Part shown: one piece after another, positions 1-64,000 of the stretch | Position numbering within the stretch: the stretch's first letter is position 1 | Layout: every line of letters begins with the position of its first letter | Assembly: GCA_016841325.1 (NCBI GenBank) | Contig: JAENZJ010000004.1 | Location: 62,001 to 126,000 of the forward strand | DNA length: 64,000 nt | From: Thermincola carboxydiphila | GTDB lineage: Bacteria; Bacillota; Thermincolia; Thermincolales; UBA2595 | Reading direction: 5' to 3' | The notes under the pieces: model-generated | The model's database searches: none | Told to the model about the DNA's origin: nothing | The model's input: only the letters and a program-made list of their open reading frames with translations | Position numbers and translations under genes: made by a program

Positions 1-576
1 ACCCCGTCCCGGTTCCTCAACGGCCCATTCACTGACAAGGTCCATAACCGCTGACGCTGCCTTTGCATCCAAAGCTGCCAACGGTTCATCCAGTAGCAGG
101 ATACGGGGCTCGACAATCAGGGCCCTGACCAGAGCTACCCTGGCTGCCTCCCCTCCGGACAAGGTCCTGGCATCCTGTTCCAAAATGCTCTCACTCAGAC
201 AAAGTCTTTTTAGATATGCCATGGCCCGGCTGCGGTCAAAAGCCATGTCTCCCTGTACCGCAGCCAGTTCAAAGGGCATGCTGAGGTTCTCCCCCACTTT
301 TCCGTTAAACATTACCGGCTTTTGGGCCGCATAATGGACCATCCGCCGCCACGCAACAGGGGCAAACTCTGACCACATCCTGCCCTCCAGCAGGACCTGC
401 CCTTCCCCGGGTTCTCTGAGCCTGGCCAGGATCCGCAGCAGTGTGGTTTTACCTGAACCTGACGGGCCCCGGACTGCCATAATGCTCCCCTCGTCAAGTA
501 TCCCGGAAACCCGTATCCGGCCCTTACCGGGGCCGGGTGAAAAAACAATATCCTTTATCTCAAACAATTTTGCCAT
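1..576 (-). CDS. ABC transporter ATP-binding protein, FetA/YbbL-like (partial)
   Basis: The gene starts at the ATG on 576 and runs off the left edge of the window, so its C-terminus is missing. The visible 192 residues hold a Walker A motif (GPSGSGKTT, near residue 37), an ABC signature (LSGGE, near residue 136) and a Walker B (LLLDEP) followed by the D-loop (LAALDA). The Q-loop region reads [10 protein letters not shown], which resembles the FetA/YbbL family of ATPases that pair with a FetB/YbbM permease for metal export. That subfamily call is inference; the ATPase call is firm. A permease would be expected just beyond position 1. The ribosome site is weak. Confidence 0.85.
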
Positions 577-682
577 ACTATACGCATCCCATACAGAATA
601 TTTTTCCTGTCCATTATATCACAAAACTGACCCACAATATGCACAAAGGCCGGCAGGCACACTGCCTGTCCGGCCCAACCGT

Positions 683-868
683 TTATTCAAAGCCTTTGCG
701 AACATCATCAATATTAAACTGGGAACTCTTACCCTTCTCTTTATACTCCTTATATACTTTTATGTATGAGTCATCATTGGTGTTACTGAAGGCCTTGATA
801 CCCATAAACAGGATAACGGTTGCGGCAACTGCCGCCAGAAGAATCAAGGTTTTTTGGAGATTGGTCAT
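683..868 (-). CDS. small single-pass membrane protein, unknown function
   Basis: A 61-residue protein with one N-terminal hydrophobic helix (about residues 8-26, LILLAAVAATVILFMGI) followed by a charged, Lys/Glu-rich tail. A good ribosome site (GAGGTGG, about 5 bases before the ATG) supports it as a real gene. It lies divergent from ytrH. I do not recognise a family. It could be a small sporulation or envelope protein given the neighbour, but nothing in the sequence shows this. Confidence 0.55.
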   Translation of the reverse strand: MTNLQKTLILLAAVAATVILFMGIKAFSNTNDDSYIKVYKEYKEKGKSSQFNIDDVRKGFE

Positions 869-1026
869 ACACCCACCTCACCAGCAAAATTATTATAAAG
901 ATTGGTTCGACATATTTTACGAAATTTCCTGCTCCCGGACCAAAAAGTCAACATAACATCTTTGGTGGCATGTATTCAAACACCGGTAAATATAGATATC
1001 TTAGAGGGGCATTGGAGGGAAGTTGA

Positions 1027-1353
1027 ATGGAAACTTATATTACCAAGCTTTTGTACATTTTTTTTACCGCTCTGGGTATGATTGTCGGCGGGACGCTCAT
1101 TGGCGCCCTTTCATCAGTGCTTACCGGCCACGGCCCATTCCGTACCATGGTCAACCTGGCCGCAGACCTGAAAATATGGGCAGCCGTAGCTGCCATAGGT
1201 GGGAGTTTTACCTCACTTCAGGCCCTGGAAACCGGACTCCTTGAAGGTCAGGTGACAACAGTCATAAAACAGCTGGCATTTATCTTTACCGCATTTGCCG
1301 GTGCTCATATCGGTTACCTGCTGGTGCTGTCCATAGCGGGTGGCAGGCCATGA
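1027..1353 (+). CDS. ytrH: sporulation membrane protein YtrH
   Basis: A 108-residue protein with three hydrophobic segments (about residues 7-30, 50-66 and 80-105). The segment LKIWAAVAAIGGSF is the hallmark stretch of the YtrH family, which in Bacillus subtilis is made in the mother cell and is needed for efficient spore formation. Length matches the family (about 110 residues). The start at 1027 has a GGAGGGA ribosome site. The stop overlaps the next gene by four bases (ATGA), so ytrH and ytrI are translationally coupled, as in other spore formers. Confidence 0.85.
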   Translation: METYITKLLYIFFTALGMIVGGTLIGALSSVLTGHGPFRTMVNLAADLKIWAAVAAIGGSFTSLQALETGLLEGQVTTVIKQLAFIFTAFAGAHIGYLLVLSIAGGRP

Positions 1354-1814
1354 ATACCGGCAGGATTAAAGCACTGGCTGCAGGTCTTTTCCTGGGTATC
1401 CTGATAGGCGCCGCCGGCCTCAATGTTATTATGGGAAGCCACCTGGACAAGGCGGAGCTGGAGATCCTCAAACTGCGCGCCGAACTGGAAGACAAGACAG
1501 AACAACTGGAAAGCGCTGAAAAGGAACTTGAAGTCAAAAAACAGGCAGCTGTTGTAGATGAAATTGATATCCATGTGGACTACAGTGATGAATACGAAAA
1601 ACTTGAAATAGAGGCTGCTGTCAAAAAACTCCTCAGTGATATTAAAGGTCAGGAGGTCCGCACTCTGGACCCCCTGCTGGTGACCAATATTGTCGATGAA
1701 CGGACAATAGCCACAGATAACCATAAGTATAACCTAAAGGTACGGGGAACCCTGGTCTCAGAAAAAATTATCATGTATGTGGATGCCACTGAAGTAAAAG
1801 AACAGGTCCTGTAA
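1350..1814 (+). CDS. ytrI: sporulation protein YtrI
   Basis: A 154-residue protein with an N-terminal membrane helix (about residues 7-26), then a predicted coiled coil (about 33-70, rich in E, K and L with heptad spacing), then a mixed C-terminal domain. This topology and its position directly after ytrH, with a four-base overlap, fit YtrI, the partner of YtrH in sporulation. Sequence identity to the Bacillus protein appears low, so the name rests on architecture plus context. Confidence 0.7.
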   Translation: MNTGRIKALAAGLFLGILIGAAGLNVIMGSHLDKAELEILKLRAELEDKTEQLESAEKELEVKKQAAVVDEIDIHVDYSDEYEKLEIEAAVKKLLSDIKGQEVRTLDPLLVTNIVDERTIATDNHKYNLKVRGTLVSEKIIMYVDATEVKEQVL

Positions 1815-1831
1815 CAACCGGATGTCTGCGG

Positions 1832-2395
1832 TCATTCGACAGGTATCCCTACCGGCCGGTTATCTGGTACTGTTTCTCCGTTAAACACCTCTCTCACCCT
1901 GACCGGGTACTTTTTAATACCCACATTGTTTACTGCAATGGCCACACTTACCAGGATAACCGCACCCAAAAGAACCGGACTGAAAACAAATGAGTAATCC
2001 TGGGTTGTAAAAACAGCGGCAAACGCGGTGGCGCCTCCGGGCGGATGCAGTGTATCTGTGAACATCATGGCTCCTATCGCCAGGGTGACAGCCAGGGCCA
2101 GGGACCACCATGTCAGTCCGAGTAACTGGTAAACAGAAACCCCTGCAACTGCAGAAATAAGGTGGCCGCCGACCACATTTCTGGGCTGTGCCATTGGCAC
2201 ATGGCACGCGGCGTACAGCAGCACAGCCGATGCCCCGAATGACGGTACCAGTAATGGGACAGAATAGTTCATACTTAGATAAGAAACAGCAGCAATCCCG
2301 GCAAAACTGCCCACCACTGCAATAATTATCTGCCTGTAATCCGGCCTGCAGGCACTGTCCCGGTGAAACCAACCGGGAATCTTACAGCTAAGCAT
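1832..2395 (-). CDS. HPP family integral membrane protein
   Basis: A 187-residue protein with about four membrane helices. The family-defining motif HPPGGAT is present near residue 118. HPP proteins of plants and cyanobacteria have been implicated in nitrite transport, which fits the position 11 bases downstream of nrfA and in the same direction. The start at 2395 has a strong ribosome site (AAGGAGGGA). Likely the last gene of the nrfHA operon; a role in nitrite passage across the membrane is inference. Confidence 0.85.
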   Translation of the reverse strand: MLSCKIPGWFHRDSACRPDYRQIIIAVVGSFAGIAAVSYLSMNYSVPLLVPSFGASAVLLYAACHVPMAQPRNVVGGHLISAVAGVSVYQLLGLTWWSLALAVTLAIGAMMFTDTLHPPGGATAFAAVFTTQDYSFVFSPVLLGAVILVSVAIAVNNVGIKKYPVRVREVFNGETVPDNRPVGIPVE

Positions 2396-2406
2396 GGTAT
2401 CCCTCC

Positions 2407-3651
2407 TTAATACGATCCTTCAGCCAGTTCTATTGCCCGGTAGCCGTAATCAGCGGCCTGGCCCAGGGAATCAAGGGCCTGTACCGGATTGTGGAATCCG
2501 CGGCTGTTTTCGGCAGCCACCCAGTCCCAATACCACTGTGCCTTAGAGACCATCTCCTGTGCCTCTTTAATCTTACTTTGGTCTGCCTCCTGTTTGGCAA
2601 GAGCGGTCTTAATGGCCTGGTGTGCCCTGACGATAACTTTTGATGTCCGCTGCTGGGTTTCCTGGGTGCGTTCCTGGGTATTTAACACCCTCTCCTTCAG
2701 CCACTCTGCGTCCTGGTCGTGGCAGGTCTGACACGATACCTCAATAGTTTTCAGGGGACTGGTCCACCAGTGGGAGGAATACTTTTTGCCATCCTCCCGC
2801 ATGTAAGGCATATGGCAGTCGGCACAACTAACACCTGCAGAACCATGGACACCGGTGCTCCAGGTCTCGAATTCAGGGTGCTGGACTTTTCTCATTGGGG
2901 CCTGCGAATCAGGGTGCTGCCAGTCAGAGAATGTGAAACTGTCGTAATACTTTTCTATCTGGTCAGGTTCCAGGCCTTTATCCCAGGGGTATGTGACCAC
3001 ACTGGTATTTTTTTCAAAGTAATATTCCACATGACACTGGGCACAGACGTAGGTCCTCATATCCTGTTTTGAGGCTTTCTTCACATCAATTCCCTGTTTC
3101 TGCATCGCCTCTGCAAATGCCGGCCTGGTTACCCTCAGGTCCATACTTGCCGGGTCATGGCAGTCAGAACACGCAATGGCATGTTTGACATCCTTTGCCA
3201 GGTCCTTAAGCGGTGTGGTATAATAAGCGGCCCCCAGGTTCTTCATCAGTTTGGGAACTGCAGGGCTTTTGCAGGTAAGACAGGAACCGGGGGTCTGGTC
3301 ACCGACCCGCTTGCTGCTGAGGAGGTCTTCCATGGCATAGGTATGGCCCCTGTCTTCATTGTAGTCCTTACTGAACCCGTACCCCTTAAAAAGTTCCCTG
3401 ATTTCAGGTTCAGTGATAAACTTAGATTCCTTTTCCGAACCACCGAACTCCGTTTTTGACTGTTGATTGTTCTTCAAATAGCTCTGGTACTCTATCGGAT
3501 AAATCTCCCCCCACACTGCCGGGTCCAGCTCATTTTCCGTAATACCTCCCTTTACTGCCGCCGGTTCACTGCTTCCCGAACAACCGGCCGCCAAAAAACT
3601 AATTACCAGGCCCATAAGTACCATTAGTATACCAAACCTTATTTTTTTCAT
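2407..3651 (-). CDS. nrfA: ammonia-forming cytochrome c nitrite reductase NrfA
   Basis: Reduces nitrite to ammonium with six electrons at the outer face of the membrane. The protein has five heme sites: CLTCK, the lysine-ligated catalytic heme unique to this family, then CSDCH, CAQCH, CADCH and CQTCH. An N-terminal helix ends in the lipobox LAAGC (about residues 18-22), so this NrfA is probably a lipoprotein held on the outer leaflet, as expected in a cell without an outer membrane. I chose the ATG at 3651 because AAGGATGGTG lies about 8 bases upstream; a TTG at 3675 would add eight residues. It follows nrfH, its quinol-oxidising partner, with a tandem repeat between them. Confidence 0.95.
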   Translation of the reverse strand: MKKIRFGILMVLMGLVISFLAAGCSGSSEPAAVKGGITENELDPAVWGEIYPIEYQSYLKNNQQSKTEFGGSEKESKFITEPEIRELFKGYGFSKDYNEDRGHTYAMEDLLSSKRVGDQTPGSCLTCKSPAVPKLMKNLGAAYYTTPLKDLAKDVKHAIACSDCHDPASMDLRVTRPAFAEAMQKQGIDVKKASKQDMRTYVCAQCHVEYYFEKNTSVVTYPWDKGLEPDQIEKYYDSFTFSDWQHPDSQAPMRKVQHPEFETWSTGVHGSAGVSCADCHMPYMREDGKKYSSHWWTSPLKTIEVSCQTCHDQDAEWLKERVLNTQERTQETQQRTSKVIVRAHQAIKTALAKQEADQSKIKEAQEMVSKAQWYWDWVAAENSRGFHNPVQALDSLGQAADYGYRAIELAEGSY

Positions 3652-3680
3652 CTTCCGGACACCATCCTTTCTCAAACCTT

Positions 3681-3768
3681 TTTATCTGTCAAGTCAAATG
3701 CCTCAATCTATCAGGTCAAATGCCTTTATCTGTCAGGTCAAATGCCTTTATCTGTCAGGTTAAATCTT
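3681..3768. repeat. four tandem 22-bp repeats between nrfH and nrfA
   Basis: Four head-to-tail copies of a 22-bp unit (TTTATCTGTCAGGTCAAATG followed by CC) occupy 3681-3702, 3703-3724, 3725-3746 and 3747-3768. Copies 2 and 3 are nearly identical; copies 1 and 4 differ at a few bases. Copy 4 contains the nrfH stop codon, so the array overlaps the end of the coding sequence. The repeats are too short and lack spacers, so this is not CRISPR. It may be a slippage product or a site affecting mRNA between nrfH and nrfA. Confidence 0.85.
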
Positions 3769-4194
3769 TTTATGGGCCACTTCGCGGTGGCAGTCCGTAC
3801 ACTGACGCCCCTCTCCCATCGGTGTGTTTTCCACAGTCGAGCTGTGGCAGCGGATGCAGTTTACCTGAATTATCTCCCTGCTTTCCTGTGTTGCTGAGAT
3901 AATGTCAGGCACCTCGCCCAATGTGGTTGCATAGAGGTCCCTGAGGCCCGACCTCGTCTTAAAGGAAGCCTTCTTCAGGTAGTCATCATGGGGCGCATGG
4001 CACTCCGTACACTTAAACTGCTTATGGTTTGAATGCTGCAGGGACAGGTAGGCATCCTCCATAACGTGGCAGTTAAGACAAAACCGGGCGTTGTCTGAAT
4101 AACTCAGGGCGCTGTCAGCCAGCAGAAAGAAAAAACTTGCCATCCCCACTGCCAGCCCGATAATAATCATAATTTTACGCCTGGGTGCTGTCAT
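3760..4194 (-). CDS. nrfH: NrfH-type tetraheme cytochrome c quinol dehydrogenase
   Basis: A 144-residue member of the NapC/NrfH family. It has one N-terminal membrane anchor (about residues 8-27) and four heme sites (CLNCH, CTECH, CIRCH, CTDCH). It takes electrons from menaquinol and hands them to NrfA. The length is typical for NrfH. A strong ribosome site (GGAGG) lies about 9 bases before the ATG. It is the first gene of the nrfHA-HPP operon, downstream of a two-component system that probably controls it. Confidence 0.93.
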   Translation of the reverse strand: MTAPRRKIMIIIGLAVGMASFFFLLADSALSYSDNARFCLNCHVMEDAYLSLQHSNHKQFKCTECHAPHDDYLKKASFKTRSGLRDLYATTLGEVPDIISATQESREIIQVNCIRCHSSTVENTPMGEGRQCTDCHREVAHKKI

Positions 4195-4317
4195 TTGCTT
4201 GTACCTCCTTTCACATGTCCAATAAAAACTTATCTTTAATTAAATCTTACATAAGCATAATAATATTACGGTGACAGGAAAATGACATTTTCATGACAAA
4301 AAAACGGGGTCCGGATG

Positions 4318-5022
4318 TCATTCAGCCGTCACCCCGAATTTATATCCGACTCCCCGTACTGTTTTGATAAACCGGGGATTCGCCGGGTCCTCTTCGATTT
4401 TTTCCCTGGTCCGCTTAACCAGTGTCGTCACAATCCCCGTATCATCTGCATACTCTGTGTCCCATATCTGGTACAGCAGCTGTTCCCTGGTAAACACCTG
4501 CTTCGGGTGGCCGGCCAGAAGCCACAGCAGTTCAAACTCTTTTGGGGTAAGCTCTGTTTCCCGGTCCGCAACTTCAACTGTCCTGGATGTTCGGTTGATA
4601 GTGATCCCCGGAAATCTGATCACATCATCAGCCTCCGGATGGGCTGACCTGGCAGCTGCACGCCTCATGACAGCCTTGATGCGCAGCAGCAGTTCGGCGC
4701 TGTCAAAGGGTTTTGTCAGGTAATCATCACAGCCCAGGGATAAACCCATTATTTTGTCAAGGGTTTCATTTTTGGCCGAGAGTATTATTATCGGGACCTT
4801 ACTTATCTCACGGATTTTACGGCATACCTCAAAACCATCTATATGAGGCATCATAATATCCAGCAGAATCAGGTCAGGGGATGATTCTTCAAATACTGCC
4901 ATTACTTCACTGCTATCGGCCGCAGTAACAACCTCAAAGCCCTCCCTGCTGAGGAACCCTGTGAGGAATTTCAATATCCTGGGTTCATCATCAGCAACCA
5001 GAATCCTTTTTTTTTCACTCAT
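4318..5022 (-). CDS. OmpR/PhoB-family response regulator
   Basis: A 234-residue regulator. The N-terminal receiver domain shows the acidic pair (DDE, residues 11-13), the phosphoacceptor aspartate in LLLDIMMP (near 55) and the conserved lysine in YLTKPF (near 105). The C-terminal half is a winged-helix DNA-binding domain with the typical ELTPKEFELLWLL and VRGVGYKF segments. It lies 13 bases downstream of the sensor kinase gene and upstream of nrfH, so the likely job is control of the nitrite reductase operon. Start at 5022 follows GAGGGGAGGG. Confidence 0.93.
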   Translation of the reverse strand: MSEKKRILVADDEPRILKFLTGFLSREGFEVVTAADSSEVMAVFEESSPDLILLDIMMPHIDGFEVCRKIREISKVPIIILSAKNETLDKIMGLSLGCDDYLTKPFDSAELLLRIKAVMRRAAARSAHPEADDVIRFPGITINRTSRTVEVADRETELTPKEFELLWLLAGHPKQVFTREQLLYQIWDTEYADDTGIVTTLVKRTREKIEEDPANPRFIKTVRGVGYKFGVTAE

Positions 5023-5035
5023 ATCAGCCCTCCCC

Positions 5036-6676
5036 TCACTCTACACCATCATCAAACATCGGATATGCCGGCAGGAATACCTTAAACTCAGCCCCCTGTC
5101 CAATGACAGAAACAACTTCAATACGCCCCAGGTGGAGTTCCACTATCTTTTTCACCAGGGCCAGGCCAAGTCCTGTCCCCCCGAACTCCCTGGCAGGACC
5201 ACTGTTAACCTGATAAAAGGCATCAAATATTTTTTCCCTGTCTGCATCAGCAATGCCCGGACCCGAATCCCGAACAGTCAGTATAATCCCTTCATCAGGA
5301 ACAAGTGTGTCAGCCACACCAATTCTGATACTTCCCCCGGGAGTAGTAAATTTAATGGCATTTCCCAGCAAATTCTGGACCACATGCCTGACCTTCTCCG
5401 CATCTGCTATAATTGCCCCGGAATCTGAAATATCTGTGATTATTTTAATGTTTTTGCTGTCAGCCAGAGGTTGGAGCAGTCGGGTCACATCACCGGCTGT
5501 TTCTCCCACCCTGACCTCAGTAAGTTTTAGGGTCATTTTTCCGGACTCGGTTTTTGCCAGGTCCAGCAGGTCATTTATCAGTTCCAGCAGCTGCCTTCCG
5601 GAATCCCTGATTTCGGCAAGGTACTCTTTCTGCCGCGAATTAAGGCTGCCCGTTTCCAGGCACAGCAGTTCCTCAGTAAATGCCAGTACTGCAGTCAGCG
5701 GAGTTCTCAGCTCATGGCTCATGTTGGCCAGAAATTCCGATTTATACCGGCTTACTTCAGACAGCCTGAGGTTGGCGTCAGCCAGTTCGCTGGTCCGTTC
5801 GGCAACTTTTTGTTCGAGGCTGTCATACATCTCCTTCAGCCTTTCGGCCATATCCACAAACTTCTCAGTCAGTTCCCGGATCTCACCATAGGTCTGGAGA
5901 TCTTCAGGAAGTGCCGCCAGGTTCCCCCTGCCCAGTTCACTGCTGAACCTGTTCAGGCTGTCTATGGGTCTTGTGACAAATCTGTGAGTATGGAATATAA
6001 TTACCGCTGCCGAAACCGATATCGCCACAACTGTGAGCAGGATACTCTGTGTAATTGACCTGTTGAGGCTCGCTTCCTTCAGTTTCATGGGAACAGCTAT
6101 TGACAGCGCACCTGCCAGTTCTCCCGTCCGGTAACCCTCACGCGGATACCCGCTGATATCGGTTTCACCTTCCGGTTCCCCGTGGCAGGGCAGGCATGGA
6201 GGTGTTATATAAAGGGGAATCATGTAACGGAAATATCGTTCCCCGTCAATGGCATCAGTCCCCCAGTGTTCCCCGGGGCCACCGGTACCGGCCTCCCTGA
6301 AGGCAAGCAGGACCTCCCTTTCATATTCATCAGGCCTGTTTTCTGAAACCCGCGGCTTTAGGCTGACCTGCCTGATCCTGTACCGGGTATTTTCATTGAA
6401 GACACCACCAACCTGGCGCACCACTGCTGCCGGGTTCAGATGTTTAAATTCCAGGTTGCCCCTGGAGTCATAATTTATCCTGGGCTGGTTTTCAGCAGTC
6501 ACCTTCCGCAGCGCCAGTACCTGCTGAGCCAGGATACGGCTGTTTTCAAGGAGTTCCAGCTGCGCCTGTTTCTTTTGACTGTATATGTTCCAGACTATTC
6601 CACAAGCCATAACGACCGCAAGCACAAGGCTTGTACTACGTACAAGTCTGCTACCTATCCGGGTATTTTTTGCCAT
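5036..6676 (-). CDS. membrane sensor histidine kinase with c-type heme sensor domain
   Basis: About 546 residues from the ATG at 6676 (a longer form to 6796 is open but its extra 40 residues do not look like protein). Order: membrane helix (about 12-30), an extracytoplasmic DUF3365-type domain with one heme site CLPCH, a second helix, a HAMP region, a coiled coil, the H-box (MSHELRTPLT), N-box (NLLGNAIKFT) and G-boxes (DSGPGI, GGTGLGL). The heme site suggests sensing of redox state, NO or nitrite. It is coupled to the response regulator 13 bases downstream and lies upstream of nrfHA. Confidence 0.9.
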   Translation of the reverse strand: MAKNTRIGSRLVRSTSLVLAVVMACGIVWNIYSQKKQAQLELLENSRILAQQVLALRKVTAENQPRINYDSRGNLEFKHLNPAAVVRQVGGVFNENTRYRIRQVSLKPRVSENRPDEYEREVLLAFREAGTGGPGEHWGTDAIDGERYFRYMIPLYITPPCLPCHGEPEGETDISGYPREGYRTGELAGALSIAVPMKLKEASLNRSITQSILLTVVAISVSAAVIIFHTHRFVTRPIDSLNRFSSELGRGNLAALPEDLQTYGEIRELTEKFVDMAERLKEMYDSLEQKVAERTSELADANLRLSEVSRYKSEFLANMSHELRTPLTAVLAFTEELLCLETGSLNSRQKEYLAEIRDSGRQLLELINDLLDLAKTESGKMTLKLTEVRVGETAGDVTRLLQPLADSKNIKIITDISDSGAIIADAEKVRHVVQNLLGNAIKFTTPGGSIRIGVADTLVPDEGIILTVRDSGPGIADADREKIFDAFYQVNSGPAREFGGTGLGLALVKKIVELHLGRIEVVSVIGQGAEFKVFLPAYPMFDDGVE

Positions 6677-6796
6677 ATACATCACTCTTTGATCAGAATA
6701 AAGACTACCGTCAATCCTGTAACTGGGGAGAATTCCCTTACCCCTGCCTCGGAAAAAAAGACCAAAGAGGCTTTCTCCCTGGTCTTTAAAAGGCAC

Positions 6797-6916
6797 TATT
6801 CACTTGAAATTTATTCACTTGAATCTTATTCACTTGAATCTTATTCACTTGAGAGTTATTCAGTTGAACCTTATTCAGTTGAATGTTATTCAGTTGAACA
6901 GTATTCAATTAATCAG
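6797..6916. repeat. eight tandem 15-bp repeats upstream of the sensor kinase gene
   Basis: Eight copies of a 15-bp unit (TATTCACTTGAATCT and variants) run without spacers from 6797 to 6916; a partial ninth begins at 6920. The first four copies carry CACTTGA, the next three CAGTTGA, so the array shows an internal subdivision. It lies in the 378-bp gap between the kinase (6676) and the next gene (7055), about 120 bp ahead of the kinase start. It could be an array of protein binding sites or neutral slippage. Apart from this array I see no gene in 6677-7054. Confidence 0.85.
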
Positions 6917-7054
6917 CTCTATTCAGTTTATCCATATTATGTTTTCCAGGGTTGAGCCGTAACTGCATATACTGGCAGATAACCTGGCATTGTTAGGACA
7001 AAACTGTTTCAGGAGTGTTGTAGTTTTTAGGGCCTCAGGCAGAAACAAAGGCAG

Positions 7055-7237
7055 TTATCTTGACAGGACAACTACAGTCTTGTGGCTGTCCTGGCCCGCC
7101 AAAAACCTGGTAGATACAATTTCCCACCCTTTGGGGCAGAACTCGCTCAGGCTGGACTCGAAATCCTCAGGTTCATTTCCGTCGGCAGGCTGCCGGAGAT
7201 CAAGCTGGGTAACCTCCACTACCTTGTACTCGGCCAA
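7055..7237 (-). CDS. small DUF4177-like protein
   Basis: A 60-residue soluble protein starting at the TTG on 7237, preceded by the ribosome site GGGAGTGG. It begins AEYKVVEV and ends with a segment CPKGWEIVSTRF, the pattern of DUF4177-type small proteins (EYKVV near the start, GWELV near the end). Function is unknown for the family. A longer reading to 7303 has no ribosome site. It stands alone, convergent with nothing and divergent from the radical-SAM operon. Confidence 0.6.
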   Translation of the reverse strand: MAEYKVVEVTQLDLRQPADGNEPEDFESSLSEFCPKGWEIVSTRFLAGQDSHKTVVVLSR

Positions 7238-7364
7238 ATAAACCACTCCCTTTATTATTTTGTTTACTAAATATATTTGACAAAAAACTTGTAATCCCTG
7301 CAAAGAAACTACTAAAACTTATTCCAGACCGGCTTTTTTTATTTCTGCCAATAAAAACCAGGAC

Positions 7365-7393
7365 TTGACCAGCGAACCTATGTTCGGTATAAT
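7365..7393 (+). promoter_or_regulatory. promoter with LexA box in the spacer
   Basis: A -35 box TTGACC (7365-7370), a 17-bp spacer and a -10 box TATAAT (7388-7393). The spacer holds CGAACCTATGTTCG (7373-7386), a perfect inverted repeat of the Gram-positive LexA/DinR type (CGAAC-N4-GTTCG). LexA bound here would block RNA polymerase, so the two downstream DNA-repair genes are probably SOS-induced. Confidence 0.85.
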
Positions 7394-7427
7394 AGGTTAT
7401 GGAAATATTTTCAGGGGGGAATGGAAC

Positions 7428-8645
7428 TTGGACTTACTCCAAAAGCTCAGTTTACTTGGTGCAGCAGCAAAGTACGATGTCTGTGCAGCCTCAGGCTGCA
7501 GTTCAGGCGGACGTTCCGGCTTGCCTTCACCGGGAAGCGGGGTTTGTCACAGTTTTCTCCCTGACGGGAGGTGTATTTCCCTTTTTAAGGTTCTCCAGAC
7601 CAACTCCTGCCAGAAAGACTGTTTTTACTGCCCCAACCGTATCCAGCGCGATATACCCAGGGCAAGCTTCACCCCCGATGAACTGGCCGTGCTTTTCCTG
7701 GAATTTTACCACAGGAACTATGTCGAGGGGCTGTTTCTCAGTTCCGGCATCTGTAAAAGCCCCGGACATACCATGGAACAGATCATTAAGACTGCCGAAA
7801 TTCTGCGTTACAAATACAGGTTTAACGGTTATATCCACCTGAAAGTAGTACCGGGAGCCAAACCCGAATACATCGAACAGGCTGTCAGGCTTGCCAGCAG
7901 GGTATCTGTCAACATTGAAGCCCCTACAGCAGATTATTTGCAAAAACTGAGCCGGCTGAAAGACTTTGAGGATGGTATCATAAACCGGATGAAATGGATT
8001 AAACGGCTGCAGTCCGGCGGCCTGCTGCCTGCCGGACAGACAACACAGTTTATTGTGGGCGCGGCAGGTGAGAGTGATGCCTCCATCCTGAAGACTACTT
8101 CCGGCCTTTACCAGGGCATTGGCCTGAAACGTGTCTATTTCAGCGCCTTCCAGCCTGTGGCCGGGACACCCCTGGAAGGGATGCCCCCTGCTGCAGTCCT
8201 CAGGGAACACCGTTTATATCAGTGTGACTTCCTGTTCCGATTATATGGTTTTAAATTATCAGATATCAGTTTCAACAGTGAAGGCAACCTGCCTGAAGAC
8301 ATCGACCCCAAACTGAACTATGCCCTTAACAACTCTCACCTCTTCCCTCTTGAGGTAAACAGGGCATCCTACCGGGAACTCCTAAAGGTGCCTGGGATAG
8401 GCCCGGCTTCTGCACGCCGCATAGTAAACGCCAGGAAGAAGTTTAAATTTAATACCCTGGATGAATTGAAGAATACAGGTGTGGTTGTGAAAAGGGCTGC
8501 TCCCTTTGTTCAGGTTAACGGCAGGTACCGGGAATCATATAAACTTGTTCAGCAGCTTGAACTATGGAGGGATTCAGTTGATCATTCTGCACTCCGGCAG
8601 CCCAGGGTCATTTCTCAGGGCAGCCATGCTCTCTCGCTTGTATAA
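7428..8645 (+). CDS. radical SAM protein, putative DNA modification/repair (TIGR03916 type)
   Basis: About 405 residues starting at the TTG on 7428, which follows the ribosome site AGGGGGGA. The radical-SAM cluster motif is CQKDCFYC (C-x3-C-x2-C), with a further cysteine-rich stretch before it. The C-terminus has a helix-hairpin-helix segment (KVPGIGPASARRIV), a DNA-binding element. This matches the family annotated as putative DNA modification/repair radical SAM protein, which is nearly always next to a TIGR03915-type partner, as here (68-bp overlap). The chemistry is not known. The LexA box in the promoter supports a role in DNA damage. Confidence 0.88.
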   Translation: MDLLQKLSLLGAAAKYDVCAASGCSSGGRSGLPSPGSGVCHSFLPDGRCISLFKVLQTNSCQKDCFYCPNRIQRDIPRASFTPDELAVLFLEFYHRNYVEGLFLSSGICKSPGHTMEQIIKTAEILRYKYRFNGYIHLKVVPGAKPEYIEQAVRLASRVSVNIEAPTADYLQKLSRLKDFEDGIINRMKWIKRLQSGGLLPAGQTTQFIVGAAGESDASILKTTSGLYQGIGLKRVYFSAFQPVAGTPLEGMPPAAVLREHRLYQCDFLFRLYGFKLSDISFNSEGNLPEDIDPKLNYALNNSHLFPLEVNRASYRELLKVPGIGPASARRIVNARKKFKFNTLDELKNTGVVVKRAAPFVQVNGRYRESYKLVQQLELWRDSVDHSALRQPRVISQGSHALSLV

Positions 8646-9369
8646 AGGTCACTGTATGCACAAGAAGGAATATTCCTCATCCCTGTTCCGGGGACAGAAA
8701 GCTCTTGACTGTGACAGCATAAGTTCCGACGACGTCATCAACAGATATATACAGACCTACGGTCCCCTGGATTGGCTGAACAGTAAAAAAGCCGGCAGCC
8801 TGGCTGAAGCAGTCTTGTATGCTTCCCGCTACAATGCTCCCGACAGGTACCGGCTGATATCAAAAGTATTGCTCCAGGCCCTCGAATATGGCCCAGACTA
8901 CGTCCTGGGCAGGGTCTCAAAAGATGCCCGCAACATGTTTAACAGGTCTCGCAGGGTCTGTATGGAGGCCCACAGAGCTAATGGTTTTATCAGGCTGACT
9001 CCTGTGGAAAACCCAAAAGGCAGCTTTATGGTGGGCAAGGCCGAATTCCGGCATGACATCTGTGACCTGGTACTGCGCTACTTCAGCCGCCGCCACCAAG
9101 GGTGGAAAATTTACCTGATTTCAGGTAATACAAATACAGAACAGGCAGCATTAACCGGACAGACAGCGTGTTATCTCGAAAAAAATGTTGTTAAAACCGT
9201 CCCTGTATCAGACCTGCCATTTGAACTGCCTGGTGACGATTTTGAGAGGCTTTGGGAAACATACTATGAATCCCAGTATATTGAAGGCAGAAAAAACCTG
9301 GCCCTGGCCAGGAAACACCTGCCCCAAAAATACTGGTCATGGGTTCCGGAAGGAAACAAACTGAAGTGA
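8578..9369 (+). CDS. TIGR03915-type DNA metabolism protein, partner of the radical SAM protein
   Basis: About 263 residues from the TTG on 8578, chosen because GGAGGG lies 6 bases upstream and because the family starts with a short strand plus SGSPGSFL-like segment (usual form YDGSFEGFL). The C-terminal half contains the region RFTPVENPKG-like (here RLTPVENPKG) and FRHDICDLVLRYFSRR, then WEYYESQ-like WETYYESQYIEGRKN, typical of the family (DUF4130 region). It overlaps the radical-SAM gene by 68 bp, so the two are coupled. Function is unknown beyond this genetic pairing. Confidence 0.85.
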   Translation: MIILHSGSPGSFLRAAMLSRLYKGHCMHKKEYSSSLFRGQKALDCDSISSDDVINRYIQTYGPLDWLNSKKAGSLAEAVLYASRYNAPDRYRLISKVLLQALEYGPDYVLGRVSKDARNMFNRSRRVCMEAHRANGFIRLTPVENPKGSFMVGKAEFRHDICDLVLRYFSRRHQGWKIYLISGNTNTEQAALTGQTACYLEKNVVKTVPVSDLPFELPGDDFERLWETYYESQYIEGRKNLALARKHLPQKYWSWVPEGNKLK

Positions 9370-9376
9370 AAATACT

Positions 9377-9871
9377 TCAATACTTGAGATAACGCCCGCC
9401 GGTGGCCAGGATCTTTTCAATATCAGCCTGCCCCACTTTCCAGACCCTGACCTTCTTCCGGCCCCATTCCAGTGCCGTTTCTTCATCAGCAAACCAGACA
9501 TCAATACGCTGCCCCTTTATGAGACGGCCCGTATCTGTAGCCAGGCCTAGGCCATATCCCTCAATATATAGAAGGGTCCCATGCGAAATTACCCTGCGGT
9601 CAACCGCAACACAACCCACCCCTGCGTGTATTCTGGATTTTGTTTCACCCCTGTCTGTATAAGCCGTGGCTGTCATAATATAATCAGGTTTAGCATGTTC
9701 CAATTCTTCCAGCGGACTATCTTCACTATAAGTTTTGCTGTAGACCTTTTCAGCAGTGCCAATATCAGTTTTCGCCAGGAACCCGCCTGCCGCCCTGATT
9801 CCCAGGAAGGCAAACAACGAACTGACAGCCGCTGCAGCTATAAAAAATGCCAATAAGTGTTTTTTATTCAT
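9377..9871 (-). CDS. 3D-domain protein (putative cell wall hydrolase/sporulation)
   Basis: A 164-residue secreted or membrane-anchored protein: one N-terminal hydrophobic helix (about residues 5-24), a linker, then a C-terminal 3D domain with the three acidic positions seen in AYTDRG, ATDTGRLI and IDVWFAD. The 3D domain is a double-psi beta barrel found in YuiC/MltA-like peptidoglycan enzymes of spore formers. No clear ribosome site precedes the ATG at 9871. It converges on the preceding gene with only seven bases between stops. Confidence 0.82.
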   Translation of the reverse strand: MNKKHLLAFFIAAAAVSSLFAFLGIRAAGGFLAKTDIGTAEKVYSKTYSEDSPLEELEHAKPDYIMTATAYTDRGETKSRIHAGVGCVAVDRRVISHGTLLYIEGYGLGLATDTGRLIKGQRIDVWFADEETALEWGRKKVRVWKVGQADIEKILATGGRYLKY

Positions 9872-9950
9872 ACATATTCTATTCTACGCAGACGCTCCAA
9901 AACCTTCCAAACTACAGGTTCTGACCTGTCTCCTGCTTAGGGTTCGATGA

Positions 9951-10001
9951 AAAAAATCAGGCATACCGCATACCTCAGCCTGCGTAAGTGCCTGATTTTT
10001 T
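9951..10001. terminator. intrinsic terminator hairpin
   Basis: The arms AAAAATCAGGCA and TGCCTGATTTTT close a 25-base loop. Runs of A on one side and T on the other make it usable in both directions. It lies downstream of tatA on the minus strand and upstream of the 3D-domain gene, so it most likely ends the Tat-cytochrome operon. Confidence 0.7.
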
Positions 10002-10018
10002 AATATTTGTGAAGATAA

Positions 10019-10189
10019 TTATTTGGGGGAATCTTTCATTAATTCACCGGCAGCCTCTGTGGAAGCCTGCTTAAATTCTCTTATGCTTCTGCCAAATGCC
10101 TTCCCGATTTCCGGTAGTTTCCCCGGCCCGAAAATGACTAGGGCGATAACCAGGATAAGCACAATTTCAGGTAATCCCAAACCTAACAT
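10019..10189 (-). CDS. tatA: twin-arginine translocase subunit TatA/TatE
   Basis: A 56-residue protein read from the ATG at 10189. It has the full TatA layout: a short N-terminal helix with [20 protein letters not shown], the [10 protein letters not shown] hinge, and an amphipathic helix ([14 protein letters not shown]). The ribosome site is GGAGG. It lies directly downstream of a gene whose product carries a Tat signal, so this TatA probably serves that cytochrome. No tatC is present in the window. Confidence 0.92.
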
Positions 10190-10253
10190 CCGGATACCTC
10201 CTGTTCTAAAAAATTTATCTCCCGGAAACAGGACCTATTTAATATACTTCAAA

Positions 10254-11075
10254 TTAACTCTTCTTGGTATGGTCTTCATGGCAGGAGACGCAATTCATCT
10301 TGCCCTGTTGACTATCCAGTGTGCTGTCCTTGCCCTGGTGGCAGCCCATACAGGTAATGTACTCAGCCGAAGGTTTGAATGTCGAAGTATACTGGCCTTC
10401 AAGGGCCTTGTTAAGGAGTTCGGCTACCTTTGCTGCGGTATCCCCTGTAAGTTTGGCGCAGCGTTCTTTCCGTTCATCTGAACTCACCCGTACATCCGCG
10501 GCTTCAGTCCACTTGGTGACAGAAGCATGGCAGAGAGGCGACTTGGAAACCGTGGTAATCTGGTTTTTAAAACTGGTGTATGCTTCGTGTTTGTCTGAAG
10601 GGAACGGATTTTCAGTGTACCATCCCATGAGATCATTCCCCAGGTCAGCATTTTTCCCGGCAGCCAGGTTAATCATCGCCAGTCCGCCATTGAGTGCCCC
10701 GCACAGGGTCCCCCAGCCAAAGGCGCCGCCTTCTCCGTAGGCAAACATCTCCATGGGAATAGTGTTCCAGGGGCCCCCTGTAGTCTCCCTCAGGGTTTCA
10801 ATTATCGCTGCAGCAACTCCATACATACAGCCATCTTTATAGTAGTTATCATATCCCCGTTTTCTCACGGCTTCCACATCAAGCTTCTTATACTGCCAGG
10901 GTATGGCGCTTGCTTCAGCTGCGTTTCCGGTATTATTACCTGCAGTTTCCGTGGAACCGGTAGAACCGGTACACCCGGCAACTCCGCTGGCTAAAACTCC
11001 GGTAGCCAGGGCCCCGGCGCCAATAAGAAATCTCCTCCTTGTTAAACCGTCTTTCATTACTGTTTTTTCTGTCAT
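10254..11075 (-). CDS. Tat-exported split-Soret-type diheme cytochrome c (C_GCAxxG_C_C family)
   Basis: A 273-residue protein. The N-terminus has a twin-arginine signal (TRRRFLIGAG, residues 12-21) ending near a lipobox-like VAGC. The central part carries the C-G-C-A-x-x-G-like region (CMYGVAAA, then GWGTLCGALNGG) shared by redox-active C_GCAxxG_C_C proteins. Two heme sites lie near the C-terminus: CMGCH and CVSCH. This matches the split-Soret cytochrome of Desulfovibrio. The ATG at 11075 has AAGGAGGGG. It is transcribed with tatA, and the LysR gene is divergent from it. Confidence 0.82.
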   Translation of the reverse strand: MTEKTVMKDGLTRRRFLIGAGALATGVLASGVAGCTGSTGSTETAGNNTGNAAEASAIPWQYKKLDVEAVRKRGYDNYYKDGCMYGVAAAIIETLRETTGGPWNTIPMEMFAYGEGGAFGWGTLCGALNGGLAMINLAAGKNADLGNDLMGWYTENPFPSDKHEAYTSFKNQITTVSKSPLCHASVTKWTEAADVRVSSDERKERCAKLTGDTAAKVAELLNKALEGQYTSTFKPSAEYITCMGCHQGKDSTLDSQQGKMNCVSCHEDHTKKS

Positions 11076-11260
11076 GATAACCCCTCCTTGTTAATATTTG
11101 TTTTGAAAGTTTTCGGCATATTTAATTGTGTTAGTGTCCACTATCACTACCATGCTCTGCCTCCCATTTTGTCATATGCTGTCTTATTCTGTCTTTTTAT
11201 GTCTTATTCCAAATAATTATTCACACTCTTCAGTTTTCCTGCTCATAATTTCTTATACCG

Positions 11261-11320
11261 TTATAATTATTAGTTATAGCTGTATTGAATGATGGACACT
11301 GTTGTTTTATAATTATTAGT
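11261..11320. promoter_or_regulatory. direct repeat in the LysR/cytochrome intergenic region
   Basis: The 14-mer TTATAATTATTAGT occurs exactly twice, at 11261-11274 and 11307-11320, with starts 46 bp apart; a related ATAATTATTC lies at 11213. The position just upstream of the LysR gene and within the divergent promoter region fits operator sites for that regulator. Sigma boxes are not clear to me. Confidence 0.5.
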
Positions 11321-11349
11321 GAAAATAATAATAAGGAGTCTTAAAAAAT

Positions 11350-12258
11350 ATGAACCTCCCTCACTTTGAAATGTTCTGTGAAGTGGCCAGGGTAAAAAGC
11401 TTCTCCAAAGCGGCAAAATTGCTTCACCTGAGCCAGCCCGCCATAAGTGCCCAAATTCACTATCTAGAGGATTATTATGGCATGCAGCTCTTCCACCGCA
11501 GTTCCAGCGGAGTTACCCTTACTGCGGTTGGTGAACTGGTATATAAATACGCCAAGGAAATCCTGAAACTTCATGATGAGCTGGAAAATGAAATCGACAG
11601 CATGCTGCAGAGTGAAAACCAGAAACTTATTATCGGGGCCAGTTCCACAATAGGTAATTCAGCACTGCCCTGCAGTATCTGGACTTTTAAGGAAAAATAT
11701 CCCCAGGCCCAGATCAGGCTTGAGGTACATAATGCTGAGAGGATCACGGCCCTCCTTAATGACAACCAGCTCAATCTGGCCCTTTTGGAAAACCCCGTTT
11801 CAGGGTTGCCCGATGACCTGGTTTCCCAGTCCATCTCTAACGATGAACTCCTTGTAATTGCTCCTCCCAAAAAACCATGGAACGAAAGGACCACCATTTC
11901 TCTTGAGGAAATTAAAAAAGCACCCTTCATAATCCGGGAATCTGGTTCAGGACTGCGCCAGATTTTTGAAGAGGCTATCACTTCATGGGGTATGAAATTG
12001 GAAGACCTGAATATCGTTACTGAAATGAGCAGCACCAGTGCCATTAAATCAACAGTTGAAGCCGGTCTTGGGCTGTCTATCTGCAGCCGGATAGCAACAC
12101 AAAAGGAAATCCGCACCGGGACTATCCATCCCCTTACCATTGAAGGAAAGTCAGTAAAATTCAGTTACCAGATAGTTTATAAGAGTGAGAAAAGCCTGAA
12201 CAATATTGCCAAGAGGTTTATCCGGTTTATCCTGGGTCCGGGGGCGCCCTTCTGCTAA
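11350..12258 (+). CDS. LysR-family transcriptional regulator
   Basis: A 302-residue regulator. The N-terminal winged helix-turn-helix is clear (SFSKAAKLLHLSQPAISAQI, residues 17-36). The rest is a LysR substrate-binding domain in two lobes. It resembles the CysL/CbbR branch by length and by the C-terminal pattern, but the inducer cannot be told. It is divergent from the Tat-exported cytochrome and converges with the sulfur-import genes, overlapping their last gene by four bases. It may control either. Confidence 0.9.
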   Translation: MNLPHFEMFCEVARVKSFSKAAKLLHLSQPAISAQIHYLEDYYGMQLFHRSSSGVTLTAVGELVYKYAKEILKLHDELENEIDSMLQSENQKLIIGASSTIGNSALPCSIWTFKEKYPQAQIRLEVHNAERITALLNDNQLNLALLENPVSGLPDDLVSQSISNDELLVIAPPKKPWNERTTISLEEIKKAPFIIRESGSGLRQIFEEAITSWGMKLEDLNIVTEMSSTSAIKSTVEAGLGLSICSRIATQKEIRTGTIHPLTIEGKSVKFSYQIVYKSEKSLNNIAKRFIRFILGPGAPFC

Positions 12259-12791
12259 TTCCCGTTTTTGGATACCAGGTATTTCATAAACATACTTCCG
12301 GCCCATGCCCCCAGTATAAGAAACAGGCCAAAAACCCAGCCGTGCAGGGACTGGGAAGCAATTCCGTTTACCAGTCCCCCGATGTTGCAGCCAAGGGCCA
12401 GTCTTGCTCCGTAACCCATCAGCAGCCCGCCTGCTATCCCAAGGGCAAGCTGGCGTGCTGACTTTACTTTCTTGACGCGGAACTCTGCAGCCAATACCGC
12501 AGCAAGCATAACCCCCATAATTACACCCAGGTTAATAACAGTCCCTCTGCTGAACAGCAGTTCTGCAAAATTCAGCTTAAGGGGTTCATCCCAGACATAA
12601 AACCATGTTTCCGGCTGTCCTCCGGCGGCCCTGCATACCGCCAAACCCCATTGGGCAATGTTGCCGGTGATTCCCCATGGCTTATCGAAACACGCCAGTA
12701 AGGTGTTCAGAATACCCAGCAGTACTCCCCCCACCCAATAAGGCCAATAATCCAAAACCACTCTTTTTATAAAGGTCCGCCCGTTTTTCAT
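12255..12791 (-). CDS. YeeE/YedE-family sulfur importer, C-type half
   Basis: A 178-residue membrane protein with about five hydrophobic segments. The motif ARLALGCNIGG (near residue 133) with its conserved cysteine is the signature of the YeeE/YedE (TsuA) thiosulfate importers, where cysteines relay thiosulfate through the membrane. Full TsuA is about 330-350 residues, so this is one half; the other half is the gene at 13062-13676, with a TusA-like gene between them. All three are in one direction with short gaps. Confidence 0.88.
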   Translation of the reverse strand: MKNGRTFIKRVVLDYWPYWVGGVLLGILNTLLACFDKPWGITGNIAQWGLAVCRAAGGQPETWFYVWDEPLKLNFAELLFSRGTVINLGVIMGVMLAAVLAAEFRVKKVKSARQLALGIAGGLLMGYGARLALGCNIGGLVNGIASQSLHGWVFGLFLILGAWAGSMFMKYLVSKNGN

Positions 12792-12804
12792 TAAGCTTCA
12801 CCCT

Positions 12805-13029
12805 TCATTTCTTTTCAATAGTGACCAGCCATACCCCGTCATCCTTGTCCTCAATATTAAAATCATATCCCATATCATCACACCACTTGATAATATTCCG
12901 TACCGTCCTGTTATAATCTGTCTCCACTGAAAGGGTATCACCCGATTTCATTTCCCCGATGAATTTCTGGGCAGTCAGCAGGGGCACCGGACAGACCTCC
13001 CCCAGCATATCCAGCTTTATTTCAGCCAT
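12805..13029 (-). CDS. TusA-like sulfurtransferase (YeeD/SirA family)
   Basis: A 74-residue protein with the catalytic cysteine in the TusA motif (CPVPLL, near residue 13). TusA-type proteins accept sulfur as a persulfide. Here it sits between two half-genes of a YeeE/YedE importer, matching the known YeeE-YeeD pairing for thiosulfate uptake. A selenium role, as for YedF, cannot be excluded. The ATG at 13029 has AAAGGAAGTG upstream. Confidence 0.9.
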   Translation of the reverse strand: MAEIKLDMLGEVCPVPLLTAQKFIGEMKSGDTLSVETDYNRTVRNIIKWCDDMGYDFNIEDKDDGVWLVTIEKK

Positions 13030-13061
13030 TGTTTTTCACTTCCTTTGAAGCTAAAATATTA

Positions 13062-13676
13062 TTATCTTTTTCTTTTTTCAATTGCCACTGTAACCAGATA
13101 CAGCCCTCCCAGCAGCACCGGGGTCAGGACCAATCCCGGTATCCAGCCAATAAAATCAGGGATAAATACTGCATCGGTACTGAAAAAACTGTTTACCCAC
13201 CAGGAAAAGTGATAGACTCCCAGGACCGAGCCGGCTGCTATCCCCAGGAGCACTGTCAAAAACAGGATAAATCCTTCCCCAATACGCTGCAGGGTGCCGC
13301 TGGCACAGCCGCCCGCCAGGACCATGCCAAAACCAAACAGAACTCCTCCCACAGCAGTATGAAAACCTACCGGATATATTCTTCCGGTCACCGGCAAACC
13401 CCTGGAGGCAGCAATAGCCTGGATAATACCAATACCCACAAAGGAAACACCGGTCAGAATAATCACCATACGGGTCATGCTAAAATCCCTGAAGAGGAAA
13501 ACATCCCTGAAGGCGGAGGCAAAACAGATTCCTGACCTGTATAAAACAAAGCCCAGGGCAATCCCGATACCCCAGATTACCAGCAATCTTTTGTCAGCAA
13601 CAAAAGCAGCCAGGCCAAAGGCAGTGATAAAACCAATCACCCCCAGGGATAGCCGTTTCTGACGGTTTTTTTTCAC
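13062..13676 (-). CDS. YeeE/YedE-family sulfur importer, second half
   Basis: A 204-residue membrane protein with about six hydrophobic segments, read from the GTG at 13676 (ribosome site AGGTGG). It holds two cysteine motifs typical of the family, SGICFASAFRD (near residue 48) and GGCASGTLQRIGEG (near 122). With the product of 12255-12791 it would make up a complete TsuA-like channel. It begins 10 bases after the stop of the RDD gene in the same direction, so it may share that transcript. Confidence 0.88.
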   Translation of the reverse strand: MKKNRQKRLSLGVIGFITAFGLAAFVADKRLLVIWGIGIALGFVLYRSGICFASAFRDVFLFRDFSMTRMVIILTGVSFVGIGIIQAIAASRGLPVTGRIYPVGFHTAVGGVLFGFGMVLAGGCASGTLQRIGEGFILFLTVLLGIAAGSVLGVYHFSWWVNSFFSTDAVFIPDFIGWIPGLVLTPVLLGGLYLVTVAIEKRKR

Positions 13677-13686
13677 AAGTCACCAC

Positions 13687-14445
13687 CTACTTCTCCCGGT
13701 AAAGGGCCCCAACAGTCTTAATAAAGGCTACGGGGTTAATGGTCTCACCCTTTGCCAACCCAAGCTTCCCGGCCAGGCCCCTGGCTATTTTTTCGGCAAC
13801 TGTATCTGCAGCTTCAGGCCTCAACCCGGACATCCGGGCAAAAAAATCCCTGATCAGATTAAAATCCCGTTCATCCACCAGATGGATGGCAGGCCTGAGG
13901 CGCTCCGCCATTTCCTGGTCCACGGAAAAAGATTCAATCAGGACCGGTTCATCGGTATTCTTTTCCCTGACTACAACGGTATCGGCCGCCATATCTCCAA
14001 CCCGCTGGCAGTTCTCTGAAAATAAGATGGCAATCATGCCTGCGGCATTTCCCGCCGGAAGAGCATCAACAATACGCATCAGGTTCCTTACCAGTACATT
14101 ACCAAAAGTGACAGCTTCCCCGGTTTTCCTTACTACCCTCAGCCCTGCTGCCCTCTTGCCGGGAGTCTGACCGTTCCAGAGGGTTTCAAAGAATATAAAA
14201 TAACCAAAACTTACCAGAAAATACAGGATCAGCACAACAGCCACCAGAACAATTATCAGTGTCTCTGACAACATGTCCCCAAAGACCCCCACCATAGCAG
14301 CCGTAAAACCTCCCAAAACCAGGTACACAACACCCAGGATAAGGGTATCCAGGAGCAGTCCGATAAACCGTGACCCGAGACCGCTGAGCCGGTAACTGTA
14401 GTAAATCTTTTCCGAACTATAGAGAGACAGGTCCTGCAATATCAT
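13687..14445 (-). CDS. RDD family membrane protein
   Basis: About 252 residues from the ATG at 14445, which has GGGGG just upstream; the open frame extends to 14568 but without a ribosome site. The RDD domain (SRFIGLLLDTLILG, then WNGQTPGKRAAGLRVV) has two or more membrane helices, followed by a soluble tail. RDD proteins of this sort sit in DUF58/MoxR/SpoIIM clusters as here. Function is unknown; it overlaps the SpoIIM-like gene by 29 bp. Confidence 0.85.
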   Translation of the reverse strand: MILQDLSLYSSEKIYYSYRLSGLGSRFIGLLLDTLILGVVYLVLGGFTAAMVGVFGDMLSETLIIVLVAVVLILYFLVSFGYFIFFETLWNGQTPGKRAAGLRVVRKTGEAVTFGNVLVRNLMRIVDALPAGNAAGMIAILFSENCQRVGDMAADTVVVREKNTDEPVLIESFSVDQEMAERLRPAIHLVDERDFNLIRDFFARMSGLRPEAADTVAEKIARGLAGKLGLAKGETINPVAFIKTVGALYREK

Positions 14446-15418
14446 CTTCCCCCTTTCTTTGTTTACTGCTTCCGGAATACACGTAATACCCCAGGAGGAC
14501 ACCCGTAAATACAGCAAATACCAGTTTTGCCTGGGGCGGTATATGCAGCGGGGTGACAAAACCCTCAATGGCCGCAGCCGCCACCAGAATAGGTATACTG
14601 CCCATGGATATTTTCATGGCAGGGATAGCCTTTAATTTGAGGGCATCCCTGCGTGTAAAATCTCCGGGCCTTACCAGGGCGCCTGCTATCATCAGGCCGG
14701 CAGCACCGTTTAAGGCCACCGCGAACAGCTCAGGAATTCCGTGGGGCAGGATCAGGGACCAGAACTCCAGACCCTGCTGAGCCCCTGCAAAGATATCTGC
14801 CAGGGCCCCCAGCAGGAGCCCATTGCGTACCAGGATAAAAACCGTGCCCAACCCCCAGGTAATCCCCAGGACCAGGCAGTAAAAAGACACCGTGATGTTA
14901 TTTACCAAAATAGCGCTGGAAAACAATGGCTTTAATGAGTCCTCAATTCCGGAACCGGTTTTCCCTTCGGCAAAGTTTTGGTTAACCGCTTCCCGTATCT
15001 CGTCAGGCAGTACCAAAACAGCCAGGCTGCTGCCGCTGTGGTTAAGCCATGCTCCCCAGGCAACACTCAGCACCAGAAACAGGGATGCCGTGAAAACATA
15101 TTTCCTGTACCTATAGATAAGCCAGGGAAAACCTCTGCAGTAAAAGTTCAGCAGGCTTCTCACCGAAGCAGTCTCTGTCCGGTACAGGCTGCTGTGGGCC
15201 CGGGCCACCAGGTGGTTAAGATAACTGACCATATCCGTGTCCGGATAATTGGCCTGGGCATAAGCCAGGTGTGCAGTTATCCGGCGAAATAAAGGTCCGA
15301 CATCTTTCATGTCCTGGCGGGAAAGTGAGGCCGCACCTTTTTTATCTATCTGGTCAAGGATTCCCCGGAACCTGGTCCAGGTGTCCCTGTTTAGTTCGAT
15401 AAATTTCTGGGAATTCAT
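14417..15418 (-). CDS. SpoIIM (stage II sporulation protein M)-like membrane protein
   Basis: A 333-residue protein: a soluble N-terminal part of about 105 residues, then about five membrane helices with the SpoIIM pattern (NNITVSFYCLVLGITWGLGTVFILVRNG region, HGIPELFAVALNGAAG). In Bacillus SpoIIM belongs to the DMP peptidoglycan-degrading complex of engulfment; this paralogue type, linked to RDD, DUF58 and MoxR genes, is widespread also in non-sporulating bacteria and its job is not settled. Confidence 0.85.
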   Translation of the reverse strand: MNSQKFIELNRDTWTRFRGILDQIDKKGAASLSRQDMKDVGPLFRRITAHLAYAQANYPDTDMVSYLNHLVARAHSSLYRTETASVRSLLNFYCRGFPWLIYRYRKYVFTASLFLVLSVAWGAWLNHSGSSLAVLVLPDEIREAVNQNFAEGKTGSGIEDSLKPLFSSAILVNNITVSFYCLVLGITWGLGTVFILVRNGLLLGALADIFAGAQQGLEFWSLILPHGIPELFAVALNGAAGLMIAGALVRPGDFTRRDALKLKAIPAMKISMGSIPILVAAAAIEGFVTPLHIPPQAKLVFAVFTGVLLGYYVYSGSSKQRKGEDDIAGPVSL

Positions 15419-15421
15419 TAT

Positions 15422-16740
15422 TCATATCCTCCCCCTGGCCTTCAGTTCCAGGTACTGGTTGATAGCGGCAACAGACAGCTCTTCGGGCGGGACATTGACC
15501 ACAACCACTCCCATGTTGCGCAGTACGGCCATGGCTTTTTCCCGATCCCGCAGGATTTCTTCAGCCACTGCTTTTTCATACATCTCCTCCGAACTGTCAG
15601 GCAGGGACCGGGCAGTATGCAGCACCTCGGAATCAATAAGGGTTATACATACCACCAGGTGCTTCCGGGCCATCACAGAAACATAACTGATTAACTGCCG
15701 TGATGCCTCGGCATCTATCAGGTCGGTAAATATACAGACCAGGCTGCGTTTTCGGTTGTTCTCCATAATATAATGACAGGCTCCGCGAAAATCGGGTTCC
15801 ACAACTTCAGGCTGGATACTGTACAGGCATGAGGTTATCCTGTGGAGCTGGCCCTTTCCCTTTTTGGGAGGCAGGAACACCCGCATCCGGCTGTCAAATA
15901 CCGCCAGTCCCACCCTGTCATCCCTGGTCACCCCGACATATCCCAGAAGCAGTGCGGCATTAACCGCCAGGTCGAATTTGGAGAGCCTGTCAACATGTGA
16001 GGTCATCATCCGTCCGCTGTCCAGAACCAGGAGCCGTTCTGGCTCTTTTCATCCTGAAATTCATTGCTGACAAGTTTTCCCCTGCGGGCAGAGGCGGTCC
16101 AGTTGACCCTCCTGTATTCATCATCGGGGACATATTCACGGAGTCCCTCAAAATCAGTGCCCAGGCCCCTGATAACAGCGGGCCGCAGCCCGGCCTCCCG
16201 GAGAAATCCCTTTTGGGCCTTCAGGGCATGCCGCCTGATATCAATGATATTAGGATAAACCTTTATGTCACAGTTTTCACATCTGCATTCAGCCTGCCTG
16301 ATAAACAGCCCCAGCCGGCTGAAGTACCGGTAGTTCAGGGAGCCAAAGGAGTAATCACCGCGTTTGGCCGGAATTAACCGGTAAACCACAGAGGCCTCTT
16401 CCCCGGCTGGCAGCCGCAGTTCCCGGACGCGGTCAATGACAGTAAAATTAACAGCCGGGGGCTCGTCTTTGATAATCATTTTAATGGGATGGGAAGTATG
16501 GTTTTTGGCATTCACCCTGACCGGGTTTTCCTCTCCAATGGACATCTTGGATTCAAATTCCCTGTCCAGTGAAAACCCGGCAGGCCTGGCAGTAATAAAA
16601 AAATCAAACAACAGGGCGGCTGCCAAAATCCCGTTATATATAATGGCAATCAGGATTGCGGCGCTGCTGCCGGGACCTCCTGCAAGTACGGGGACCGTGC
16701 CTGCAAGCACAAGAACAATCAGTCTCCCGGAAGGTATCAT
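15422..16740 (-). pseudogene. DUF58 domain protein, frameshifted
   Basis: Two adjacent reading frames together make one DUF58 protein. The first (16740 to 16006, 244 residues) has two N-terminal membrane helices and the DUF58 core motif REYVPDDEYRRVNW. It then goes out of frame just after DEKSQN. The second frame resumes with LLVLDSGRMMTS, the expected next segment (a von Willebrand A-like MIDAS region), and runs to 15422. The join at about 16030-16040 looks like the loss of one base. The second part could still be translated from ATG at 16009, which overlaps the first stop. It may be a true mutation or a sequence error. DUF58 proteins work with the MoxR ATPase encoded just upstream. Confidence 0.85.
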
Positions 16741-16744
16741 CTAA

Positions 16745-17707
16745 TCACCTCGGCACTTCAACACTGTCCAGAATTAAACGGATCACATCATCTGCACTCA
16801 GTCCCTCAATCTCGGCCTCAGGCTTAAGTACCAGCCGGTGCCTTAAAACAGGGGCAGCCAGTCTTTTGATATCATCAGGGGTGACATAGCCGCGGCCGGT
16901 GATAGCAGCAAAAACCTTACCTGCCAGAAGCAGGTTTATTGAAGCCCGCGGGCTTGCCCCTACCGTCAGGTTGTAATTCTTCCTGGTCCCTTCAACAATA
17001 GCCAGGATGTAATCAAAAATAGCATCCTCCACCACAACTTCCTGTACCTTTTCCCTGATCATGAGAATATCTGCCGGGGTAAGCACCCTGTTAACCCCGG
17101 CCTCAGTTATCCGGTCAGCCCGGAACCCATTGTGGTAGTTCCTGAGGACAGACCTTTCCTCCTCACGGGAGGGATAATCAATAATTATCTTCATCAGAAA
17201 GCGGTCCAGCTGGGCCTCAGGAAGCGGGTAGGTCCCTTCGTGTTCTATAGGATTCTGGGTGGCAATGACAAAAAAGGGCTCCTCCAGCCGGTATCCGGTC
17301 CCGTCAATGGTTACCTGTTTTTCCTCCATGGCCTCAAGCAGCGCTGCCTGAGTCTTCGGGGGAGTCCGGTTTATTTCATCTGCCAGCAGAAAACTGGTAA
17401 ATACCGGTCCTTTCTTCAGGGTAAAACTCCCTGAAGAAAAATTGAACACATTTGTCCCAATGATATCTGACGGCATCAGATCAGGGGTGAACTGAACCCT
17501 TTTAAATTCACAATCCACTGCCTGTGCCAGAGTTTTTACCAGTAGAGTCTTCCCGGTACCGGGTACCCCTTCGAGAAGAATATGGCCTGTATTCATCAGG
17601 AGGCCTATGATTAATTCTTCGATCACTTCCTCCTGTCCTTCCACAACCCTGGCCATCTCCTGCCGTACCCGGGCAATCCTGTCCTTAATGCCTTGCATAT
17701 CCTGCAT
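16745..17707 (-). CDS. MoxR family AAA+ ATPase
   Basis: A 320-residue AAA+ protein with Walker A (GVPGTGKT, near residue 47), Walker B (LLADEINR, near 110), sensor 1 ([13 protein letters not shown]) and the C-terminal lid. MoxR ATPases act as chaperones with VWA-type proteins such as the adjacent DUF58 product. The start at 17707 has GGGAGA upstream. It overlaps the end of the DUF4350 gene by 23 bases, so the cluster is one operon. Confidence 0.93.
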
Positions 17708-18860
17708 GTTTCAAATTCTCCCTTCGCCAGTTCTCCATATCATGTACCAGGGCAAACAATTCTGCCTCCGAAATACCATCCCTTTGACGCAGTTTCCCGG
17801 CAGAATTGAGGATGCGACCCAGGCCCTTACTGTCCATCTCCCTTCTCTGCCTGCAGAGGTTAATAACTTTTTCTTCATCGATGTTTCCGGGAACCCCCAG
17901 GGCCCTGGTCAGGTCCTGCCAAAAACCTGTAAAAATACTTTCCAGGACAATTTCCCTGGCCCGTCCCTGCCTGTAGATGTTTGCCATTGTATTCACATAC
18001 CGTGCCGAAGGCCCGGTCTCTGCCTGCAGAAGCGGGACAGGCCTCCCAAAGCGCCGTCCCCAAAAAACATATAACAGCAATATGGCCAAAGCTGCCTGCA
18101 CCCCGGCAACAACAACAGTTTTGCTGACCGCCGGCCGGGCTGCACCCAGGGCAGTATCCCCGGCTGCAACCCCTCCCGACTCATCAAAAATGACCCGGGA
18201 TGGCTGCAGTACCCGCAATATATTGGCCGCAAAGATGACATTGTCACCTTCCTGAATTCCCTTATTTGTCACCGGATACGGGTCAGATACCACAACCACC
18301 CGCCCCCGGCCCAGGGCAAAGGACATGGCCATAACCCCCTCAGGGCTCCGGGCAATAACTTCGGCGCCCTTAACAGGCTCCAGAGGGCGGCCTCCGGCAA
18401 ACACAAGGTTACCGGCACCGGCTGTAAATGCACTCTCTTCAGGTTTTACTTCTGTACCGGCAGAGGACTCACCAAACCCGACCCCCAAAGCCCGGGTAAG
18501 TTCTGTCTCCCATGGGGAAAACAGTACCAGGCTGCCCCCTCCTTTGACCCAATTTACCAGGGTATCAGCAACACCTTCAGGAGGAGGGATACTGGCTGCA
18601 AACCTGTTTTCGACCCTGATAAGGACCCCGTCGGAAAGGCTGTGGTAACTGCCTTTCAGTCTGATGTTTTCCAGCCCCAACTCTCCGGTGAGGAGATAGA
18701 AGGCCTTAAGCCCCCTTGGCCCCGCATTATAGGCAGAGTACTCCGAAGTCCCGGTAAAATACCTCTGCAGCAGCAATGCAGCCAGAATATTTATAATAAC
18801 CAGACCTGCCAGAAATGTCACCTTACGATTTCTGATAACTACCCCTCCAGTCAGAAACAA
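17685..18860 (-). CDS. DUF4350 domain membrane protein
   Basis: About 383-391 residues. One helix near the N-terminus, a large extracytoplasmic domain containing the DUF4350 pattern ([26 protein letters not shown]), a second helix (about 255-275) and a cytoplasmic tail. The start is unclear: the frame opens at a TTG on 18860 with a poor ribosome site, while a good GGAGGGG (18842-18848) lies five bases before an in-frame ATC at 18836. It overlaps both neighbours. The DUF4350-DUF4129-MoxR-DUF58 set is a known cluster of unsettled function. Confidence 0.85.
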
Positions 18861-19461
18861 GGCTCAGGTACATTGCCCTGAATTCACGGTAGTCAGAGTC
18901 AGTACAATTCTCCATACCATACCATTTACGCTCAAAAAAGTTTACCACCCCGGCAAACCGTTCCGGTTCCCCGGATTTCTTCAGTTCACCCAGGTAATCC
19001 CGGTTGGTCTTGCTGGTACGGTACCGGATAAGCTGCTGGCCGTCCAAAAACAGCAGCAGGGATAGGTACAAATACCTGACAGCCTCCCTGAATTCTCCCG
19101 TTTCAGCATATTTGGCAGCAGTTTCCCGGTAAATATTATAGTCCATGCTGCCGGCTTCAGCAGCATCTTCCCTGCCAAGTGCCCGTTCAGGAGAAAAAGC
19201 CCTTGACAGCCTTGAGACTACAAAAAAAAGCAGCAGAAAAAATCCGGTAACAGACAACAGCAAGATGGGGTAACCCCACCACTCAATTCTGCCGTCGGTA
19301 CCGATGATCCCGGAAAGCAGACGCTCAAGCACAGCAGCAGCGCTGTCAATCCCGGACACAGCCAGCCTGCTGAGTACAAATTCCGGCCGCATCACTATTT
19401 CTCCGAGGATATCCCTCACTTCCTGATTGTTAAAAACAAGACCTTCAGACAACCGGAACAT
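18823..19461 (-). CDS. DUF4129 domain membrane protein
   Basis: A 212-residue protein with one strong membrane helix (about residues 62-83) and a C-terminal DUF4129 domain (YRETAAKYAETGEFREAVRY, SKTNRDYL). Family members are usually linked to transglutaminase-like, MoxR and DUF58 genes. It overlaps the upstream membrane protein by 17 bases and the DUF4350 gene by 38, indicating one operon. Confidence 0.83.
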   Translation of the reverse strand: MFRLSEGLVFNNQEVRDILGEIVMRPEFVLSRLAVSGIDSAAAVLERLLSGIIGTDGRIEWWGYPILLLSVTGFFLLLFFVVSRLSRAFSPERALGREDAAEAGSMDYNIYRETAAKYAETGEFREAVRYLYLSLLLFLDGQQLIRYRTSKTNRDYLGELKKSGEPERFAGVVNFFERKWYGMENCTDSDYREFRAMYLSLVSDWRGSYQKS

Positions 19462-20233
19462 CCCCTTTTTCTTCCGGCCCGGAATACAGATAATCTGCCC
19501 TCAGTTTGAGGTCATGTCCTTCCATAATTGCTTTCTGGTTGTAATAATATAGTGTGGTGACAACTGCCTGAAGCGGCATGACTGCAATCTGGATAAATAT
19601 ACCGGCGATCTGGCCGACAACGGGTATCATGGAAATTACCTGGGAAATGGCGCCAATCATGGCGAAACCCAGGAGTCCCATAACAACAACAAAACCAAAT
19701 GTCCTCCAAAAATACCCCCTGACCAGTTCCCTGCTCCTTCCCAATGCGGAAACATATCCGGTGCCCTCAAGAAAAGTAACCGGACTAATCAGGAAAAACC
19801 ATGTCTGGAACAGTATTCCGGGCACTATCAGCAGCAGATAGCCAAAGGCAATCGCCAGCCAGGACAGCAATGCAGCGACAAAATAAGGGAAAAACCGTTT
19901 CAGCCCAAATCTGAGGCTTTCCTTAACTGCGATTTCCCGGCCAAACAGGCTGTCATCACATGCCTTTATCAGGGCCCCCTTCATGGCAATTATCCCAATC
20001 ACTGCCGGAATAAACAGTATTAGTACAATCAGCCCAAATATGACCATAAATCCGGATTCATCTGCCCCGACAGCAGCCGCAGCTACCGCAGCAATAATAA
20101 TAATCGCGGCAAAAGGAAGGTACCCAAGGAGTGTAATCAGGTAGAGCTTCTTGAAATTCTTTTTAAACAGCTCAATACCGGCATCCAGTATTTCCCCTAT
20201 TCCCATGGGCTCAAAATATGTGTTGTTTTGCAT
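19445..20233 (-). CDS. multi-pass membrane protein, first gene of the DUF58/MoxR cluster
   Basis: About 262 residues with six hydrophobic segments. It begins with a soluble stretch (FEPMGIGEILDAGIELFKKNFK) typical of membrane proteins related to the membrane domain of glycerophosphodiester phosphodiesterases (DUF975-like fold). I placed the start at ATG 20233 because GGAGG lies 7 bases upstream. The frame is open to 20305 and would add a Lys-Pro-Val repeat, but that start has no good ribosome site. It likely leads the operon that runs down to 13687. Confidence 0.7.
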   Translation of the reverse strand: MQNNTYFEPMGIGEILDAGIELFKKNFKKLYLITLLGYLPFAAIIIIAAVAAAAVGADESGFMVIFGLIVLILFIPAVIGIIAMKGALIKACDDSLFGREIAVKESLRFGLKRFFPYFVAALLSWLAIAFGYLLLIVPGILFQTWFFLISPVTFLEGTGYVSALGRSRELVRGYFWRTFGFVVVMGLLGFAMIGAISQVISMIPVVGQIAGIFIQIAVMPLQAVVTTLYYYNQKAIMEGHDLKLRADYLYSGPEEKGDVPVV

Positions 20234-20249
20234 CAGATACCTCCACATT

Positions 20250-20300
20250 TTACTGGCTTTTTTTACTGGCTTCTTTACTGGCTTTTTTACTGGCTTTTTC
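20250..20300. repeat. four short 12-bp tandem repeats
   Basis: TTACTGGCTTTT and close variants repeat four times with a 12-bp period immediately upstream of the ribosome site of the 20233 gene. On the minus strand they would read Lys-Lys-Pro-Val if translated from an upstream ATG at 20305. Most likely this is an untranslated leader repeat. Confidence 0.7.
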
Positions 20301-20414
20301 GACATTTACCTACTACATTTTCGTCACTGTTAAGCCTTTTTCCTCCCTAATGAGAAGAGTTTCAACATGAATGTAGTCTGACAGTTTTCCCACGCACTGC
20401 ATAAAAAGAAAAAA

Positions 20415-20448
20415 ATTCCAAGGTATGCTTTTGGCAGCAACCTGGAAT
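20415..20448 (-). terminator. intrinsic terminator of the ABC exporter operon
   Basis: On the minus strand, ATTCCAGGT and ACCTTGGAAT pair (one bulge) around a loop and are followed by a run of T. It lies 59 bases after the stop of the last ABC gene at 20507. Confidence 0.7.
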
Positions 20449-20506
20449 GCCTGATGTTCAAAATGCTCCCTGAGACCAGGTTTCGAACCGGTTCAAGCCT
20501 TTTCTC

Positions 20507-22678
20507 CTATGAGCAGATTTTTGTTCCGGTAAATTGACTGTTATAAAGGTCGGCATAGAAACCGCCCTGATTAATTAATGTTTTATGATCTCCCATTTCA
20601 ATAATGCTGCCTTTATTCATGACCAGAATAAGTTCGGCATCACGGATTGTAGACAATCTGTGGGCTATCACAAAACTTGTTCTGTTCTTCATGAGATTAG
20701 CCATGGCCTTTTGAATAAGGACCTCCGTCCTTGTATCCACACTGCTGGTAGCTTCATCAAGGATTAGAACCACAGGGTCAGCAAGTAATGCGCGCGCTAT
20801 GGTTAGAAGCTGCTTCTGTCCCTGTGAAATATTGGTAGCCTCTTCATTAATGACCGTGTTATAGCCGTCGGGCAGTGTCCTGATAAAATGATCGGCATGG
20901 GCTGCCTGGGCTGCATAAACTATTTCATCCATAGTTGCTTCCGATTTGCTATAGGCTATATTATCCTTGATTGTCCCGTTAAATAACCATGTATCCTGAA
21001 GTACCATCCCAAACATTTTACGCAGTGCGCTGCGCTCCATATCCCTGATATCGATACCATCGACACTGATCCTGCCGGCGTTTATTTCATAAAAGCGCAT
21101 CAACAGGTTCACCAGTGTGGTCTTACCTGCACCGGTGGGTCCGACAATAGCGATGGTGTGTCCGCTTCTTACATCCAGATTCATATCTTCTATCAGCGGT
21201 ACGTCCTCTCTATAACGGAAGCACACATGTTCAAATCTTACATTACCTTTTGGCATTTCAATTACTTTTGCATTAGGGCAGTCGGGGACCTCTTCTTCTT
21301 GATCCAGTACCTCAAACACCCGTTCCGCGCAAGCGATGGTTGATTGAATAACATTGGCAATATTTGCCGTTTGGCTGATGGGCTGGGTAAGGGACTTTGA
21401 ATACTGGATAAAAGCCAGGATATCCCCAAACCCAAGGAGATTCCTGGTAATCCAGATACCTCCGACAATACTAATGCCAACATATCCCAGGTTGCTTATG
21501 AAATTCATCAGGGGAAACATTACCCCTGATACGAATTGAGCTTTCCATCCTGCGCTGTACAGCCTGTTATTTACAGCTTCAAATTTCTCTACCGCATCCC
21601 GTTCATGTCCGAATGCCTTAACTATTTTATGCCCTGTATACATCTCCTCAACATGACCGCTGAGCCGACCCAGTTCTTTCTGTTGAGCCGCAAAGTACTT
21701 TTGAGACTTCCTGGCGATTAAAGCAGTCGTCCCAATATACAGGGGAAGAGTGGCAGTTACTATCAGGGTGAGTGTTGGGCTGATTGTCAGCATCATAATG
21801 ATATAGCCGATAATTGTAATAACCGAGGTGATAATCTGGGTTAAACTTTGCTGCAGAGTTGTGGCAATTGTATCAGTATCATTGGTGACACGGCTCAATA
21901 TGTCACCATGCGGATGGCGATCAAAATATTTTAGTGGCAGCCTGGCCAGCTTATTGTCTACTTCCCTGCGCAAATCATATACCGTTTTTTGGGCCACACC
22001 CGACATCACCAGACCCATAATCAGACCAAAGGAAGCGCTTAACAGATACATACCCAACAGGATCAATGCTATAATACCGATGTAATGGAAATCATATTGT
22101 CCGTTTGTTTCCCTGATTGCCCTGATAGTCCCATTAATTTGCTCATCAGTTAATTTTACATTTTCTCCGGCCAGCTGACCGTTATCCGGCATTTCTTTAC
22201 CGAGGTCTATCATTTTCCGGACTATGTCGGCCTTCCGGTCTGCATCTTTGACCTCATTCAGCATTGGCAGCCCCAAATATTCCTGAACAGCCTTCAATTT
22301 TTCAGGGGACACAGGCAGCTCCTGTTTTTGCGAGACCCCTGGGGGTGCCTGAATCTGCTTCATTTGCCGGTTTATCTGATCAACTGTCTTAATTTGAGCC
22401 TCAGACATTTTTTCCAGCATCATCCTGGCCATATAGCCATCTTGCAGCTTATTCATTGCTTTGGCGGCTACCTTCGGGGCAGCTATGGTAAATGATGTAC
22501 TGGCAATGGCAAATATCAAGACAATGATCAAATTGACTCTGTGTGGCCGCAGATATCTGATAAGCCTTTTCAGAGTCCCTTTAAAGTCCTTTGCTTTTTG
22601 CACAGGGTGGGCAAATTGGGGTCCCATCCCGCCTGTTCCGCCACCCCTGGTTCTTTGACTGCTATTTTGTTCACTCAC
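20507..22678 (-). CDS. ABC exporter, permease/ATPase fusion (second subunit)
   Basis: A 723-residue half-transporter. Six membrane helices are interrupted early by an enlarged extracytoplasmic loop (about residues 75-185), then comes the ATPase with Walker A (GPTGAGKTT), signature (NISQGQKQ) and Walker B (VLILDEATSSVD). The large loop and the pairing with a second half-transporter fit heterodimeric multidrug exporters such as BmrCD/YheHI. The signature NISQGQ differs from the LSGGQ of the partner, as in asymmetric heterodimers. The GTG start at 22678 has GGAGGAAA and overlaps the upstream gene by four bases. Confidence 0.93.
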   Translation of the reverse strand: MSEQNSSQRTRGGGTGGMGPQFAHPVQKAKDFKGTLKRLIRYLRPHRVNLIIVLIFAIASTSFTIAAPKVAAKAMNKLQDGYMARMMLEKMSEAQIKTVDQINRQMKQIQAPPGVSQKQELPVSPEKLKAVQEYLGLPMLNEVKDADRKADIVRKMIDLGKEMPDNGQLAGENVKLTDEQINGTIRAIRETNGQYDFHYIGIIALILLGMYLLSASFGLIMGLVMSGVAQKTVYDLRREVDNKLARLPLKYFDRHPHGDILSRVTNDTDTIATTLQQSLTQIITSVITIIGYIIMMLTISPTLTLIVTATLPLYIGTTALIARKSQKYFAAQQKELGRLSGHVEEMYTGHKIVKAFGHERDAVEKFEAVNNRLYSAGWKAQFVSGVMFPLMNFISNLGYVGISIVGGIWITRNLLGFGDILAFIQYSKSLTQPISQTANIANVIQSTIACAERVFEVLDQEEEVPDCPNAKVIEMPKGNVRFEHVCFRYREDVPLIEDMNLDVRSGHTIAIVGPTGAGKTTLVNLLMRFYEINAGRISVDGIDIRDMERSALRKMFGMVLQDTWLFNGTIKDNIAYSKSEATMDEIVYAAQAAHADHFIRTLPDGYNTVINEEATNISQGQKQLLTIARALLADPVVLILDEATSSVDTRTEVLIQKAMANLMKNRTSFVIAHRLSTIRDAELILVMNKGSIIEMGDHKTLINQGGFYADLYNSQFTGTKICS

Positions 22679-24402
22679 GCTATTTCCTCCTCTGACAGCT
22701 GGGATGCTACGATCTCGCGGTATACCCGGCAGGTATTCAGAAGCTCTCTGTGAGTTCCCATTCCGGTAATCCGTCCTTTATCCAGAACGATGATCCTGTC
22801 TGCATCCATAACAGTACCTACCCTTTGGGCAACGATTATCATAGCTACTTCAGAAGTCTCTTTTTTCAGAGCCGCACGCAGACGCGCGTCTGTTTTGAAG
22901 TCAAGGGCGGAAAAACTATCATCAAATATATAAATTTCCGGTTTTCTTACCAACGCCCGGGCAATAGAAAGACGCTGTTTCTGCCCGCCTGACAGGTTGG
23001 TGCCGCCCTGCTCAATTTCGTGGGCAAAGAAACCATCCATATCAGAGATAAACTCGGCAGCCTGGGCAACATCGGCAGCATGCCTGATTTCTTTTTCTGT
23101 TGCCTGGCCATAACCAAATTTAATATTTTCCGTGATCGGGCCCGAAAAGAGAACTGCTTTTTGTGGCACAAAACCGATTTTAGCCCGGAGAATATCCTGG
23201 GGCATCTCCCTGACATCTACACCGTCAACAAGAACGCTGCCGCTGTCCACATCATAAAATCTTGGGATCAGGTTAATCAGAGTTGATTTGCCTGATCCTG
23301 TACTGCCTATTATGGCAGTAATTTCACCGGGTCGCGCCAAAAAGGAAATATTTCGTAAAACAGGTTCCTCAGCGCCATGATAACTAAAGGTGACATCCTT
23401 AAATTCTACATAACCCCTGCCGGTAAAGGACTCTTTTGTTTGCTCGGCGTCTGTTATTGCCGGCAGCGTATCAAGAACCTCATTGATTCTGACCGCCGCA
23501 GCTTGTGCCCGCGGGACCATGACAAACATCAGGGAGAGCATCAGCATAGAAAACATTATCATCATCGCATACTGGGTAAAGGCGGCAAGTGCGCCCAGGT
23601 CCATGCTGCCGTGACTTATGCGGATACCTCCAAACCAGAGAATAGCCAAAGAAGTTAAATTCATCACCAGCATAAGGGAAGGCATCATGAAAGCCATAAT
23701 TTTGTTTACTTTTATATAGTTTTCTGTAAGATCGGCATTCGCTTCATCAAAACGCTTCCTTTCATGATCCATGGTGTCAAAAGCACGTATTACCCGAATA
23801 CCGGTAAGCTTTTCACGTAGAACAAGATTGGTTTTATCGATTTTTACCTGAACCAACCTGAAGAGGGGTATCCCCCGTGAGGCAATCAATGCAATAACAA
23901 GGGCCAGGACCGGTATTGCAGCTGCCAGTACCCAGGTAAGTGTCCTGTCTTCCCGGAATGCCATGATGATACCGCCAACAGCCATCATCGGAGCGCTGAC
24001 CATCATGCGCATTATCAGCACTGTAACCATCTGAATCTGGTTGATATCGTTGGTGGTCCTGGTAATAAGGGTAGCAGTGCCTAACTTATCAAACTCATTT
24101 AACGAGAAGCTCTCAACCCTTTGAAATACCTTGCTGCGCAGGATTGTTCCCAGTCCAACGGCAATTCTCGATGACAATAAGCCGGCAATAATCGCACTGA
24201 AAGCTCCGCCCCCGGCAATAAGGAGCATCAATCCTCCAATCTGCAAAATTTTGTGTGTATCGCCGTTCATGACACCATCATTGATTATTCTTGACATCAA
24301 TGTGGGCAGATAGAGGTCTCCCATGGATTGTAAAAATACAAATACCAGCACACCGGCTACCATGGCATTAAATGGTTTTAAAAATCTGTATAGTCTAAGC
24401 AT
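22675..24402 (-). CDS. ABC exporter, permease/ATPase fusion (first subunit)
   Basis: A 575-residue half-transporter with six membrane helices and an ATPase domain: Walker A (GSTGSGKST), signature (NLSGGQKQ) and a Walker B that ends in aspartate rather than glutamate (IYIFDDSFSALD). The missing catalytic glutamate marks this as the degenerate-site partner of a heterodimeric exporter. It lies between a MarR regulator and the second subunit, consistent with an inducible drug or metabolite efflux pump. Confidence 0.93.
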   Translation of the reverse strand: MLRLYRFLKPFNAMVAGVLVFVFLQSMGDLYLPTLMSRIINDGVMNGDTHKILQIGGLMLLIAGGGAFSAIIAGLLSSRIAVGLGTILRSKVFQRVESFSLNEFDKLGTATLITRTTNDINQIQMVTVLIMRMMVSAPMMAVGGIIMAFREDRTLTWVLAAAIPVLALVIALIASRGIPLFRLVQVKIDKTNLVLREKLTGIRVIRAFDTMDHERKRFDEANADLTENYIKVNKIMAFMMPSLMLVMNLTSLAILWFGGIRISHGSMDLGALAAFTQYAMMIMFSMLMLSLMFVMVPRAQAAAVRINEVLDTLPAITDAEQTKESFTGRGYVEFKDVTFSYHGAEEPVLRNISFLARPGEITAIIGSTGSGKSTLINLIPRFYDVDSGSVLVDGVDVREMPQDILRAKIGFVPQKAVLFSGPITENIKFGYGQATEKEIRHAADVAQAAEFISDMDGFFAHEIEQGGTNLSGGQKQRLSIARALVRKPEIYIFDDSFSALDFKTDARLRAALKKETSEVAMIIVAQRVGTVMDADRIIVLDKGRITGMGTHRELLNTCRVYREIVASQLSEEEIA

Positions 24403-24453
24403 AATTTCTTCCTCTCTTACTATGTCTTTGCCCGGTAGAATTACCGTTGATTT

Positions 24454-24900
24454 CTACAGCTCAGGATTTCTATCATTCAGAATATTCTTCAGCAAACTTA
24501 ATCCTTCGATTATTTTCTCAAGCTCTTGGGAAGTCCCCGAACCAAGTAAATCTGCAAACATTTCTTCAGCCTTTTTATGGGCGCCCTTAAAGAGTTCTTC
24601 AACCTTTGGCGTTATATTAACGTAGACCAGTCTCCTGTCCTTGTCGCTTCTGGTTCTCACAACCAACTCCTGGTTTTCCAGTCTGTCAATTATACCGGAA
24701 ATTGTGCTATTGGATAAATTAACCTTTCTGCTTAACTCACTAATCTTCATTTGACCGAATTTCATTAAGGTACCAATCACTATACCTTGTGGTATAGTGA
24801 TGCCAATATCTCTAAAATCCCGGCGCATATTGTGCTTTATGATTTTGTTTACTTCGGAGAAAAGTCGTGCCACCTCTGCCTTTTTATTTGTCGGTTCCAT
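24454..24900 (-). CDS. MarR-family regulator of the ABC exporter
   Basis: A 148-residue regulator from the ATG at 24900, preceded by GGAGGTAGG. The winged helix is clear (MKISELSRKVNLSNSTISGIIDRLENQELVVR region with wing SDKDRRLVYVNITPK). It is the first gene of the operon with the two ABC genes, and three direct repeats sit at its own promoter, so autoregulation with release by a transported drug is the likely mode. The open frame extends to 25026, but that would start inside the promoter. Confidence 0.9.
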   Translation of the reverse strand: MEPTNKKAEVARLFSEVNKIIKHNMRRDFRDIGITIPQGIVIGTLMKFGQMKISELSRKVNLSNSTISGIIDRLENQELVVRTRSDKDRRLVYVNITPKVEELFKGAHKKAEEMFADLLGSGTSQELEKIIEGLSLLKNILNDRNPEL

Positions 24901-24952
24901 TTTCCTACCTCCAGGCAATATATTCTTGTTTGCATACAAAAACTTTCTAAAG

Positions 24953-25026
24953 TTTCGTATGCGAATATTTCGTGTGTAAATGTTTCGTACGGAAATTATT
25001 TTACTTTTCCTTTTTAATACTGTCAA
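24953..25026 (-). promoter_or_regulatory. promoter and MarR operator array
   Basis: Reading on the minus strand: -35 TTGACA (25026-25021), a 17-bp spacer, -10 TAAAAT (25003-24998). Directly downstream, at 24953-24967, 24968-24982 and 24983-24997, are three 15-bp direct repeats beginning TTTCGT on the plus strand; the first and third are also near-palindromic (TTCGTATGCGAA, TTTCGTACGGAAA). The placement over the start of transcription is that of a repressor operator. Confidence 0.78.
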
Positions 25027-25081
25027 GAAAAAAGAACCGGGAGTAAAGGAACTTGGTACACATTGGAAATGAAGTCATAAA

Positions 25082-25125
25082 AACTGCCGGGTCCGGAACC
25101 TTTATTCCGAACCCAGCAGTTTTTT
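25082..25125. terminator. bidirectional terminator hairpin
   Basis: AACTGCCGGGTCCGGAA pairs with TTCCGAACCCAGCAGTT (two mismatches) around CCTTTA, followed by seven T on the plus strand. For the minus strand it lies just after the M24 peptidase gene. Confidence 0.75.
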
Positions 25126-25140
25126 TGCGGAAAGTCCTTG

Positions 25141-26325
25141 TTATAATATAACCAACTCATCCGGAGAATCTGTTACCTTTTCAACTCCCTTTTCCGTGAG
25201 TATAAATGTGTTTTCAATGCCCACAAGCCCTTCCCCGGGGAATACAAATTTTGGTTCCAGGGCAAAAACCATCCCCGGTTCCAGCTTAATGTCAACACCC
25301 TTTGCCAGTACCGGAAATTCATCCAGTTCCAGGCCGACTCCGTGGCCGATAAACTTCACCCGGTCTGAGCCGCTGCCCATAAAATGGTCCCCCAGTCCGG
25401 CTTTATCTGCTATTTTAAGGGCCATTTCATAAAGGTCGCTGCCATTGACACCGGGTTCGGTACGCCGGATAACCGCCTCCTGTATTTCCAGGGAGGTGTT
25501 AAAGGCCCTGATCAGCTTATCAGAGAGGTAATCAATGGTATAAATGCGTGACCGGTCTGTAATGTAACCGCCCCAAAGCCCGACATAGTCAACCAGGATG
25601 GGTTCACCGGTCTCGATTGTCTTAAAACTGCACCCCTGGGGAAATATCGGGTGAAGTCCCTGCCCCCCGGCCGGTCCGTCAAAAGAGGAAGGTACCGCAG
25701 CCGCCCATCCTGACATCAGTTGCCCGAAAAACACCGTATTCCCAAAGGCACGCATGCTCATATAACCAATATGTCCGGCCTTTCGGGCCCGCTCCTCAAT
25801 TTTGGCGGCAAGTTCAACCTCTGTTATCCCGGCCCTGATTATCCCCGGTATCTCGTGATATACCTCGGTCATCTTGCGTCCGGAAACCCGCAGGTGTTCC
25901 ATTTCATATTTTGATTTGACCTGCCTTACCTGTTTGACCAGGCCCGAGATATCCACCAGCTTTGTACCGGAAAACATTTTGGCATAAAAGAGGTAAGTAC
26001 CTGCAGGAAGTACGTCCATTTCCAGGCCCATGACAGCCGGAGCCCCGCCACCCGATGTTATCAGTTCAGGAAGTTTTTTAACACTGGCCAGGGGAAATAC
26101 GTTTTCCAGCGCCGATTCATCCCTGGCCCTGGCAAAGCTCTTCTTAACCCACAACACCGGGACACCGGAAGCAGGTATATACAGATAACCGTTCTGCGCC
26201 GTCCCCGAAAAATAGAACAAATCAACAGGCTGCACGATCAATGCACCATCGACTCCATGCTCTCCCAGTAATGACTGAAACCGGCCTATCCGTAAGTCAA
26301 TTTCCCTTTTGGGTGTCAGAGACAT
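25141..26325 (-). CDS. M24 family metallopeptidase (Xaa-Pro aminopeptidase-like)
   Basis: A 394-residue protein with a creatinase-like N-terminal domain and a pita-bread catalytic domain. The five metal ligands can be traced: the aspartates in VDYVGL and TDRSRIY, the histidine in IGHGVGLELDE, and the glutamates in LEPKFVF and GIENTF. Such enzymes cleave N-terminal residues before proline or hydrolyse related amides. Start at 26325 follows GGGGGGTAG. It stands alone between a terminator and a gene remnant. Confidence 0.9.
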   Translation of the reverse strand: MSLTPKREIDLRIGRFQSLLGEHGVDGALIVQPVDLFYFSGTAQNGYLYIPASGVPVLWVKKSFARARDESALENVFPLASVKKLPELITSGGGAPAVMGLEMDVLPAGTYLFYAKMFSGTKLVDISGLVKQVRQVKSKYEMEHLRVSGRKMTEVYHEIPGIIRAGITEVELAAKIEERARKAGHIGYMSMRAFGNTVFFGQLMSGWAAAVPSSFDGPAGGQGLHPIFPQGCSFKTIETGEPILVDYVGLWGGYITDRSRIYTIDYLSDKLIRAFNTSLEIQEAVIRRTEPGVNGSDLYEMALKIADKAGLGDHFMGSGSDRVKFIGHGVGLELDEFPVLAKGVDIKLEPGMVFALEPKFVFPGEGLVGIENTFILTEKGVEKVTDSPDELVIL

Positions 26326-26473
26326 TTTTGCTACCCCCCAGTTGAAATTTAATATGAACAGAAATTTTATTCCAATACTTGTTCCAGATATAATTATATA
26401 CTGTTAATGAAAGTTTTTCATGTAACTTGAGTCAAACTGTAAAAATTAATCCCTAAAGGGTAGGATACAGATT

Positions 26474-26644
26474 TTAACAGTACAAAAAAATATATGGTCT
26501 TCCAGCCAGGGCAGCCACATTCTCACCTGCCGCGGCCTCATCAACAAGCACTTTGACAGGGCCCGGGCCACCCTTGTCAACAACCTTTTTGGTCAGCAAC
26601 ACCGGTTCAGGACACGAAAGTCCCCTTGCATCAACCACCTGCAT
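26474..26644 (-). pseudogene. remnant of yedF (selenium-linked TusA-like protein)
   Basis: A 56-residue frame beginning MQVVDARGLSCPEPVLLTKK, the unmistakable start of YedF/TusA proteins with the active cysteine. It continues to a partial ENVAALA segment and then stops early; YedF is about 200 residues. It overlaps the end of the yedE remnant by 14 bases, the normal arrangement of an intact yedE-yedF operon. I read both as decayed. Confidence 0.75.
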
Positions 26645-26900
26645 GACCCTTCCTCCTCTCTGCAGCCACAGTTCTGAAAGAAACTGCTACACTGAACACC
26701 AGAAGTATTACGAGGCCTCCGGCAACAGCCAGCGCGCCTCCTGGGAAACTCCCGCAGGACTTGCTGCCAGTAACCAGGATAATCACCACAAAACCTGCTA
26801 TCAGGTTAAAGTTACGGAACAGGATCAGGTCCCTGATGCCCCCGGCCATGCAGAACCGTGACCTCTGGGACAGTGTTCCGATTACCAGTCCTGAGATCAT
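26631..26900 (-). pseudogene. remnant of yedE (selenium-linked YeeE/YedE transporter)
   Basis: An 89-residue frame containing SQRSRFCMAGGIRDLILFRN, the conserved cysteine motif of YedE, followed by parts of two membrane helices joined by what looks like an internal deletion. Full YedE is about 350-400 residues; everything before this motif is missing. No ribosome site is evident. Together with the truncated yedF this marks the loss of a selenium-metabolism transporter pair. Confidence 0.75.
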
Positions 26901-26993
26901 TTGATTTTTTAATTTCTATATACGGTTATTAACTTCCTTTATGCATCAATTCAACTTTTTTATCATTGTCCGGAGTGTCATAAAATACCTTTA

Positions 26994-27056
26994 TTTCATA
27001 CCCTTATTTCTGCATTTCATACCCTGAATCCGGTATTTCATACCCCTTAAACCGCA
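26994..27056. repeat. three imperfect 21-bp tandem repeats
   Basis: Units starting at 26994, 27015 and 27036 each begin TTTCATACCC; a fourth partial copy starts at 27057 (TTTCAGACC). The rest of each unit is more variable. The array is in the 357-bp gap 26901-27257, which otherwise holds a hairpin at 27149-27177 and no gene that I can support. Confidence 0.7.
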
Positions 27057-27148
27057 TTTCAGACCATACTGCTGGGAAAGAAACAGTGGTTCCTTAATAA
27101 TATTGATAAAGAGCTTCTTTTAAAAAGCTCACCCATACTCCCAGCTCG

Positions 27149-27177
27149 AATACCTGCCGCCTGCACCGGCAGGTATT
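27149..27177. other. strong hairpin in the leader of the glucan phosphorylase gene
   Basis: AATACCTGCCG and CGGCAGGTATT are perfectly complementary around seven bases. No T-run follows on the plus strand, so it is not a standard terminator for that strand; it could shape the mRNA leader of the gene starting at 27258. Confidence 0.6.
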
Positions 27178-27257
27178 CCACATTCCGGGGTAAAAATGCA
27201 TAATTTCTCCCCTGCCATAAAAGACTAAGTCCCAGAATACTCTTATTTTGAGGGGAG

Positions 27258-29009
27258 GTGTTCTGGCATTCCTTTACAATTGACAGGTTTGCCGGAAAAA
27301 TATTGAGGACAGATAACCCATCAGGTTCACCCCGGATTGCATATTTTTGTATGGAATACGGATTAAGCAGTGACCTGCCCATTTACGCCGGAGGCCTCGG
27401 TGTCCTTGCCGGAGATTACCTCAAGGCAGCCAAAGACCTGAATGCCCCGGTAACAGGCATAGGAATCCTGTGGAACCAGGATTATACGGAACAGTTTATC
27501 GGACAGGACGGGTATCCTTATGATATGTATCCCAATTATGACTTTTCATCAGTCGAAGACACCGGTGTAACGGTAACCCTGCGTGTCAGGGGAGCCGATG
27601 TAACCTGTAAGGTGCATAAAGTCGAAAAATACGGAAATGCCACCATATATCTCCTTGATACCAATTTCCCCGGCAGCCCGCACGGCTGGATGACCAACCG
27701 CCTTTATGGGGGAGTTGAACAGGACCGTGTTGCTGCCGAAATGATCCTTGGCATAGGCGGGGTAAGAGCGCTCCGGGCCCTGGGAATCGATGTTGACATT
27801 TATCACTTTAATGAAGGACATGCGGTATTTGCCGGTGTCGAACTGATCAGGGAAAAAATGCAAAAAGATAACATGTCTTTCCATGAAGCCTGGAAATCAA
27901 CCCAAAAAGAAGTGGTCTTCACAACCCATACACCTGTTGAGGCCGGCAATGAGATTTGGGGCCATGACCTGCTGCAGCATATGGAGGCTTATAACGGGCT
28001 GACTTATGAACAGATGCGTGAGATTGGTGATGACCCGTTCAATATGACAATAGCTGCACTTAGGATGGCTGATATGGCGAATGCCGTTTCCAAGCTTCAC
28101 GGTCAGACAGCAAGAAATATGTGGGGTAATGTTTTTGAGACCGCCCCCATTATCTCCATCACTAATGGAATCCATGTAAATACCTGGCAGGATGAGCGCG
28201 TCCGCAAGGCCTTTGAAAAAGGTGAAGACCTCCGGGAACCACACATGCAGTGCAAAAAAGAACTTAGTGAATTTGTCAGACAGCATACGGGAACTACCCT
28301 GAACCCCGATGCCCTGGTGATCGGTTTTGCCCGGAGGGTGGCTCCCTATAAAAGAAGTGAATTGATTTTCCGGAATACGGATGTCATTGACCCACTGCTC
28401 AGGGAAGGAAAAATTCAGCTTGTCTTCTCAGGCAAAGCACATCCCAGGGATTCAATGGGCAAAGATATTATCCGGAGGCTGGTGGAAATGGACCGGAAAT
28501 ACCGTGATTCCGTTGTCTTCCTGGAAAACTACAACATGGAAATAGCACGTCTTATGGTCAGGGGGTGTGATGTCTGGCTGAATAACCCCAGGAGACCCCT
28601 GGAAGCCAGCGGTACTTCGGGAATGAAGGCCGCCGTAAACGGGGTGCTTAACCTGAGTGTGGTTGACGGCTGGGTTGCCGAGGGACTGCAACACGGTATC
28701 AGCGGCTGGCTCCTGTGTTCCATATGCGGAAATGAAGTCCAGGCAGAAAATCAGGATGAATATGATTTACAGAGGCTCTACGAAGTACTGATGTCTGAAG
28801 TTGTGCCTACTTATTACAACGATAAAACCAGATGGCATAATATGATGCGGGCCAGTATTGACATGGCCCACTACCAGTTTTCCTCACACCGTATGCTGAG
28901 GGAATATTATGATGTGATGTACCAGAAGACAGCCCTGAATCAGGGCAAAGATGTCAGGCCGCAACATTTTATGAGGTCAGTGCCGGAATACGCGGAACAG
29001 CCACATTAA
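27258..29009 (+). CDS. glgP: alpha-glucan phosphorylase (glycogen/starch phosphorylase family)
   Basis: About 583 residues of the short alpha-glucan phosphorylase type (GT35). Recognisable segments are IAYFCMEYGL and IYAGGLGVLAGD near the N-terminus, HFNEGHAVFAGVE, TTHTPVEAGNE, and the pyridoxal-phosphate region FSGKAHPRD followed by NNPRRPLEASGTSGMKAAVNG. It releases glucose 1-phosphate from alpha-glucans. The start is uncertain: the GTG at 27258 overlaps its own ribosome site (GGGGAGG), and a TTG near 27303 is an alternative, because the conserved part starts only about 35 residues in. It is monocistronic. Confidence 0.9.
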   Translation: MFWHSFTIDRFAGKILRTDNPSGSPRIAYFCMEYGLSSDLPIYAGGLGVLAGDYLKAAKDLNAPVTGIGILWNQDYTEQFIGQDGYPYDMYPNYDFSSVEDTGVTVTLRVRGADVTCKVHKVEKYGNATIYLLDTNFPGSPHGWMTNRLYGGVEQDRVAAEMILGIGGVRALRALGIDVDIYHFNEGHAVFAGVELIREKMQKDNMSFHEAWKSTQKEVVFTTHTPVEAGNEIWGHDLLQHMEAYNGLTYEQMREIGDDPFNMTIAALRMADMANAVSKLHGQTARNMWGNVFETAPIISITNGIHVNTWQDERVRKAFEKGEDLREPHMQCKKELSEFVRQHTGTTLNPDALVIGFARRVAPYKRSELIFRNTDVIDPLLREGKIQLVFSGKAHPRDSMGKDIIRRLVEMDRKYRDSVVFLENYNMEIARLMVRGCDVWLNNPRRPLEASGTSGMKAAVNGVLNLSVVDGWVAEGLQHGISGWLLCSICGNEVQAENQDEYDLQRLYEVLMSEVVPTYYNDKTRWHNMMRASIDMAHYQFSSHRMLREYYDVMYQKTALNQGKDVRPQHFMRSVPEYAEQPH

Positions 29010-29036
29010 TATCAATAAATACCGGTGAAAAGAAGA

Positions 29037-29068
29037 AAACCGTTTCAGGTCACCACCTGAAGCGGTTT
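29037..29068. terminator. bidirectional terminator hairpin
   Basis: AAACCGTTTCAGGT pairs with ACCTGAAGCGGTTT (one mismatch) around CACC between the convergent phosphorylase and flavoprotein genes. A-rich and T-rich flanks fit termination both ways. Confidence 0.75.
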
Positions 29069-29092
29069 ATTTATACTCCGGTACAAATCATG

Positions 29093-29764
29093 CTATTTTA
29101 CCACCAGGTCCTGTCCCAGTCTGAAGGCCCGCTCCAATACCTCCCGGTTCCTGGCCATGGCCTTTTCGGCATATGCATCGGTATCAGGAACCCTGTATTT
29201 CTCAGCCACCTTAATCCATTCCTCTTTGGGAAATACAATAGCGCCTTTGGGGTTAATGCCAACAGCAATAATTTCTTCCATAAAGCCCCCGTTATTCAGG
29301 GAACCCAGCATCCTCCGGAAAAGCTTCAGGGCATCTTCAGCACACTCAGGAGTGGGGGCCCCTGCGGTAAGGACAGTGACTATATTGCGCTTCCTGGTTT
29401 CAAGCCTGGTAATCGACTTAATACCGCCTCCCGGCACATACGTAATCCTGCTGATAACCCCCATTAGACGGTCAAGAAGTATTTTCAGCTGCCCGGTCAT
29501 GTAATTTCCGTAAATGGGTGTCCCCACAACCAGGGCATCAGCCTGCTCAATCCTGCGGACAATATCCATCAGTTCGTCTTCCTGACGGCAGATTCCTTCC
29601 TGCCGGCATTCCAGGCAGCCCTGACATGAATTAATATTCAGGTCATCAACAAAGACCTTTTCCGTCTCTGCTCCCCTGGTCCGGGCCCCTTCCAGAATCT
29701 TTTCCATGATAATATCGGTATTACCCTCGACCCGGAAACTCCCGTTTATCGCATAAACTTTCAT
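29093..29764 (-). CDS. NADPH-dependent FMN reductase/flavodoxin-like iron-sulfur flavoprotein
   Basis: A 223-residue flavodoxin-fold protein with the FMN phosphate loop GSFRVEGNTD near residue 8 and the segment VVGTPIYGNYMTGQLK typical of the family. A cysteine cluster CQGCLECRQEGIC (near residues 49-61) matches the iron-sulfur flavoprotein subgroup, which carries an extra 4Fe-4S cluster. These act as redox carriers or quinone/nitro reductases in anaerobes. The ATG at 29764 has GAGAGGAGA upstream. Confidence 0.85.
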   Translation of the reverse strand: MKVYAINGSFRVEGNTDIIMEKILEGARTRGAETEKVFVDDLNINSCQGCLECRQEGICRQEDELMDIVRRIEQADALVVGTPIYGNYMTGQLKILLDRLMGVISRITYVPGGGIKSITRLETRKRNIVTVLTAGAPTPECAEDALKLFRRMLGSLNNGGFMEEIIAVGINPKGAIVFPKEEWIKVAEKYRVPDTDAYAEKAMARNREVLERAFRLGQDLVVK

Positions 29765-30000
29765 ACTTATCTCCTCTCTTCCCGGCTATCTGTATAATTA
29801 GAATTAATCCTGTTATATACTTCTATTCGCGAAAAAATGCACAACCTCCTTCATTAATCTCCGCTCATTTTTCAAGGTATTTTAACCTGCTCTGCCAAGT
29901 ATTTGCCGCCCAAAAAACATTTTACATATATGCCTGATTGTGATAAAATTATTTTAAATAAATCACGGATTATTACTGAATATTAACCGGTAGATATTTT

Positions 30001-30148
30001 GTAGTATGGCAGTCCTGCGGAACCGTTCAAAAGTGACCGGTTGCAGGAAATATCCTTATTAGTTTGGAGGATACAATTTAAAACTACGGCAGGATGGCAG
30101 GATGGGGTAATGTGTATGTTTAAACACTCCTTTCCGGAGTGTTTTTTG
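30001..30148 (+). ncRNA. structured leader with terminator, unknown class (attenuator candidate)
   Basis: An outer stem GTAGT (30001-30005)/ACTAC (30083-30087) encloses two hairpins: TCCTGC..AACCG with CGGTT..GCAGGA (30013-30048), and TATCCT/AGGATA (30051-30073). After it comes GGCAGGATGGCAGGATGGGG, then a rho-independent terminator ACACTCC/GGAGTGT plus six T (30124-30147), 40 bases before the first livK gene. The two extra GCAGGA copies could replace the 3' arm of the first hairpin, giving a switch. It has no T-box sequence and I do not recognise a riboswitch class. Upstream, 29765-30000 holds no gene I can see. Confidence 0.5.
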
Positions 30149-30187
30149 TTCTTTTAAATAAATTTTTCATGAAAGGAAGTGCAAGTC

Positions 30188-31360
30188 TTGTTTAGAAGGA
30201 ACAGGAAAATCTTTTCACTGCTGGCCGGCCTGCTCGTAATGGGGCTGCTGCTGTCAGGATGCGGCGGGTCAGCAACAACATCCGCTGAGAGCAAGGAACC
30301 TTATAAGGTCGGAGCCATTTTTGACGTCTCCGGAAAAGCCTCTTCACTGGGAATACCGGAGCGTGACACCGCCCAGATGGTGGTTGACGAAATAAATGCA
30401 AATGGCGGCATCAACGATCATCCCATTGAACTTATCATCAAAGACAGTAAAAGTAATGAGACAGAGGCTGCCCTGGCCGCCAAGAGCCTTATCCAGGAAG
30501 GTGTAGCCGCAATCATTGGCTCCAGCAGCAGCGGTACCACAATGGCCATGGTAGAGATAGTGCAAAATGCGGAGATTCCCCTGATCTCCTGTGCTGCCAG
30601 TGTCCGGATCACCGAACCGGTGGCAGAACGGAAGTGGGTCTTTAAAGTTGCCCAGAGTGACAGTATTGTAGCAGAGAAAATTACCGAATACCTTAAGGCT
30701 AATGGGATGAACAAGGTTGCCCTGGCATCGGTAAATGATGCCTATGGTGACAGCGGCCGGGCCGAATTTGAAAAGGCGGCTGCAGCTGCCGGGATTACCA
30801 TAGTTGCCAAAGAAAAATTCGAAGCAGCTGACACCATAATGACTTCCCAGCTGACCAACATTAAGAGTCAGAACCCGGATGCCGTTATCGCATGGGCCAT
30901 CCCGCCCGCTGCCTCAAGTTTCACCGCCAATTACAGGCAGATGGGTATTGATGCTCCCCTGATCCACAGCTCAGGGGTCGGCAACCAGACATACCTTGAC
31001 CTGGCCGGTGAGGCTGCTGAGGGGACTGTGTTTCCGGTAGGCCGCCTGCTTGTTGCCGAACAGCTTTCGGACTCTGACCCGCAGAAGACCGTAACAACAG
31101 AATATGCTAAAAAATACGAAGAAAAATTCGGCCCTAGAAGTACATTTGGCGGCCATGCCTGGGATGCAGTGAAAATTGTGGCCCAGGCCCTGGAAAAAGT
31201 TGGCCCTGACCCCGCAAAAATAAGGGATGAGATTGAAAAAACCAGTTTCACAGGAGTAACAGCCGTGTTTAATTTTACGCCTGAGGACCACAGCGGCCTG
31301 ACCAAAGACTGCCTGGTCATGGTAAAAGTCAGTGACGGAAAATGGGAGCTGGTCAAATAA
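30188..31360 (+). CDS. livK: branched-chain amino acid-type ABC substrate-binding lipoprotein (copy 1)
   Basis: About 390 residues from the TTG at 30188 (ribosome site AAAGGAAG 10 bases upstream). A lipoprotein signal with lipobox LLSGC is followed by a periplasmic-binding type I fold of the LivJ/LivK family (YKVGAIFDVSGKASSLG, MASVNDAYGDSGR-type hinge, FGGHAWDAVKI). It is the first of three paralogues here, all beginning with the same lobe pattern and ending with the VFNFTPEDHSGL motif. It would deliver Leu/Ile/Val or a related amino acid to the LivHMGF importer. Its leader differs from those of the other two copies. Confidence 0.92.
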   Translation: MFRRNRKIFSLLAGLLVMGLLLSGCGGSATTSAESKEPYKVGAIFDVSGKASSLGIPERDTAQMVVDEINANGGINDHPIELIIKDSKSNETEAALAAKSLIQEGVAAIIGSSSSGTTMAMVEIVQNAEIPLISCAASVRITEPVAERKWVFKVAQSDSIVAEKITEYLKANGMNKVALASVNDAYGDSGRAEFEKAAAAAGITIVAKEKFEAADTIMTSQLTNIKSQNPDAVIAWAIPPAASSFTANYRQMGIDAPLIHSSGVGNQTYLDLAGEAAEGTVFPVGRLLVAEQLSDSDPQKTVTTEYAKKYEEKFGPRSTFGGHAWDAVKIVAQALEKVGPDPAKIRDEIEKTSFTGVTAVFNFTPEDHSGLTKDCLVMVKVSDGKWELVK

Positions 31361-31411
31361 TTTACAACTTTTATGCTTAGCTAAAAAGTTTTGCGATTAA
31401 CTAAAAAAGTG

Positions 31412-31440
31412 TTTACAGGGACAGAAGTTTGTGCTATTAT
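31412..31440 (+). promoter_or_regulatory. promoter of the first T-box transcript
   Basis: TTTACA (31412-31417), 17-bp spacer, TATTAT (31435-31440). Transcription from here would start about 50 bases before the T-box element at 31497. Confidence 0.6.
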
Positions 31441-31496
31441 CTTTTTAACATTTATCAAGAATGTAATTGATTGTCAACAAACTTAGACACTCACCC

Positions 31497-31862
31497 TAAA
31501 AGTGATGATGGAGACAAGTAGGTTTTCCCGGTTTGTCCAGGGAGGAAGGGCCGTAGACTGCAAGCCTTTCCCTTCACCGGTCAGCTGAAATTCCCTCCTG
31601 AACTGCAGGCTGAAGGGACCCCATGATTTCCCAGAAATTGTCGGGTACTCCTGGTAGGCCGTGCCGGCGCTCCACCGTTAACAGGCAGAGGGTATCAGAT
31701 TCAGGCAGTAGTCAGAAGTCAGGAGTTGAGAGTTGGCGACTGGCAGCCGGCTTGACAGATGAATCTCGTACCTGCAATTAGAGTGGGCTGTTATGCAGCC
31801 AATCCGGGTGGTACCGCGTGAAGTATAAACTTCTCGTCCCTGTAAGGACGGGAAGTTTTTTG
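31497..31862 (+). ncRNA. T-box leader in front of the second livK copy
   Basis: The element has the stem I 5' motif (AGTGATGATGGAGACAAGTA at 31501), the T-box sequence GGGTGGTACCGCG (31806-31818) that pairs with an uncharged tRNA acceptor end, and a terminator (AACTTC-CGTCC/GGACG-GAAGTT plus T-run, 31828-31862). A low charge of the cognate tRNA would allow readthrough into the binding-protein gene. The specifier codon is not certain; CTG (Leu, 31603-31605) after GAA is the candidate that is conserved in both T-boxes. The region between stem I and the antiterminator contains repeats of GTCAGAAGTCAGGAGT type. Confidence 0.9.
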
Positions 31863-31990
31863 TTTATGTATGGTGTGTTACGGGTAAGGATGGTTGGCCC
31901 AATGAGGCATATGGCAGGACGGAAATCCCGTCACCTGGGAGAACAGGTGCTTAACCATAAAAACAAAAAACTTTCAAGGAGTGTGAAACG

Positions 31991-33178
31991 GTGGAACGGT
32001 TGATTAAAAAACGCGCTATCCTGGTAATTGCCCTGATTTTGGGCCTTATCGCAGCAGGCTGCGGAGGTGCACAGGAAGATACCGAAAAGAGCAGTTCTGC
32101 AGAACCAAAAGAACCTTACAAAATTGGGGCAATTTTTGACATCTCAGGTCCTGGTTCTTCCCTGGGAGTTCCCGAACGGGACACAGTAAACATGATTGTT
32201 GACAAGATCAATGAAGACGGCGGCATTGACGGCCACCCTATTGAATTGATCATGCTGGACAACAAGAGTAATGAAACAGAAGCTGCCCTGGCGGCCAAGA
32301 GCCTCATCCAGAAGGATGTCCTGGCAATAATCGGCTGCAGCACCAGCGGTACTACCCTGGCAATGCTTGAAGGTATCCAGCAGGCAGAGATTCCCCTGGT
32401 TTCAGCCGCTGCCAGTATCCGCATCGTTGAACCTGTCAATGAACGTAAATGGGTCTTTAAAACCGCCCAGAGTGACAGCCTGGTCGCCGATAAGGTGGCC
32501 GCATACCTGAAATCCCAGGGCCTGACCAAAATTGCCTTTGCCAGCATGAATAACGCCTTTGGCGACAGCGGAAAGGTAGAGTTTGAGAAAGCAGCCGCCA
32601 GGGAAGGCATAGAAATTGTGGCTACGGAGAAATTTGAGCAAAATGATACCATTATGACCTCCCAGCTTACAAATATCAAAAAGGCCAACCCACAGGCAGT
32701 TCTGGCGTGGGCAATACCGCCTTCAGCTTCCAGCTTCACTACCAATTATAAGCAGATGGGACTGACAATGCCCCTCATCCACAGCCACGGAATCGGCAAT
32801 AAGACATTTATTGAACTCGCCGGCGATGCAGCTGACGGTGTGGTTTTCCCGGCCGGAAAACTCCTGGTGGCCGAAGGCCTGCCGAATGATGACCCGCAAA
32901 AACAGGTCCTTGTGGAATATGCCACTGAATTTGAAGCAAAATACGGGCCGAGGAACACCTTTGGCGGCCATGCCTGGGATGCTCTGCAGATAGTCCTCAG
33001 CGCCGTGGAAAAAGCCGGCCCCGACCGGGCCAAAATCAGGGATGAAATAGAGAGAACAACAAATTTTGTAGGTATTTCAGGTGTCTTTAATATGTCGCCT
33101 GAGGACCACAACGGTCTTGGGCTCGACAGTATGGTAATGGTTAAAATCTCAGGAGACCAATGGGAACCGGTTGATTAA
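31991..33178 (+). CDS. livK: branched-chain amino acid-type ABC substrate-binding lipoprotein (copy 2)
   Basis: A 395-residue paralogue of the gene at 30188. GTG start with AAGGAG nine bases upstream; lipobox IAAGC (about residue 23). The mature part has the LivK fold with YKIGAIFDISGPGSSLG, the NAFGDSGK hinge region and VFNMSPEDHNGL near the end. It is expressed behind a T-box and is the copy directly upstream of livHMGF, so it is the best candidate for the main binding protein of that importer. A large RNA hairpin follows it (33260-33385). Confidence 0.92.
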   Translation: MERLIKKRAILVIALILGLIAAGCGGAQEDTEKSSSAEPKEPYKIGAIFDISGPGSSLGVPERDTVNMIVDKINEDGGIDGHPIELIMLDNKSNETEAALAAKSLIQKDVLAIIGCSTSGTTLAMLEGIQQAEIPLVSAAASIRIVEPVNERKWVFKTAQSDSLVADKVAAYLKSQGLTKIAFASMNNAFGDSGKVEFEKAAAREGIEIVATEKFEQNDTIMTSQLTNIKKANPQAVLAWAIPPSASSFTTNYKQMGLTMPLIHSHGIGNKTFIELAGDAADGVVFPAGKLLVAEGLPNDDPQKQVLVEYATEFEAKYGPRNTFGGHAWDALQIVLSAVEKAGPDRAKIRDEIERTTNFVGISGVFNMSPEDHNGLGLDSMVMVKISGDQWEPVD

Positions 33179-33259
33179 CCTGTAACTGTGCAGGTTCCCG
33201 GAAGTGACCGGGATGAAATATGGTGAGCTATTGTACCGATTTTCCGCACTGACGCCGGG

Positions 33260-33385
33260 GAAATCTAACCTTGTTCCTGGCGAAGTCCGGGAACACCGCC
33301 AATTCGGCTTCCTGGCTAAGTGGCGACGCGGGCCGTCCGTGGCCCGCGTCCCGTACTTCGCTTAGCGGAACTGCGGTAAGATTTC
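33260..33385 (+). other. large nested RNA structure between livK and livH
   Basis: An outer stem GAAATCTAACC (33260-33270)/GGTAAGATTTC (33375-33385) with one A-A mismatch encloses a hairpin TGTTCC/GGAACA (33272-33295) and a long hairpin GCTAAG...GACGCGGGCC/GGCCCGCGTC...CTTAGC (33315-33366) with a 6-base loop. No T-run follows. It could stabilise the highly expressed livK message against that of livHMGF, or be a mobile intergenic repeat. Confidence 0.65.
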
Positions 33386-33452
33386 TCACGGTGTCCAGTG
33401 CATAGACGAAATTCTATTACCGAGAGACTTATTACATCTAAGGGAGGATGAC

Positions 33453-34334
33453 ATGAGCCTATCCAGCGAACTTCTTCAATATTTGCTCAGCGGCCTGACA
33501 ATGGGCGGAATTTATGCCCTGGTTGCTTTAGGATTTGTAATAATACATAATGTTACCGGTATCATAAACTTTGCCCAGGGTGAATTCGTCATGCTGGGGG
33601 CCATGTTCATGGTGACTCTTGTCAATGCCGGGGTTCCTGCCGCAGGTGCTCTGGTAATTGCAGTTATTCTGGTTATGATTGTGGTTGGCCTGATAGAAAT
33701 CGGGGCTATCAGGACCGCCAGAAAGGCCTCCCCGATAACACTCATCATTATCACAATCGGCTTATCAACAGCAATCAAGGGTATCGCCCTGCTGGTCTGG
33801 GGCACAAATCCTTACAAGCTGGAACCCTTCACCAAAGGCGGCCCCATACATATCGGGGGGGCGACCATTGTCCCCCAGAGCCTTTGGGTCATCGGAACAA
33901 CGGTACTGGTTCTGGCCCTTACCTTTTTCATTTTTGAATACACTTACTGGGGTAAAGCCCTCAGGGCATGTGTGGTCAACAAGTTTGCCGCACGGCTTAT
34001 GGGAATCAACCCCCAAAGGATGTCACTGCTGGCCTTTGTTTTCAGCGCTGCCCTGGCTGCCCTGGCCGGAATTGTAATCGCCCCGATTACATATGTCACC
34101 TACGACATGGGGCTCATGCTTGGGCTTAAGGGCTTTGTGGCAGCAGTCCTGGGAGGTTTAAGCAGTACACCGGGCGCCGTTATCGGCGGCCTGGCCCTGG
34201 GAATCATAGAATCAATGGGAGCAGGATTGTTATCTTCGGGATATAAGGATGGAATTGCTTTTATCATCCTCCTTCTGGTTCTATTCCTGAAACCCGGCGG
34301 AATCTTTGGGACATCCGGCACTAAACGCGTATAA
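33453..34334 (+). CDS. livH: branched-chain amino acid ABC transporter permease LivH
   Basis: A 293-residue permease with eight or so membrane helices. Family motifs are the N-terminal GLTMGGIYALVALGFVIIHNVTG-like segment (starting near residue 13), NFAQGEFVMLGAM, and the cytoplasmic loop segment ALRACVVNKFAARLMGIN with the EAA-type contact for the ATPase. It pairs with LivM to form the channel. The ribosome site is GGGAGGAT and livM follows after ten bases. Confidence 0.95.
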   Translation: MSLSSELLQYLLSGLTMGGIYALVALGFVIIHNVTGIINFAQGEFVMLGAMFMVTLVNAGVPAAGALVIAVILVMIVVGLIEIGAIRTARKASPITLIIITIGLSTAIKGIALLVWGTNPYKLEPFTKGGPIHIGGATIVPQSLWVIGTTVLVLALTFFIFEYTYWGKALRACVVNKFAARLMGINPQRMSLLAFVFSAALAALAGIVIAPITYVTYDMGLMLGLKGFVAAVLGGLSSTPGAVIGGLALGIIESMGAGLLSSGYKDGIAFIILLLVLFLKPGGIFGTSGTKRV

Positions 34335-34344
34335 GGAGGGCCTT

Positions 34345-35358
34345 ATGAAAGACCTTTTAAGACAAAAACGCCTGCGACATGCACTGATACTTTTGTTTAC
34401 CCTGATCATTTTCGCTGTTCCCTTTTTGGTCACCAACAATTATTACCTCAGTGTCCTGGTTATTATAGGGATTCATACCATAGTAGTCGTCGGCCTCTGC
34501 CTGCTGATGGGCTATGCGGGACAGATCTCCCTGGGCCATGCAGCTTTTTACGGTCTTGGTGCTTATACCTCAGGGATACTGACATCAACCTATAATGTTT
34601 CACCATGGCTGGCAATGCTTGCCGGAGCTGTGGGGACCGGAATAATAGCTTATTTGATAGGCATTCCGATCTTTAGGCTGAAAGAACACTACCTTGCCCT
34701 GGCTACCCTTGGGCTGGGTCTTATCATACATGTTGTCCTGATGGAAGAGGTAGAACTGACAGGCGGCCCGTCAGGACTAAGCAAAGGAATACCATACCTC
34801 TCTATTGGCAGCCTGGTCTTTAACAATGATTTCAAATACTATTTTCTTGTCTGGATTCTGGCCCTGCTGGCTGTCATCCTGGCCAATAATGTGGTCCATT
34901 CCCGCATTGGCCGCGCCTTAAGGTCAATTCACGGCAGCGAGTTCGCCGCCCAGAGCCTTGGTGTGGATACAGGCAGGCACAAGCTGCAGGTTTTTGCCCT
35001 GAGCGCCATATATGCCAGTGTAGCCGGCAGCCTTTATGCCCATTACATTACCTTTATCAGCCCCAGCCCCTTTGGGCTGATGACCTCGGTACAGTTTGTG
35101 GTCATGGCAGTGGTGGGAGGCCTGGCCAGCATATGGGGACCGATTTTGGGAGTATCTGTAATCACTGTCATGGCAGAAGGGTTAAAAGAGTTCATGCCTC
35201 TTTTGATACCCCAGGCTGGCGGTGAATATGAGATAGTTGTTTACGGAATTATTCTTGTTGTCATCATGATTTTTATGCCTGACGGTCTTACGGCAACTCT
35301 GGTCAAGGCCTATGAAAGCTGGAGATACAGAAAGGAGCGTCCCAATGAAACTTCTTGA
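34345..35358 (+). CDS. livM: branched-chain amino acid ABC transporter permease LivM
   Basis: A 337-residue permease from the ATG at 34345, which has AAGGAGGG seven bases upstream; the longer frame to 34306 overlaps livH and lacks a ribosome site. Typical LivM segments are GYAGQISLGHAAFYGLGAY (about residues 54-72), RIGRALRSIHGSEFAAQSLG and VVGGLASIWGPILG. It ends 14 bases inside livG, so the genes are coupled. Confidence 0.95.
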   Translation: MKDLLRQKRLRHALILLFTLIIFAVPFLVTNNYYLSVLVIIGIHTIVVVGLCLLMGYAGQISLGHAAFYGLGAYTSGILTSTYNVSPWLAMLAGAVGTGIIAYLIGIPIFRLKEHYLALATLGLGLIIHVVLMEEVELTGGPSGLSKGIPYLSIGSLVFNNDFKYYFLVWILALLAVILANNVVHSRIGRALRSIHGSEFAAQSLGVDTGRHKLQVFALSAIYASVAGSLYAHYITFISPSPFGLMTSVQFVVMAVVGGLASIWGPILGVSVITVMAEGLKEFMPLLIPQAGGEYEIVVYGIILVVIMIFMPDGLTATLVKAYESWRYRKERPNETS

Positions 35359-36109
35359 AGTCACTGAACTCACCAAAAGCTTTGGGGGCGTTCATGCAGT
35401 CAGTAATATCTCCTTTTCCGTCTCCGCGGGTGAAATTGTTGCTGTTATCGGACCTAACGGCGCCGGAAAGACCACTCTCTTCAACCTGATGACAGGAGTG
35501 TATCCCCCGACCCATGGTCACATTTATTTTAAAGGTACTGATATCACCTCCCTGCCGACACATAAAGTGGCTGCTCTGGGAATTGCCCGGACCTTCCAGA
35601 ACCTGCAAATTTTTAACAATATGACGGTCCTGGAAAATGTTATGGTGGGCAGGCACATCAGGAGCCGTACCGGGCTTTTGGGAGCGGTTTTCCCGCTGTG
35701 GCCCGTCCAGTCTGAGGAAAGCAAGATAGTGGAAAGTTCCCTGGAAAAACTGGCCCTGACCGGCCTTGCTGACAAGGCAATGGAACCGGCTGGCAGCCTG
35801 CCTTACGGCCAGCAAAAAATGCTGGAAATTGCCCGGGCCATTGCCCTGGAACCTGAACTGCTGCTCCTGGATGAACCGGCAGCGGGACTCAATTCCAGTG
35901 AAACAAGGGAATTGGTTGATATTATATACACCCTGAGAGACCAGGGGATCACCATTATCCTGGTGGAACACGATATGGAGACTGTTATGGAAATTACTGA
36001 CCGGCTGGTAGTGCTCAATTTTGGCAATAAACTTGCCGAAGGCACACCTTATGAGATTCAGAACAACCAGGAAGTCATCACGGCTTACCTGGGCGAGGAG
36101 GGTTTTTAA
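35345..36109 (+). CDS. livG: branched-chain amino acid ABC transporter ATPase LivG
   Basis: A 254-residue ATPase. Walker A is GPNGAGKTT (near residue 38), the LivG-type loop ARTFQNLQIF follows, the signature is LPYGQQK (the usual variant of LSGGQ in LivG) and Walker B is LLLLDEPAAGLN. The C-terminus ends in the family-typical AYLGEE. The ATG at 35345 has AAAGGAG upstream. Stop and livF start share one base. Confidence 0.95.
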   Translation: MKLLEVTELTKSFGGVHAVSNISFSVSAGEIVAVIGPNGAGKTTLFNLMTGVYPPTHGHIYFKGTDITSLPTHKVAALGIARTFQNLQIFNNMTVLENVMVGRHIRSRTGLLGAVFPLWPVQSEESKIVESSLEKLALTGLADKAMEPAGSLPYGQQKMLEIARAIALEPELLLLDEPAAGLNSSETRELVDIIYTLRDQGITIILVEHDMETVMEITDRLVVLNFGNKLAEGTPYEIQNNQEVITAYLGEEGF

Positions 36110-36831
36110 TGCTGAAGGTTGTCAAAATCGAAACATATCACGGGAGGATCAGGGTTCTAAACAATGTTTCCCTGGATGTTGAAAAGGGAGAGATAGTGAC
36201 CATTATCGGCGCAAACGGGGCCGGTAAAACGACCCTGCTGAGCACCATTGCAGGTATCCACAAGCCCAGGTCAGGCCAGGTTTACCTGGGAACCGTGCAG
36301 ACCAGCTGCATGCCGGTACAGGATGTGGTCAAAGCAGGTATCAGCCTTGTTCCCGAACACAGAGAGGTCTTTGATTCTCTTTCAATTACCGATAACCTGA
36401 AACTGGGCGCCTATCACCGGTATAAGACAGACAAAAAATCGATTGATGAAGATATTGAAAATATCCTTTCCCTCTTCCCTGCCCTCAGGGGCAGAGAAGA
36501 CCAGCTGGCCGGCACCCTCAGCGGAGGGGAGCAGCAGATGCTGGCCATTGGCAGGGGTTTGATGGCCAAACCGAAGGTCCTCCTCCTGGATGAACCGTCA
36601 CTGGGCCTCGCCCCCCTGGTGGTAAAAGAAATCTTTGATATCCTGGTCAGCCTGAAAAAGCGCGGCACCACCATCCTGATGGTTGAACAGAACGCCAAAG
36701 CCGCCCTGAAGGTAGCCGACCGGGCCTACATTATTGAACGTGGGCAGATATCCCTTGCCGGCAGGGCACGGGATATGCTGCAGGATGCCAGGGTCCAGTC
36801 AGCTTACCTGGGCGCCAGGCTTCATGCTTAA
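36109..36831 (+). CDS. livF: branched-chain amino acid ABC transporter ATPase LivF
   Basis: A 240-residue ATPase with Walker A GANGAGKTT (near residue 37), the LivF loop SLVPEHREVF, signature LSGGEQQML and Walker B VLLLDEPSLGLAP. It forms the ATPase pair with LivG on the LivHM channel. It is the last gene of the core importer operon; the third livK copy follows after a 700-bp gap with its own T-box. Confidence 0.95.
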   Translation: MLKVVKIETYHGRIRVLNNVSLDVEKGEIVTIIGANGAGKTTLLSTIAGIHKPRSGQVYLGTVQTSCMPVQDVVKAGISLVPEHREVFDSLSITDNLKLGAYHRYKTDKKSIDEDIENILSLFPALRGREDQLAGTLSGGEQQMLAIGRGLMAKPKVLLLDEPSLGLAPLVVKEIFDILVSLKKRGTTILMVEQNAKAALKVADRAYIIERGQISLAGRARDMLQDARVQSAYLGARLHA

Positions 36832-36939
36832 CAGTACCCGGGTAACGTGCATCAGTACATGACCATGCGTCCTGAAATTTAATGGCACAGTTTTTATTGC
36901 TGCTGAATATCATAGATTTAGGTAAAGAAAATATTCCAC

Positions 36940-37376
36940 ACAAAAGTGATGACAGAGACAAGTAAACTGCTTCAAGCCGTACAGGGAGAAAAGGCCGCTG
37001 ACTGAGAGCCTTTTCGGTGATAGGCAGTTGAAATTCCCTCTCGAACTGCAGGCTGAAGGGATACCTGAACCGGATTCAGGAGCCTGGTAGGCTGTGCCGG
37101 CACTCCACCGTTAACAGGCAGAGGGTATCGGATTCTAGGCAGGAGTCAGAAGTCAGGAGCCAGAAGACAGTAGTTGATGGTTGGAGACTGGCAGACGGCT
37201 TGGCAGTTGCAGCCAGAGTCAGCATCTGGCAGTTGATAGTTAGCCGGCCGGCAACTGGCGATTGGTAGTCAAATCTCGTACCTGCAGATGAGTGGGCTGC
37301 ACCTGCAGCCAATTCGGGTGGTACCGCGGAAAGCCAAAAGCTTCTCGTCCCTAAGGGATGAGTGGCTTTTTTTAGT
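36940..37376 (+). ncRNA. T-box leader in front of the third livK copy
   Basis: Shares with the first T-box the AGTGATGACAGAGACAAGTA motif (36944), the GAACTGCAGGCTGAAGGG block, the CACCGTTAACAGGCAGAGGG block, the T-box GGGTGGTACCGCG (37316-37328) and a terminator (AAGCCA...TCGTCCC/GGGATGA...TGGCTT plus T-run, 37331-37376). It is about 70 bases longer than the first because of extra CAGTTG/GTCAGGAG-type repeats between stem I and the antiterminator. Specifier probably CTG (37046-37048), low confidence. From 36832 to 36940 I see no gene or clear promoter. Confidence 0.9.
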
Positions 37377-37528
37377 TTCCCCTCCCCCCTGTTTTAGTTT
37401 TCCCAGTTGCCAATAGGAGTCCGGTAGGACGGTTTGCAGTGAAGGAAAAACCTCCTGACGGCAGCTTTAATATATAGCCAGGGCTGAAGCCCAATACAAA
37501 AATGACCATAAAAAAGGAGTGGTTTACT

Positions 37529-38704
37529 GTGGTAAAACGAATAGTCCTCCCCCTTCTGGTATGTTTCAGTATTATCGCCGCATTAATCAGCGGCTGTGGC
37601 AGTGCGGAAGATAAAACAACCGGCTCAAATGAGAGTAAAGCTTATAAAATCGGGGTTGTCCTGGACATCTCGGGAAAATCCTCATCCCTTGGAGTACCTG
37701 AGAGAAACACGGTTGAAATGATGGTTGATGAAATCAATAAAAACGGGGGGATCAATGGGACCCAGCTGGAAGTAACTATACTGGACACCAAGAGCAATGA
37801 GACTGAAGCCGCCCTGGCTGCAAAGAAACTGATCCAGCAGGATGTCCTGGCTATTATCGGGGCCAGCACCAGCGGCTCAACAATGGCAATGGTGGAATCG
37901 GCAGAAAACGCCGGTGTGCCCCTGATTTCATGTGCGGCCAGCATCAATATTGTGGAACCCCTTGACCAGCGCCGGTGGATATTTAAGACAGCCCAGAGTG
38001 ACAGCCTGGTTGCCGCCAAAATAGTTGAATACCTCAAAGCCAATGGCATGACCAAAGTGGCCTTTATGAGTGTCAACAGTGCATATGGTGACAGCGGCAG
38101 GGTAGAATTTGAAAAGGCTGCTGCTGCGTCAGGCATTGAAATAGTGGTACAGGAAAAATTTGAACAGGAAGACACCATTATGACTTCCCAGCTTACCAAT
38201 GTTAAAAAACATGAACCACAGGCCGTTATTGCCTGGGCTATCCCTCCGGCTGCCTCCAGCCTTACCGCAAACTACAGGCAGATGGCTGTTGATGCCCCCC
38301 TAATCCACAGCCACGGTATCGGAAACCAGACATTTATTGACCTGGCAGGGGAAGCAGCAGACGGAGTCATTTTCCCCATCGGAAAATTGCTGGTTGCAGG
38401 TATCCTCCCGGAAGATGACCCCCAGAAATCATTACTTACCGAATATACAGAACAATATGAGGCTAAATACGGCCCGCCGAACCCCTTTGGAGGCTATGCC
38501 TGGGATGCTGTACAGCTGGTGGTAAATGCCATCGAAAAGGCAGGCCCTGACAGGGAAAAAATCAGGACCGAGCTTGAAAATACCAAAAACTTTGCCGGAG
38601 TAACCGGTGTTTTCAACATGTCCCCTGAAGACCATAACGGGCTTGCGCAAACTGACCTGGTACTGGTGGAAATCAAAGACGGCAAGTGGCAGATAGTAGA
38701 GTAA
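37529..38704 (+). CDS. livK: branched-chain amino acid-type ABC substrate-binding lipoprotein (copy 3)
   Basis: About 391 residues from the GTG at 37529, chosen because AAGGAG lies nine bases upstream exactly as in copy 2; an ATG at 37502 would place the ribosome site inside the gene. Lipobox LISGC, then the LivK fold (YKIGVVLDISGKSSSLG, SAYGDSGR, FGGYAWDAVQL, VFNMSPEDHNGL). It lies downstream of its own T-box and apart from the core genes, so its amount can change independently. Ligand may differ from copies 1 and 2. Confidence 0.92.
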   Translation: MVKRIVLPLLVCFSIIAALISGCGSAEDKTTGSNESKAYKIGVVLDISGKSSSLGVPERNTVEMMVDEINKNGGINGTQLEVTILDTKSNETEAALAAKKLIQQDVLAIIGASTSGSTMAMVESAENAGVPLISCAASINIVEPLDQRRWIFKTAQSDSLVAAKIVEYLKANGMTKVAFMSVNSAYGDSGRVEFEKAAAASGIEIVVQEKFEQEDTIMTSQLTNVKKHEPQAVIAWAIPPAASSLTANYRQMAVDAPLIHSHGIGNQTFIDLAGEAADGVIFPIGKLLVAGILPEDDPQKSLLTEYTEQYEAKYGPPNPFGGYAWDAVQLVVNAIEKAGPDREKIRTELENTKNFAGVTGVFNMSPEDHNGLAQTDLVLVEIKDGKWQIVE

Positions 38705-38830
38705 GCAGCAGATAACCTGAAATTCATAAATTTAAGTACCTCCTGTATTCTTTATTTTGTGCTTTCCTCGGCGTCAGGCACAATGCAACTTTACAGTGAG
38801 GTATTTTTTTGTACAGTTAAGTTATTTCTC

Positions 38831-38859
38831 TTGACCCAATTTGTTAATATGTTTACAAT
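38831..38859 (+). promoter_or_regulatory. promoter with probable MarR operator (zinc-ribbon gene)
   Basis: TTGACC (38831-38836), 17-bp spacer, TACAAT (38854-38859). Spacer and -10 share the stretch TGTTAATATGTTTACAAT with the promoter at 39507-39535. A further TTGTTAATA follows, making an inverted arrangement that could bind a dimeric regulator. Confidence 0.7.
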
Positions 38860-38964
38860 ATTGTTAATAGGTTAACTTTTGGTGGGAGGTGCGTAATAGA
38901 GGGAATACTTTGGAGCAAAATCCAAAAAACAAAATTTTTGGCACAGCCAAAAGGAGGTGAGTTA

Positions 38965-39360
38965 TTGAATTGTTCAAGATGTCAGGAACATATCCCTAAG
39001 GGGGATGAGATGAACTACTTGGGGCAAATTTTATGTGAAGACTGTTATGTCGAGGCTGTAAGCCTCCCTAGAACCTGTGATGTTGCAGCCGTTTACAGTG
39101 CCAAGCTGTCAAGAAAACTGGCGGGACAAAAAGGGACTGAAGGGTTAACCGAACTTCAAACAGAGATATATGAATATGTTAAGAGCAGCGGTGGTAAAGT
39201 AAGTTTTGAGGATCTAATGAAAAAATTTCAATTATCAGACCCCGAGATGCGTAGGATATTTGCCCCCCTGCGTCATTGTGAGTTATTAAAAGGTACCATA
39301 ATTGACGGAATTCCATATTGCTTAATTATGGAGGGAGGCCCTGGCTCCATTGATGTATGA
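38965..39360 (+). CDS. small zinc-ribbon (LIM-like) protein with winged-helix tail
   Basis: About 131 residues from the TTG at 38965 (ribosome site AAGGAGGTGA). The N-terminus has a four-cysteine site, CSRC...CEDC (spacing 17 residues between the pairs), like half a LIM or a treble-clef zinc finger. The C-terminal 70 residues (EIYEYVKSSGGKVSFEDLMKK, RRIFAPLRHCELLKG) look like a small winged helix. The likely role is DNA or protein binding. It shares its promoter sequence with the MarR gene just downstream, so the two are probably co-regulated. I know no named family for it. Confidence 0.65.
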   Translation: MNCSRCQEHIPKGDEMNYLGQILCEDCYVEAVSLPRTCDVAAVYSAKLSRKLAGQKGTEGLTELQTEIYEYVKSSGGKVSFEDLMKKFQLSDPEMRRIFAPLRHCELLKGTIIDGIPYCLIMEGGPGSIDV

Positions 39361-39443
39361 TACAAATATAATTCTTTTGACTGCAGAAGAATAAATGAAT
39401 GTAATTCATTTCGGAAATACCCGATATCTGCCGGATTAACGGC

Positions 39444-39478
39444 AAAAAACCCCTTCCTGGACTGGGAAGGGGTTTTTC
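39444..39478 (+). terminator. intrinsic terminator
   Basis: AAAAACCCCTTCC pairs with GGAAGGGGTTTTT around a seven-base loop. It ends the zinc-ribbon transcript before the MarR promoter. Confidence 0.85.
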
Positions 39479-39506
39479 TTATATTCTACTATTATAAAAT
39501 TATATC

Positions 39507-39535
39507 TTGACTTAATCTGTTAATATGTTTACAAT
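39507..39535 (+). promoter_or_regulatory. promoter with probable MarR operator (MarR gene)
   Basis: TTGACT (39507-39512), 17-bp spacer, TACAAT (39530-39535). TGTTAATATGTTTACAAT is identical to the sequence in the promoter at 38831-38859. Confidence 0.7.
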
Positions 39536-39557
39536 AATTTAAATATCCCCATCAGAA

Positions 39558-40031
39558 TTGGAGGTTTCTAAAATTAAAGAGACTGGAGATTTTTCGGACG
39601 TTTACCTTTCAAAACTGGCACTGTTTGAACTGACCTCCTTAAACGATGCCATGAAAGATACTTTTGATATACATTTTGCCCGGCACGGTCTTTCCGAGCC
39701 GAAGTTCAAAGTATTAATTAATCTGTACATGGCGGGTGACCGGGGGTTAATTCAATCAGATTTAAGTACAAAGATAAATGTTTCCAGGGCTAACATTACC
39801 GGTCTGGTAGAGCGTTTGGAGAAAGAGGGACTGGTGGTTCGCAATGATGACCCCTCTGACAAAAGGGTGTTCCGGGTCTGCCTTACCAGCAGAGCATTTG
39901 CTTTAATGCACGCCTTCATTCCCATACACAACGAATTTATGCACAGAATCATGATGCCTCTGGACAAGAATGAAAAAGAATTGTTTATTTCACTACTAAA
40001 AAAACTTAATAAAGGATTGGAATTGATTTAA
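39558..40031 (+). CDS. MarR-family transcriptional regulator
   Basis: About 152-157 residues. The winged helix is clear (LIQSDLSTKINVSRANITGLVERLEKEG with wing DPSDKRVFRVCLT). The start is odd: the TTG at 39558 is the first base run of the sequence TTGGAGG, so it overlaps its ribosome site, while an in-frame ATT at 39573 stands eight bases after GGAGG. ATT starts are rare but known (infC). The promoter shares an 18-base motif with that of the zinc-ribbon gene upstream, suggesting that this protein regulates both. Confidence 0.85.
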   Translation: MEVSKIKETGDFSDVYLSKLALFELTSLNDAMKDTFDIHFARHGLSEPKFKVLINLYMAGDRGLIQSDLSTKINVSRANITGLVERLEKEGLVVRNDDPSDKRVFRVCLTSRAFALMHAFIPIHNEFMHRIMMPLDKNEKELFISLLKKLNKGLELI

Positions 40032-40085
40032 TAAACCAGAGAGTTTAAAGTCATGCAGTCACCTACATTAAGATTTACCTGCTTC

Positions 40086-41594
40086 CTATCTGCTTATCTC
40101 CCATATAGCGCCTGATTTGCGTTTTGGCGGTCCTCCCGTATCTCCCATCTGCCCGAAATCAACCACATACAGCCTGCCGGTACAGGGACAGAACCTGGCC
40201 TGAATGGGATGGACAGGCCCGTTGCCGGCATTGCGGGGGTCAAGGATGACCATAAAATCATTGACCTCTCCTGTTTCTATATTAACTCTGACAACCTTAA
40301 AGCCGGCCGGCTCCGCCAGGGGTTCCCCCATATGGTCAATATGACCGAACAGGGCTACAAAGGCTTCGCCCCGGTATCCAAATTCCGTGCCAGTTGAAAA
40401 ATCAAACTTTGTGGGTACTGAATGGGGTTCAAACAGGGCAACGGGTCCTTCCGCCAGAGGGGGCTGGTTTCTGATCAGGAACTGGGGCTGGGGCCCGTCA
40501 TCAGGCTTAAACCTCGGATCAGTTACAGGGATCCGGGCGTTGTAATCAGGCCATCCATACCATTCACCAAAATGGATTTCTTCAAAAGTATCCCAGGCAT
40601 CAGCCACAGGTCTGCTGCCGCGGACATCCATCCCGTTATCAGTGGCAAACAGGCTGCCTCCTGGTGAAAACCCCAGGCCAAGCGGGTTGCGCACCCCGTC
40701 TGCAAAAACCTTCATTCCGCTCCCATCGGGATTTGCCTGATAGATTGCCCCAGTACACGGAAATTTGGACCTGACCACCTCATCAGGCTTTGTAGAAGTG
40801 CCAAAAGGTTGGAAGGCACCGGCAACGGCAGTATCTCCGATTTCCGGGGTCAGCACATCCTCACTGACAAAATTCTGTCCCACCAGTTCGTAATTCCGGC
40901 AGGGAATGTCATGGAACCGTGGCCTTTTATTCAGCCACCTGTTGTCAGGGCCAACCACTCCTGAGTTGGTGACTGTCCCTATGCCAAAGTACATCAAACC
41001 ATCAGGCCCGAACACGACATGGCTTAACTGGTGGTCACCACCGGTTGGCAGGTTGTTAATCACTGTTTCCCTGGTACCGTCAGGAAAGACCCTTGTTATC
41101 TGACCGGGATAGCCTGATTCCGAAACATATAAGCTGTCATTATACCAGGTGACTCCCGTAACAGGAGGAAGAAACCCCCGGGTGATTTCACCGGTAGAAC
41201 CATCCGGATAAACCCTCAGTACCCGTGCCGGCTCCGAAACACTGCCTGCCCGGTATCCTGACTCCACCACATACATTTCCCCCACATCACTGAAAGTAAT
41301 TCCTGTGGGAAATGTAAGATCTTCTACATGTATCTTTATCCTGTACCCTGCGGGGAGCTGAACTCCCAGTTCGGGATCAACAGCCTGCTTAGTTCCTTTA
41401 CCCTGTGGTAAGCCATTACCCTGTGATTTACCGCGGGGTATGCACACCTCCTGCCCCGGAAACAATTTAGTAGGATCATATATGTTAGAATTTGCCACAA
41501 TCAGTTCCGCAAGTTTTATATTATGCCTCCTGGCGATTGACACAATGGTATCACCTTCCCTGACCGTATATAGGAAACCGTTACACTTGGCCAT
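40086..41594 (-). CDS. LysM domain fused to a PQQ-type sugar dehydrogenase beta-propeller
   Basis: About 502 residues from the ATG at 41594 (ribosome site GGAGGAGA). The N-terminal 50 residues are a LysM domain (YTVREGDTIVSIARRHNIK, LFPGQEVCIP) without a signal peptide. The rest is a six-bladed glucose/sorbosone dehydrogenase-like propeller (FPTGITFSDVGEMYVVESG, RNPLGLGFSPGGSLFATDNG, WYGWPDYN). A LysM lacking a signal sequence is common in spore-coat or cortex proteins of Clostridia, so the protein may sit on the spore. Whether the propeller still binds PQQ cannot be told. Confidence 0.8.
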   Translation of the reverse strand: MAKCNGFLYTVREGDTIVSIARRHNIKLAELIVANSNIYDPTKLFPGQEVCIPRGKSQGNGLPQGKGTKQAVDPELGVQLPAGYRIKIHVEDLTFPTGITFSDVGEMYVVESGYRAGSVSEPARVLRVYPDGSTGEITRGFLPPVTGVTWYNDSLYVSESGYPGQITRVFPDGTRETVINNLPTGGDHQLSHVVFGPDGLMYFGIGTVTNSGVVGPDNRWLNKRPRFHDIPCRNYELVGQNFVSEDVLTPEIGDTAVAGAFQPFGTSTKPDEVVRSKFPCTGAIYQANPDGSGMKVFADGVRNPLGLGFSPGGSLFATDNGMDVRGSRPVADAWDTFEEIHFGEWYGWPDYNARIPVTDPRFKPDDGPQPQFLIRNQPPLAEGPVALFEPHSVPTKFDFSTGTEFGYRGEAFVALFGHIDHMGEPLAEPAGFKVVRVNIETGEVNDFMVILDPRNAGNGPVHPIQARFCPCTGRLYVVDFGQMGDTGGPPKRKSGAIWEISR

Positions 41595-41744
41595 AGTATA
41601 TCTCTCCTCCTCTGACTGGTAGGTCGTTATCACATATTATGTAAAGATAACCCCCATTGTGCTTCCGGGGCCCCGGTGCGGAAAAACCGGCATAACACCT
41701 CACCGCATCCCCATTACACCGGCCATTTCCAGAGGTAAAAAAAA

Positions 41745-41778
41745 ACTCTGCTTCAGCCGAAACTTCTCAAAGCAGAGT
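41745..41778 (-). terminator. intrinsic terminator
   Basis: ACTCTGCTT pairs with AAGCAGAGT; on the minus strand it is followed by a run of nine T. It lies 11 bases after the stop of the propeller gene at 41789. Confidence 0.8.
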
Positions 41779-41788
41779 GCGTTTAAAC

Positions 41789-43108
41789 TCAATATTCCAA
41801 ATCTCCAGCATATAAATCACCGGCTCCCAGGTCTGACTCGCCCCAGTTGCTGTTCCAGACAGCCATGGTCATGTCCCGGTTAGCAAAAACGCGGGTTTCC
41901 TGGCTCAGGTCCTTGACAACATTCCTGTGGTGGGCAATCCTCCTGGTGCTCCCTGAGCCGTCAATTTTAAGGGCATAAATCTCGCCTTCATAAGGATGCC
42001 AGCCGCCTTTTCCGGGCTGTTCACACCCGGGCCTCCGGCTCCGGTGGGTTGATACAAGGACCCACTCTTTTGTTTCTGAAGCTGCACCTGATATGTTTAC
42101 ATGAAAACGGCATTCCAGTGTCTGTACGGTAGTTACTGTTCCGTCCGGAACAGCAATCTTGATTATCTCATTGGGGTTCTGCCGCAATTTGGAGTCGAGA
42201 CATGAGACCACGTAAACCGGGTCCCCGTTAACATCATAGGCGAGTTTCCCCGGGCGAACAGTGTCGATCAGCTGCCTGATTGGTTTCATCTCAGCAGTGT
42301 ACAGCCTGGTCCCCTGAAACTTACCGTTTCCCTGCTCACCCCACCCAATAACAACATAATCTCCTTTAGGTGTAACCGTAGCCCAATTAATCCCCCCGGG
42401 GGCCCCTGACAGTTTCACCCCCGGTCCTTCCAGCTTGGTTTTAACGTTATAGGTAAACAATTCGTCAGGATTGCCTTTGGTATCATATCCCAAAACGGCT
42501 ATCCGGGAACCGTCTTCACTGAGCCGCCCCTCAGAAGTGCCGGTTACCCGGGAAAACCGGGTGAAGGTATGAAGTGCTTTATACTGTCCTGTAATTACAT
42601 CTTTGATAAACAGGTTGTTCCCCTCAAAATAATATAAAAGGTGCGGGTCAACAGGGTGCCACCGGGGGATTACATCACCTTCAAGAGCTGTCAGGTACTT
42701 GTTAAATCTGAATCCGGGGATGTCCAGTATAGTCCAGCGGCCTTCTCCGTCTCTAATCAGCATATGTGTACTGTCGGCATTAAAAACATTGGCCGGAATA
42801 TAATCCCACCCCGAGCCGGCAGAAGTCCCGGAACCCGTCAGCCTTACCACCGTTGTGCCAAACACAGGGTCATTAAAGGGGACACCTGTTTCCGGTCTGG
42901 GGAAGTCAACCTGTTCCCTGACATCATCCTCAGGCATTGCGTTCAAACCGGTGTAAACCGCACCGGAAACAGGTTGTGCTGCCGGGTCATGTATCCCGGC
43001 ATTCAGGGAACTGCAGCACGGAGGGGGGTCAACATTTTTCCCGCCCACAAAATAGACGATAAGTCCCAAAATTATATATGCTGTTACCATATAAGCCCAT
43101 TTCTTCAT
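41789..43108 (-). CDS. exported or membrane-anchored beta-propeller protein, unknown function
   Basis: A 439-residue protein with one N-terminal hydrophobic helix (about residues 5-23) and then repeated beta-rich blocks of about 40-60 residues of the TolB/oligogalacturonate-lyase-like propeller type (for example GEGRWTILDIPGFRFNKYLT, EDGSRIAVLGYDTKGN, KGDYVVIGWGEQ). Two adjacent cysteines (PPCCSS, near residue 31) could be a lipid or disulfide site. No catalytic motif is recognised. It is followed by a terminator and is monocistronic. Confidence 0.6.
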   Translation of the reverse strand: MKKWAYMVTAYIILGLIVYFVGGKNVDPPPCCSSLNAGIHDPAAQPVSGAVYTGLNAMPEDDVREQVDFPRPETGVPFNDPVFGTTVVRLTGSGTSAGSGWDYIPANVFNADSTHMLIRDGEGRWTILDIPGFRFNKYLTALEGDVIPRWHPVDPHLLYYFEGNNLFIKDVITGQYKALHTFTRFSRVTGTSEGRLSEDGSRIAVLGYDTKGNPDELFTYNVKTKLEGPGVKLSGAPGGINWATVTPKGDYVVIGWGEQGNGKFQGTRLYTAEMKPIRQLIDTVRPGKLAYDVNGDPVYVVSCLDSKLRQNPNEIIKIAVPDGTVTTVQTLECRFHVNISGAASETKEWVLVSTHRSRRPGCEQPGKGGWHPYEGEIYALKIDGSGSTRRIAHHRNVVKDLSQETRVFANRDMTMAVWNSNWGESDLGAGDLYAGDLEY

Positions 43109-43241
43109 TTCGTCACCCTTTTAGGCATCTCACGCAAACTTTCCAAGCAGTTTGTGTCATATCTTCCAGACCTTACATCATAATTCTAATTGTTTTAACG
43201 TGCTTTTTCAATACCAAAAGAAAAAGCCCTCCTGAACATGA

Positions 43242-43274
43242 ACAGGGTAGATGTACCAGAATACATCTACCCCT
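43242..43274. other. strong hairpin between convergent or unrelated genes
   Basis: CAGGGTAGATGTA and TACATCTACCCCTG pair around six bases. On the minus strand it follows the small gene ending at 43323 and could be its terminator, although the following T-run is displaced. Confidence 0.5.
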
Positions 43275-43322
43275 GTCTCAGTAAGATTCTCATTAACAAC
43301 TTTAAAAGTTACACAATTGGTT

Positions 43323-43514
43323 CTAACTCCGTTTATTGGGAGGCAGCACTTTGGGAGTGGTTGTATCATCAAATATGAACTTCTCTTTTTGGGCAGAACT
43401 GCCCTCCCTGTTGCGGGCAACATTATCCACAAACTGTTCTGCTTCAACCTCCATTAATTCTCCCAATTTATCAGCCTTTTCATTCCAGATGTCCTGTTCC
43501 CTTTTCGGGCTCAT
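43323..43514 (-). CDS. small hydrophilic protein, unknown
   Basis: A 63-residue acidic/basic protein from the ATG at 43514, which has GGAGG eight bases upstream. It is rich in Glu, Lys and Asn with a likely helical middle (DKLGELMEVEAEQFVDNVAR). No family recognised. Small proteins of this size and charge are common in spores, but this is only a guess. Confidence 0.5.
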   Translation of the reverse strand: MSPKREQDIWNEKADKLGELMEVEAEQFVDNVARNREGSSAQKEKFIFDDTTTPKVLPPNKRS

Positions 43515-43612
43515 TCTCTGCACCTCCGGGTTATTTTAATATTAATATTAATTTGACCACCCGTAAAACAAACTATTAGCGGTGCAAGAGAATATTTTTC
43601 AGGGAAAATCCG

Positions 43613-44050
43613 TTACTTATTATTTTTATTCCTGTGTTCCTGCAAAAACCCGGCCCAGTCACCGTCAGGAATAATTTCCCCGTTGTCCTTCAGCCAGCCC
43701 GCTTTTGAAGGAGGCCAGAGGAACATATGTGCTTTTACCTTTTCACCTGTTTCTGTCAGTTCCACATCCCTTATCTCACGGATAAGGTGGCTCTGACTTT
43801 CAACCCCGGTGTATTTTTCAATTTCATCTATTTCAGGAAGAATAGTGGCCATGTCCCTTGTCTGAAACATAACACCCTTTATTTCTCCTTCACCTTCAAG
43901 GACAACCGGATAGCCGTCTTCAGGAAGAAAATACATGGTCCCCTTTGCCTTTGCCTTATACACTTTCGGTTTATGGGTTTCAATAAAACGTTCATGGTTT
44001 TCCATGCCCGGAAGAAGTGTTCCGTATACAAAAAGATTGTCTAAATACAT
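43613..44050 (-). CDS. gamma-glutamylcyclotransferase-like (AIG2/GGCT) protein
   Basis: About 145 residues from the ATG at 44050 (ribosome site AAAGGGTGA). It starts LFVYGTLLPGMENH, the signature of the GGCT-like fold, where the YGTL loop binds the gamma-glutamyl group; a glutamate in the middle (DEIEKYTG, near residue 75) fits the catalytic acid. These enzymes release 5-oxoproline from gamma-glutamyl amines, but many members have unknown substrates. It is divergent from the LexA-controlled gene at 44283. Confidence 0.82.
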   Translation of the reverse strand: MYLDNLFVYGTLLPGMENHERFIETHKPKVYKAKAKGTMYFLPEDGYPVVLEGEGEIKGVMFQTRDMATILPEIDEIEKYTGVESQSHLIREIRDVELTETGEKVKAHMFLWPPSKAGWLKDNGEIIPDGDWAGFLQEHRNKNNK

Positions 44051-44191
44051 AATATCACCCTTTCTGCTGTTATGTATGTGATACGGCACCTGCCATCATA
44101 TATTTTATTCTTTCTTTGCCAATATTATTTTTCCCTCTTTTACAAAGGCAGGTTTTGGATATATATGAAAATATTTTACTATATCTTCGGG

Positions 44192-44243
44192 TTGACACAG
44201 GGCGGTCAGTTTTCATATAATTAATTTATCGAACACACGTTCG
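44192..44243 (+). promoter_or_regulatory. promoter with LexA box (ImuB-like gene)
   Basis: TTGACA (44192-44197), 18-bp spacer, TATAAT (44216-44221), then CGAACACACGTTCG (44230-44243), a perfect Gram-positive LexA inverted repeat placed over the start of transcription. Confidence 0.88.
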
Positions 44244-44282
44244 CAGATAGGCTAAACCTTTCTAATATGGAGGTTGGCGGAA

Positions 44283-45356
44283 ATGAGGATAATTGCACAC
44301 ATCTTCCTGCATGATTTCCGGGGCAGCGAATCTGAACTTGCCAGCAAATGCCTTAACCTGAGCCCAAGGGTGGAAACCCCCTGTGCTAATGAGGCCTTTA
44401 TTGACCTGGGCGGCAGAAAACCTCCCGGGGCAAGGCTAATCAGCGCTTTTGCCGGGACAGTCATCCCTTCCCTGGGGAGTTTTGCCACAGTCAGCCTGGC
44501 CCCCTGCCGCCTGCTGGCAAAGGCTTTGACAATGGCATATCTCTCTAACCCTCCAGGTCCGGGAAAATTGCCCGGAGGGACACTGACAAAGGCATATGAC
44601 AGATTCCGTCTCTGTGTCCTCAGACCGGAAAAAACCGGAGACTTTACCTCCGGGCTGCCGGTAGAATTTATGTGGCCATTGGAAGATAAGGTTATCCTGC
44701 GCCTGAAAACCCTGGGGCTGAAGACATTCGGCGATATCAGCGGGATTCCCCTGACAATGCTTTACAGCCCGTTTGGTTCCCTGGCCCCCCTGATTATGGA
44801 TTACAGCAGGGGTATTGATACCTCAAATGTGCCTTTTTTCAGCCCCCCCGACCGGATTACATATCACAGCCGCTGTGAGTGTACTGACATCACCGGGCTG
44901 GAAGAAACCATGAAACAGGCTGCAGTCCACCTCAGCCAAACCCTGCAGGAACGGGGAAAAAGCTACCGGGAACTGTCCCTGTCCATCTTCTCTGAAAATT
45001 TTTTCACCGAAAGCGTTACCTCTTCCTTTACCAGGGGGAAGTATGATATCCGTTCAGTATACCATGACTGTATGAATCTCCTGAAAAAACTGCAGATTGC
45101 AGGCCCGGTGACAGAGCTGTCCCTGGCAGCAGGACGGCTCACAAATTGTGTCCACAGCCAGATGTCTCTTTTTGAAGACCCCAAAACCCTTAACGGAAGG
45201 CATGCGGAACACCGCGAAAAAATAGCCAGGGTCTGTGAAAACCTGGCCTCCAGGTATTCACCCGGGATTGTCAGGATGGGCAGCGCCCTTCCGGTAAGCC
45301 GTAGGGAACAGATGCTGATGTTTGTTGACCCCCTGCGCAGTGGTGGCAAACCCTAA
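44283..45356 (+). CDS. ImuB-like Y-family DNA polymerase protein, probably inactive
   Basis: About 357 residues from ATG 44283 (GGAGG nine bases upstream). The middle and C-terminal parts are those of Y-family polymerases: a helix-hairpin-helix region (LKTLGLKTFGDISGIPLTML) and a little-finger domain (RCECTDITGLEETMKQ). The N-terminus is short: the first catalytic DMDAFFAS-type motif is replaced by IAHIFLHDF and only ANEAFIDLGG remains of the second. This is the ImuB pattern, a non-catalytic clamp adaptor for an error-prone DnaE. A clamp-binding motif QMSLF is present near residue 297. It is under a LexA promoter, and a DnaE with DUF6504 lies 7 kb downstream. Confidence 0.83.
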   Translation: MRIIAHIFLHDFRGSESELASKCLNLSPRVETPCANEAFIDLGGRKPPGARLISAFAGTVIPSLGSFATVSLAPCRLLAKALTMAYLSNPPGPGKLPGGTLTKAYDRFRLCVLRPEKTGDFTSGLPVEFMWPLEDKVILRLKTLGLKTFGDISGIPLTMLYSPFGSLAPLIMDYSRGIDTSNVPFFSPPDRITYHSRCECTDITGLEETMKQAAVHLSQTLQERGKSYRELSLSIFSENFFTESVTSSFTRGKYDIRSVYHDCMNLLKKLQIAGPVTELSLAAGRLTNCVHSQMSLFEDPKTLNGRHAEHREKIARVCENLASRYSPGIVRMGSALPVSRREQMLMFVDPLRSGGKP

Positions 45357-45395
45357 TCATCCATAACAGGCTATAGCATACACGGGAACGGACTT

Positions 45396-46757
45396 CTATA
45401 GGTTTTTCTTAAAAATATCACCATGACATTTCCGGCACAAATCATTACCCGCTCCCCTTAACATTTTATCATTCCCGCCCCGGCCATGGGGTTCATGGCA
45501 GTCAGCACAAGTAATTTTTTCCTGACGGATAGCTTCACCGTGAGATACATCCGGATTCATAAATTCCCCTGTATCATGACACAGGGTACATATTTGTTCC
45601 CTGGGGGCCGGCAGCAGTGATGTGTTGTCACTGTAATGTACGAGATGGCAGTTGAGACAGTCCCCGTCAGGCTTGTTGCCTCTTACTCTGCCGTGTTCAC
45701 TGCCTGCCATACTATCCACAACCTGGGCATGGCATTCGGCACAAACACTGTTCCCTTTTTGGTCCAACAGGTAAAGGTTCTCCGCACCGTGCCCCCGGTG
45801 GCATGATGTGCATGAAAAGCCGGATTCCCCTACCGGGTGATTGCTGGCTGCACTGTAAACAGGCCACATTTCAATATGGCATCCTGTACACCCATTAACC
45901 GGTAACAGGTATGGTAATACAGAACCATGGGGCTGGTGACATGACCGGCACATACCGGTTTTGGCAGGTTCATGAATAACAGGTTTCAGCATTTCTGCCT
46001 CAACTTCCGGATGGCATTGGAAACAGGCAAAGGGTACCGCTCTGTCCAACAGTGACTGGCCATTGGTGGCATGAGGGTCATGACACCGGGTACAGTTTCT
46101 TTCGGCAAATGGTCCGTGCTGATAAGGCATTGACATTTCAAGCACATGCTCTCTATGGCAGGTAGCACAAACCATAGCGGTATCCATCCGGGTCATCCCC
46201 TGATAATCAGAAGCATGGGGATCATGGCATGAGGTGCATTCACCCTGTTCAAAAGGCCGGTGCTGATTTGTCACCATACTCTTTTCGGACTGCAGTCTGT
46301 GACAGGAAGCACACAGGTCCTTTTTGCCAGCCCGTAGCAGTTTAGGTTCACTGCCGGCGTGGGGGTCGTGACAGTCTGTACAAAAGCCCTGCCGCCATGG
46401 TTCATGCTGTATGCCAGCCAGAGTTTCCTGTAAGCTGAGGTGACAGGTATTGCAGAGCTGCTGCCTGTCAGTTATCAATTCCATCTCAATATCAGGGTCC
46501 TGCAAATGCTGCTCATTAAAGAGGTGGCAGTCTGTACAGTACCAGTTTGCAAAAGGAAGGTGTACGGAACTTTGCTGGCCGGCGGCGGCAAACATATCAT
46601 TATGGCAGGTTTTGCACATCTCCTCTGTTTCTGCATTTTTCTTACTGTATTTTGAAAAAAGTTCATCCATATTCTGAGCAGGAATGCCCATTTTCAATGT
46701 CACTGCCATTGCCAGGGCAGCCAAAAGCATCATAAAAACCGCTGGTTTCCCGGTCAT
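45396..46757 (-). CDS. 17-heme c-type cytochrome
   Basis: A 453-residue protein with an N-terminal signal or anchor helix (about residues 7-24) and 17 CXXCH heme sites, beginning CKTCH and ending CRKCH. Many fall in doubled pairs (CTDCHDPHA, CTSCHDPHA, CTRCHDPHA), the doubled-CXXCH layout of NrfA/DmsE-like multiheme proteins. The repeating unit is about 45-50 residues. It overlaps the 38-heme gene by four bases (ATGA), so both are made from one message. The likely role is electron transport outside the membrane, possibly to extracellular acceptors. Confidence 0.9.
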   Translation of the reverse strand: MTGKPAVFMMLLAALAMAVTLKMGIPAQNMDELFSKYSKKNAETEEMCKTCHNDMFAAAGQQSSVHLPFANWYCTDCHLFNEQHLQDPDIEMELITDRQQLCNTCHLSLQETLAGIQHEPWRQGFCTDCHDPHAGSEPKLLRAGKKDLCASCHRLQSEKSMVTNQHRPFEQGECTSCHDPHASDYQGMTRMDTAMVCATCHREHVLEMSMPYQHGPFAERNCTRCHDPHATNGQSLLDRAVPFACFQCHPEVEAEMLKPVIHEPAKTGMCRSCHQPHGSVLPYLLPVNGCTGCHIEMWPVYSAASNHPVGESGFSCTSCHRGHGAENLYLLDQKGNSVCAECHAQVVDSMAGSEHGRVRGNKPDGDCLNCHLVHYSDNTSLLPAPREQICTLCHDTGEFMNPDVSHGEAIRQEKITCADCHEPHGRGGNDKMLRGAGNDLCRKCHGDIFKKNL

Positions 46758-49700
46758 AATGCCACCTCCTTCCCCTTATCCTGTTTCTGCCATGCCGGTT
46801 CCCGATGCACAGTATGGCATTCACGACACTGCACCTTTGTCAGGTCAAATTCCCAGTGTGCCTGGATGGCATTCCCGTGTTCAATATGACAGCTATTACA
46901 TTCGGTTCTCTTTTCCCTGATTACTGTTATTACAGTCCTGTTACTACTTTCATGACATGTGTTGCAGCCCCGGTCCTGCCTTTTATGTTCCTGGTCCAGA
47001 CTGACTTTGTGACATCCGGCACAGGCAAAGCCGGCATTACGGAACTCCGCTGTATGCTTGGGAGTTACGTCTCCGTGAATACTGTCATGGCAGGAAACAC
47101 ATGATGTATCATTATTTTTTACTGCCTTTCTGACATCATCCGGGGAATCGTCGTCATGGCAAGTTTTACAGGTCATCTCTTCCCCGTCACTGTTCACCCT
47201 GTCAACATGTTCGTCAGAAATGACGCGGCTGTGGCAGCCCGAGCAATTTACCGTCAGAATGTCAGGAAAAACGGATTCATGAACCTCAGTTATATCGTCA
47301 TGGACATTATGACAGGCATCACAGTACCGGTTTTGGGTATTTACGGCAAAATTGACTTTGGAAACATCTGTCTGGTGACAGATCCTGCACGAATAGCCGC
47401 GTTTCTGGTGTTCTCCATCAAGTTTTTTGGAATGACACCAACTGCAGTCAATTTCCTTGTTTTTTACAAAATCAGACTCATGACTGACATCCGGATGTAT
47501 TTGGTGACAGGCCGAGCATGCAGTATTGTTCGCTGCAACGGCATCAATGACGTCAGGTCTGCTGCTGTCGTGACAGGTTGCACAGTTTTCATTGTGATTT
47601 GCCGTCAATGAAGATGAATGGCACAGAGTACAGTTAGCTGACATATTCGTTACGTGGGCAGAGCTTACATCCTGGTGTACAGAGTGGCAGGAATCACATC
47701 CCGTGCTTCCGGCAGCCACAGACCGGGTTACCTGGTCTGTAGCCGAGCTATGGCAGAGGTTACAGTCACCCTTCCCCTGGTGTTCCGTGGTCAGTACCCC
47801 ACTGTGGCAGCCCGAACAGTCAAAGGTCTTGTTGTAGACAAAATCCGCTGTGGTATGAGCCGGTTCCACAGAAGACAGGGTATGAATACCGTGGCAGGCA
47901 TCACACTGCGTGTTACTGCTGTATATGGCTTCAGCCACGGTTGTGTTTGTACTGTCATGGCAGGCCGCACAATCCAGTCCCTGTGCCTGGTGTTCTATAT
48001 CAAGCATGTCATTGTGGCATCCGGAACAGTCCACTACCGGAGTGGTTACATAATTCGAAATATGGGCAGCAGCCACATCAGAGTGAATGTAGTGACACGA
48101 ATCACAGTCATTGCGACCGCCCAGTATAGAATCACTTATCTGCTGAACGGACGAAGCATGACAGAGGTTACAGTCTCCTGCAGGGCTATGTTCTGTTGTC
48201 AGAACATTGACATGACATCCCGAGCATTCAAAGGTCGGGGCATATACATAGTTCGCAGTAGTATGGGGCAATTCCACAGATTCAGGTGTATGTATACCAT
48301 GGCAGGCATCACAGTTGTTAATATTACCGGTTATCGCCCCATAAACTGTCTCATTGACAGTGTCATGGCAGGTGTTGCAGGTAAAGCCACGTCCTTCATG
48401 CTCTGTGTTTAAAACATCATCATGGCACTGGGCACAGTTTACCACAGGACTGATAACAAACCCGGAATCGTGAGCAGCCGTCACATCTGTGTGGAACTCA
48501 TGGCAGGCATTACAGTCGGTCTGTGATCCGCTGACAGCTGCCTTAACGTCAGCCCTGTTGCTGAGGTGGCAGGATACACAGTCAAGCGGTTGGCCGGTAA
48601 CAGACGAAATCCTTCCCCCGTGCTCTGTATCCAGCCTGTTTAAGTGGCACTGGCTGCAGTTAAAAAGTACCGGATCAGTATATATTGAGCTGTGAAGCAG
48701 GGCCATGTCGTGATAGTCTGCAGGATGGCACGCTGTACAGCCCGTATCTCCGGAATATACCGCATCCTGAACAACTGTATCCGTACTTCCGTGACAGACC
48801 TCACAGGTATAATTCCTGCCTGTGGCAGTCTTTGTCCTTATGTTTGCCGTATGTTCCTCATCAATATCAGGATTGTGACAGGTCCGGCAGTCATCCTCAA
48901 GTGCGGTGCCGTGAATAAGCCGGCTTGCCTCAAGTGTGTCGTGCGGGGTGTATGTATGGCAGGCACCGCAGGTTTTATCAGCCGCACTTATAGCGCCTCT
49001 GACACGTGCATCCGGGCTCAGGTGACAGGTGTTGCAGGAAACCTGGACCCGCTCACTGTCTGTCCTCCCAGGCCGTGCATGCTCTCTGGTAAGGGCCAGG
49101 GCATGGCAGGTATTGCAATTATTCCGGTCTGTCTTGTGAAGCTCAGGTATATCGTGATTATTTAGGGGCCTGGTGGGATTCACATATCCATTGTACCATC
49201 CTGTCAGCGGTGAACCGGGCTGGTGGCAGATGATGCAGTCCCATATTTCCCTGTTGGCAGTGACCCTGACAGGATATGTTGAACTATACCCCCGCAGCTG
49301 GTACGAAATCGACGGGCTGGACCCGTGGGGGGCCTCCGGCGTACCGTCCTCCAGACCATGGCACTGCACACAGTCAGCAGGATAGGTTATGTAGTTATGA
49401 CAGGCATCACAGTCGTTGGAGGAATGGGTGCCGTAGAAATTGATAGTATTATGCAGACTCTGGAATGGTATCCCGGAACCTTCGGCAATATCGTGACAGG
49501 CTGAACAGTTTACCATATTTGAGTCAGGCATTTCAGGATATGTACTGGTATTGAACATCCAGCTGATAGATGTGGTAAGCCCTCCCGGGTCGTAAGCACT
49601 CAGGCTCACCGTATGATAAGCTTCATCAGCCAGGGGTTCTGCCGGGACATGACTTACCAGTCCTGATGCAGAATCAAAACTGTGGGATACCTTCCGGCCG

Positions 49701-51826
49701 TTGACCTTCATTGTTATAGCATCCCGGTGAACGCCGTCATTATCAGTAACCTTTGCCGAAATAAGTGGAGTCAGGTCAGTAAGGTATGTTACCGGCTGCC
49801 ACCCGGATATTACCGGATAAGTCCTCCCTGTGAAGTTCCAGGCAGTCGTACCGGAATTGCCCAGAACGTCTTCACTCGTCAGAGAGAGGGTATGCGGGCC
49901 GTCCTTTATTGTTCCCTCATAAGTAACATATACTGTCTTCCTGCTGGTTATAATGTAACTGCCACAGCTGTCAGCCATCCCCTCATACCTGATTTGTGCC
50001 GGCAAAACCTGACCATCCAGTTTAAGGGTAACCTCCGGAGTAGAGCCTGTCCCTTTGATATCAGAGAAATCAGTCAGTTCTCCTCTAAATTTCAGCATAC
50101 CGTTGCTGATAATCATCCCGTCATAGAATTCACCTGTCAGTGCAGCCCCCGGCGGCCTGTTGTCTATAGAAAAAGTCCAGCTCGCGGTTCCGGTATTATA
50201 TACAGTATCAGCGGCAGAAACGTCTATAGTGTGGCTGCCATAGCCAAAATTGTGGTTGTATGTCACTGTTCCGGCAGCCGGGTCATAAATATGGGGTACC
50301 AGAGAACCATTATGATATACCACAATAGCTGCAGGGTCTATATTGTTATTGGCATCACTCACATTAACAGATGCAAATGCAGTGTCCCCAACCACAGAAT
50401 TGGGGGCAGGATTAAAGTTGGTGAACCCTGGCTTCGTCCCTACCGTAAAATTCCATGTCTCCTTCAGCATATTACCGACACTGTCGGCAATGGTGACTTC
50501 AGCAGTATGGACACCGTCATTCAGCCCGGATGTCCCAAAACTTACAGTACCTTCCTTATAGCTGTCAACTACATACCACGTCGCGCCGCAGGAGTCTGAT
50601 TCCCAGTGCCCCTTGTACTGAAAGGCTGCCGGCACTGGGGCCCCGTCTATTTTTGCCGTAACACTGTTTTTGTCAAGGTTGTTGGCACTATCCCTGACAT
50701 ACAGCGATACCGCAGGGCTGTTACCGTTCACCGTGCTGCCCTTATCCGGTTCCCAAACAACAGGAGCCGGTGGCAATGTATCTGTCTGGAAGCTCCACAT
50801 CCTGGCAGCGGTATTTCCGGCAGCATCACTGACCTTAAGGCTTACCTCATAGCTGCCGCTGGGGAAGCTTCCCTCATAGTACACTGTACCGGTGGGAGTA
50901 TAAACGGTATGTGCTACGGTGCTTCCATTAATTTGCAGGATTACGGAATCCCAGTCGATGGCATTGGTGTCGCTTACTGTTGCAGACACCCTGTCAATAA
51001 CCCCCAGGCTGCTGTTGTCTGCCGGGCTGAGACTGCTTATTTCAGGGGGAACCCCTACTGTAAATGACCAGGACTCTGTCATTAAGTTGCCCTTTACATC
51101 GGCAATACCTATTTCAACTGTATGAGTACCGTCTGCCAGCCCTGATGTCGCGAAACTGACAGTCCCTTCCCGGTAACTGTCCACCACCCAGACCGTTTCG
51201 GTCCAGCTGCTGCAGGAATCGCCATATGTAACGGTCTCCCAGTGGCCCTTAAACTTAAATTCAGGCGTTACCGGCTGACCATTCAGGACTGCACTTACTG
51301 AAGCCTCATCCAGGTTGTCAAACAGGTCTGTGACATAAAGAGAAACCGCAGGATTTGAAACAGTCACTGATGAATTCCTGCCCGGGCTCCAGCTTCCGGG
51401 GTTAGGTGCATTATCCACAGCGAAAGACCAGTTGGTGGATTGAAGACCCGCTGTATCATCATATACACTGGCCTGAACCGTATGTGATCCCTCTGAAAGG
51501 TCAGCTGGAGGTGTGTAACTGATATTGTAACTCCCCGGGGTGCTTCCCTCGGAAAGACCGGGGGTAACAGCTGCACCATCCAGTAACATACTGATATCCG
51601 TTTCACTGACTGTCCCTTCATATACTGAAATGCTCACACTTATATCAGGCCTTGTGTTTTCAATAATTTCACCATCTCCGGGCACCGGGGTGGTAAACAA
51701 TATACCGCTGGCGGCAGTTGCGGCAGCAACCCACCCTACAACTGCCAGGACAAATATTATAAGGCCCAGCATCAACCTTTTGGCTGGAGTAAGAGAGCTG
51801 TAGGCTTTTACAATTTTTTCGGTCAT
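46754..51826 (-). CDS. giant 38-heme c-type cytochrome with Ig-like modules
   Basis: About 1690 residues from the ATG at 51826 (ribosome site GAGGTGG). Residues 20-45 form one hydrophobic anchor. Residues about 50-770 are beta-rich Ig-like/cadherin-like modules, with one module type occurring twice (VSLYVTDLFDNLDEASV and VSLYVRDSANNLDKNSV, each followed by YKGHWE and SFATSGL/SFGTSGL). From about residue 775 to the end there are 38 CXXCH sites by my count, in a repeat that alternates CDACHGIHT-like and CSGCHxxVLTTEH-like units. The C-terminus is Lys-rich. The layout suggests an anchored stalk that carries a heme wire through the cell wall. Codon usage looks like the neighbours. Confidence 0.9.
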   Translation of the reverse strand: MTEKIVKAYSSLTPAKRLMLGLIIFVLAVVGWVAAATAASGILFTTPVPGDGEIIENTRPDISVSISVYEGTVSETDISMLLDGAAVTPGLSEGSTPGSYNISYTPPADLSEGSHTVQASVYDDTAGLQSTNWSFAVDNAPNPGSWSPGRNSSVTVSNPAVSLYVTDLFDNLDEASVSAVLNGQPVTPEFKFKGHWETVTYGDSCSSWTETVWVVDSYREGTVSFATSGLADGTHTVEIGIADVKGNLMTESWSFTVGVPPEISSLSPADNSSLGVIDRVSATVSDTNAIDWDSVILQINGSTVAHTVYTPTGTVYYEGSFPSGSYEVSLKVSDAAGNTAARMWSFQTDTLPPAPVVWEPDKGSTVNGNSPAVSLYVRDSANNLDKNSVTAKIDGAPVPAAFQYKGHWESDSCGATWYVVDSYKEGTVSFGTSGLNDGVHTAEVTIADSVGNMLKETWNFTVGTKPGFTNFNPAPNSVVGDTAFASVNVSDANNNIDPAAIVVYHNGSLVPHIYDPAAGTVTYNHNFGYGSHTIDVSAADTVYNTGTASWTFSIDNRPPGAALTGEFYDGMIISNGMLKFRGELTDFSDIKGTGSTPEVTLKLDGQVLPAQIRYEGMADSCGSYIITSRKTVYVTYEGTIKDGPHTLSLTSEDVLGNSGTTAWNFTGRTYPVISGWQPVTYLTDLTPLISAKVTDNDGVHRDAITMKVNGRKVSHSFDSASGLVSHVPAEPLADEAYHTVSLSAYDPGGLTTSISWMFNTSTYPEMPDSNMVNCSACHDIAEGSGIPFQSLHNTINFYGTHSSNDCDACHNYITYPADCVQCHGLEDGTPEAPHGSSPSISYQLRGYSSTYPVRVTANREIWDCIICHQPGSPLTGWYNGYVNPTRPLNNHDIPELHKTDRNNCNTCHALALTREHARPGRTDSERVQVSCNTCHLSPDARVRGAISAADKTCGACHTYTPHDTLEASRLIHGTALEDDCRTCHNPDIDEEHTANIRTKTATGRNYTCEVCHGSTDTVVQDAVYSGDTGCTACHPADYHDMALLHSSIYTDPVLFNCSQCHLNRLDTEHGGRISSVTGQPLDCVSCHLSNRADVKAAVSGSQTDCNACHEFHTDVTAAHDSGFVISPVVNCAQCHDDVLNTEHEGRGFTCNTCHDTVNETVYGAITGNINNCDACHGIHTPESVELPHTTANYVYAPTFECSGCHVNVLTTEHSPAGDCNLCHASSVQQISDSILGGRNDCDSCHYIHSDVAAAHISNYVTTPVVDCSGCHNDMLDIEHQAQGLDCAACHDSTNTTVAEAIYSSNTQCDACHGIHTLSSVEPAHTTADFVYNKTFDCSGCHSGVLTTEHQGKGDCNLCHSSATDQVTRSVAAGSTGCDSCHSVHQDVSSAHVTNMSANCTLCHSSSLTANHNENCATCHDSSRPDVIDAVAANNTACSACHQIHPDVSHESDFVKNKEIDCSWCHSKKLDGEHQKRGYSCRICHQTDVSKVNFAVNTQNRYCDACHNVHDDITEVHESVFPDILTVNCSGCHSRVISDEHVDRVNSDGEEMTCKTCHDDDSPDDVRKAVKNNDTSCVSCHDSIHGDVTPKHTAEFRNAGFACAGCHKVSLDQEHKRQDRGCNTCHESSNRTVITVIREKRTECNSCHIEHGNAIQAHWEFDLTKVQCRECHTVHREPAWQKQDKGKEVAL

Positions 51827-51892
51827 CTCTTCCACCTCTTTCTCCGGGCTGATTTGAGGAGCTTGTTTTAAATTGGTTGTTACTACTTTCTA

Positions 51893-52032
51893 TAATAATT
51901 ATCGTAAAATTTGTCCCTAAACTTGAGCCATCTAAGTTTAGCTGCCTTTTATAAAGACAAGAAAATTTTTCCTGCTACACCTTGTAATAATTATAGACCC
52001 CCCTGTCCCTGTGAACAACAAATAATAATTAT
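51893..52032 (-). promoter_or_regulatory. triple TAATAATTAT motif upstream of the cytochrome operon
   Basis: The 10-mer TAATAATTAT occurs exactly at 51893-51902, 51985-51994 and 52023-52032. A hairpin CTAAACTT/AAGTTTAG lies at about 51919-51943. The complement ATAATTATTA is found twice in the LysR-cytochrome intergenic region at 11263 and 11309. It may be an operator, but the sequence is AT-rich and chance is possible. The region 51827-52115 holds no gene I can support. Confidence 0.4.
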
Positions 52033-52115
52033 TTTTTAATAAACCCTGCCATACCCTGTTACCTGAAAAAAATGGAATTTGCCTGATGATTCTTTCATCA
52101 AATACAATATTATGA

Positions 52116-52140
52116 TATAATTCTTACGAACATACGTTCG
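52116..52140 (+). promoter_or_regulatory. -10 box and LexA box (DUF6504-dnaE operon)
   Basis: TATAAT (52116-52121) is followed by CGAACATACGTTCG (52127-52140), a perfect LexA inverted repeat in the same place, relative to the -10 box, as at 44230. The -35 is weak (TTTCAT near 52093). Confidence 0.85.
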
Positions 52141-52185
52141 CAATTGCGTCGAAACCAACAGGTAAAACAGCAAAGGATGATTACA

Positions 52186-52434
52186 TTGGTAAAACTGATT
52201 AACAAAAATATTGAAATAAGATACAGCACTAATGACACCCCCCTGGCTTTCCGGTTTAACGGCAAGTGGCTTCCGGTAAGTCAGGTTCTTGAAATATGGA
52301 AGGATACCGGCACATGGTGGGATGGGGAAAGTGAAAAAACCTTCTACAGGGTGAACACTCATGAAGGAAGCCTTTTTGAACTTTACAGGGACAATAATAG
52401 CCTGGCCTGGTTCCTGTACCGGGTTTATGATTAG
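52186..52434 (+). CDS. DUF6504 family protein, mutasome-associated
   Basis: About 82 residues from the TTG at 52186, with AAAGGATGA upstream. The pattern PLAFRFNGKWLPVSQVLEIW, WWDGESEKTFYRV and LYRVYD is that of DUF6504 proteins, which are found with ImuB-like polymerases and error-prone DnaE. The biochemical role is unknown. It is 30 bases upstream of dnaE under the same LexA-controlled promoter. Confidence 0.82.
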   Translation: MVKLINKNIEIRYSTNDTPLAFRFNGKWLPVSQVLEIWKDTGTWWDGESEKTFYRVNTHEGSLFELYRDNNSLAWFLYRVYD

Positions 52435-52464
52435 GAAGACTTTGATGATTAGGGAGGCCTCTTT

Positions 52465-55400
52465 ATGAGTTTTGTGCACCTTCATGTCCATTCCCCGTTT
52501 TCTTTTCTCGACGGGGCCGGCAGAATTGAAGAAATGGTCACCTCTGCAGTTACAGCAGGTATGCCGGCACTGGCTCTTACAGACCATAACAACCTCTGTG
52601 CCGCCGTTCTTTTCTCCGGCCTGGCCAAAAAGGCCGGGATCAAACCAATCACCGGTGTCGAAATAACACTGGGGGATGACAGCCACCTTACCCTCCTGGC
52701 CAAAAATCCCCATGGCTATACAAACCTGTGCCGTATCCTGAGCGCTGCCCACCTGGGGAATCCGCGCCAAACCCCGTGCACTTCTGTGGAAACCCTCAGG
52801 GCTTACAGCAGTGACCTGATAGCCCTGTCAGGATGCCGCCAGGGCAGGATTCCGCAGCTTATCCTGAAGGGGAATTACCGTCTGGCTGAGGAAGCAGCCA
52901 AAACATTTACTGATATTTTTGGCAGGGAAAACTTCTTTATCGAAATGCAGCATGATTTTCTTCCGGGAAGCCGGTTTCTCAACAACGCCCTGGATAACCT
53001 GGCCTCCCACCTGGGACTGAAGACAGCGGCCACCAACAATGTCCATTATGTTACCAAAGAACAATTTAAAATCCATGACCTGCTTACCTGTGTGCGGACC
53101 CTGACAAGGCTTGGGGAAATCCACCCCGAACGGCGCCTCAATGCGGAAAACTACCTGAAACCGCCTGCCGATATGGCCCGGATCTTTGGCGCCTATCCCC
53201 AGGCAGTGACAAATACCCTTGCCATTGCCGAAATGTGTATACCGGCCCTGGAAACAGGGAAGCGGCTGTTTCCCGCCTTTCCCGACATCCCCCCCGGGGA
53301 AACTGCTGCCGGTTACCTCAGGAAGCTTACTTACAAAGGTGCCGAGGAGCGCTATCGCTGCCTGCCCCGGCATGTGACCACACGCCTTGACCATGAACTC
53401 GACATCATCTGCCGCCTGGGGTTTGAGGATTATTTTCTTTTGGTCCGGGATGTCGCCAACTACGCCCGCAGGGAAAAAATCAGGTATGCCGGGCGGGGTT
53501 CAGCCGCAGATTCGGCTGTCGCATACTGCCTGTATATCACAGAGGTTGACTCCATAGCCCGGGGCCTCCTTTTTGAACGTTTCATGAGCCTGGAGCGCGC
53601 CCAGACACCTGATATTGACATAGATTTTGATTCCCGCCACCGGGACAGGGTAGCAGCATACCTCTATAAGAAATACGGCACTGACCGGGTGGCCACAGTC
53701 TGTACCTACAACACTTTCAGGGCTCGTTCCGCCTTCAGGGACCTGGCCAAAGCCATGGATTTCCCGGCCGCAGAGATTGACCGCCTGGCCAAAAAACTGC
53801 CATATATCCATGCCGACCAGATTGACCTGGCTGTAGATCGTTTTCCGGAACTCCGCGAAAGCGGAATTAATTCTCCCGGGTTCCGGGACCTCCTTGACTA
53901 CTGTGCGGCAGTCTCAGGATTTCCCCGGTTTATCGGCACCCACCTGGGGGGCATTGTTGTCAGCCGGCGCCCGTTATCTGAGGTAACACCCCTTCAGGAG
54001 GCTGCCAAGGGAATAGTTGTCACCCAGTATGACAAGGAATTTATAGAAGACCTGGGGCTGGTCAAGCTTGACCTGCTGTCCCTGAGGACCATGGCTGCAA
54101 TTGAAGACTCCACCCTGACTATCAGGGAAACAGACAGTAAATTTGACTACGAAAAAATTCCCCTGGAGGATAAGGCAACCTTTGATATGATTAACAGGGG
54201 GGAAACTGTCGGGGTCTTTCAGCTGGAGAGTCCAGCCCAGCGCGCCCTGCAAAGCCGGCTCGGGGCCTCAGAAATGGAGGACATTATTGCCAGTGTGGCC
54301 ATTATCAGGCCCGGACCCATCAAGGGCAATATGGTAGAACCCTTTATTGCCCGCCGCCAGGGAAAAGAACCGGTGACATACCTGCACCCTAAACTTGAAC
54401 CCATCCTGAAAAAAACCTATGGGGTTGTCCTGTTCCAGGAACAGGTCATTGAAATTGCCACAGCAATTGCCGGTTTTACCCCCGGGGAAGCCGACCGCCT
54501 GCGCCGCGTGATGACCCATGCCCGGTCCCACCGGGAAATGGCCGGCATCGGAGCGGAGTTTGTCAGAAAAGCCATTGCCAACGGGGTCAGCACAGAAGTC
54601 GCCGAAACCATCTTCTCATACATTACCGGATATGCCAGCTACGGTTTCTGTGAGGCCCATGCAGCGGCATTTGCCACCACTGCTTATAAAACAGCATATC
54701 TTATCAGGCATTATCCGGCCCATTTTTTTGCCTCAGTGCTCAGCCACCAGCCGATGGGATTTTATGACTCCAATACCCTGTGTGTGGAGGCACGCAGGAG
54801 AGGGGTGACCATCCTCCCCCCTGATATTAACCTCAGCCGGGAGTCTTTCACTGTTAATGCCGATACCATCCGCATTTCCCTGGGGCAGATAAAAGGGGTT
54901 AAGGAGAATTCCCTGAAAAAGATCCTGGCAGCCAGGGAAAAGGGCCCCTTCAGGTCCTTTGACGATTTTCTGAAACGTGTTTCCATAGGCCGGGATGTCC
55001 TGGAGAACCTAATCCGCTGTGGGGCATTTGACAGCCTGCATCATAACCGGAAGCAGCTGTTATGGGCCATTCCGGCGGCAGGCAGCAAAGGGAATACCAG
55101 TGCGCTGTCCTTCGGCGGGGAAGGTCCCCTTACCGGAGAATCTTCCCTCACAGATAATACGGTGACCCTTCCCCCTGTTCCGGACTTTACGCCACAGGAG
55201 AAATTCAACATGGAGTATGAGATACTCGGCATAGATGTAACCTGCCATTATATGAGTCATTGGCGCAGCAGGCTGGAACGCCGGGGATTTCTGAACAGCA
55301 TGAACCTTGCGGCAGCCGGTAACGGCAGCCAGGTCAGGGTCGCCGGCCTGCCTGTCCGCCCGCACCGCCCCCCTACCAGAACAGGCAAAATAGCCGCCTT

Positions 55401-55578
55401 TTTTTCACTGGAGGACGAATTCGGCCTGATTGACATAACTGTTTTCGAAAAAACCTACCAGGAGTTCGGGAACCTCCTTTTTACCAGGCCTGTCCCTCCG
55501 CTCCAGGTTTGGGGTACATTACAGCACAGGGGTAACGGTTTCTCCATAATCGCCCGTAAAATATTCCGCCTGCAGTAA
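52465..55578 (+). CDS. dnaE2: DNA polymerase III alpha subunit, DnaE2/ImuC type
   Basis: A 1037-residue C-family polymerase. Order: PHP domain (FVHLHVHSPFSFLDGAG, ALTDHNNL), palm with PDIDIDFDSRHR (catalytic aspartates near residue 384), fingers (AYKTAYLIRHYPAHFFASVL), tandem HhH and a C-terminal OB fold (VRVAGLPVRP, FFSLEDEFGLIDITVF). It is shorter than the replicative DnaE (about 1150) and matches the length of error-prone DnaE2/ImuC. The LexA box, the DUF6504 neighbour and the ImuB-like gene upstream make an SOS mutagenesis role likely. Ribosome site GGGAGG. Confidence 0.92.
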   Translation: MSFVHLHVHSPFSFLDGAGRIEEMVTSAVTAGMPALALTDHNNLCAAVLFSGLAKKAGIKPITGVEITLGDDSHLTLLAKNPHGYTNLCRILSAAHLGNPRQTPCTSVETLRAYSSDLIALSGCRQGRIPQLILKGNYRLAEEAAKTFTDIFGRENFFIEMQHDFLPGSRFLNNALDNLASHLGLKTAATNNVHYVTKEQFKIHDLLTCVRTLTRLGEIHPERRLNAENYLKPPADMARIFGAYPQAVTNTLAIAEMCIPALETGKRLFPAFPDIPPGETAAGYLRKLTYKGAEERYRCLPRHVTTRLDHELDIICRLGFEDYFLLVRDVANYARREKIRYAGRGSAADSAVAYCLYITEVDSIARGLLFERFMSLERAQTPDIDIDFDSRHRDRVAAYLYKKYGTDRVATVCTYNTFRARSAFRDLAKAMDFPAAEIDRLAKKLPYIHADQIDLAVDRFPELRESGINSPGFRDLLDYCAAVSGFPRFIGTHLGGIVVSRRPLSEVTPLQEAAKGIVVTQYDKEFIEDLGLVKLDLLSLRTMAAIEDSTLTIRETDSKFDYEKIPLEDKATFDMINRGETVGVFQLESPAQRALQSRLGASEMEDIIASVAIIRPGPIKGNMVEPFIARRQGKEPVTYLHPKLEPILKKTYGVVLFQEQVIEIATAIAGFTPGEADRLRRVMTHARSHREMAGIGAEFVRKAIANGVSTEVAETIFSYITGYASYGFCEAHAAAFATTAYKTAYLIRHYPAHFFASVLSHQPMGFYDSNTLCVEARRRGVTILPPDINLSRESFTVNADTIRISLGQIKGVKENSLKKILAAREKGPFRSFDDFLKRVSIGRDVLENLIRCGAFDSLHHNRKQLLWAIPAAGSKGNTSALSFGGEGPLTGESSLTDNTVTLPPVPDFTPQEKFNMEYEILGIDVTCHYMSHWRSRLERRGFLNSMNLAAAGNGSQVRVAGLPVRPHRPPTRTGKIAAFFSLEDEFGLIDITVFEKTYQEFGNLLFTRPVPPLQVWGTLQHRGNGFSIIARKIFRLQ

Positions 55579-55689
55579 GACTGCAGCAATTTCCGTTCAA
55601 CCTCGCTTTCCCACCGTTGACACCCCGTTTTCAGCCATTCGCCTTAATGATGTATAAGATGACGGCACTAAGTGTTACCATTATATCGG

Positions 55690-56089
55690 ATTCTGAGCAT
55701 GATCAATGCCAAACTTGTACCCGCCTCAATACACACCACTTTCCTGACCCTGGCGCTGTTTTACGGGGGTATCGCCCAGATACTGGCCGGAATGTGGGAA
55801 TTCAAAAAAAGTAATACCTTCGGCGCCACAGCCTTCACTTCCTATGGCGCCTTCTGGCTCGCACTGGCTTCGATTATCGTTTTTGAAGAACTGAACCTGA
55901 TTAATTTCGGACCTGACAGGAATATCGCCATTGGCCTGTTCCTGGTGGCCTGGACAGTATTTACCTTCTACATGTGGATTGGCTCCCTAAAAATTAACAA
56001 TGCCCTTGTTTTTGTGCTTACAACATTGCTGATAACCTATATCCTGCTGGACCTGGCTGAGTTCAGCCAAAAAAAATTAGAAGGAGGTA
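55690..56089 (+). pseudogene. remnant of an acetate transporter (SatP/GPR1/YaaH family)
   Basis: The frame contains the family's middle region (LALFYGGIAQILAGMWEFKK, NTFGATAFTSYGAFWLALA) and two more helices. The N-terminal NPAPLGL motif and first helix are missing, and the C-terminus runs in frame without stop into the next gene. No ribosome site is seen at the possible starts near 55672-55700. This is most simply a truncated and inactive gene, left after a deletion. Confidence 0.7.
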
Positions 56090-56091
56090 CT

Positions 56092-56523
56092 ATGTCTGAT
56101 TTAAAACGGGGACTCACATATTTTTTATCTGTACTGGCATATGGCGTTATTCTGCTCATTGGTATTAAGGTTTACACATTTCTTCAGATTACCGGGGAAA
56201 GGACTTATAATATTAAACCAGCTGTCGAATTCTTTTTCTTCTTCACAATCGCCTTTGGCCTGTTACTTGCACTTCCTGAACTGATTGTTAATTTCAAAAA
56301 AGAGGGCATCTGGAAAATAGACCGGGTTAAAATTATATCTATTGCTTTACCTGCTTTTGTGCCTTCACTTCTGAGGTATTTGTATTTTTGTACAAATGCC
56401 GGTTTCTACATGCCTTTTGGTTTTCTGTTTGTAAATTATGCTCTTTCCTCAGGGGTTTTCTTTTTCGCGGGAGTTGTGTCCGGTTATTTCTTACTTAGCA
56501 GTGTGCATAAAGAAGAAACGTAA
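56092..56523 (+). CDS. four-helix membrane protein, unknown
   Basis: A 143-residue protein with four hydrophobic segments starting at ATG 56092. The ribosome site AGAAGGAGG is one of the best in the window, so this is an independent gene although it is in frame with the transporter remnant upstream. Notable features are GLLLALPELIVNF and PSLLRYLYFC. No family recognised. It precedes two DUF3231 genes. Confidence 0.65.
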   Translation: MSDLKRGLTYFLSVLAYGVILLIGIKVYTFLQITGERTYNIKPAVEFFFFFTIAFGLLLALPELIVNFKKEGIWKIDRVKIISIALPAFVPSLLRYLYFCTNAGFYMPFGFLFVNYALSSGVFFFAGVVSGYFLLSSVHKEET

Positions 56524-56613
56524 GGAAAGGCCGGCATTATTCTATTCATACAAATAATTAACTGTTTCACCGCAAATAATAACTGTAAACAAGATTTGAC
56601 TGGGGCGACAGAT

Positions 56614-57144
56614 GTGGATATTGTAGATGTTATTGCAGATGTAAAAAAAATTACCGGATTAAGTAAATCAACAACGCAAAAGCAGCACAGTCTCAATGTC
56701 AGTGACGTGTGGCACCTGTGGGATATTCTGGTGGCAAAATATGATACCATAGAAGTTATCAATGTTTACGTCAATTGTGCTCAGACTGCTGACTTAAAGG
56801 CAGTTGTAAATGAAACCTTAAAAGTCGTTGAAGGAGGAGCAGATAAGCTGCAGCAACTGATGCTGGAATACGCGATTCCCCTCCCTCCAAGACCCCCGCA
56901 GGGCGCAAAAACGACTGTCAATCTGGAGCTGGTTACAGACAAATATATTTTTAATCATTTATTTGATTTAATCAAACAACTGCCGCTTCTGGCTGTAGCA
57001 ATTAATTACAGCGGTTCACCGGTTATCATAAAAGTTTTTAAAAACCATATAATACAGACAATTGAACTGATTGATAACCTGTCTGTATATGGTGAAGCCA
57101 AGGGATATTTACAGAAATTGCCTATGTACAAGCCCATTTCCTGA
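56614..57144 (+). CDS. DUF3231 family protein (ferritin-like, spore-coat type)
   Basis: About 176 residues from the GTG at 56614 (GGGGCGA upstream). It carries the DUF3231 hallmark twice-repeated helical layout: VSDVWHLWDILVAKYDTIE, then the typical YAIPLPPRPP near residue 95, and a second half ending in FKNHIIQTIELIDNL and GYLQKLPMYKP. DUF3231 proteins are four-helix bundle proteins of spore formers related to CotF-like coat proteins. A second, disrupted copy follows after 22 bases. Confidence 0.8.
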   Translation: MDIVDVIADVKKITGLSKSTTQKQHSLNVSDVWHLWDILVAKYDTIEVINVYVNCAQTADLKAVVNETLKVVEGGADKLQQLMLEYAIPLPPRPPQGAKTTVNLELVTDKYIFNHLFDLIKQLPLLAVAINYSGSPVIIKVFKNHIIQTIELIDNLSVYGEAKGYLQKLPMYKPIS

Positions 57145-57681
57145 GCAAATTATTTGAGGTGACAAGATGAAAATACCCGTTATATACCAACAAATCACAG
57201 ACCTCACCAAGCCTGCGGAACAAAAGCAAAAGGAAATCGGTGTCAGCGAGGTATGGCACCTGAACAGTCATCTGCAGATGAGATATAATGTCCTGGAAAC
57301 TACCAATATACTCAAAAACTGTGCCCAGAACCCGGAACTTCGTTTGATTCTGGATTCCGGGGTGGAAACACTGCAGGATCAGATTGAAAGAATAGAAAAA
57401 ATAATGGCGGACTACGCAATCCCCTTTCCCTTGAGACCGCCTGTTGATGCGAATACTACTATAATGCCCCCCATTGTCAAGACACGGAAATAATTTTGTA
57501 AGTTATGACTCCTTTCCGTGTTAGTTTAAAACCCTTGGGGCCCTGCCCCAAACCCCGTCCTCGCCGGCCGGCAAGCGGACTGTTTCAGCCCGCCAATTGA
57601 TAGGATTTGGATATTCAGGCGAATCAAGGGGTCTAGATGAACTCGCTTGCGAGCCCTTGATTCGCGCCAAATGTGAGCATT

Positions 57682-58581
57682 CTAAGCAGCTTTTGGATTT
57701 GACTTGGTCCCATAGACCTGAGCCGGGCACTGGCCTCCAATCGAAGAATGAGGCCGATAGGTGTTATATTCGTGAATATATTTGGTTACAGCAATTCTCA
57801 ACTCTCTGGGACTGTTAAATTCATTAATATAGATACAATCATACTTGAGTGTGCGGAAAAAACGTTCTGTTCTTACATTGTCTAAGGCTTGGCCCTTGCC
57901 ATCCATAGAGATTTTTACCCCATTGGACTCTAGTAAGTTTTGAAAGTCAGGGTTGGTGAAGTGACCGCCTTGGTCACTATTGATGATTTCAGGTTTGTGT
58001 TGGCTAAGGGCTCGTCTCATACAGGCTAAAACAAAGGATTTATCCAAGGTACTTGATAGCTCATAATCCACGATACAACGGCTGTACCAGTCAATAATAA
58101 CAAAAAGATACATAAACCCTATTTTCATTCGAATATAGGTGATATCTACACCCCAGACTTGATTTGGATGGTCAATGGCCAGGTTCCTTAACAAATATGG
58201 CCGGATATATTGCGCATGATACCGTTTACTCAGATTAGGCTTTGGATATATGGTGTAAATCCCCATGTCCCGCATCATCCGACGCACTTTTTTCCGGTTT
58301 ATTAGCAGTTTGTCATCTCGTCTCAATATTCGGGTGATGGTCCGATAGCCCCAAGTAGGGTGGGCTGTATGTATCTCATCAATTCTGCGCATGGTAAACA
58401 AGTCCTCATCCGAGATTGGCTTCTGATCAGGTGGCTGGCGGTAGATACTGGTTCGATTTATGCTTAATAATTCAGCCTGGCGTTTAATGGTGATTTTAGA
58501 ATTGTTTCGATCAACGAAACTTTTTCTCCCAGTTTGGTCCGACAATTTGCTCAGATTTTTTTTTGAGCCAGTCCACCTCAT
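57682..58581 (-). CDS. IS3 family transposase OrfB (DDE integrase domain)
   Basis: A frame of 299 residues with the HTH_21 region (IDEIHTAHPTWGYRTITRIL) and an rve integrase core: the first D in WGVDITYIR, the second in NSDQGGHFTN, and the E in VRTERFFRTLK. It would be made by frameshifting from OrfA within a run of nine A (near 58556). The frame relation between the two is +1, not the usual -1 of IS3 elements. Confidence 0.92.
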   Translation of the reverse strand: MRWTGSKKNLSKLSDQTGRKSFVDRNNSKITIKRQAELLSINRTSIYRQPPDQKPISDEDLFTMRRIDEIHTAHPTWGYRTITRILRRDDKLLINRKKVRRMMRDMGIYTIYPKPNLSKRYHAQYIRPYLLRNLAIDHPNQVWGVDITYIRMKIGFMYLFVIIDWYSRCIVDYELSSTLDKSFVLACMRRALSQHKPEIINSDQGGHFTNPDFQNLLESNGVKISMDGKGQALDNVRTERFFRTLKYDCIYINEFNSPRELRIAVTKYIHEYNTYRPHSSIGGQCPAQVYGTKSNPKAA

Positions 58582-58834
58582 AGGTTAGCTGACCAACTTT
58601 ACGCTCCAAATCTGCAACTCGCTGATTCTTTTGCTCAAGTTCCTTTTCGGCTTCGGATGGACCCTTCTTAAACACCTCCGCAGCTCGTTCCAGGAACTCA
58701 CTTTTCCAACGGCTTATTACAACTGGACTTATGCCATACTTGGCGGCAATCTCGTTGACGGTGGAGGCCTCCTGTAGCACTTCAATAACTACTTTACTTT
58801 TGAATTCGGGTGGATAATAATTTCGTTTTGTCAT
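58511..58834 (-). CDS. IS3 family transposase OrfA (helix-turn-helix)
   Basis: About 107 residues from ATG 58834. It starts TKRNYYPPEFKSKVVIEVL, has the HTH segment (VNEIAAKYGISPVVISRWK) and a leucine-zipper-like coiled coil (EKELEQKNQRVADLERKVGQ) used for dimerisation. It ends shortly after the A9 tract where it overlaps OrfB. No obvious ribosome site, as is common for IS3 orfA. Confidence 0.9.
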   Translation of the reverse strand: MTKRNYYPPEFKSKVVIEVLQEASTVNEIAAKYGISPVVISRWKSEFLERAAEVFKKGPSEAEKELEQKNQRVADLERKVGQLTYEVDWLKKKSEQIVGPNWEKKFR

Positions 58835-59090
58835 GAGTTTATTATAACTTACTTTTTTGATTTTGTGTCTCACCTTATGGGTTCATTATAGTATCCAGGG
58901 CATGATTCATGTTCATACAATGGCTTTTACACAGAGCACTATGCCCATGCTGAGAGAACAATTTAAAAGTTTCCTGCTTCAGGAAATTGACCTGTATAAT
59001 AAATTCATAGTGTATGGTGAAATCAAGGGATTTCTGGAAAGCCCTCCACGATATAAGGGGTGATATTTCCAGTTTCCGGCAATTTGAACA

Positions 59091-59131
59091 AGCCTGTTCT
59101 TTATTAATGCAGAAAGAACAGGCTCTTTTTT
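59091..59131 (+). terminator. intrinsic terminator
   Basis: AGCCTGTTCTTT pairs perfectly with AAAGAACAGGCT, followed by CTTTTTT. It ends the DUF3231 transcript. Confidence 0.88.
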
Positions 59132-59214
59132 AACCATCAGAGGCCGTGAAACATAAAATATACTATGAAGCCCAGGAACCAAAAGCCTTTGAGAAAGTTA
59201 AGGAGTTGATTAAT

Positions 59215-59901
59215 ATGCCAACATGTCCCGGAGGACAGATTTATGTAATTCAGGCGGGTGATACCCTGTACCTCATTGCACGCCGGTTTAATATCCCCCT
59301 AAATGTTCTCCTGATGGCTAATCCCGGTATTAACCCGTATAACCTGAGAATAGGACAGGAGATCTGTATCCCTGTACCGCCTCCGGTTACCTGTCCCAAC
59401 GGCACAACCAGGTACACAATAGTGGCCGGAGATACGCTGTATGCCATCGCTGCCAGATTCAGCACCACAGTTGAGGCAATCTTAAACGCCAATCCCGGTA
59501 TAGATCCTTACAATCTGATGATAGGCCAGGTTATCTGCATACCGGAAGCACCGCCGGTGCCGGAACCCGGACCGGAAATTGTCATTCTCAATCCCACTGA
59601 CATTACCCCTGACTCAAAAGGTGTGGCCTTTGTCGAATCTGATGCGGTAGCCGCTTTTGTAACCAATGTACCGGAACCCGGGGAACTGCCCGGTGGTGAG
59701 GTATATAAGCTCTGGGTCAGGGAGTCCGGCAACGGAGAACAGGTCGTCACCACTATGGATGAAGTATTTCCCGGTTACTGGGGCGGATGGGTTACAGTAG
59801 ACTTCCCACTGATAACAGGTGTCTCCATCTTGATTACTTCTGAACAGGAGGAAAATACCACAGCTCCGGAAGGCCTTGGGGTTGCCGAAAAAATACTGTA
59901 A
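59215..59901 (+). CDS. protein with two LysM domains, spore or wall associated
   Basis: About 228 residues from ATG 59215 (ribosome site AAGGAG). It has no signal peptide. Two LysM domains (YVIQAGDTLYLIARRFNIPL and YTIVAGDTLYAIAARFSTTV, each followed by NPGI and IGQxICIP) are joined by a proline-rich linker. The C-terminal 100 residues form an unassigned beta-rich domain (VAFVESDAVAAFVTN, YWGGWVTVDFP). LysM without signal peptide is typical of spore proteins like SafA. The neighbouring DUF3231 genes fit a spore context. Confidence 0.82.
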   Translation: MPTCPGGQIYVIQAGDTLYLIARRFNIPLNVLLMANPGINPYNLRIGQEICIPVPPPVTCPNGTTRYTIVAGDTLYAIAARFSTTVEAILNANPGIDPYNLMIGQVICIPEAPPVPEPGPEIVILNPTDITPDSKGVAFVESDAVAAFVTNVPEPGELPGGEVYKLWVRESGNGEQVVTTMDEVFPGYWGGWVTVDFPLITGVSILITSEQEENTTAPEGLGVAEKIL

Positions 59902-60681
59902 CTAATCCGGCACTACTGACAGCATTTCCCTGATCATCCTGGCATTTCTGACAGCCTGGCCCTGGTAATGGTTGTTGAGACTGACAAACACCTGCTCTGC
60001 TTTATGAGCCATTTTCAGGATTTTAGGTACCCATTCTGCCAGTTCTTCCCGTGAATAAAGATAGTTATATCGTTCATATGATTCTTTATGATGATACCAC
60101 TTAGCCGAGTTGCGGCCATGGAACCTGACATATCCCATCGGGGATGTCAGGGCTGCCACCGGACGGACAAGCCCCTTGAGGTCAGGTTCATCTACCGATA
60201 CATAGGCAAGTCCTTCATCCCTGAGGAAACTAAGGGTTTCTCCGGTTAGCCATTCCTGATTGCGGAACTCAACGGCTGTCGGGACCCCTTCCAGGTGCCC
60301 GGCAAACCACTTGAGGTATTCCCTGTTGGCCCTGTTACAGTGAAAGGAAAAGGGAAACTGGGCCAGGACCCCGCCAAGTTTGCCTGCTTCTGCCAAAGGC
60401 CGGACAGCTTCCATGAAGTCGGCATAATCCTGTTGTCCTGCCGACCTTTCATGGGTCATTGACCGGTGGGCCTTGACAACAAAAAGAAAACCCTCAGGGG
60501 TCTTTTTCACCAGATTCCACATCATGTACTTGTTAGGCATCCCATAGTAAGTAGAGTTTATCTCGGTAAAACCGAACTCCCGGGCGTAGTACTCCAGCAT
60601 TTCACCTTTTTTAACCCCTTCCGGATATACCGGCCCAATCCAGTCAGGATAACTGTAACCGGCAGTGCCTATATGGATCAA
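59902..60681 (-). CDS. DUF72 family protein
   Basis: About 259 residues from the TTG at 60681, which follows GAGGTGA by five bases; a GTG at 60690 is the alternative. It begins IHIGTAGYSYPDW and contains FTEINSTYYGMP, VKAHRSMTH and PMGYVRFHGRNS, all hallmarks of DUF72, a TIM-barrel family structurally related to xylose isomerase-like enzymes with unknown activity. Its stop touches that of the LysM gene. Confidence 0.9.
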   Translation of the reverse strand: MIHIGTAGYSYPDWIGPVYPEGVKKGEMLEYYAREFGFTEINSTYYGMPNKYMMWNLVKKTPEGFLFVVKAHRSMTHERSAGQQDYADFMEAVRPLAEAGKLGGVLAQFPFSFHCNRANREYLKWFAGHLEGVPTAVEFRNQEWLTGETLSFLRDEGLAYVSVDEPDLKGLVRPVAALTSPMGYVRFHGRNSAKWYHHKESYERYNYLYSREELAEWVPKILKMAHKAEQVFVSLNNHYQGQAVRNARMIREMLSVVPD

Positions 60682-60982
60682 TCGTCTCACCTCAAAAACC
60701 AGGGAGAAGTCTTCTCCCTGGCTGATAATGTACAGAAAACCTGTGCAAATTAATAAGGGGCAACCTGTTTGCCCCTTGGGAGGTTTGCGTTCCTCCGTTA
60801 CGTCAGGGTCTAACCTGTTACCCTTCTACTTACATTATATTCAATCTTCGCCATTAATACAAGGAAAATACTAAGGTATTTTGTATACTTAAAGTCCCAG
60901 TTCTACAACATCTGAGAGGATTCACGACAGATATGTCGAAAAAATAAACATAAGCAGCTATTTAGTATAATGGGGTGATATC

Positions 60983-61681
60983 TTGAGCTCAGGTACCCGG
61001 ACAGAAGCACTGGTCAGGGCAAAAATCGGAGAAGAGGCTTTTGACATCGAGCGGGTTTATTTTGTGAAGACCGACCGCAGGTCAAACCCGCGTAAAGTCG
61101 ATCCCTTCAGGTACTTTGAAGGCACCCTGCCGGTTCTGGTTTCAGCCCCTCATTCAGTAAGGCATATCCGCCATAAAAAAATAAAACCATCAGATGAGTT
61201 TACCGGTTCCATGGCCTGTATTCTAAACAAACTGACAGGCTGCCACAGCCTGGTGGTAACAAAGCTTTATGGAGGAGACCCTAATTTTGACGATAAATGT
61301 ATTTATAAAGATTTAATCAAAAATATCTGTGCCACTAACAGGCCCAGGCTCCTTATAGATATTCACGGCGCTTCCCGGGAGCATGATTTTGACATCGACA
61401 TCGGGACCATGAAAGGAAACTCCCTGCTGGGAAAGGACCGGTACGCTGCGCTTCTCAGAGACTCACTGGAAAAGTACGAAATCCCGCGAATTTCGGAAAA
61501 CCGGTTCACAGTATCCGCCCAAAACACTGTTACCCGCTTTGTGTCCCAACAGCTCGGCATTGCGGCAGTGCAGCTGGAAATCAACAAACGCTTCCGTGCC
61601 CCTCACCAGAACCCGGAAGATTACTGCCGCATGGTGGGCGCCCTGGCAGAGTTTATTGAACAAATATGCTCCCGAAAATGA
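60983..61681 (+). CDS. N-formylglutamate amidohydrolase-like protein
   Basis: A 232-residue protein from the TTG at 60983 (ribosome site GGGGTGA). The segments VLVSAPHSVRHIR, LLIDIHGASREHDFDIDIGT and AAVQLEINKRFR carry the histidines and acids of the metal-binding fold of the FGase/peptidase M14-like superfamily. True N-formylglutamate amidohydrolase acts in histidine breakdown, but no hut genes are near, so the substrate is open. Confidence 0.75.
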   Translation: MSSGTRTEALVRAKIGEEAFDIERVYFVKTDRRSNPRKVDPFRYFEGTLPVLVSAPHSVRHIRHKKIKPSDEFTGSMACILNKLTGCHSLVVTKLYGGDPNFDDKCIYKDLIKNICATNRPRLLIDIHGASREHDFDIDIGTMKGNSLLGKDRYAALLRDSLEKYEIPRISENRFTVSAQNTVTRFVSQQLGIAAVQLEINKRFRAPHQNPEDYCRMVGALAEFIEQICSRK

Positions 61682-61877
61682 CCGCCGAATGAAGTATGAT
61701 GTATTATACCGATTTTCAGTACTGCCGCCCATAAGACTAAGCTGCTATCCCCCGGCAACAAGACTCATAACGGCGGCAGTGCAATGAAAATCTGTACAAC
61801 ACCTCACCACATGCCACGGTTATTTCACAGGAGCATTTGCCCCCACATGCACTATCTTTATCAGGGCAATTAAATAA

Positions 61878-61909
61878 GGTGGTCTTTTTGATATTTTTAT
61901 CAGACCACC
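61878..61909. terminator. hairpin between convergent genes
   Basis: GGTGGTCT pairs with AGACCACC around a T-rich loop. It lies between the amidohydrolase-like gene and the 35-residue ORF on the minus strand, and may terminate either. Confidence 0.5.
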
Positions 61910-61940
61910 CTCTTAACATTCTATATGAGGCTAAAATGCC

Positions 61941-62048
61941 TTATTTTCCGAAGAGCAGAAACAGGAGAAAAATCACTGAGACACCAACTGACACAGAACC
62001 TACCAGTGCACCCAGCAGCCTTTTGCCAATTGAGTACTCGTAACTCAT
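61941..62048 (-). CDS. 35-residue membrane peptide
   Basis: Read from ATG 62048 behind a near-perfect ribosome site (AAGGAGGGGG). The peptide has a charged start (SYEYSIGKRLLG) and one hydrophobic helix (residues 14-33) ending FGK. The ribosome site and composition favour a real small protein. The family is unknown; holin-like, toxin or regulatory peptides have this form. Confidence 0.55.
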   Translation of the reverse strand: MSYEYSIGKRLLGALVGSVSVGVSVIFLLFLLFGK

Positions 62049-62222
62049 ACAACCCCCTCCTTATTCAGTTTTATATGACTAAAATCATATATCCCTATAT
62101 ATTTCTCTTCGCAAAAATTCGTTTAAATCCTTCTTAAAATTGAGCGGAAATTTGCATTTTTGCATTTTTTGTGTTTTTCTATAATATGTAATACTATGTA
62201 AAACTCCGAAAGGAAGTCTTCC

Positions 62223-62837
62223 ATGCCAAAAATATTTGTGGTCACTAACAGGGCCCTGACCAATGGCAGGCCCCTGGTCTCTGTCGTCAGGGAAGCAGCT
62301 GCCGCCGGAGCGGATGCCGTAATCCTCAGGGAAAAGGACCTGCCGGCGGAGGAACTGTATGAACTGGGGATGCAGATATCAGAAATCTGTAAAGGTACTA
62401 AAACAAAACTGATTATTAACTCAAGTGTGGAAACCGCAATTGCCTGCAATGCCGGCGGTGTCCACCTGGGGACAGGCAGCCTGCCCCTCAAAGTCGTCAG
62501 GACAATGGTCCCTGACAAGGTTGTGGGAGTTTCAGTGCACAGCACAGCAGATGCCCTGCAGGCCCAGGCCGGTGGCGCAGACTATGTTCTGGCAGGCCAT
62601 ATTTTCCCTACCCGCAGCAAATCCGGCCTTGCCGGAAGGGGCCTGGATTTTGTCCGCTCCATAAGGGCCTCTGTTAATTTGCCGGTAATTGCCATTGGAG
62701 GCATAAACCCTGAAAATGCCGCTATGGTTATCCGGGCAGGAGCAGCCGGTATTGCCGTCATGTCCCTGGTAATGGAATCCGGCAACATAGCCGCGACAAT
62801 AGAAGAACTGCACCGGTCAATGCGGTCAGTAGACTGA
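62223..62837 (+). CDS. thiE: thiamine phosphate synthase ThiE/TenI family
   Basis: A 204-residue TIM-barrel protein with the family motifs VILREKDL, GVHLG, VSVHS, ADYVLAGHIFPTRSK and AIGGI followed by GAAGIAVMS. ThiE couples hydroxymethylpyrimidine diphosphate with thiazole phosphate to give thiamine phosphate; TenI is the related thiazole aromatase. There are no other thi genes in the window, so TenI cannot be ruled out. Ribosome site AAAGGAAG. No TPP riboswitch is seen upstream. Confidence 0.88.
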   Translation: MPKIFVVTNRALTNGRPLVSVVREAAAAGADAVILREKDLPAEELYELGMQISEICKGTKTKLIINSSVETAIACNAGGVHLGTGSLPLKVVRTMVPDKVVGVSVHSTADALQAQAGGADYVLAGHIFPTRSKSGLAGRGLDFVRSIRASVNLPVIAIGGINPENAAMVIRAGAAGIAVMSLVMESGNIAATIEELHRSMRSVD

Positions 62838-63662
62838 TCGCAGAACCACAGTCCGGGTCTTGCCGTCCCAAGATACCCGGTACCCCAGGGCATCAGCGAT
62901 TGCCCTCACATGTACAAACATCCTTTGATTTTTCAGCGCAACAGGCACATCCATCTTTACTGTCCGCCCGTCTGCAGTCATTACGGCACTGTCTGCCCTA
63001 AAGGCAAGTACCTTCCCGCGGCCGGTGACCACGGCTTCCTCTCTTTCCCCATTCCAGGTTACCTTACAGCCCATCTCTTCAGCCAAAGCCCTTAGGGGGA
63101 CCATCACCCGGCTGTTGACCAGGTAAGCCCCGGACCCCCTGTCAAAAGACAGGGTTTTGCCGTCAAGTACCACAGTTGCCGGCCTCTGTTCCAGGTCCCA
63201 TTCCCGGTTTATGATTTCAACGGGAGTATAGATCGGGGTATGGTCATACAACCAGATTACATCACTGTTGTGCATTCTGATACAGCCGGATGATACATAT
63301 TTGCCTATCGAACCGGGGTTGTTGGTCCCGTGAATGCCATAGGTCCCTCCTGAGGTGCCCCTGGCATCCAGTCCCAGCCAACGGACTCCCAGCGGATTCC
63401 TTGGACTGCCGCCCGGGATTTTTAATTTATTATAGTAAGGGTTTACCACCTTCCGGACCACCTTAAAACTGCCCTCAGGCGTATAATCAGGCTGCCTGCC
63501 GGTAGCGACAGGAAAGATCCTGGTGACTTCACCGTTCTTTATATATGCCAGTTTGTTGACCTTTTTGTTAATTACAATTTTGATGGTATCCGCTGCCTGC
63601 ACGGATGAAGAAAACAGCAGCAAAAAAATCAGGACCAGAAACACCAAACCGGTTCTTTTCGT
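62826..63662 (-). CDS. L,D-transpeptidase (YkuD) with a stalk-type amidase/copper-amine-oxidase-like domain
   Basis: About 278 residues. A signal peptide (KRTGLVFLVLIFLLL...SVQA) is followed by the YkuD catalytic domain with the motif HGTN...SSGCIRM (His and Cys of the active site) and a C-terminal copper amine oxidase N-like domain (YLVNSRVMVPLRALAEEMG, MFVHVRAIADALGY). It makes 3-3 crosslinks in peptidoglycan. The start is odd: the best ribosome site (GGGGGAGGGG) stands six bases before an in-frame ACG at 63662, which gives a proper basic signal start; the first standard codon is a TTG at 63647 with no ribosome site. Its stop overlaps thiE by 12 bases. Confidence 0.9.
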   Translation of the reverse strand, partial: TKRTGLVFLVLIFLLLFSSSVQAADTIKIVINKKVNKLAYIKNGEVTRIFPVATGRQPDYTPEGSFKVVRKVVNPYYNKLKIPGGSPRNPLGVRWLGLDARGTSGGTYGIHGTNNPGSIGKYVSSGCIRMHNSDVIWLYDHTPIYTPVEIINREWDLEQRPATVVLDGKTLSFDRGSGAYLVNSRVMVPLRALAEEMGCKVTWNGEREEAVVTGRGKVLAFRADSAVMTADGRTVKMDVPVALKNQRMFVHVRAIADALGYRVSWDGKTRTVVLRSVY

Positions 63663-63729
63663 AGCAAGCCCCTCCCCCGTTTTGCCGATTCACAGAAAAA
63701 TAAATATGCGGGAGGGGACTTTAATATAA

Positions 63730-64000
63730 CTAGCAAAATAATCCGGTAACCGTAAAAAAGACTGCGGCGCTCAGCAAAACGCCTGCAGCATACTGGCTCA
63801 GGTTATGTTTATCCATGGCCAGCCTGGCCCATCCTATGGGAATCAGGATTAAAAAAAGCCACCAGAACTGCCAGTCATACAGATAATTCACGGTACTGTA
63901 TATGAGGGTATTAAGTCCGCCGTGAAAACTTATTTTCCAGTAAATTGTCACTAAAATAAGACTCAGAGTGGAAAGAAATACTGCACCAGTGATTATAAAC
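63730..64000 (-). CDS. membrane protein (partial, runs off right edge)
   Basis: The frame is open through 64000, so the N-terminus is outside the window. The visible 89 residues have three hydrophobic segments, with YLYDWQFWWLFLILIPIGWARLAM in the middle (starting about residue 40) and a C-terminal helix ending TGLFC. Similar small membrane proteins of spore formers exist but I cannot assign a family. Confidence 0.55.
   Translation of the reverse strand, partial: FIITGAVFLSTLSLILVTIYWKISFHGGLNTLIYSTVNYLYDWQFWWLFLILIPIGWARLAMDKHNLSQYAAGVLLSAAVFFTVTGLFC

Follow-up and report, generated by a model that had tools for sequence, protein, structure and literature searches.

The operon formed by a radical-SAM gene and a DUF4130 gene is widespread, and its annotation as a DNA modification or repair system derives solely from an association with a glycosylase. 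The copy found in the window (the whole 64-kb stretch of DNA analysed) carries a palindrome within its promoter, and raises the question whether the pair is controlled by LexA, and hence belongs to the SOS response. The sequence-only reading had placed a LexA box exactly in the interval between the -35 and -10 elements, and this arrangement is borne out. The promoter TTGACC-17-TATAAT (7365-7393) is the top match of the region in the promoter scan, with 11 of 12 promoter matches and a 17-bp spacer, and CGAACCTATGTTCG begins 2 bases past TTGACC and ends 1 base before TATAAT. The sequence at 7373-7386 shows 0 mismatches to CGAAC-N4-GTTCG, and, taking TTG 7428 as the start, the predicted operator lies 42-55 bases upstream of the radical-SAM gene. 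Palindrome, spacing and promoter overlap are all shared with Bacillus-type LexA operators (CGAAC-N4-GTTCG-like), from which no substantive difference is apparent. The features discussed are collected in Table 1.

Table 1. Coordinates of the promoter elements, predicted operators and genes discussed in the text (window numbering)
Feature	Position	Strand	Basis or remark
-35 element TTGACC	7365..7370	+	promoter scan; TTGAC invariant in the order's 5 gene-carrying genomes
Predicted LexA operator CGAACCTATGTTCG, palindromic, in the -35/-10 spacer	7373..7386	.	pattern search, PWM 17.0-17.3, conserved in relatives
-10 element TATAAT	7388..7393	+	promoter scan; GTATAAT invariant in the order's 5 gene-carrying genomes
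Probable ribosome-binding site GGGGGG	7414..7419	+	read from sequence
Radical-SAM + helix-hairpin-helix (HhH) protein, TIGR03916 (rSAM_link_UDG), 405 aa, TTG start	7428..8645	+	NCBIfam, Pfam, alignment
RBS GGAGGG of the DUF4130 gene	8566-8571		
DUF4130 protein (TIGR03915-like), 263 aa, TTG start	8578..9369	+	Pfam PF13566, NCBIfam
Second LexA box CGAACACACGTTCG	44230..44243	.	directly downstream of TATAAT, upstream of the Y-family polymerase-like (ImuB-like) gene
Y-family polymerase-like (ImuB-like) gene	44274-45356		IMS_C domain
Third LexA box CGAACATACGTTCG	52127..52140	.	upstream of the DUF6504 and DnaE-type polymerase genes
DUF6504 gene	52189-52434		
DnaE-type polymerase gene	52465-55578		

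The regulon of the genome was sampled by pattern search. The perfect form CGAAC-N4-GTTCG occurs 3 times in the window (7373, 44230, 52127) and 5 times in the 3.43-Mb genome, and three of the five precede DNA-damage-type genes in the 64-kb window. When one mismatch at most is accepted, 23 genome sites are found versus 56 for the reversed control pattern; when two are allowed, the window holds 13 sites versus 14 expected from shuffles. Since there is no excess in the window at two mismatches, the signal is carried by the perfect form and, above all, by its location. A matrix trained on the lexA promoters of other genomes singles out the three perfect boxes as the top three 14-mers of the window (19.7, 18.8, 17.0). 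The next-best 14-mer scores 12.7, and shuffles yield 0.1 site scoring 16 or more per window. With a score of 17.0-17.3, the box at 7373 exceeds all 1178 control windows used in the survey described below.

Within the order, the gene is carried by 5 genomes. Once their promoters are aligned, TTGAC, the arms of the box and GTATAAT turn out to be kept, apart from a single substitution at the end of an arm in G009 (CGAACGTTTGTTCT); flanks and box centre (CTAT, TTAT, TCCT, GTTT) vary. Because arms, -35 and -10 are maintained while flanks and centre differ, the footprint, as read from the alignment, is that of selection on promoter and operator, and not of recent common descent alone. The groups of the same family, order and class hold only about 10 genomes, and for this reason the phylum was used. 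Of the 299 Bacillota genomes searched for TIGR03916, 64 have a match over the cut-off, and 63 gene promoters were scored over the 200 bp upstream with a matrix trained solely on boxes from 30 lexA promoters, 1178 windows from the same loci serving as controls. This matrix was adopted because counting mismatches alone gave too few boxes in AT-rich genomes (41/62 within 150 bp). Forty-nine of the 63 orthologue promoters score above the 99th percentile of controls, where about 0.6 would be expected, and 46 above the 99.9th. Promoter counts are not fully independent, sequences being related, and hence families were also counted: at least one promoter above the 99th percentile is found in 30 of the 38 families represented. 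No box above threshold was detected in the orthologue promoters of G295, G078, G053, G205, G096 and G234, though LexA is present in these genomes.

A second set, made of 80 named loci (Heliobacterium chlorum, Clostridium aerotolerans and Enterococcus raffinosus are included), 59 of them from Bacillota, was scored within 150 bp. Boxes with two mismatches or fewer are found in 39 of the 59 Bacillota promoters versus 96 of 2342 control windows; with one mismatch or none, the figures are 17 Bacillota promoters and 0 control windows. Box position was scored in 42 promoters: 22 have the box within the spacer, and 14 have it overlapping the -35, and at both places a bound repressor should block the polymerase. 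The lack of LexA boxes upstream of orthologues in other Firmicutes had been named as the result that would speak against the sequence-only reading. The opposite came out, boxes being present and enriched both by the lexA-trained matrix and in the named set.

That the palindrome is a chance match within a good promoter, as the unremarkable number of two-mismatch sites in the window might suggest, is hardly credible, given the great rarity of the perfect form, the maintenance of the box in place in relatives despite diverged flanks, and an enrichment in orthologue promoters so far beyond chance as to have already refuted the idea. Nor is there much to be said for the box serving instead the small DUF4177-like gene (ORF 7055-7303, minus strand), which diverges from the radical-SAM gene and has the intergenic region in common with it: the box sits inside the plus-strand promoter, the sole minus-strand promoter-like site found there (7283-7254) is ~90 bp away, and it is the radical-SAM gene that the box accompanies in relatives.

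The regulator itself is encoded in the genome by a lone lexA match (G000:C7:34869-35471; 1e-20 or better), and directly upstream of it lies a cluster of three (34705, 34733 and 34792) of the 23 sites counted above at one mismatch or fewer. Among the 30 Bacillota loci, most lexA genes are preceded by the same type of box, which is degenerate in a few (f84 family, G042). In the f84 family (L063-L066) the orthologue promoter has a degenerate AGAATATATATTCG at the expected spot, and lexA is also devoid of a good canonical box; the LexA motif has possibly shifted in this family. Further S24-domain matches occur in some genomes, and phage repressors are able to share SOS-like operators, so that the box could be imagined to be used by a regulator other than LexA, such as a second S24-type or a phage-type repressor. 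We regard this as very improbable, because the promoter of the genome's single lexA match contains this motif as well, and the boxes of orthologues are recognised by a matrix built solely from lexA promoters. In addition, boxes are missing where the genome has no full-length LexA match: none of the four promoters concerned (G058, G178, G115, G239) exceeds the 99th percentile, against 49 of the remaining 59, a comparison which is supporting and not decisive because completeness reaches only about 80% in two of these four. Taken as a LexA site, the box at 7373-7386 is with high probability the operator of the radical-SAM/DUF4130 operon, which would be a member of the SOS regulon of the organism. 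LexA control of the pair is predicted with strong confidence, and induction of the two genes by DNA damage is very probable.

A regulon common to the pair and to the mutasome genes at 44230 and 52127 had also been claimed, and at the level of sites the claim holds. The mutasome is split into two parts, the ImuB-like gene on one side and an operon of DUF6504 and DnaE on the other. Both parts have a LexA box of their own directly downstream of the -10, and two multihaem-cytochrome-like ORFs (46754-51835, 45396-46757) lie between them. DUF6504 presumably corresponds to the domain described as ImuB-C. The ImuB-C domain has also been found alone alongside mutagenic polymerases (PMC3765255).

Two further sites of the genome lie beyond the window. 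One, a perfect LexA box (G000:C27:7088-7101), precedes a second SpoVG paralogue (7243-7491; loci L002, L234); it is located in the promoter spacer (TTGACT-CCGAACACCTGTTCGTGG-TATTAT) and is found at the same spot in 6 of the 6 family genomes checked, with centres ACCT, ATTT or AGGT. The remaining SpoVG copies examined (L240-L245) have no LexA box. The paralogue is a candidate for a SOS-controlled SpoVG in the family. A near-perfect box, AGAACATATGTTCG, is located at G000:C31:151577-151590 (L084), some 125 bp ahead of a sensor-kinase-like gene.

The radical-SAM protein scores 430.5 bits against TIGR03916 (cut-off 343.5, NCBIfam), and matches both Radical_SAM and HHH_3 of Pfam, the latter with 41.1 bits. 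It is of the short form (about 430 bits), as opposed to a long form scoring 600-680 bits. The ORF listing opens the frame at TTG 7365, within the promoter; TTG 7428, which follows the GGGGGG at 7414-7419, is the most likely true start, and is backed by alignment with relatives (MELLDKL, MDTLEKM). The cysteines of the CX3CX2C motif (C61, C65, C68) are invariant in 63/63 orthologues. N-terminal to the motif, three extra cysteines are conserved, C19 and C49 in 63/63 and C40 in 62/63 orthologues, and it is a reasonable guess that they hold a second (auxiliary) iron-sulfur cluster, the structural model being of low confidence at residues 20-36. In this model (pLDDT 84) the core is closest, among the matches listed, to HydE, lipoyl synthase and biotin synthase; the superposition on HydE covers 214 residues at 2.2 A, with a VIA Z of 18.6. 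The PDB matches listed do not include spore photoproduct lyase, though kinship with it is not thereby excluded.

As to the partner, the earlier label of radical-SAM/TIGR03915 pair stood only in part. The radical-SAM assignment is clear, and so is DUF4130 (85.2 bits against Pfam PF13566, gathering cut-off 27), but the curated cut-off of TIGR03915 (SAM_7_link_chp) is missed (87.2 vs 112.25 bits, NCBIfam), and we class the protein under DUF4130 and not among the TIGR03915 equivalogs. The first 68 bases of its gene lie within the end of the radical-SAM gene. The best 40 VIA matches of the model (pLDDT 90) are all DHH-type proteins, with Z values of 10.6 for PAP phosphatase (over 199 residues, 10% identity), 10.1 for RecJ and 9.9 for Cdc45, and Foldseek gives an E of 3e-4 for one entry. 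Sequence-profile comparison revealed no link to NrnA-type DHH proteins (hhalign probability 0.1-0.2). The metal-binding DHH motif (motif III), invariant in the NrnA-type comparison set, is absent from the partner encoded in the window, and the conserved columns likewise contain no DHH block. Because the profile comparison is empty and the metal-binding motif is absent, the DHH kinship suggested by the model is a fold lead, and not a family assignment. The motif YDGSFEGLLTA, located at the first strand in the long-type partner family, may be a relic of DHH motif I.

In some other phyla the partner is fused to a uracil-DNA glycosylase. The window partner is DUF4130 only, with no fused uracil-DNA glycosylase detected by Pfam in its 263 aa, and in other Bacillota complete adjacent partners are stand-alone proteins of about 240-320 aa. 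Partners of 464-507 aa occur in Henriciella, Erythrobacter and Neorhodopirellula, and fit, as expected, a glycosylase fusion.

Neither protein has matches in PADLOC or PHROGs, and a label of known defence system or common phage protein is thus unsupported. Phage and plasmid copies (10 phage records, 158 plasmid records) are merely distant, with best matches of 38-50% identity, and the locus has been rejected as a recent phage gene. A full-length TIGR03916-like gene, 42% identical, resides in Acinetobacter phage MD-2021a (CAKLQH020000003.1, 92356-93552; 240-kb record).

In the undamaged cell, a dimer of LexA sitting on the spacer of the promoter would, to judge from the position of the box, block sigma-A RNA polymerase. 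Self-cleavage stimulated by RecA is established for the LexA family, and after damage it would free the promoter of the pair. Both proteins would then be made together, and translation may be coupled, as suggested by the overlap of the reading frames. According to its domains, the radical-SAM protein would use SAM and a [4Fe-4S] cluster held by C61, C65 and C68 to form a 5'-deoxyadenosyl radical, while the HhH domain would hold the protein on DNA. Together with DUF4130 it could repair or process a DNA lesion with no need for uracil-DNA glycosylase.

SOS control assigns the pair to the damage response, but its chemistry cannot be read from that. DNA repair or lesion processing is the purpose that we favour, with some reserve. 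LexA control may be real and the pair still modify a non-DNA target (nucleotide, RNA or protein) within a wider stress programme, which we rate as rather unlikely. Non-repair genes are included in LexA regulons, as in the C. difficile survey (PMC4234289), and HydE, lipoyl synthase and biotin synthase, the nearest relatives of the core among the matches listed, act on small molecules or proteins. Three observations count against a target other than DNA: the HhH DNA-binding domain of the radical-SAM protein, the fusion of partner and glycosylase in other phyla (family definition; 464-507 aa partners), and the conservation of SOS control. For a role in DNA repair, a more specific and quite tentative proposal is that the conserved SOS unit is radical-SAM/HhH plus DUF4130, not the glycosylase: possibly an oxygen-sensitive lesion-processing enzyme with two iron-sulfur clusters (C61/C65/C68 and, perhaps, C19/C40/C49), assisted by a catalytically degenerate RecJ/Cdc45-like (DHH-fold) partner, and performing a DNA-repair chemistry not yet described.

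LexA control of the pair is not new in kind, since it has been predicted before in C. acetobutylicum and, for a related UDG-containing pair, COG1573-COG4277, in Bacteroidetes; COG4277 is, we assume, the TIGR03916 radical-SAM/HhH family. The prediction for CAC3343-CAC3344 of C. acetobutylicum, which its authors noted to be missing from RegPrecise, came from footprinting and expression (PMC3828012), and concerns one species, with no phylum-wide statistics and no binding test; a further point of difference is the short form of the radical-SAM protein at the window locus. SOS control of the COG1573-COG4277 operon was predicted in Bacteroidetes (PMC8565304), and the same paper cites the operon as being under SOS in Verrucomicrobia and Alphaproteobacteria. 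This too is a two-gene SOS-controlled DNA-repair operon, but it is described as a uracil-DNA glycosylase repair system, whereas in Bacillota no glycosylase is fused to the partner, and different phyla have different LexA motifs. SplB, the spore photoproduct lyase (COG1533; PMC3323433, PMC7739468), is likewise encoded by a radical-SAM DNA-repair gene in the LexA regulon, but belongs to a different COG, and the core of the window protein is nearest to HydE, LipA and BioB among the structure matches listed. The pair has been termed SplB-associated (PMC3765255), and a radical SAM protein, its family not specified, has been included in the Gram-positive core SOS regulon (PMC7739468). A table of the C. 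difficile LexA survey (PMC4234289) does not contain the pair.

What is new is the phylum-wide test, in its strength and breadth, and the observation that no fused uracil-DNA glycosylase accompanies the pair in Bacillota. Two structural leads provided by the models, namely a HydE/LipA-like core with 3 extra cysteines and a RecJ/Cdc45-like DHH fold, and the candidate SOS-boxed SpoVG paralogue are also new. SOS control in about 30 Bacillota families in which the fused glycosylase is absent represents independent evidence that the pair is a member of the damage response, and tells the conditions in which a phenotype is to be sought. Because SOS control is conserved where the fused glycosylase is absent, the data suggest that what has remained under LexA is the radical-SAM/DUF4130 core and not the glycosylase.

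Follow-up and report, generated by a model that had tools for sequence, protein, structure and literature searches.

The analysed window is a stretch of 64,000 nt from a 3.43-Mb draft assembly in 49 contigs (genome G000), and it contains genes for an error-prone polymerase cassette on the plus strand, separated by a pair of multiheme cytochrome genes on the minus strand. The evidence makes it very likely that a segment was inserted into an ancestral operon consisting of a LexA box and the genes for an inactive Y-family protein (iPolY), ImuB-C, and DnaE2, that this operon is now divided into two LexA-box transcripts, and that the cytochromes are positional cargo. The locus is a genome rearrangement and not evidence for a link between respiration and mutagenesis.

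Gene content and predicted regulation of the split locus

The reading frames confirmed the gene order described in the sequence-only reading, with plus-strand halves placed around the minus-strand cytochrome genes. The first transcript is headed by a TTGACA-18-TATAAT promoter and an adjoining LexA box (44192–44243, plus strand) and contains iPolY (44283–45356, plus strand), for which the ORF list gave a TTG start at 44274 and the ATG at 44283 is likelier. The iPolY protein contained the clamp motif QMSLF, a RecA-NT-like segment (a resemblance judged by eye), and the conserved tail SRREQMLMFVDPLR, and its catalytic palm was lost. Its Pfam match was restricted to IMS_C, the little-finger domain, without a match to the IMS domain. 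In the alignment of 21 relatives, the palm motif was altered, and nearly all of the aligned proteins possessed the clamp motif (QxxLF-type), an L..L..KY...I...G segment, and the SRREQML-DP-R tail, the DP-R end of which was missing from the G113 protein. The fingers were missing in the window's genus: about 60 residues of this region (window 44283–44400) were lost from iPolY of the genus and of G003 and were kept in G001, G002, and G008.

The second plus-strand half encodes DUF6504, a standalone ImuB-C protein of 82 residues (52186–52434; probable start, TTG at 52186), and a DnaE2-type error-prone Pol III alpha subunit (52465–55578). Both identities, as originally proposed, were backed by Pfam/NCBIfam, with DUF6504 scoring above the cut-off. 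Another DnaE, encoded on contig 31, was 43% identical to the DnaE2 of the window, which is distinct from the replicative DnaE. The label "ImuB-like" first given to iPolY was correct in that this is a Y-family little-finger protein; it is not ImuB proper, being an inactive PolY (iPolY/ImuY) without the ImuB-C domain of true ImuB. Because iPolY lacks this domain and DUF6504 is a separate ImuB-C, as in Deinococcus deserti, the unit can be assigned from its sequences to the imuY/iPolY–standalone ImuB-C–DnaE2 type of cassette. A canonical ImuA-ImuB-DnaE2 mutasome was ruled out, as ImuB-C is separate from iPolY and no imuA was present within the operon of the intact relatives. A literature search turned up no paper that refers to DUF6504 by this designation, and no solved structure of DUF6504 was found.

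Two genes on the minus strand lie between these halves. Their CXXCH motifs numbered exactly 38 (1693 aa) and 17 (453 aa), in agreement with the heme counts first reported. The 38-heme cytochrome (46754–51826; GTG start at 51835 in the ORF list, ATG at 51826 likelier) consists of an N-terminal hydrophobic segment, Ig-like repeats, a standard 10-heme domain that recurs in numerous paralogues of the family, and some 28 additional hemes, the majority arranged in tri-heme repeats of approximately 67–70 residues, suggesting repeat growth on a 10-heme ancestor. The 17-heme c-type cytochrome (cyt17; 45396–46757) is DmsE/NrfB-like and belongs to the doubled-CXXCH group; by inspection, it also has an N-terminal hydrophobic segment. 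In the C-terminal part of the 38-heme protein (window 46754–48700), hemes were spaced by about 26/29-18/19-22 residues in tandem tri-heme units. On account of the biology of Thermincola (PMC7911101), we infer a role of both cytochromes in extracellular electron transfer. No close source copy of the pair was found; the phylum scan gave relatives with 32–48% identity over the long Ig/10-heme part, and the best relatives of the pair were 44–48% identical. Multiheme cytochrome genes were abundant in these genomes, and cytochromes as inserted cargo therefore need no special reason.

Exact LexA-type palindromes were located at 44230 (CGAACACACGTTCG, 44230–44243) and at 52127 (CGAACATACGTTCG, 52127–52140), in accordance with the claim that each plus-strand half in the window has its own box. 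The assembly contained five exact CGAACN4GTTCG sites, and about three are expected from base composition alone; this rarity proves little, and the argument for both boxes is therefore their position. The box at 44230 lies directly 3′ of a promoter matching at 12 of 12 positions, and it was also found 5′ of iPolY in G005, G001, G002, G003, and G008, with near-exact versions in G004 and G009. The box at 52127 follows a second −10 element, TATAAT (52113–52140 together, plus strand), and the start of DUF6504 is 46 bp downstream of the box. The genome encodes lexA, with three boxes of the same type upstream of lexA itself. SOS induction of both mutasome halves is predicted from these sites.

Other features of the window were also recorded. 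A third exact LexA box, at 7373, heads a putative radical-SAM gene for DNA modification/repair (TIGR03916) and a partner gene (TIGR03915, scoring below the cut-off) at 7365–9369, likely to form an SOS-regulated repair pair. Genes for NrfA/NrfH nitrite reductase, a heme-type sensor kinase, a response regulator, and an HPP-family protein (1832–6796) were absent between the same neighbours in the congeners G004 and G005; this region appears to be another respiratory island of the contig that was gained (or lost). Downstream of dnaE2, an IS3-type transposase ORF pair (57682–58873) had no orthologue at that place in the congeners.

Intact operons in relatives and the traces of the probable insertion

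The cassette-type iPolY was present in seven of the nine genomes of the family. In the congeners G004 and G005, iPolY, DUF6504, and dnaE2 formed a single overlapping operon with one LexA box. The order was unchanged in G001, where the spacer ahead of dnaE2 is longer, and the cassette was intact in G009, which represents the sister/outgroup family. When 398 genomes of the phylum were scanned, iPolY was found in 21, and the genes were adjacent in 12 of the 13 iPolY genomes outside the order (one of the 12, G244, was visible only to DUF6504 owing to a contig end). Uninterrupted operons thus occurred both in close relatives and in distant Bacillota, and the interrupted three-part order was not broadly conserved. 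Both flanks of the locus were syntenic with the congeners at 84–90% identity, and the insert was absent there. Of about 17–19 closely spaced same-strand gene pairs that were checked against the congeners, this was the only one clearly broken; this baseline covers the window, and the other listed separations in it were judged to be small-ORF or annotation effects.

Homology to the congeners ended after GGCAAA (45345–45350) and restarted at GGTAAA (52161–52166), delimiting a 6.8-kb segment (45351–52160) whose only recognisable genes are the two for cytochromes. The 42 bases 3′ of the insert (52161–52202, plus strand) translate as GKTAKDDYIGKTD followed by a stop codon and match the iPolY tail of G005 and G004 (in G005, GKTAKDDYSGKIN and a stop codon). 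This remnant of the original iPolY 3′ end lies 6.8 kb from the gene itself and differs from the congeners by point changes. The iPolY of the window stops early, at a stop codon supplied by the insert; as this is a few codons beyond the conserved tail, nothing conserved was lost. The intact relatives, the stranded iPolY end, and the DnaE2 tree (below) bear out the original proposal of an insertion into an ancestral operon. A counter-point is that deletion between the GGYAAA copies might have removed the segment from the congeners; their iPolY tail beyond DPLR was not conserved in other genera.

The GGYAAA copies in the flanks would be compatible with a target duplication of 6 bp or with joining at microhomology. 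No transposase, integrase/recombinase, or terminal repeats were seen at the insert edges, and a mobile genetic element was rejected in view of the lack of a recombinase/transposase or terminal inverted repeats at the ends. Foreign composition of the cytochrome genes was considered and set aside: their GC content was 0.50, within the range of their neighbours, and their GC3 was 0.49–0.50 compared with 0.59–0.61 in iPolY and dnaE2, which is weak evidence. A 9-bp inverted match was observed across the insert junctions (TAATCATCC, near 45353–45361, and GGATGATTA, near 52175–52183).

The second LexA box sits within the inserted, non-homologous segment. The 355-bp intergenic region with the second promoter had no related copy in the nine family genomes beyond 30 bp of native flank; because related sequence was absent, the box would either have been brought in with the insert or have arisen later. 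The analysis could not trace it to a duplicated iPolY promoter or to sequence copied from a different SOS gene.

Under the preferred reading of an insertion, the ancestor would have had one SOS operon with the order LexA box, iPolY, ImuB-C, and DnaE2. The segment, with its self-contained two-gene cytochrome operon on the opposite strand, would have entered the iPolY/ImuB-C junction just 3′ of the conserved C-terminal tail of iPolY and just 5′ of the ImuB-C ribosome-binding site, one of only a few sites at which an insert spares every conserved codon. The second −10/LexA box inside the insert would now head the downstream half, and the mutasome is predicted to be formed in trans from two LexA-repressed transcripts. 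The three proteins would probably assemble with RecA into an error-prone translesion complex, in which iPolY would bind the clamp and RecA, ImuB-C would act as a bridge, and DnaE2 would polymerise. The cytochromes, putative extracellular electron-transfer proteins, would be carried by position only.

Breaks in other genomes and alternative explanations

Cassette breaks were found in four further genomes. In G008, a minus-strand gene for an 861-aa Ig/10-heme cytochrome occupies the same iPolY/DUF6504 junction, and iPolY is followed by a hairpin. In G003, the gene downstream of iPolY encodes an FG-GAP protein on the minus strand and runs to the contig end, and in G002, a minus-strand MFS transporter gene lies between DUF6504 and dnaE2 (L026, 5983–7158), with no extra LexA box seen. 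In the distant G117, a cluster of genes for Crp, ferredoxin, CO dehydrogenase, and an oxidoreductase, named from their sequences and not by family search, splits iPolY from dnaE2 (L159, 5684–14878). Both iPolY and dnaE2 have a LexA box in this genome, and a further box lies upstream of DUF6504, which is found on a different contig. The DUF6504-dnaE2 half of G008 is severed from the iPolY promoter by the cytochrome (L025, 7830–7935), and a second LexA box was looked for in this half and not found; cut off from the iPolY promoter and without a box of its own, the DnaE2 of G008 may have escaped SOS control. The generalisation that each half keeps a LexA box thus holds for the window genome and G117, but not for G008. 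In the DnaE2 tree, the split state in G000, G008, and G117 forced three separate changes.

The cytochrome in G008 raises the question of an older, shared event, in which an Ig/multiheme cytochrome gene entered once in the ancestor of G008 and the window's genus and was later lost in G002 and in the ancestor of G004 and G005, in the latter by GGYAAA deletion. The junction and orientation are the same in G008, as are some upstream and downstream neighbours, and two random inserts of one gene type would be a coincidence. The two junction cytochromes, however, were only about 30% identical, and the copy in the window was 48% identical to one at another G008 locus. The cytochrome tree placed the G008 junction copy outside (support 90/91), and G008 has neither cyt17 nor a second LexA box. 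This explanation also needs three events compared with two. Because a single clade of the window and G008 cytochromes was only borderline rejected (p-AU 0.058), it keeps some weight, and we regard it as unlikely but worth consideration.

The suggestion that the site is a landing spot was partly sustained: relatives do carry other inserts at the junction or adjacent to it, but these are mostly unrelated, and shared ends, an integrase, and repeats were all absent. These absences weigh against a genuine hot spot for inserts that works by a specific mechanism, such as a recombinase target in the conserved 3′ end of iPolY, even though a minus-strand gene directly follows iPolY in three family members (G000, G008, and G003). 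Gene-sized cassette breaks were found in 4 of 7 family genomes and 1 of 14 others (Fisher p 0.025; 0.061 when the truncated G003 is left out). Because few genomes were compared and they are not independent of each other, the excess in the family is no more than suggestive. Survivorship, the junction being one of few tolerable positions, accounts for the position without any mechanism, and we consider such a hot spot rather improbable.

Whether electron transport and mutagenesis are linked was asked in the sequence-only reading, and no such link was supported. Functional coupling would mean that the cytochrome operon is kept by the mutasome for co-regulation of the two processes. Redox inserts do occur in three genomes (cytochromes in G000 and G008, the CO dehydrogenase cluster in G117), and the convergent ends of iPolY and cyt17 are 39 bp apart with no recognisable terminator, so that SOS read-through could run antisense. 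Most cassettes, however, were contiguous and without a redox insert or neighbour, the inserted genes differed and included the MFS and FG-GAP protein genes, and redox cargo is expected in genomes full of multiheme genes. No LexA box was present near the cytochrome start; the nearest, at 52127, is about 290 bp away in a promoter facing the other way. In G008, a hairpin separates iPolY from its cytochrome. Functional coupling is consequently very improbable. Equally far-fetched is the broader idea that the junction is a recurrent redox-gene capture site in thermophilic anaerobic Bacillota, where convergent SOS transcription from iPolY represses captured cytochromes and thereby couples DNA damage to the shutdown of extracellular electron transfer. 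An assembly artefact joining two loci, conceivable in a draft of 49 contigs, is scarcely credible, since it would need two wrong junctions, both junctions and all frames were coherent, the iPolY remnant shows point changes relative to the congeners, the stop codon and the LexA box contributed by the insert are in usable places, and synteny holds along the contig on either side.

Relation to known cassettes and significance

A cassette of this kind has already been described, and the locus in the window is its split variant. Genetic tests in D. deserti have shown that UV mutagenesis requires both ImuY and DnaE2, and a standalone imuB-C has been described (PMC8072749). The D. deserti gene annotated as DUF6504 sits between the Y-family gene and dnaE2; in a single comparison, the DUF6504 of the window was 30% identical to D. 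deserti imuB-C over its length (E 5e-13). The DnaE2 proteins were 31% identical, and no significant pairwise BLAST similarity was found between the iPolY of the window and D. deserti ImuY. The two cassettes share an inactive Y-family protein, a standalone ImuB-C, and DnaE2, and LexA control like that in D. deserti is predicted for the window from its boxes; unlike that of D. deserti, the operon in the window is without lexA and is split by cytochrome genes into two LexA-box transcripts.

The iPolY-ImuB-C-DnaE2 cassette has been predicted to work with RecA, and the gene content and order of the intact relatives resemble those of the putative DnaE2X-iPolY-ImuBC-RecA complex of the Kyrpidia tusciae type (PMC6511836, PMC12926913). 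The iPolY of the window likewise has the RecA-NT-like segment, the clamp motif, and the conserved tail. It differs from that type in that the cassette is interrupted and the iPolY fingers are deleted in the genus, and the DnaE2X assignment is putative.

Mycobacterial imuA′-imuB and dnaE2 are both LexA-controlled. They are also split from each other (PMC6511836), so that mutasome parts come from separate transcripts under SOS control, as predicted here; unlike in the mycobacterial ImuA/ImuB system, an insert lies between the halves in the window, and the cassette contains no ImuA. The multiheme cytochromes OcwA, ImdcA, PdcA, and CwcA of Thermincola contain 6–10 hemes (PMC7911101). The 38-heme protein comes from the same bacterial group and, like them, is presumed to be an exported multiheme electron-transfer protein, but it combines Ig-like repeats and a 10-heme domain with about 28 further hemes.

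The locus provides a before-and-after case of a stress operon surviving a cut, in which the relatives preserve the unbroken state and the remnant shows where the break occurred. A LexA box of its own precedes the downstream half, an outcome that was reached separately in the distant G117. This suggests that iPolY, ImuB-C, and DnaE2 need co-regulation, not co-transcription. The imuY-imuB-C-dnaE2 cassette is now placed in Thermincola-type anaerobes, and an unusually heme-rich cytochrome, apparently built by repeat expansion, is documented.
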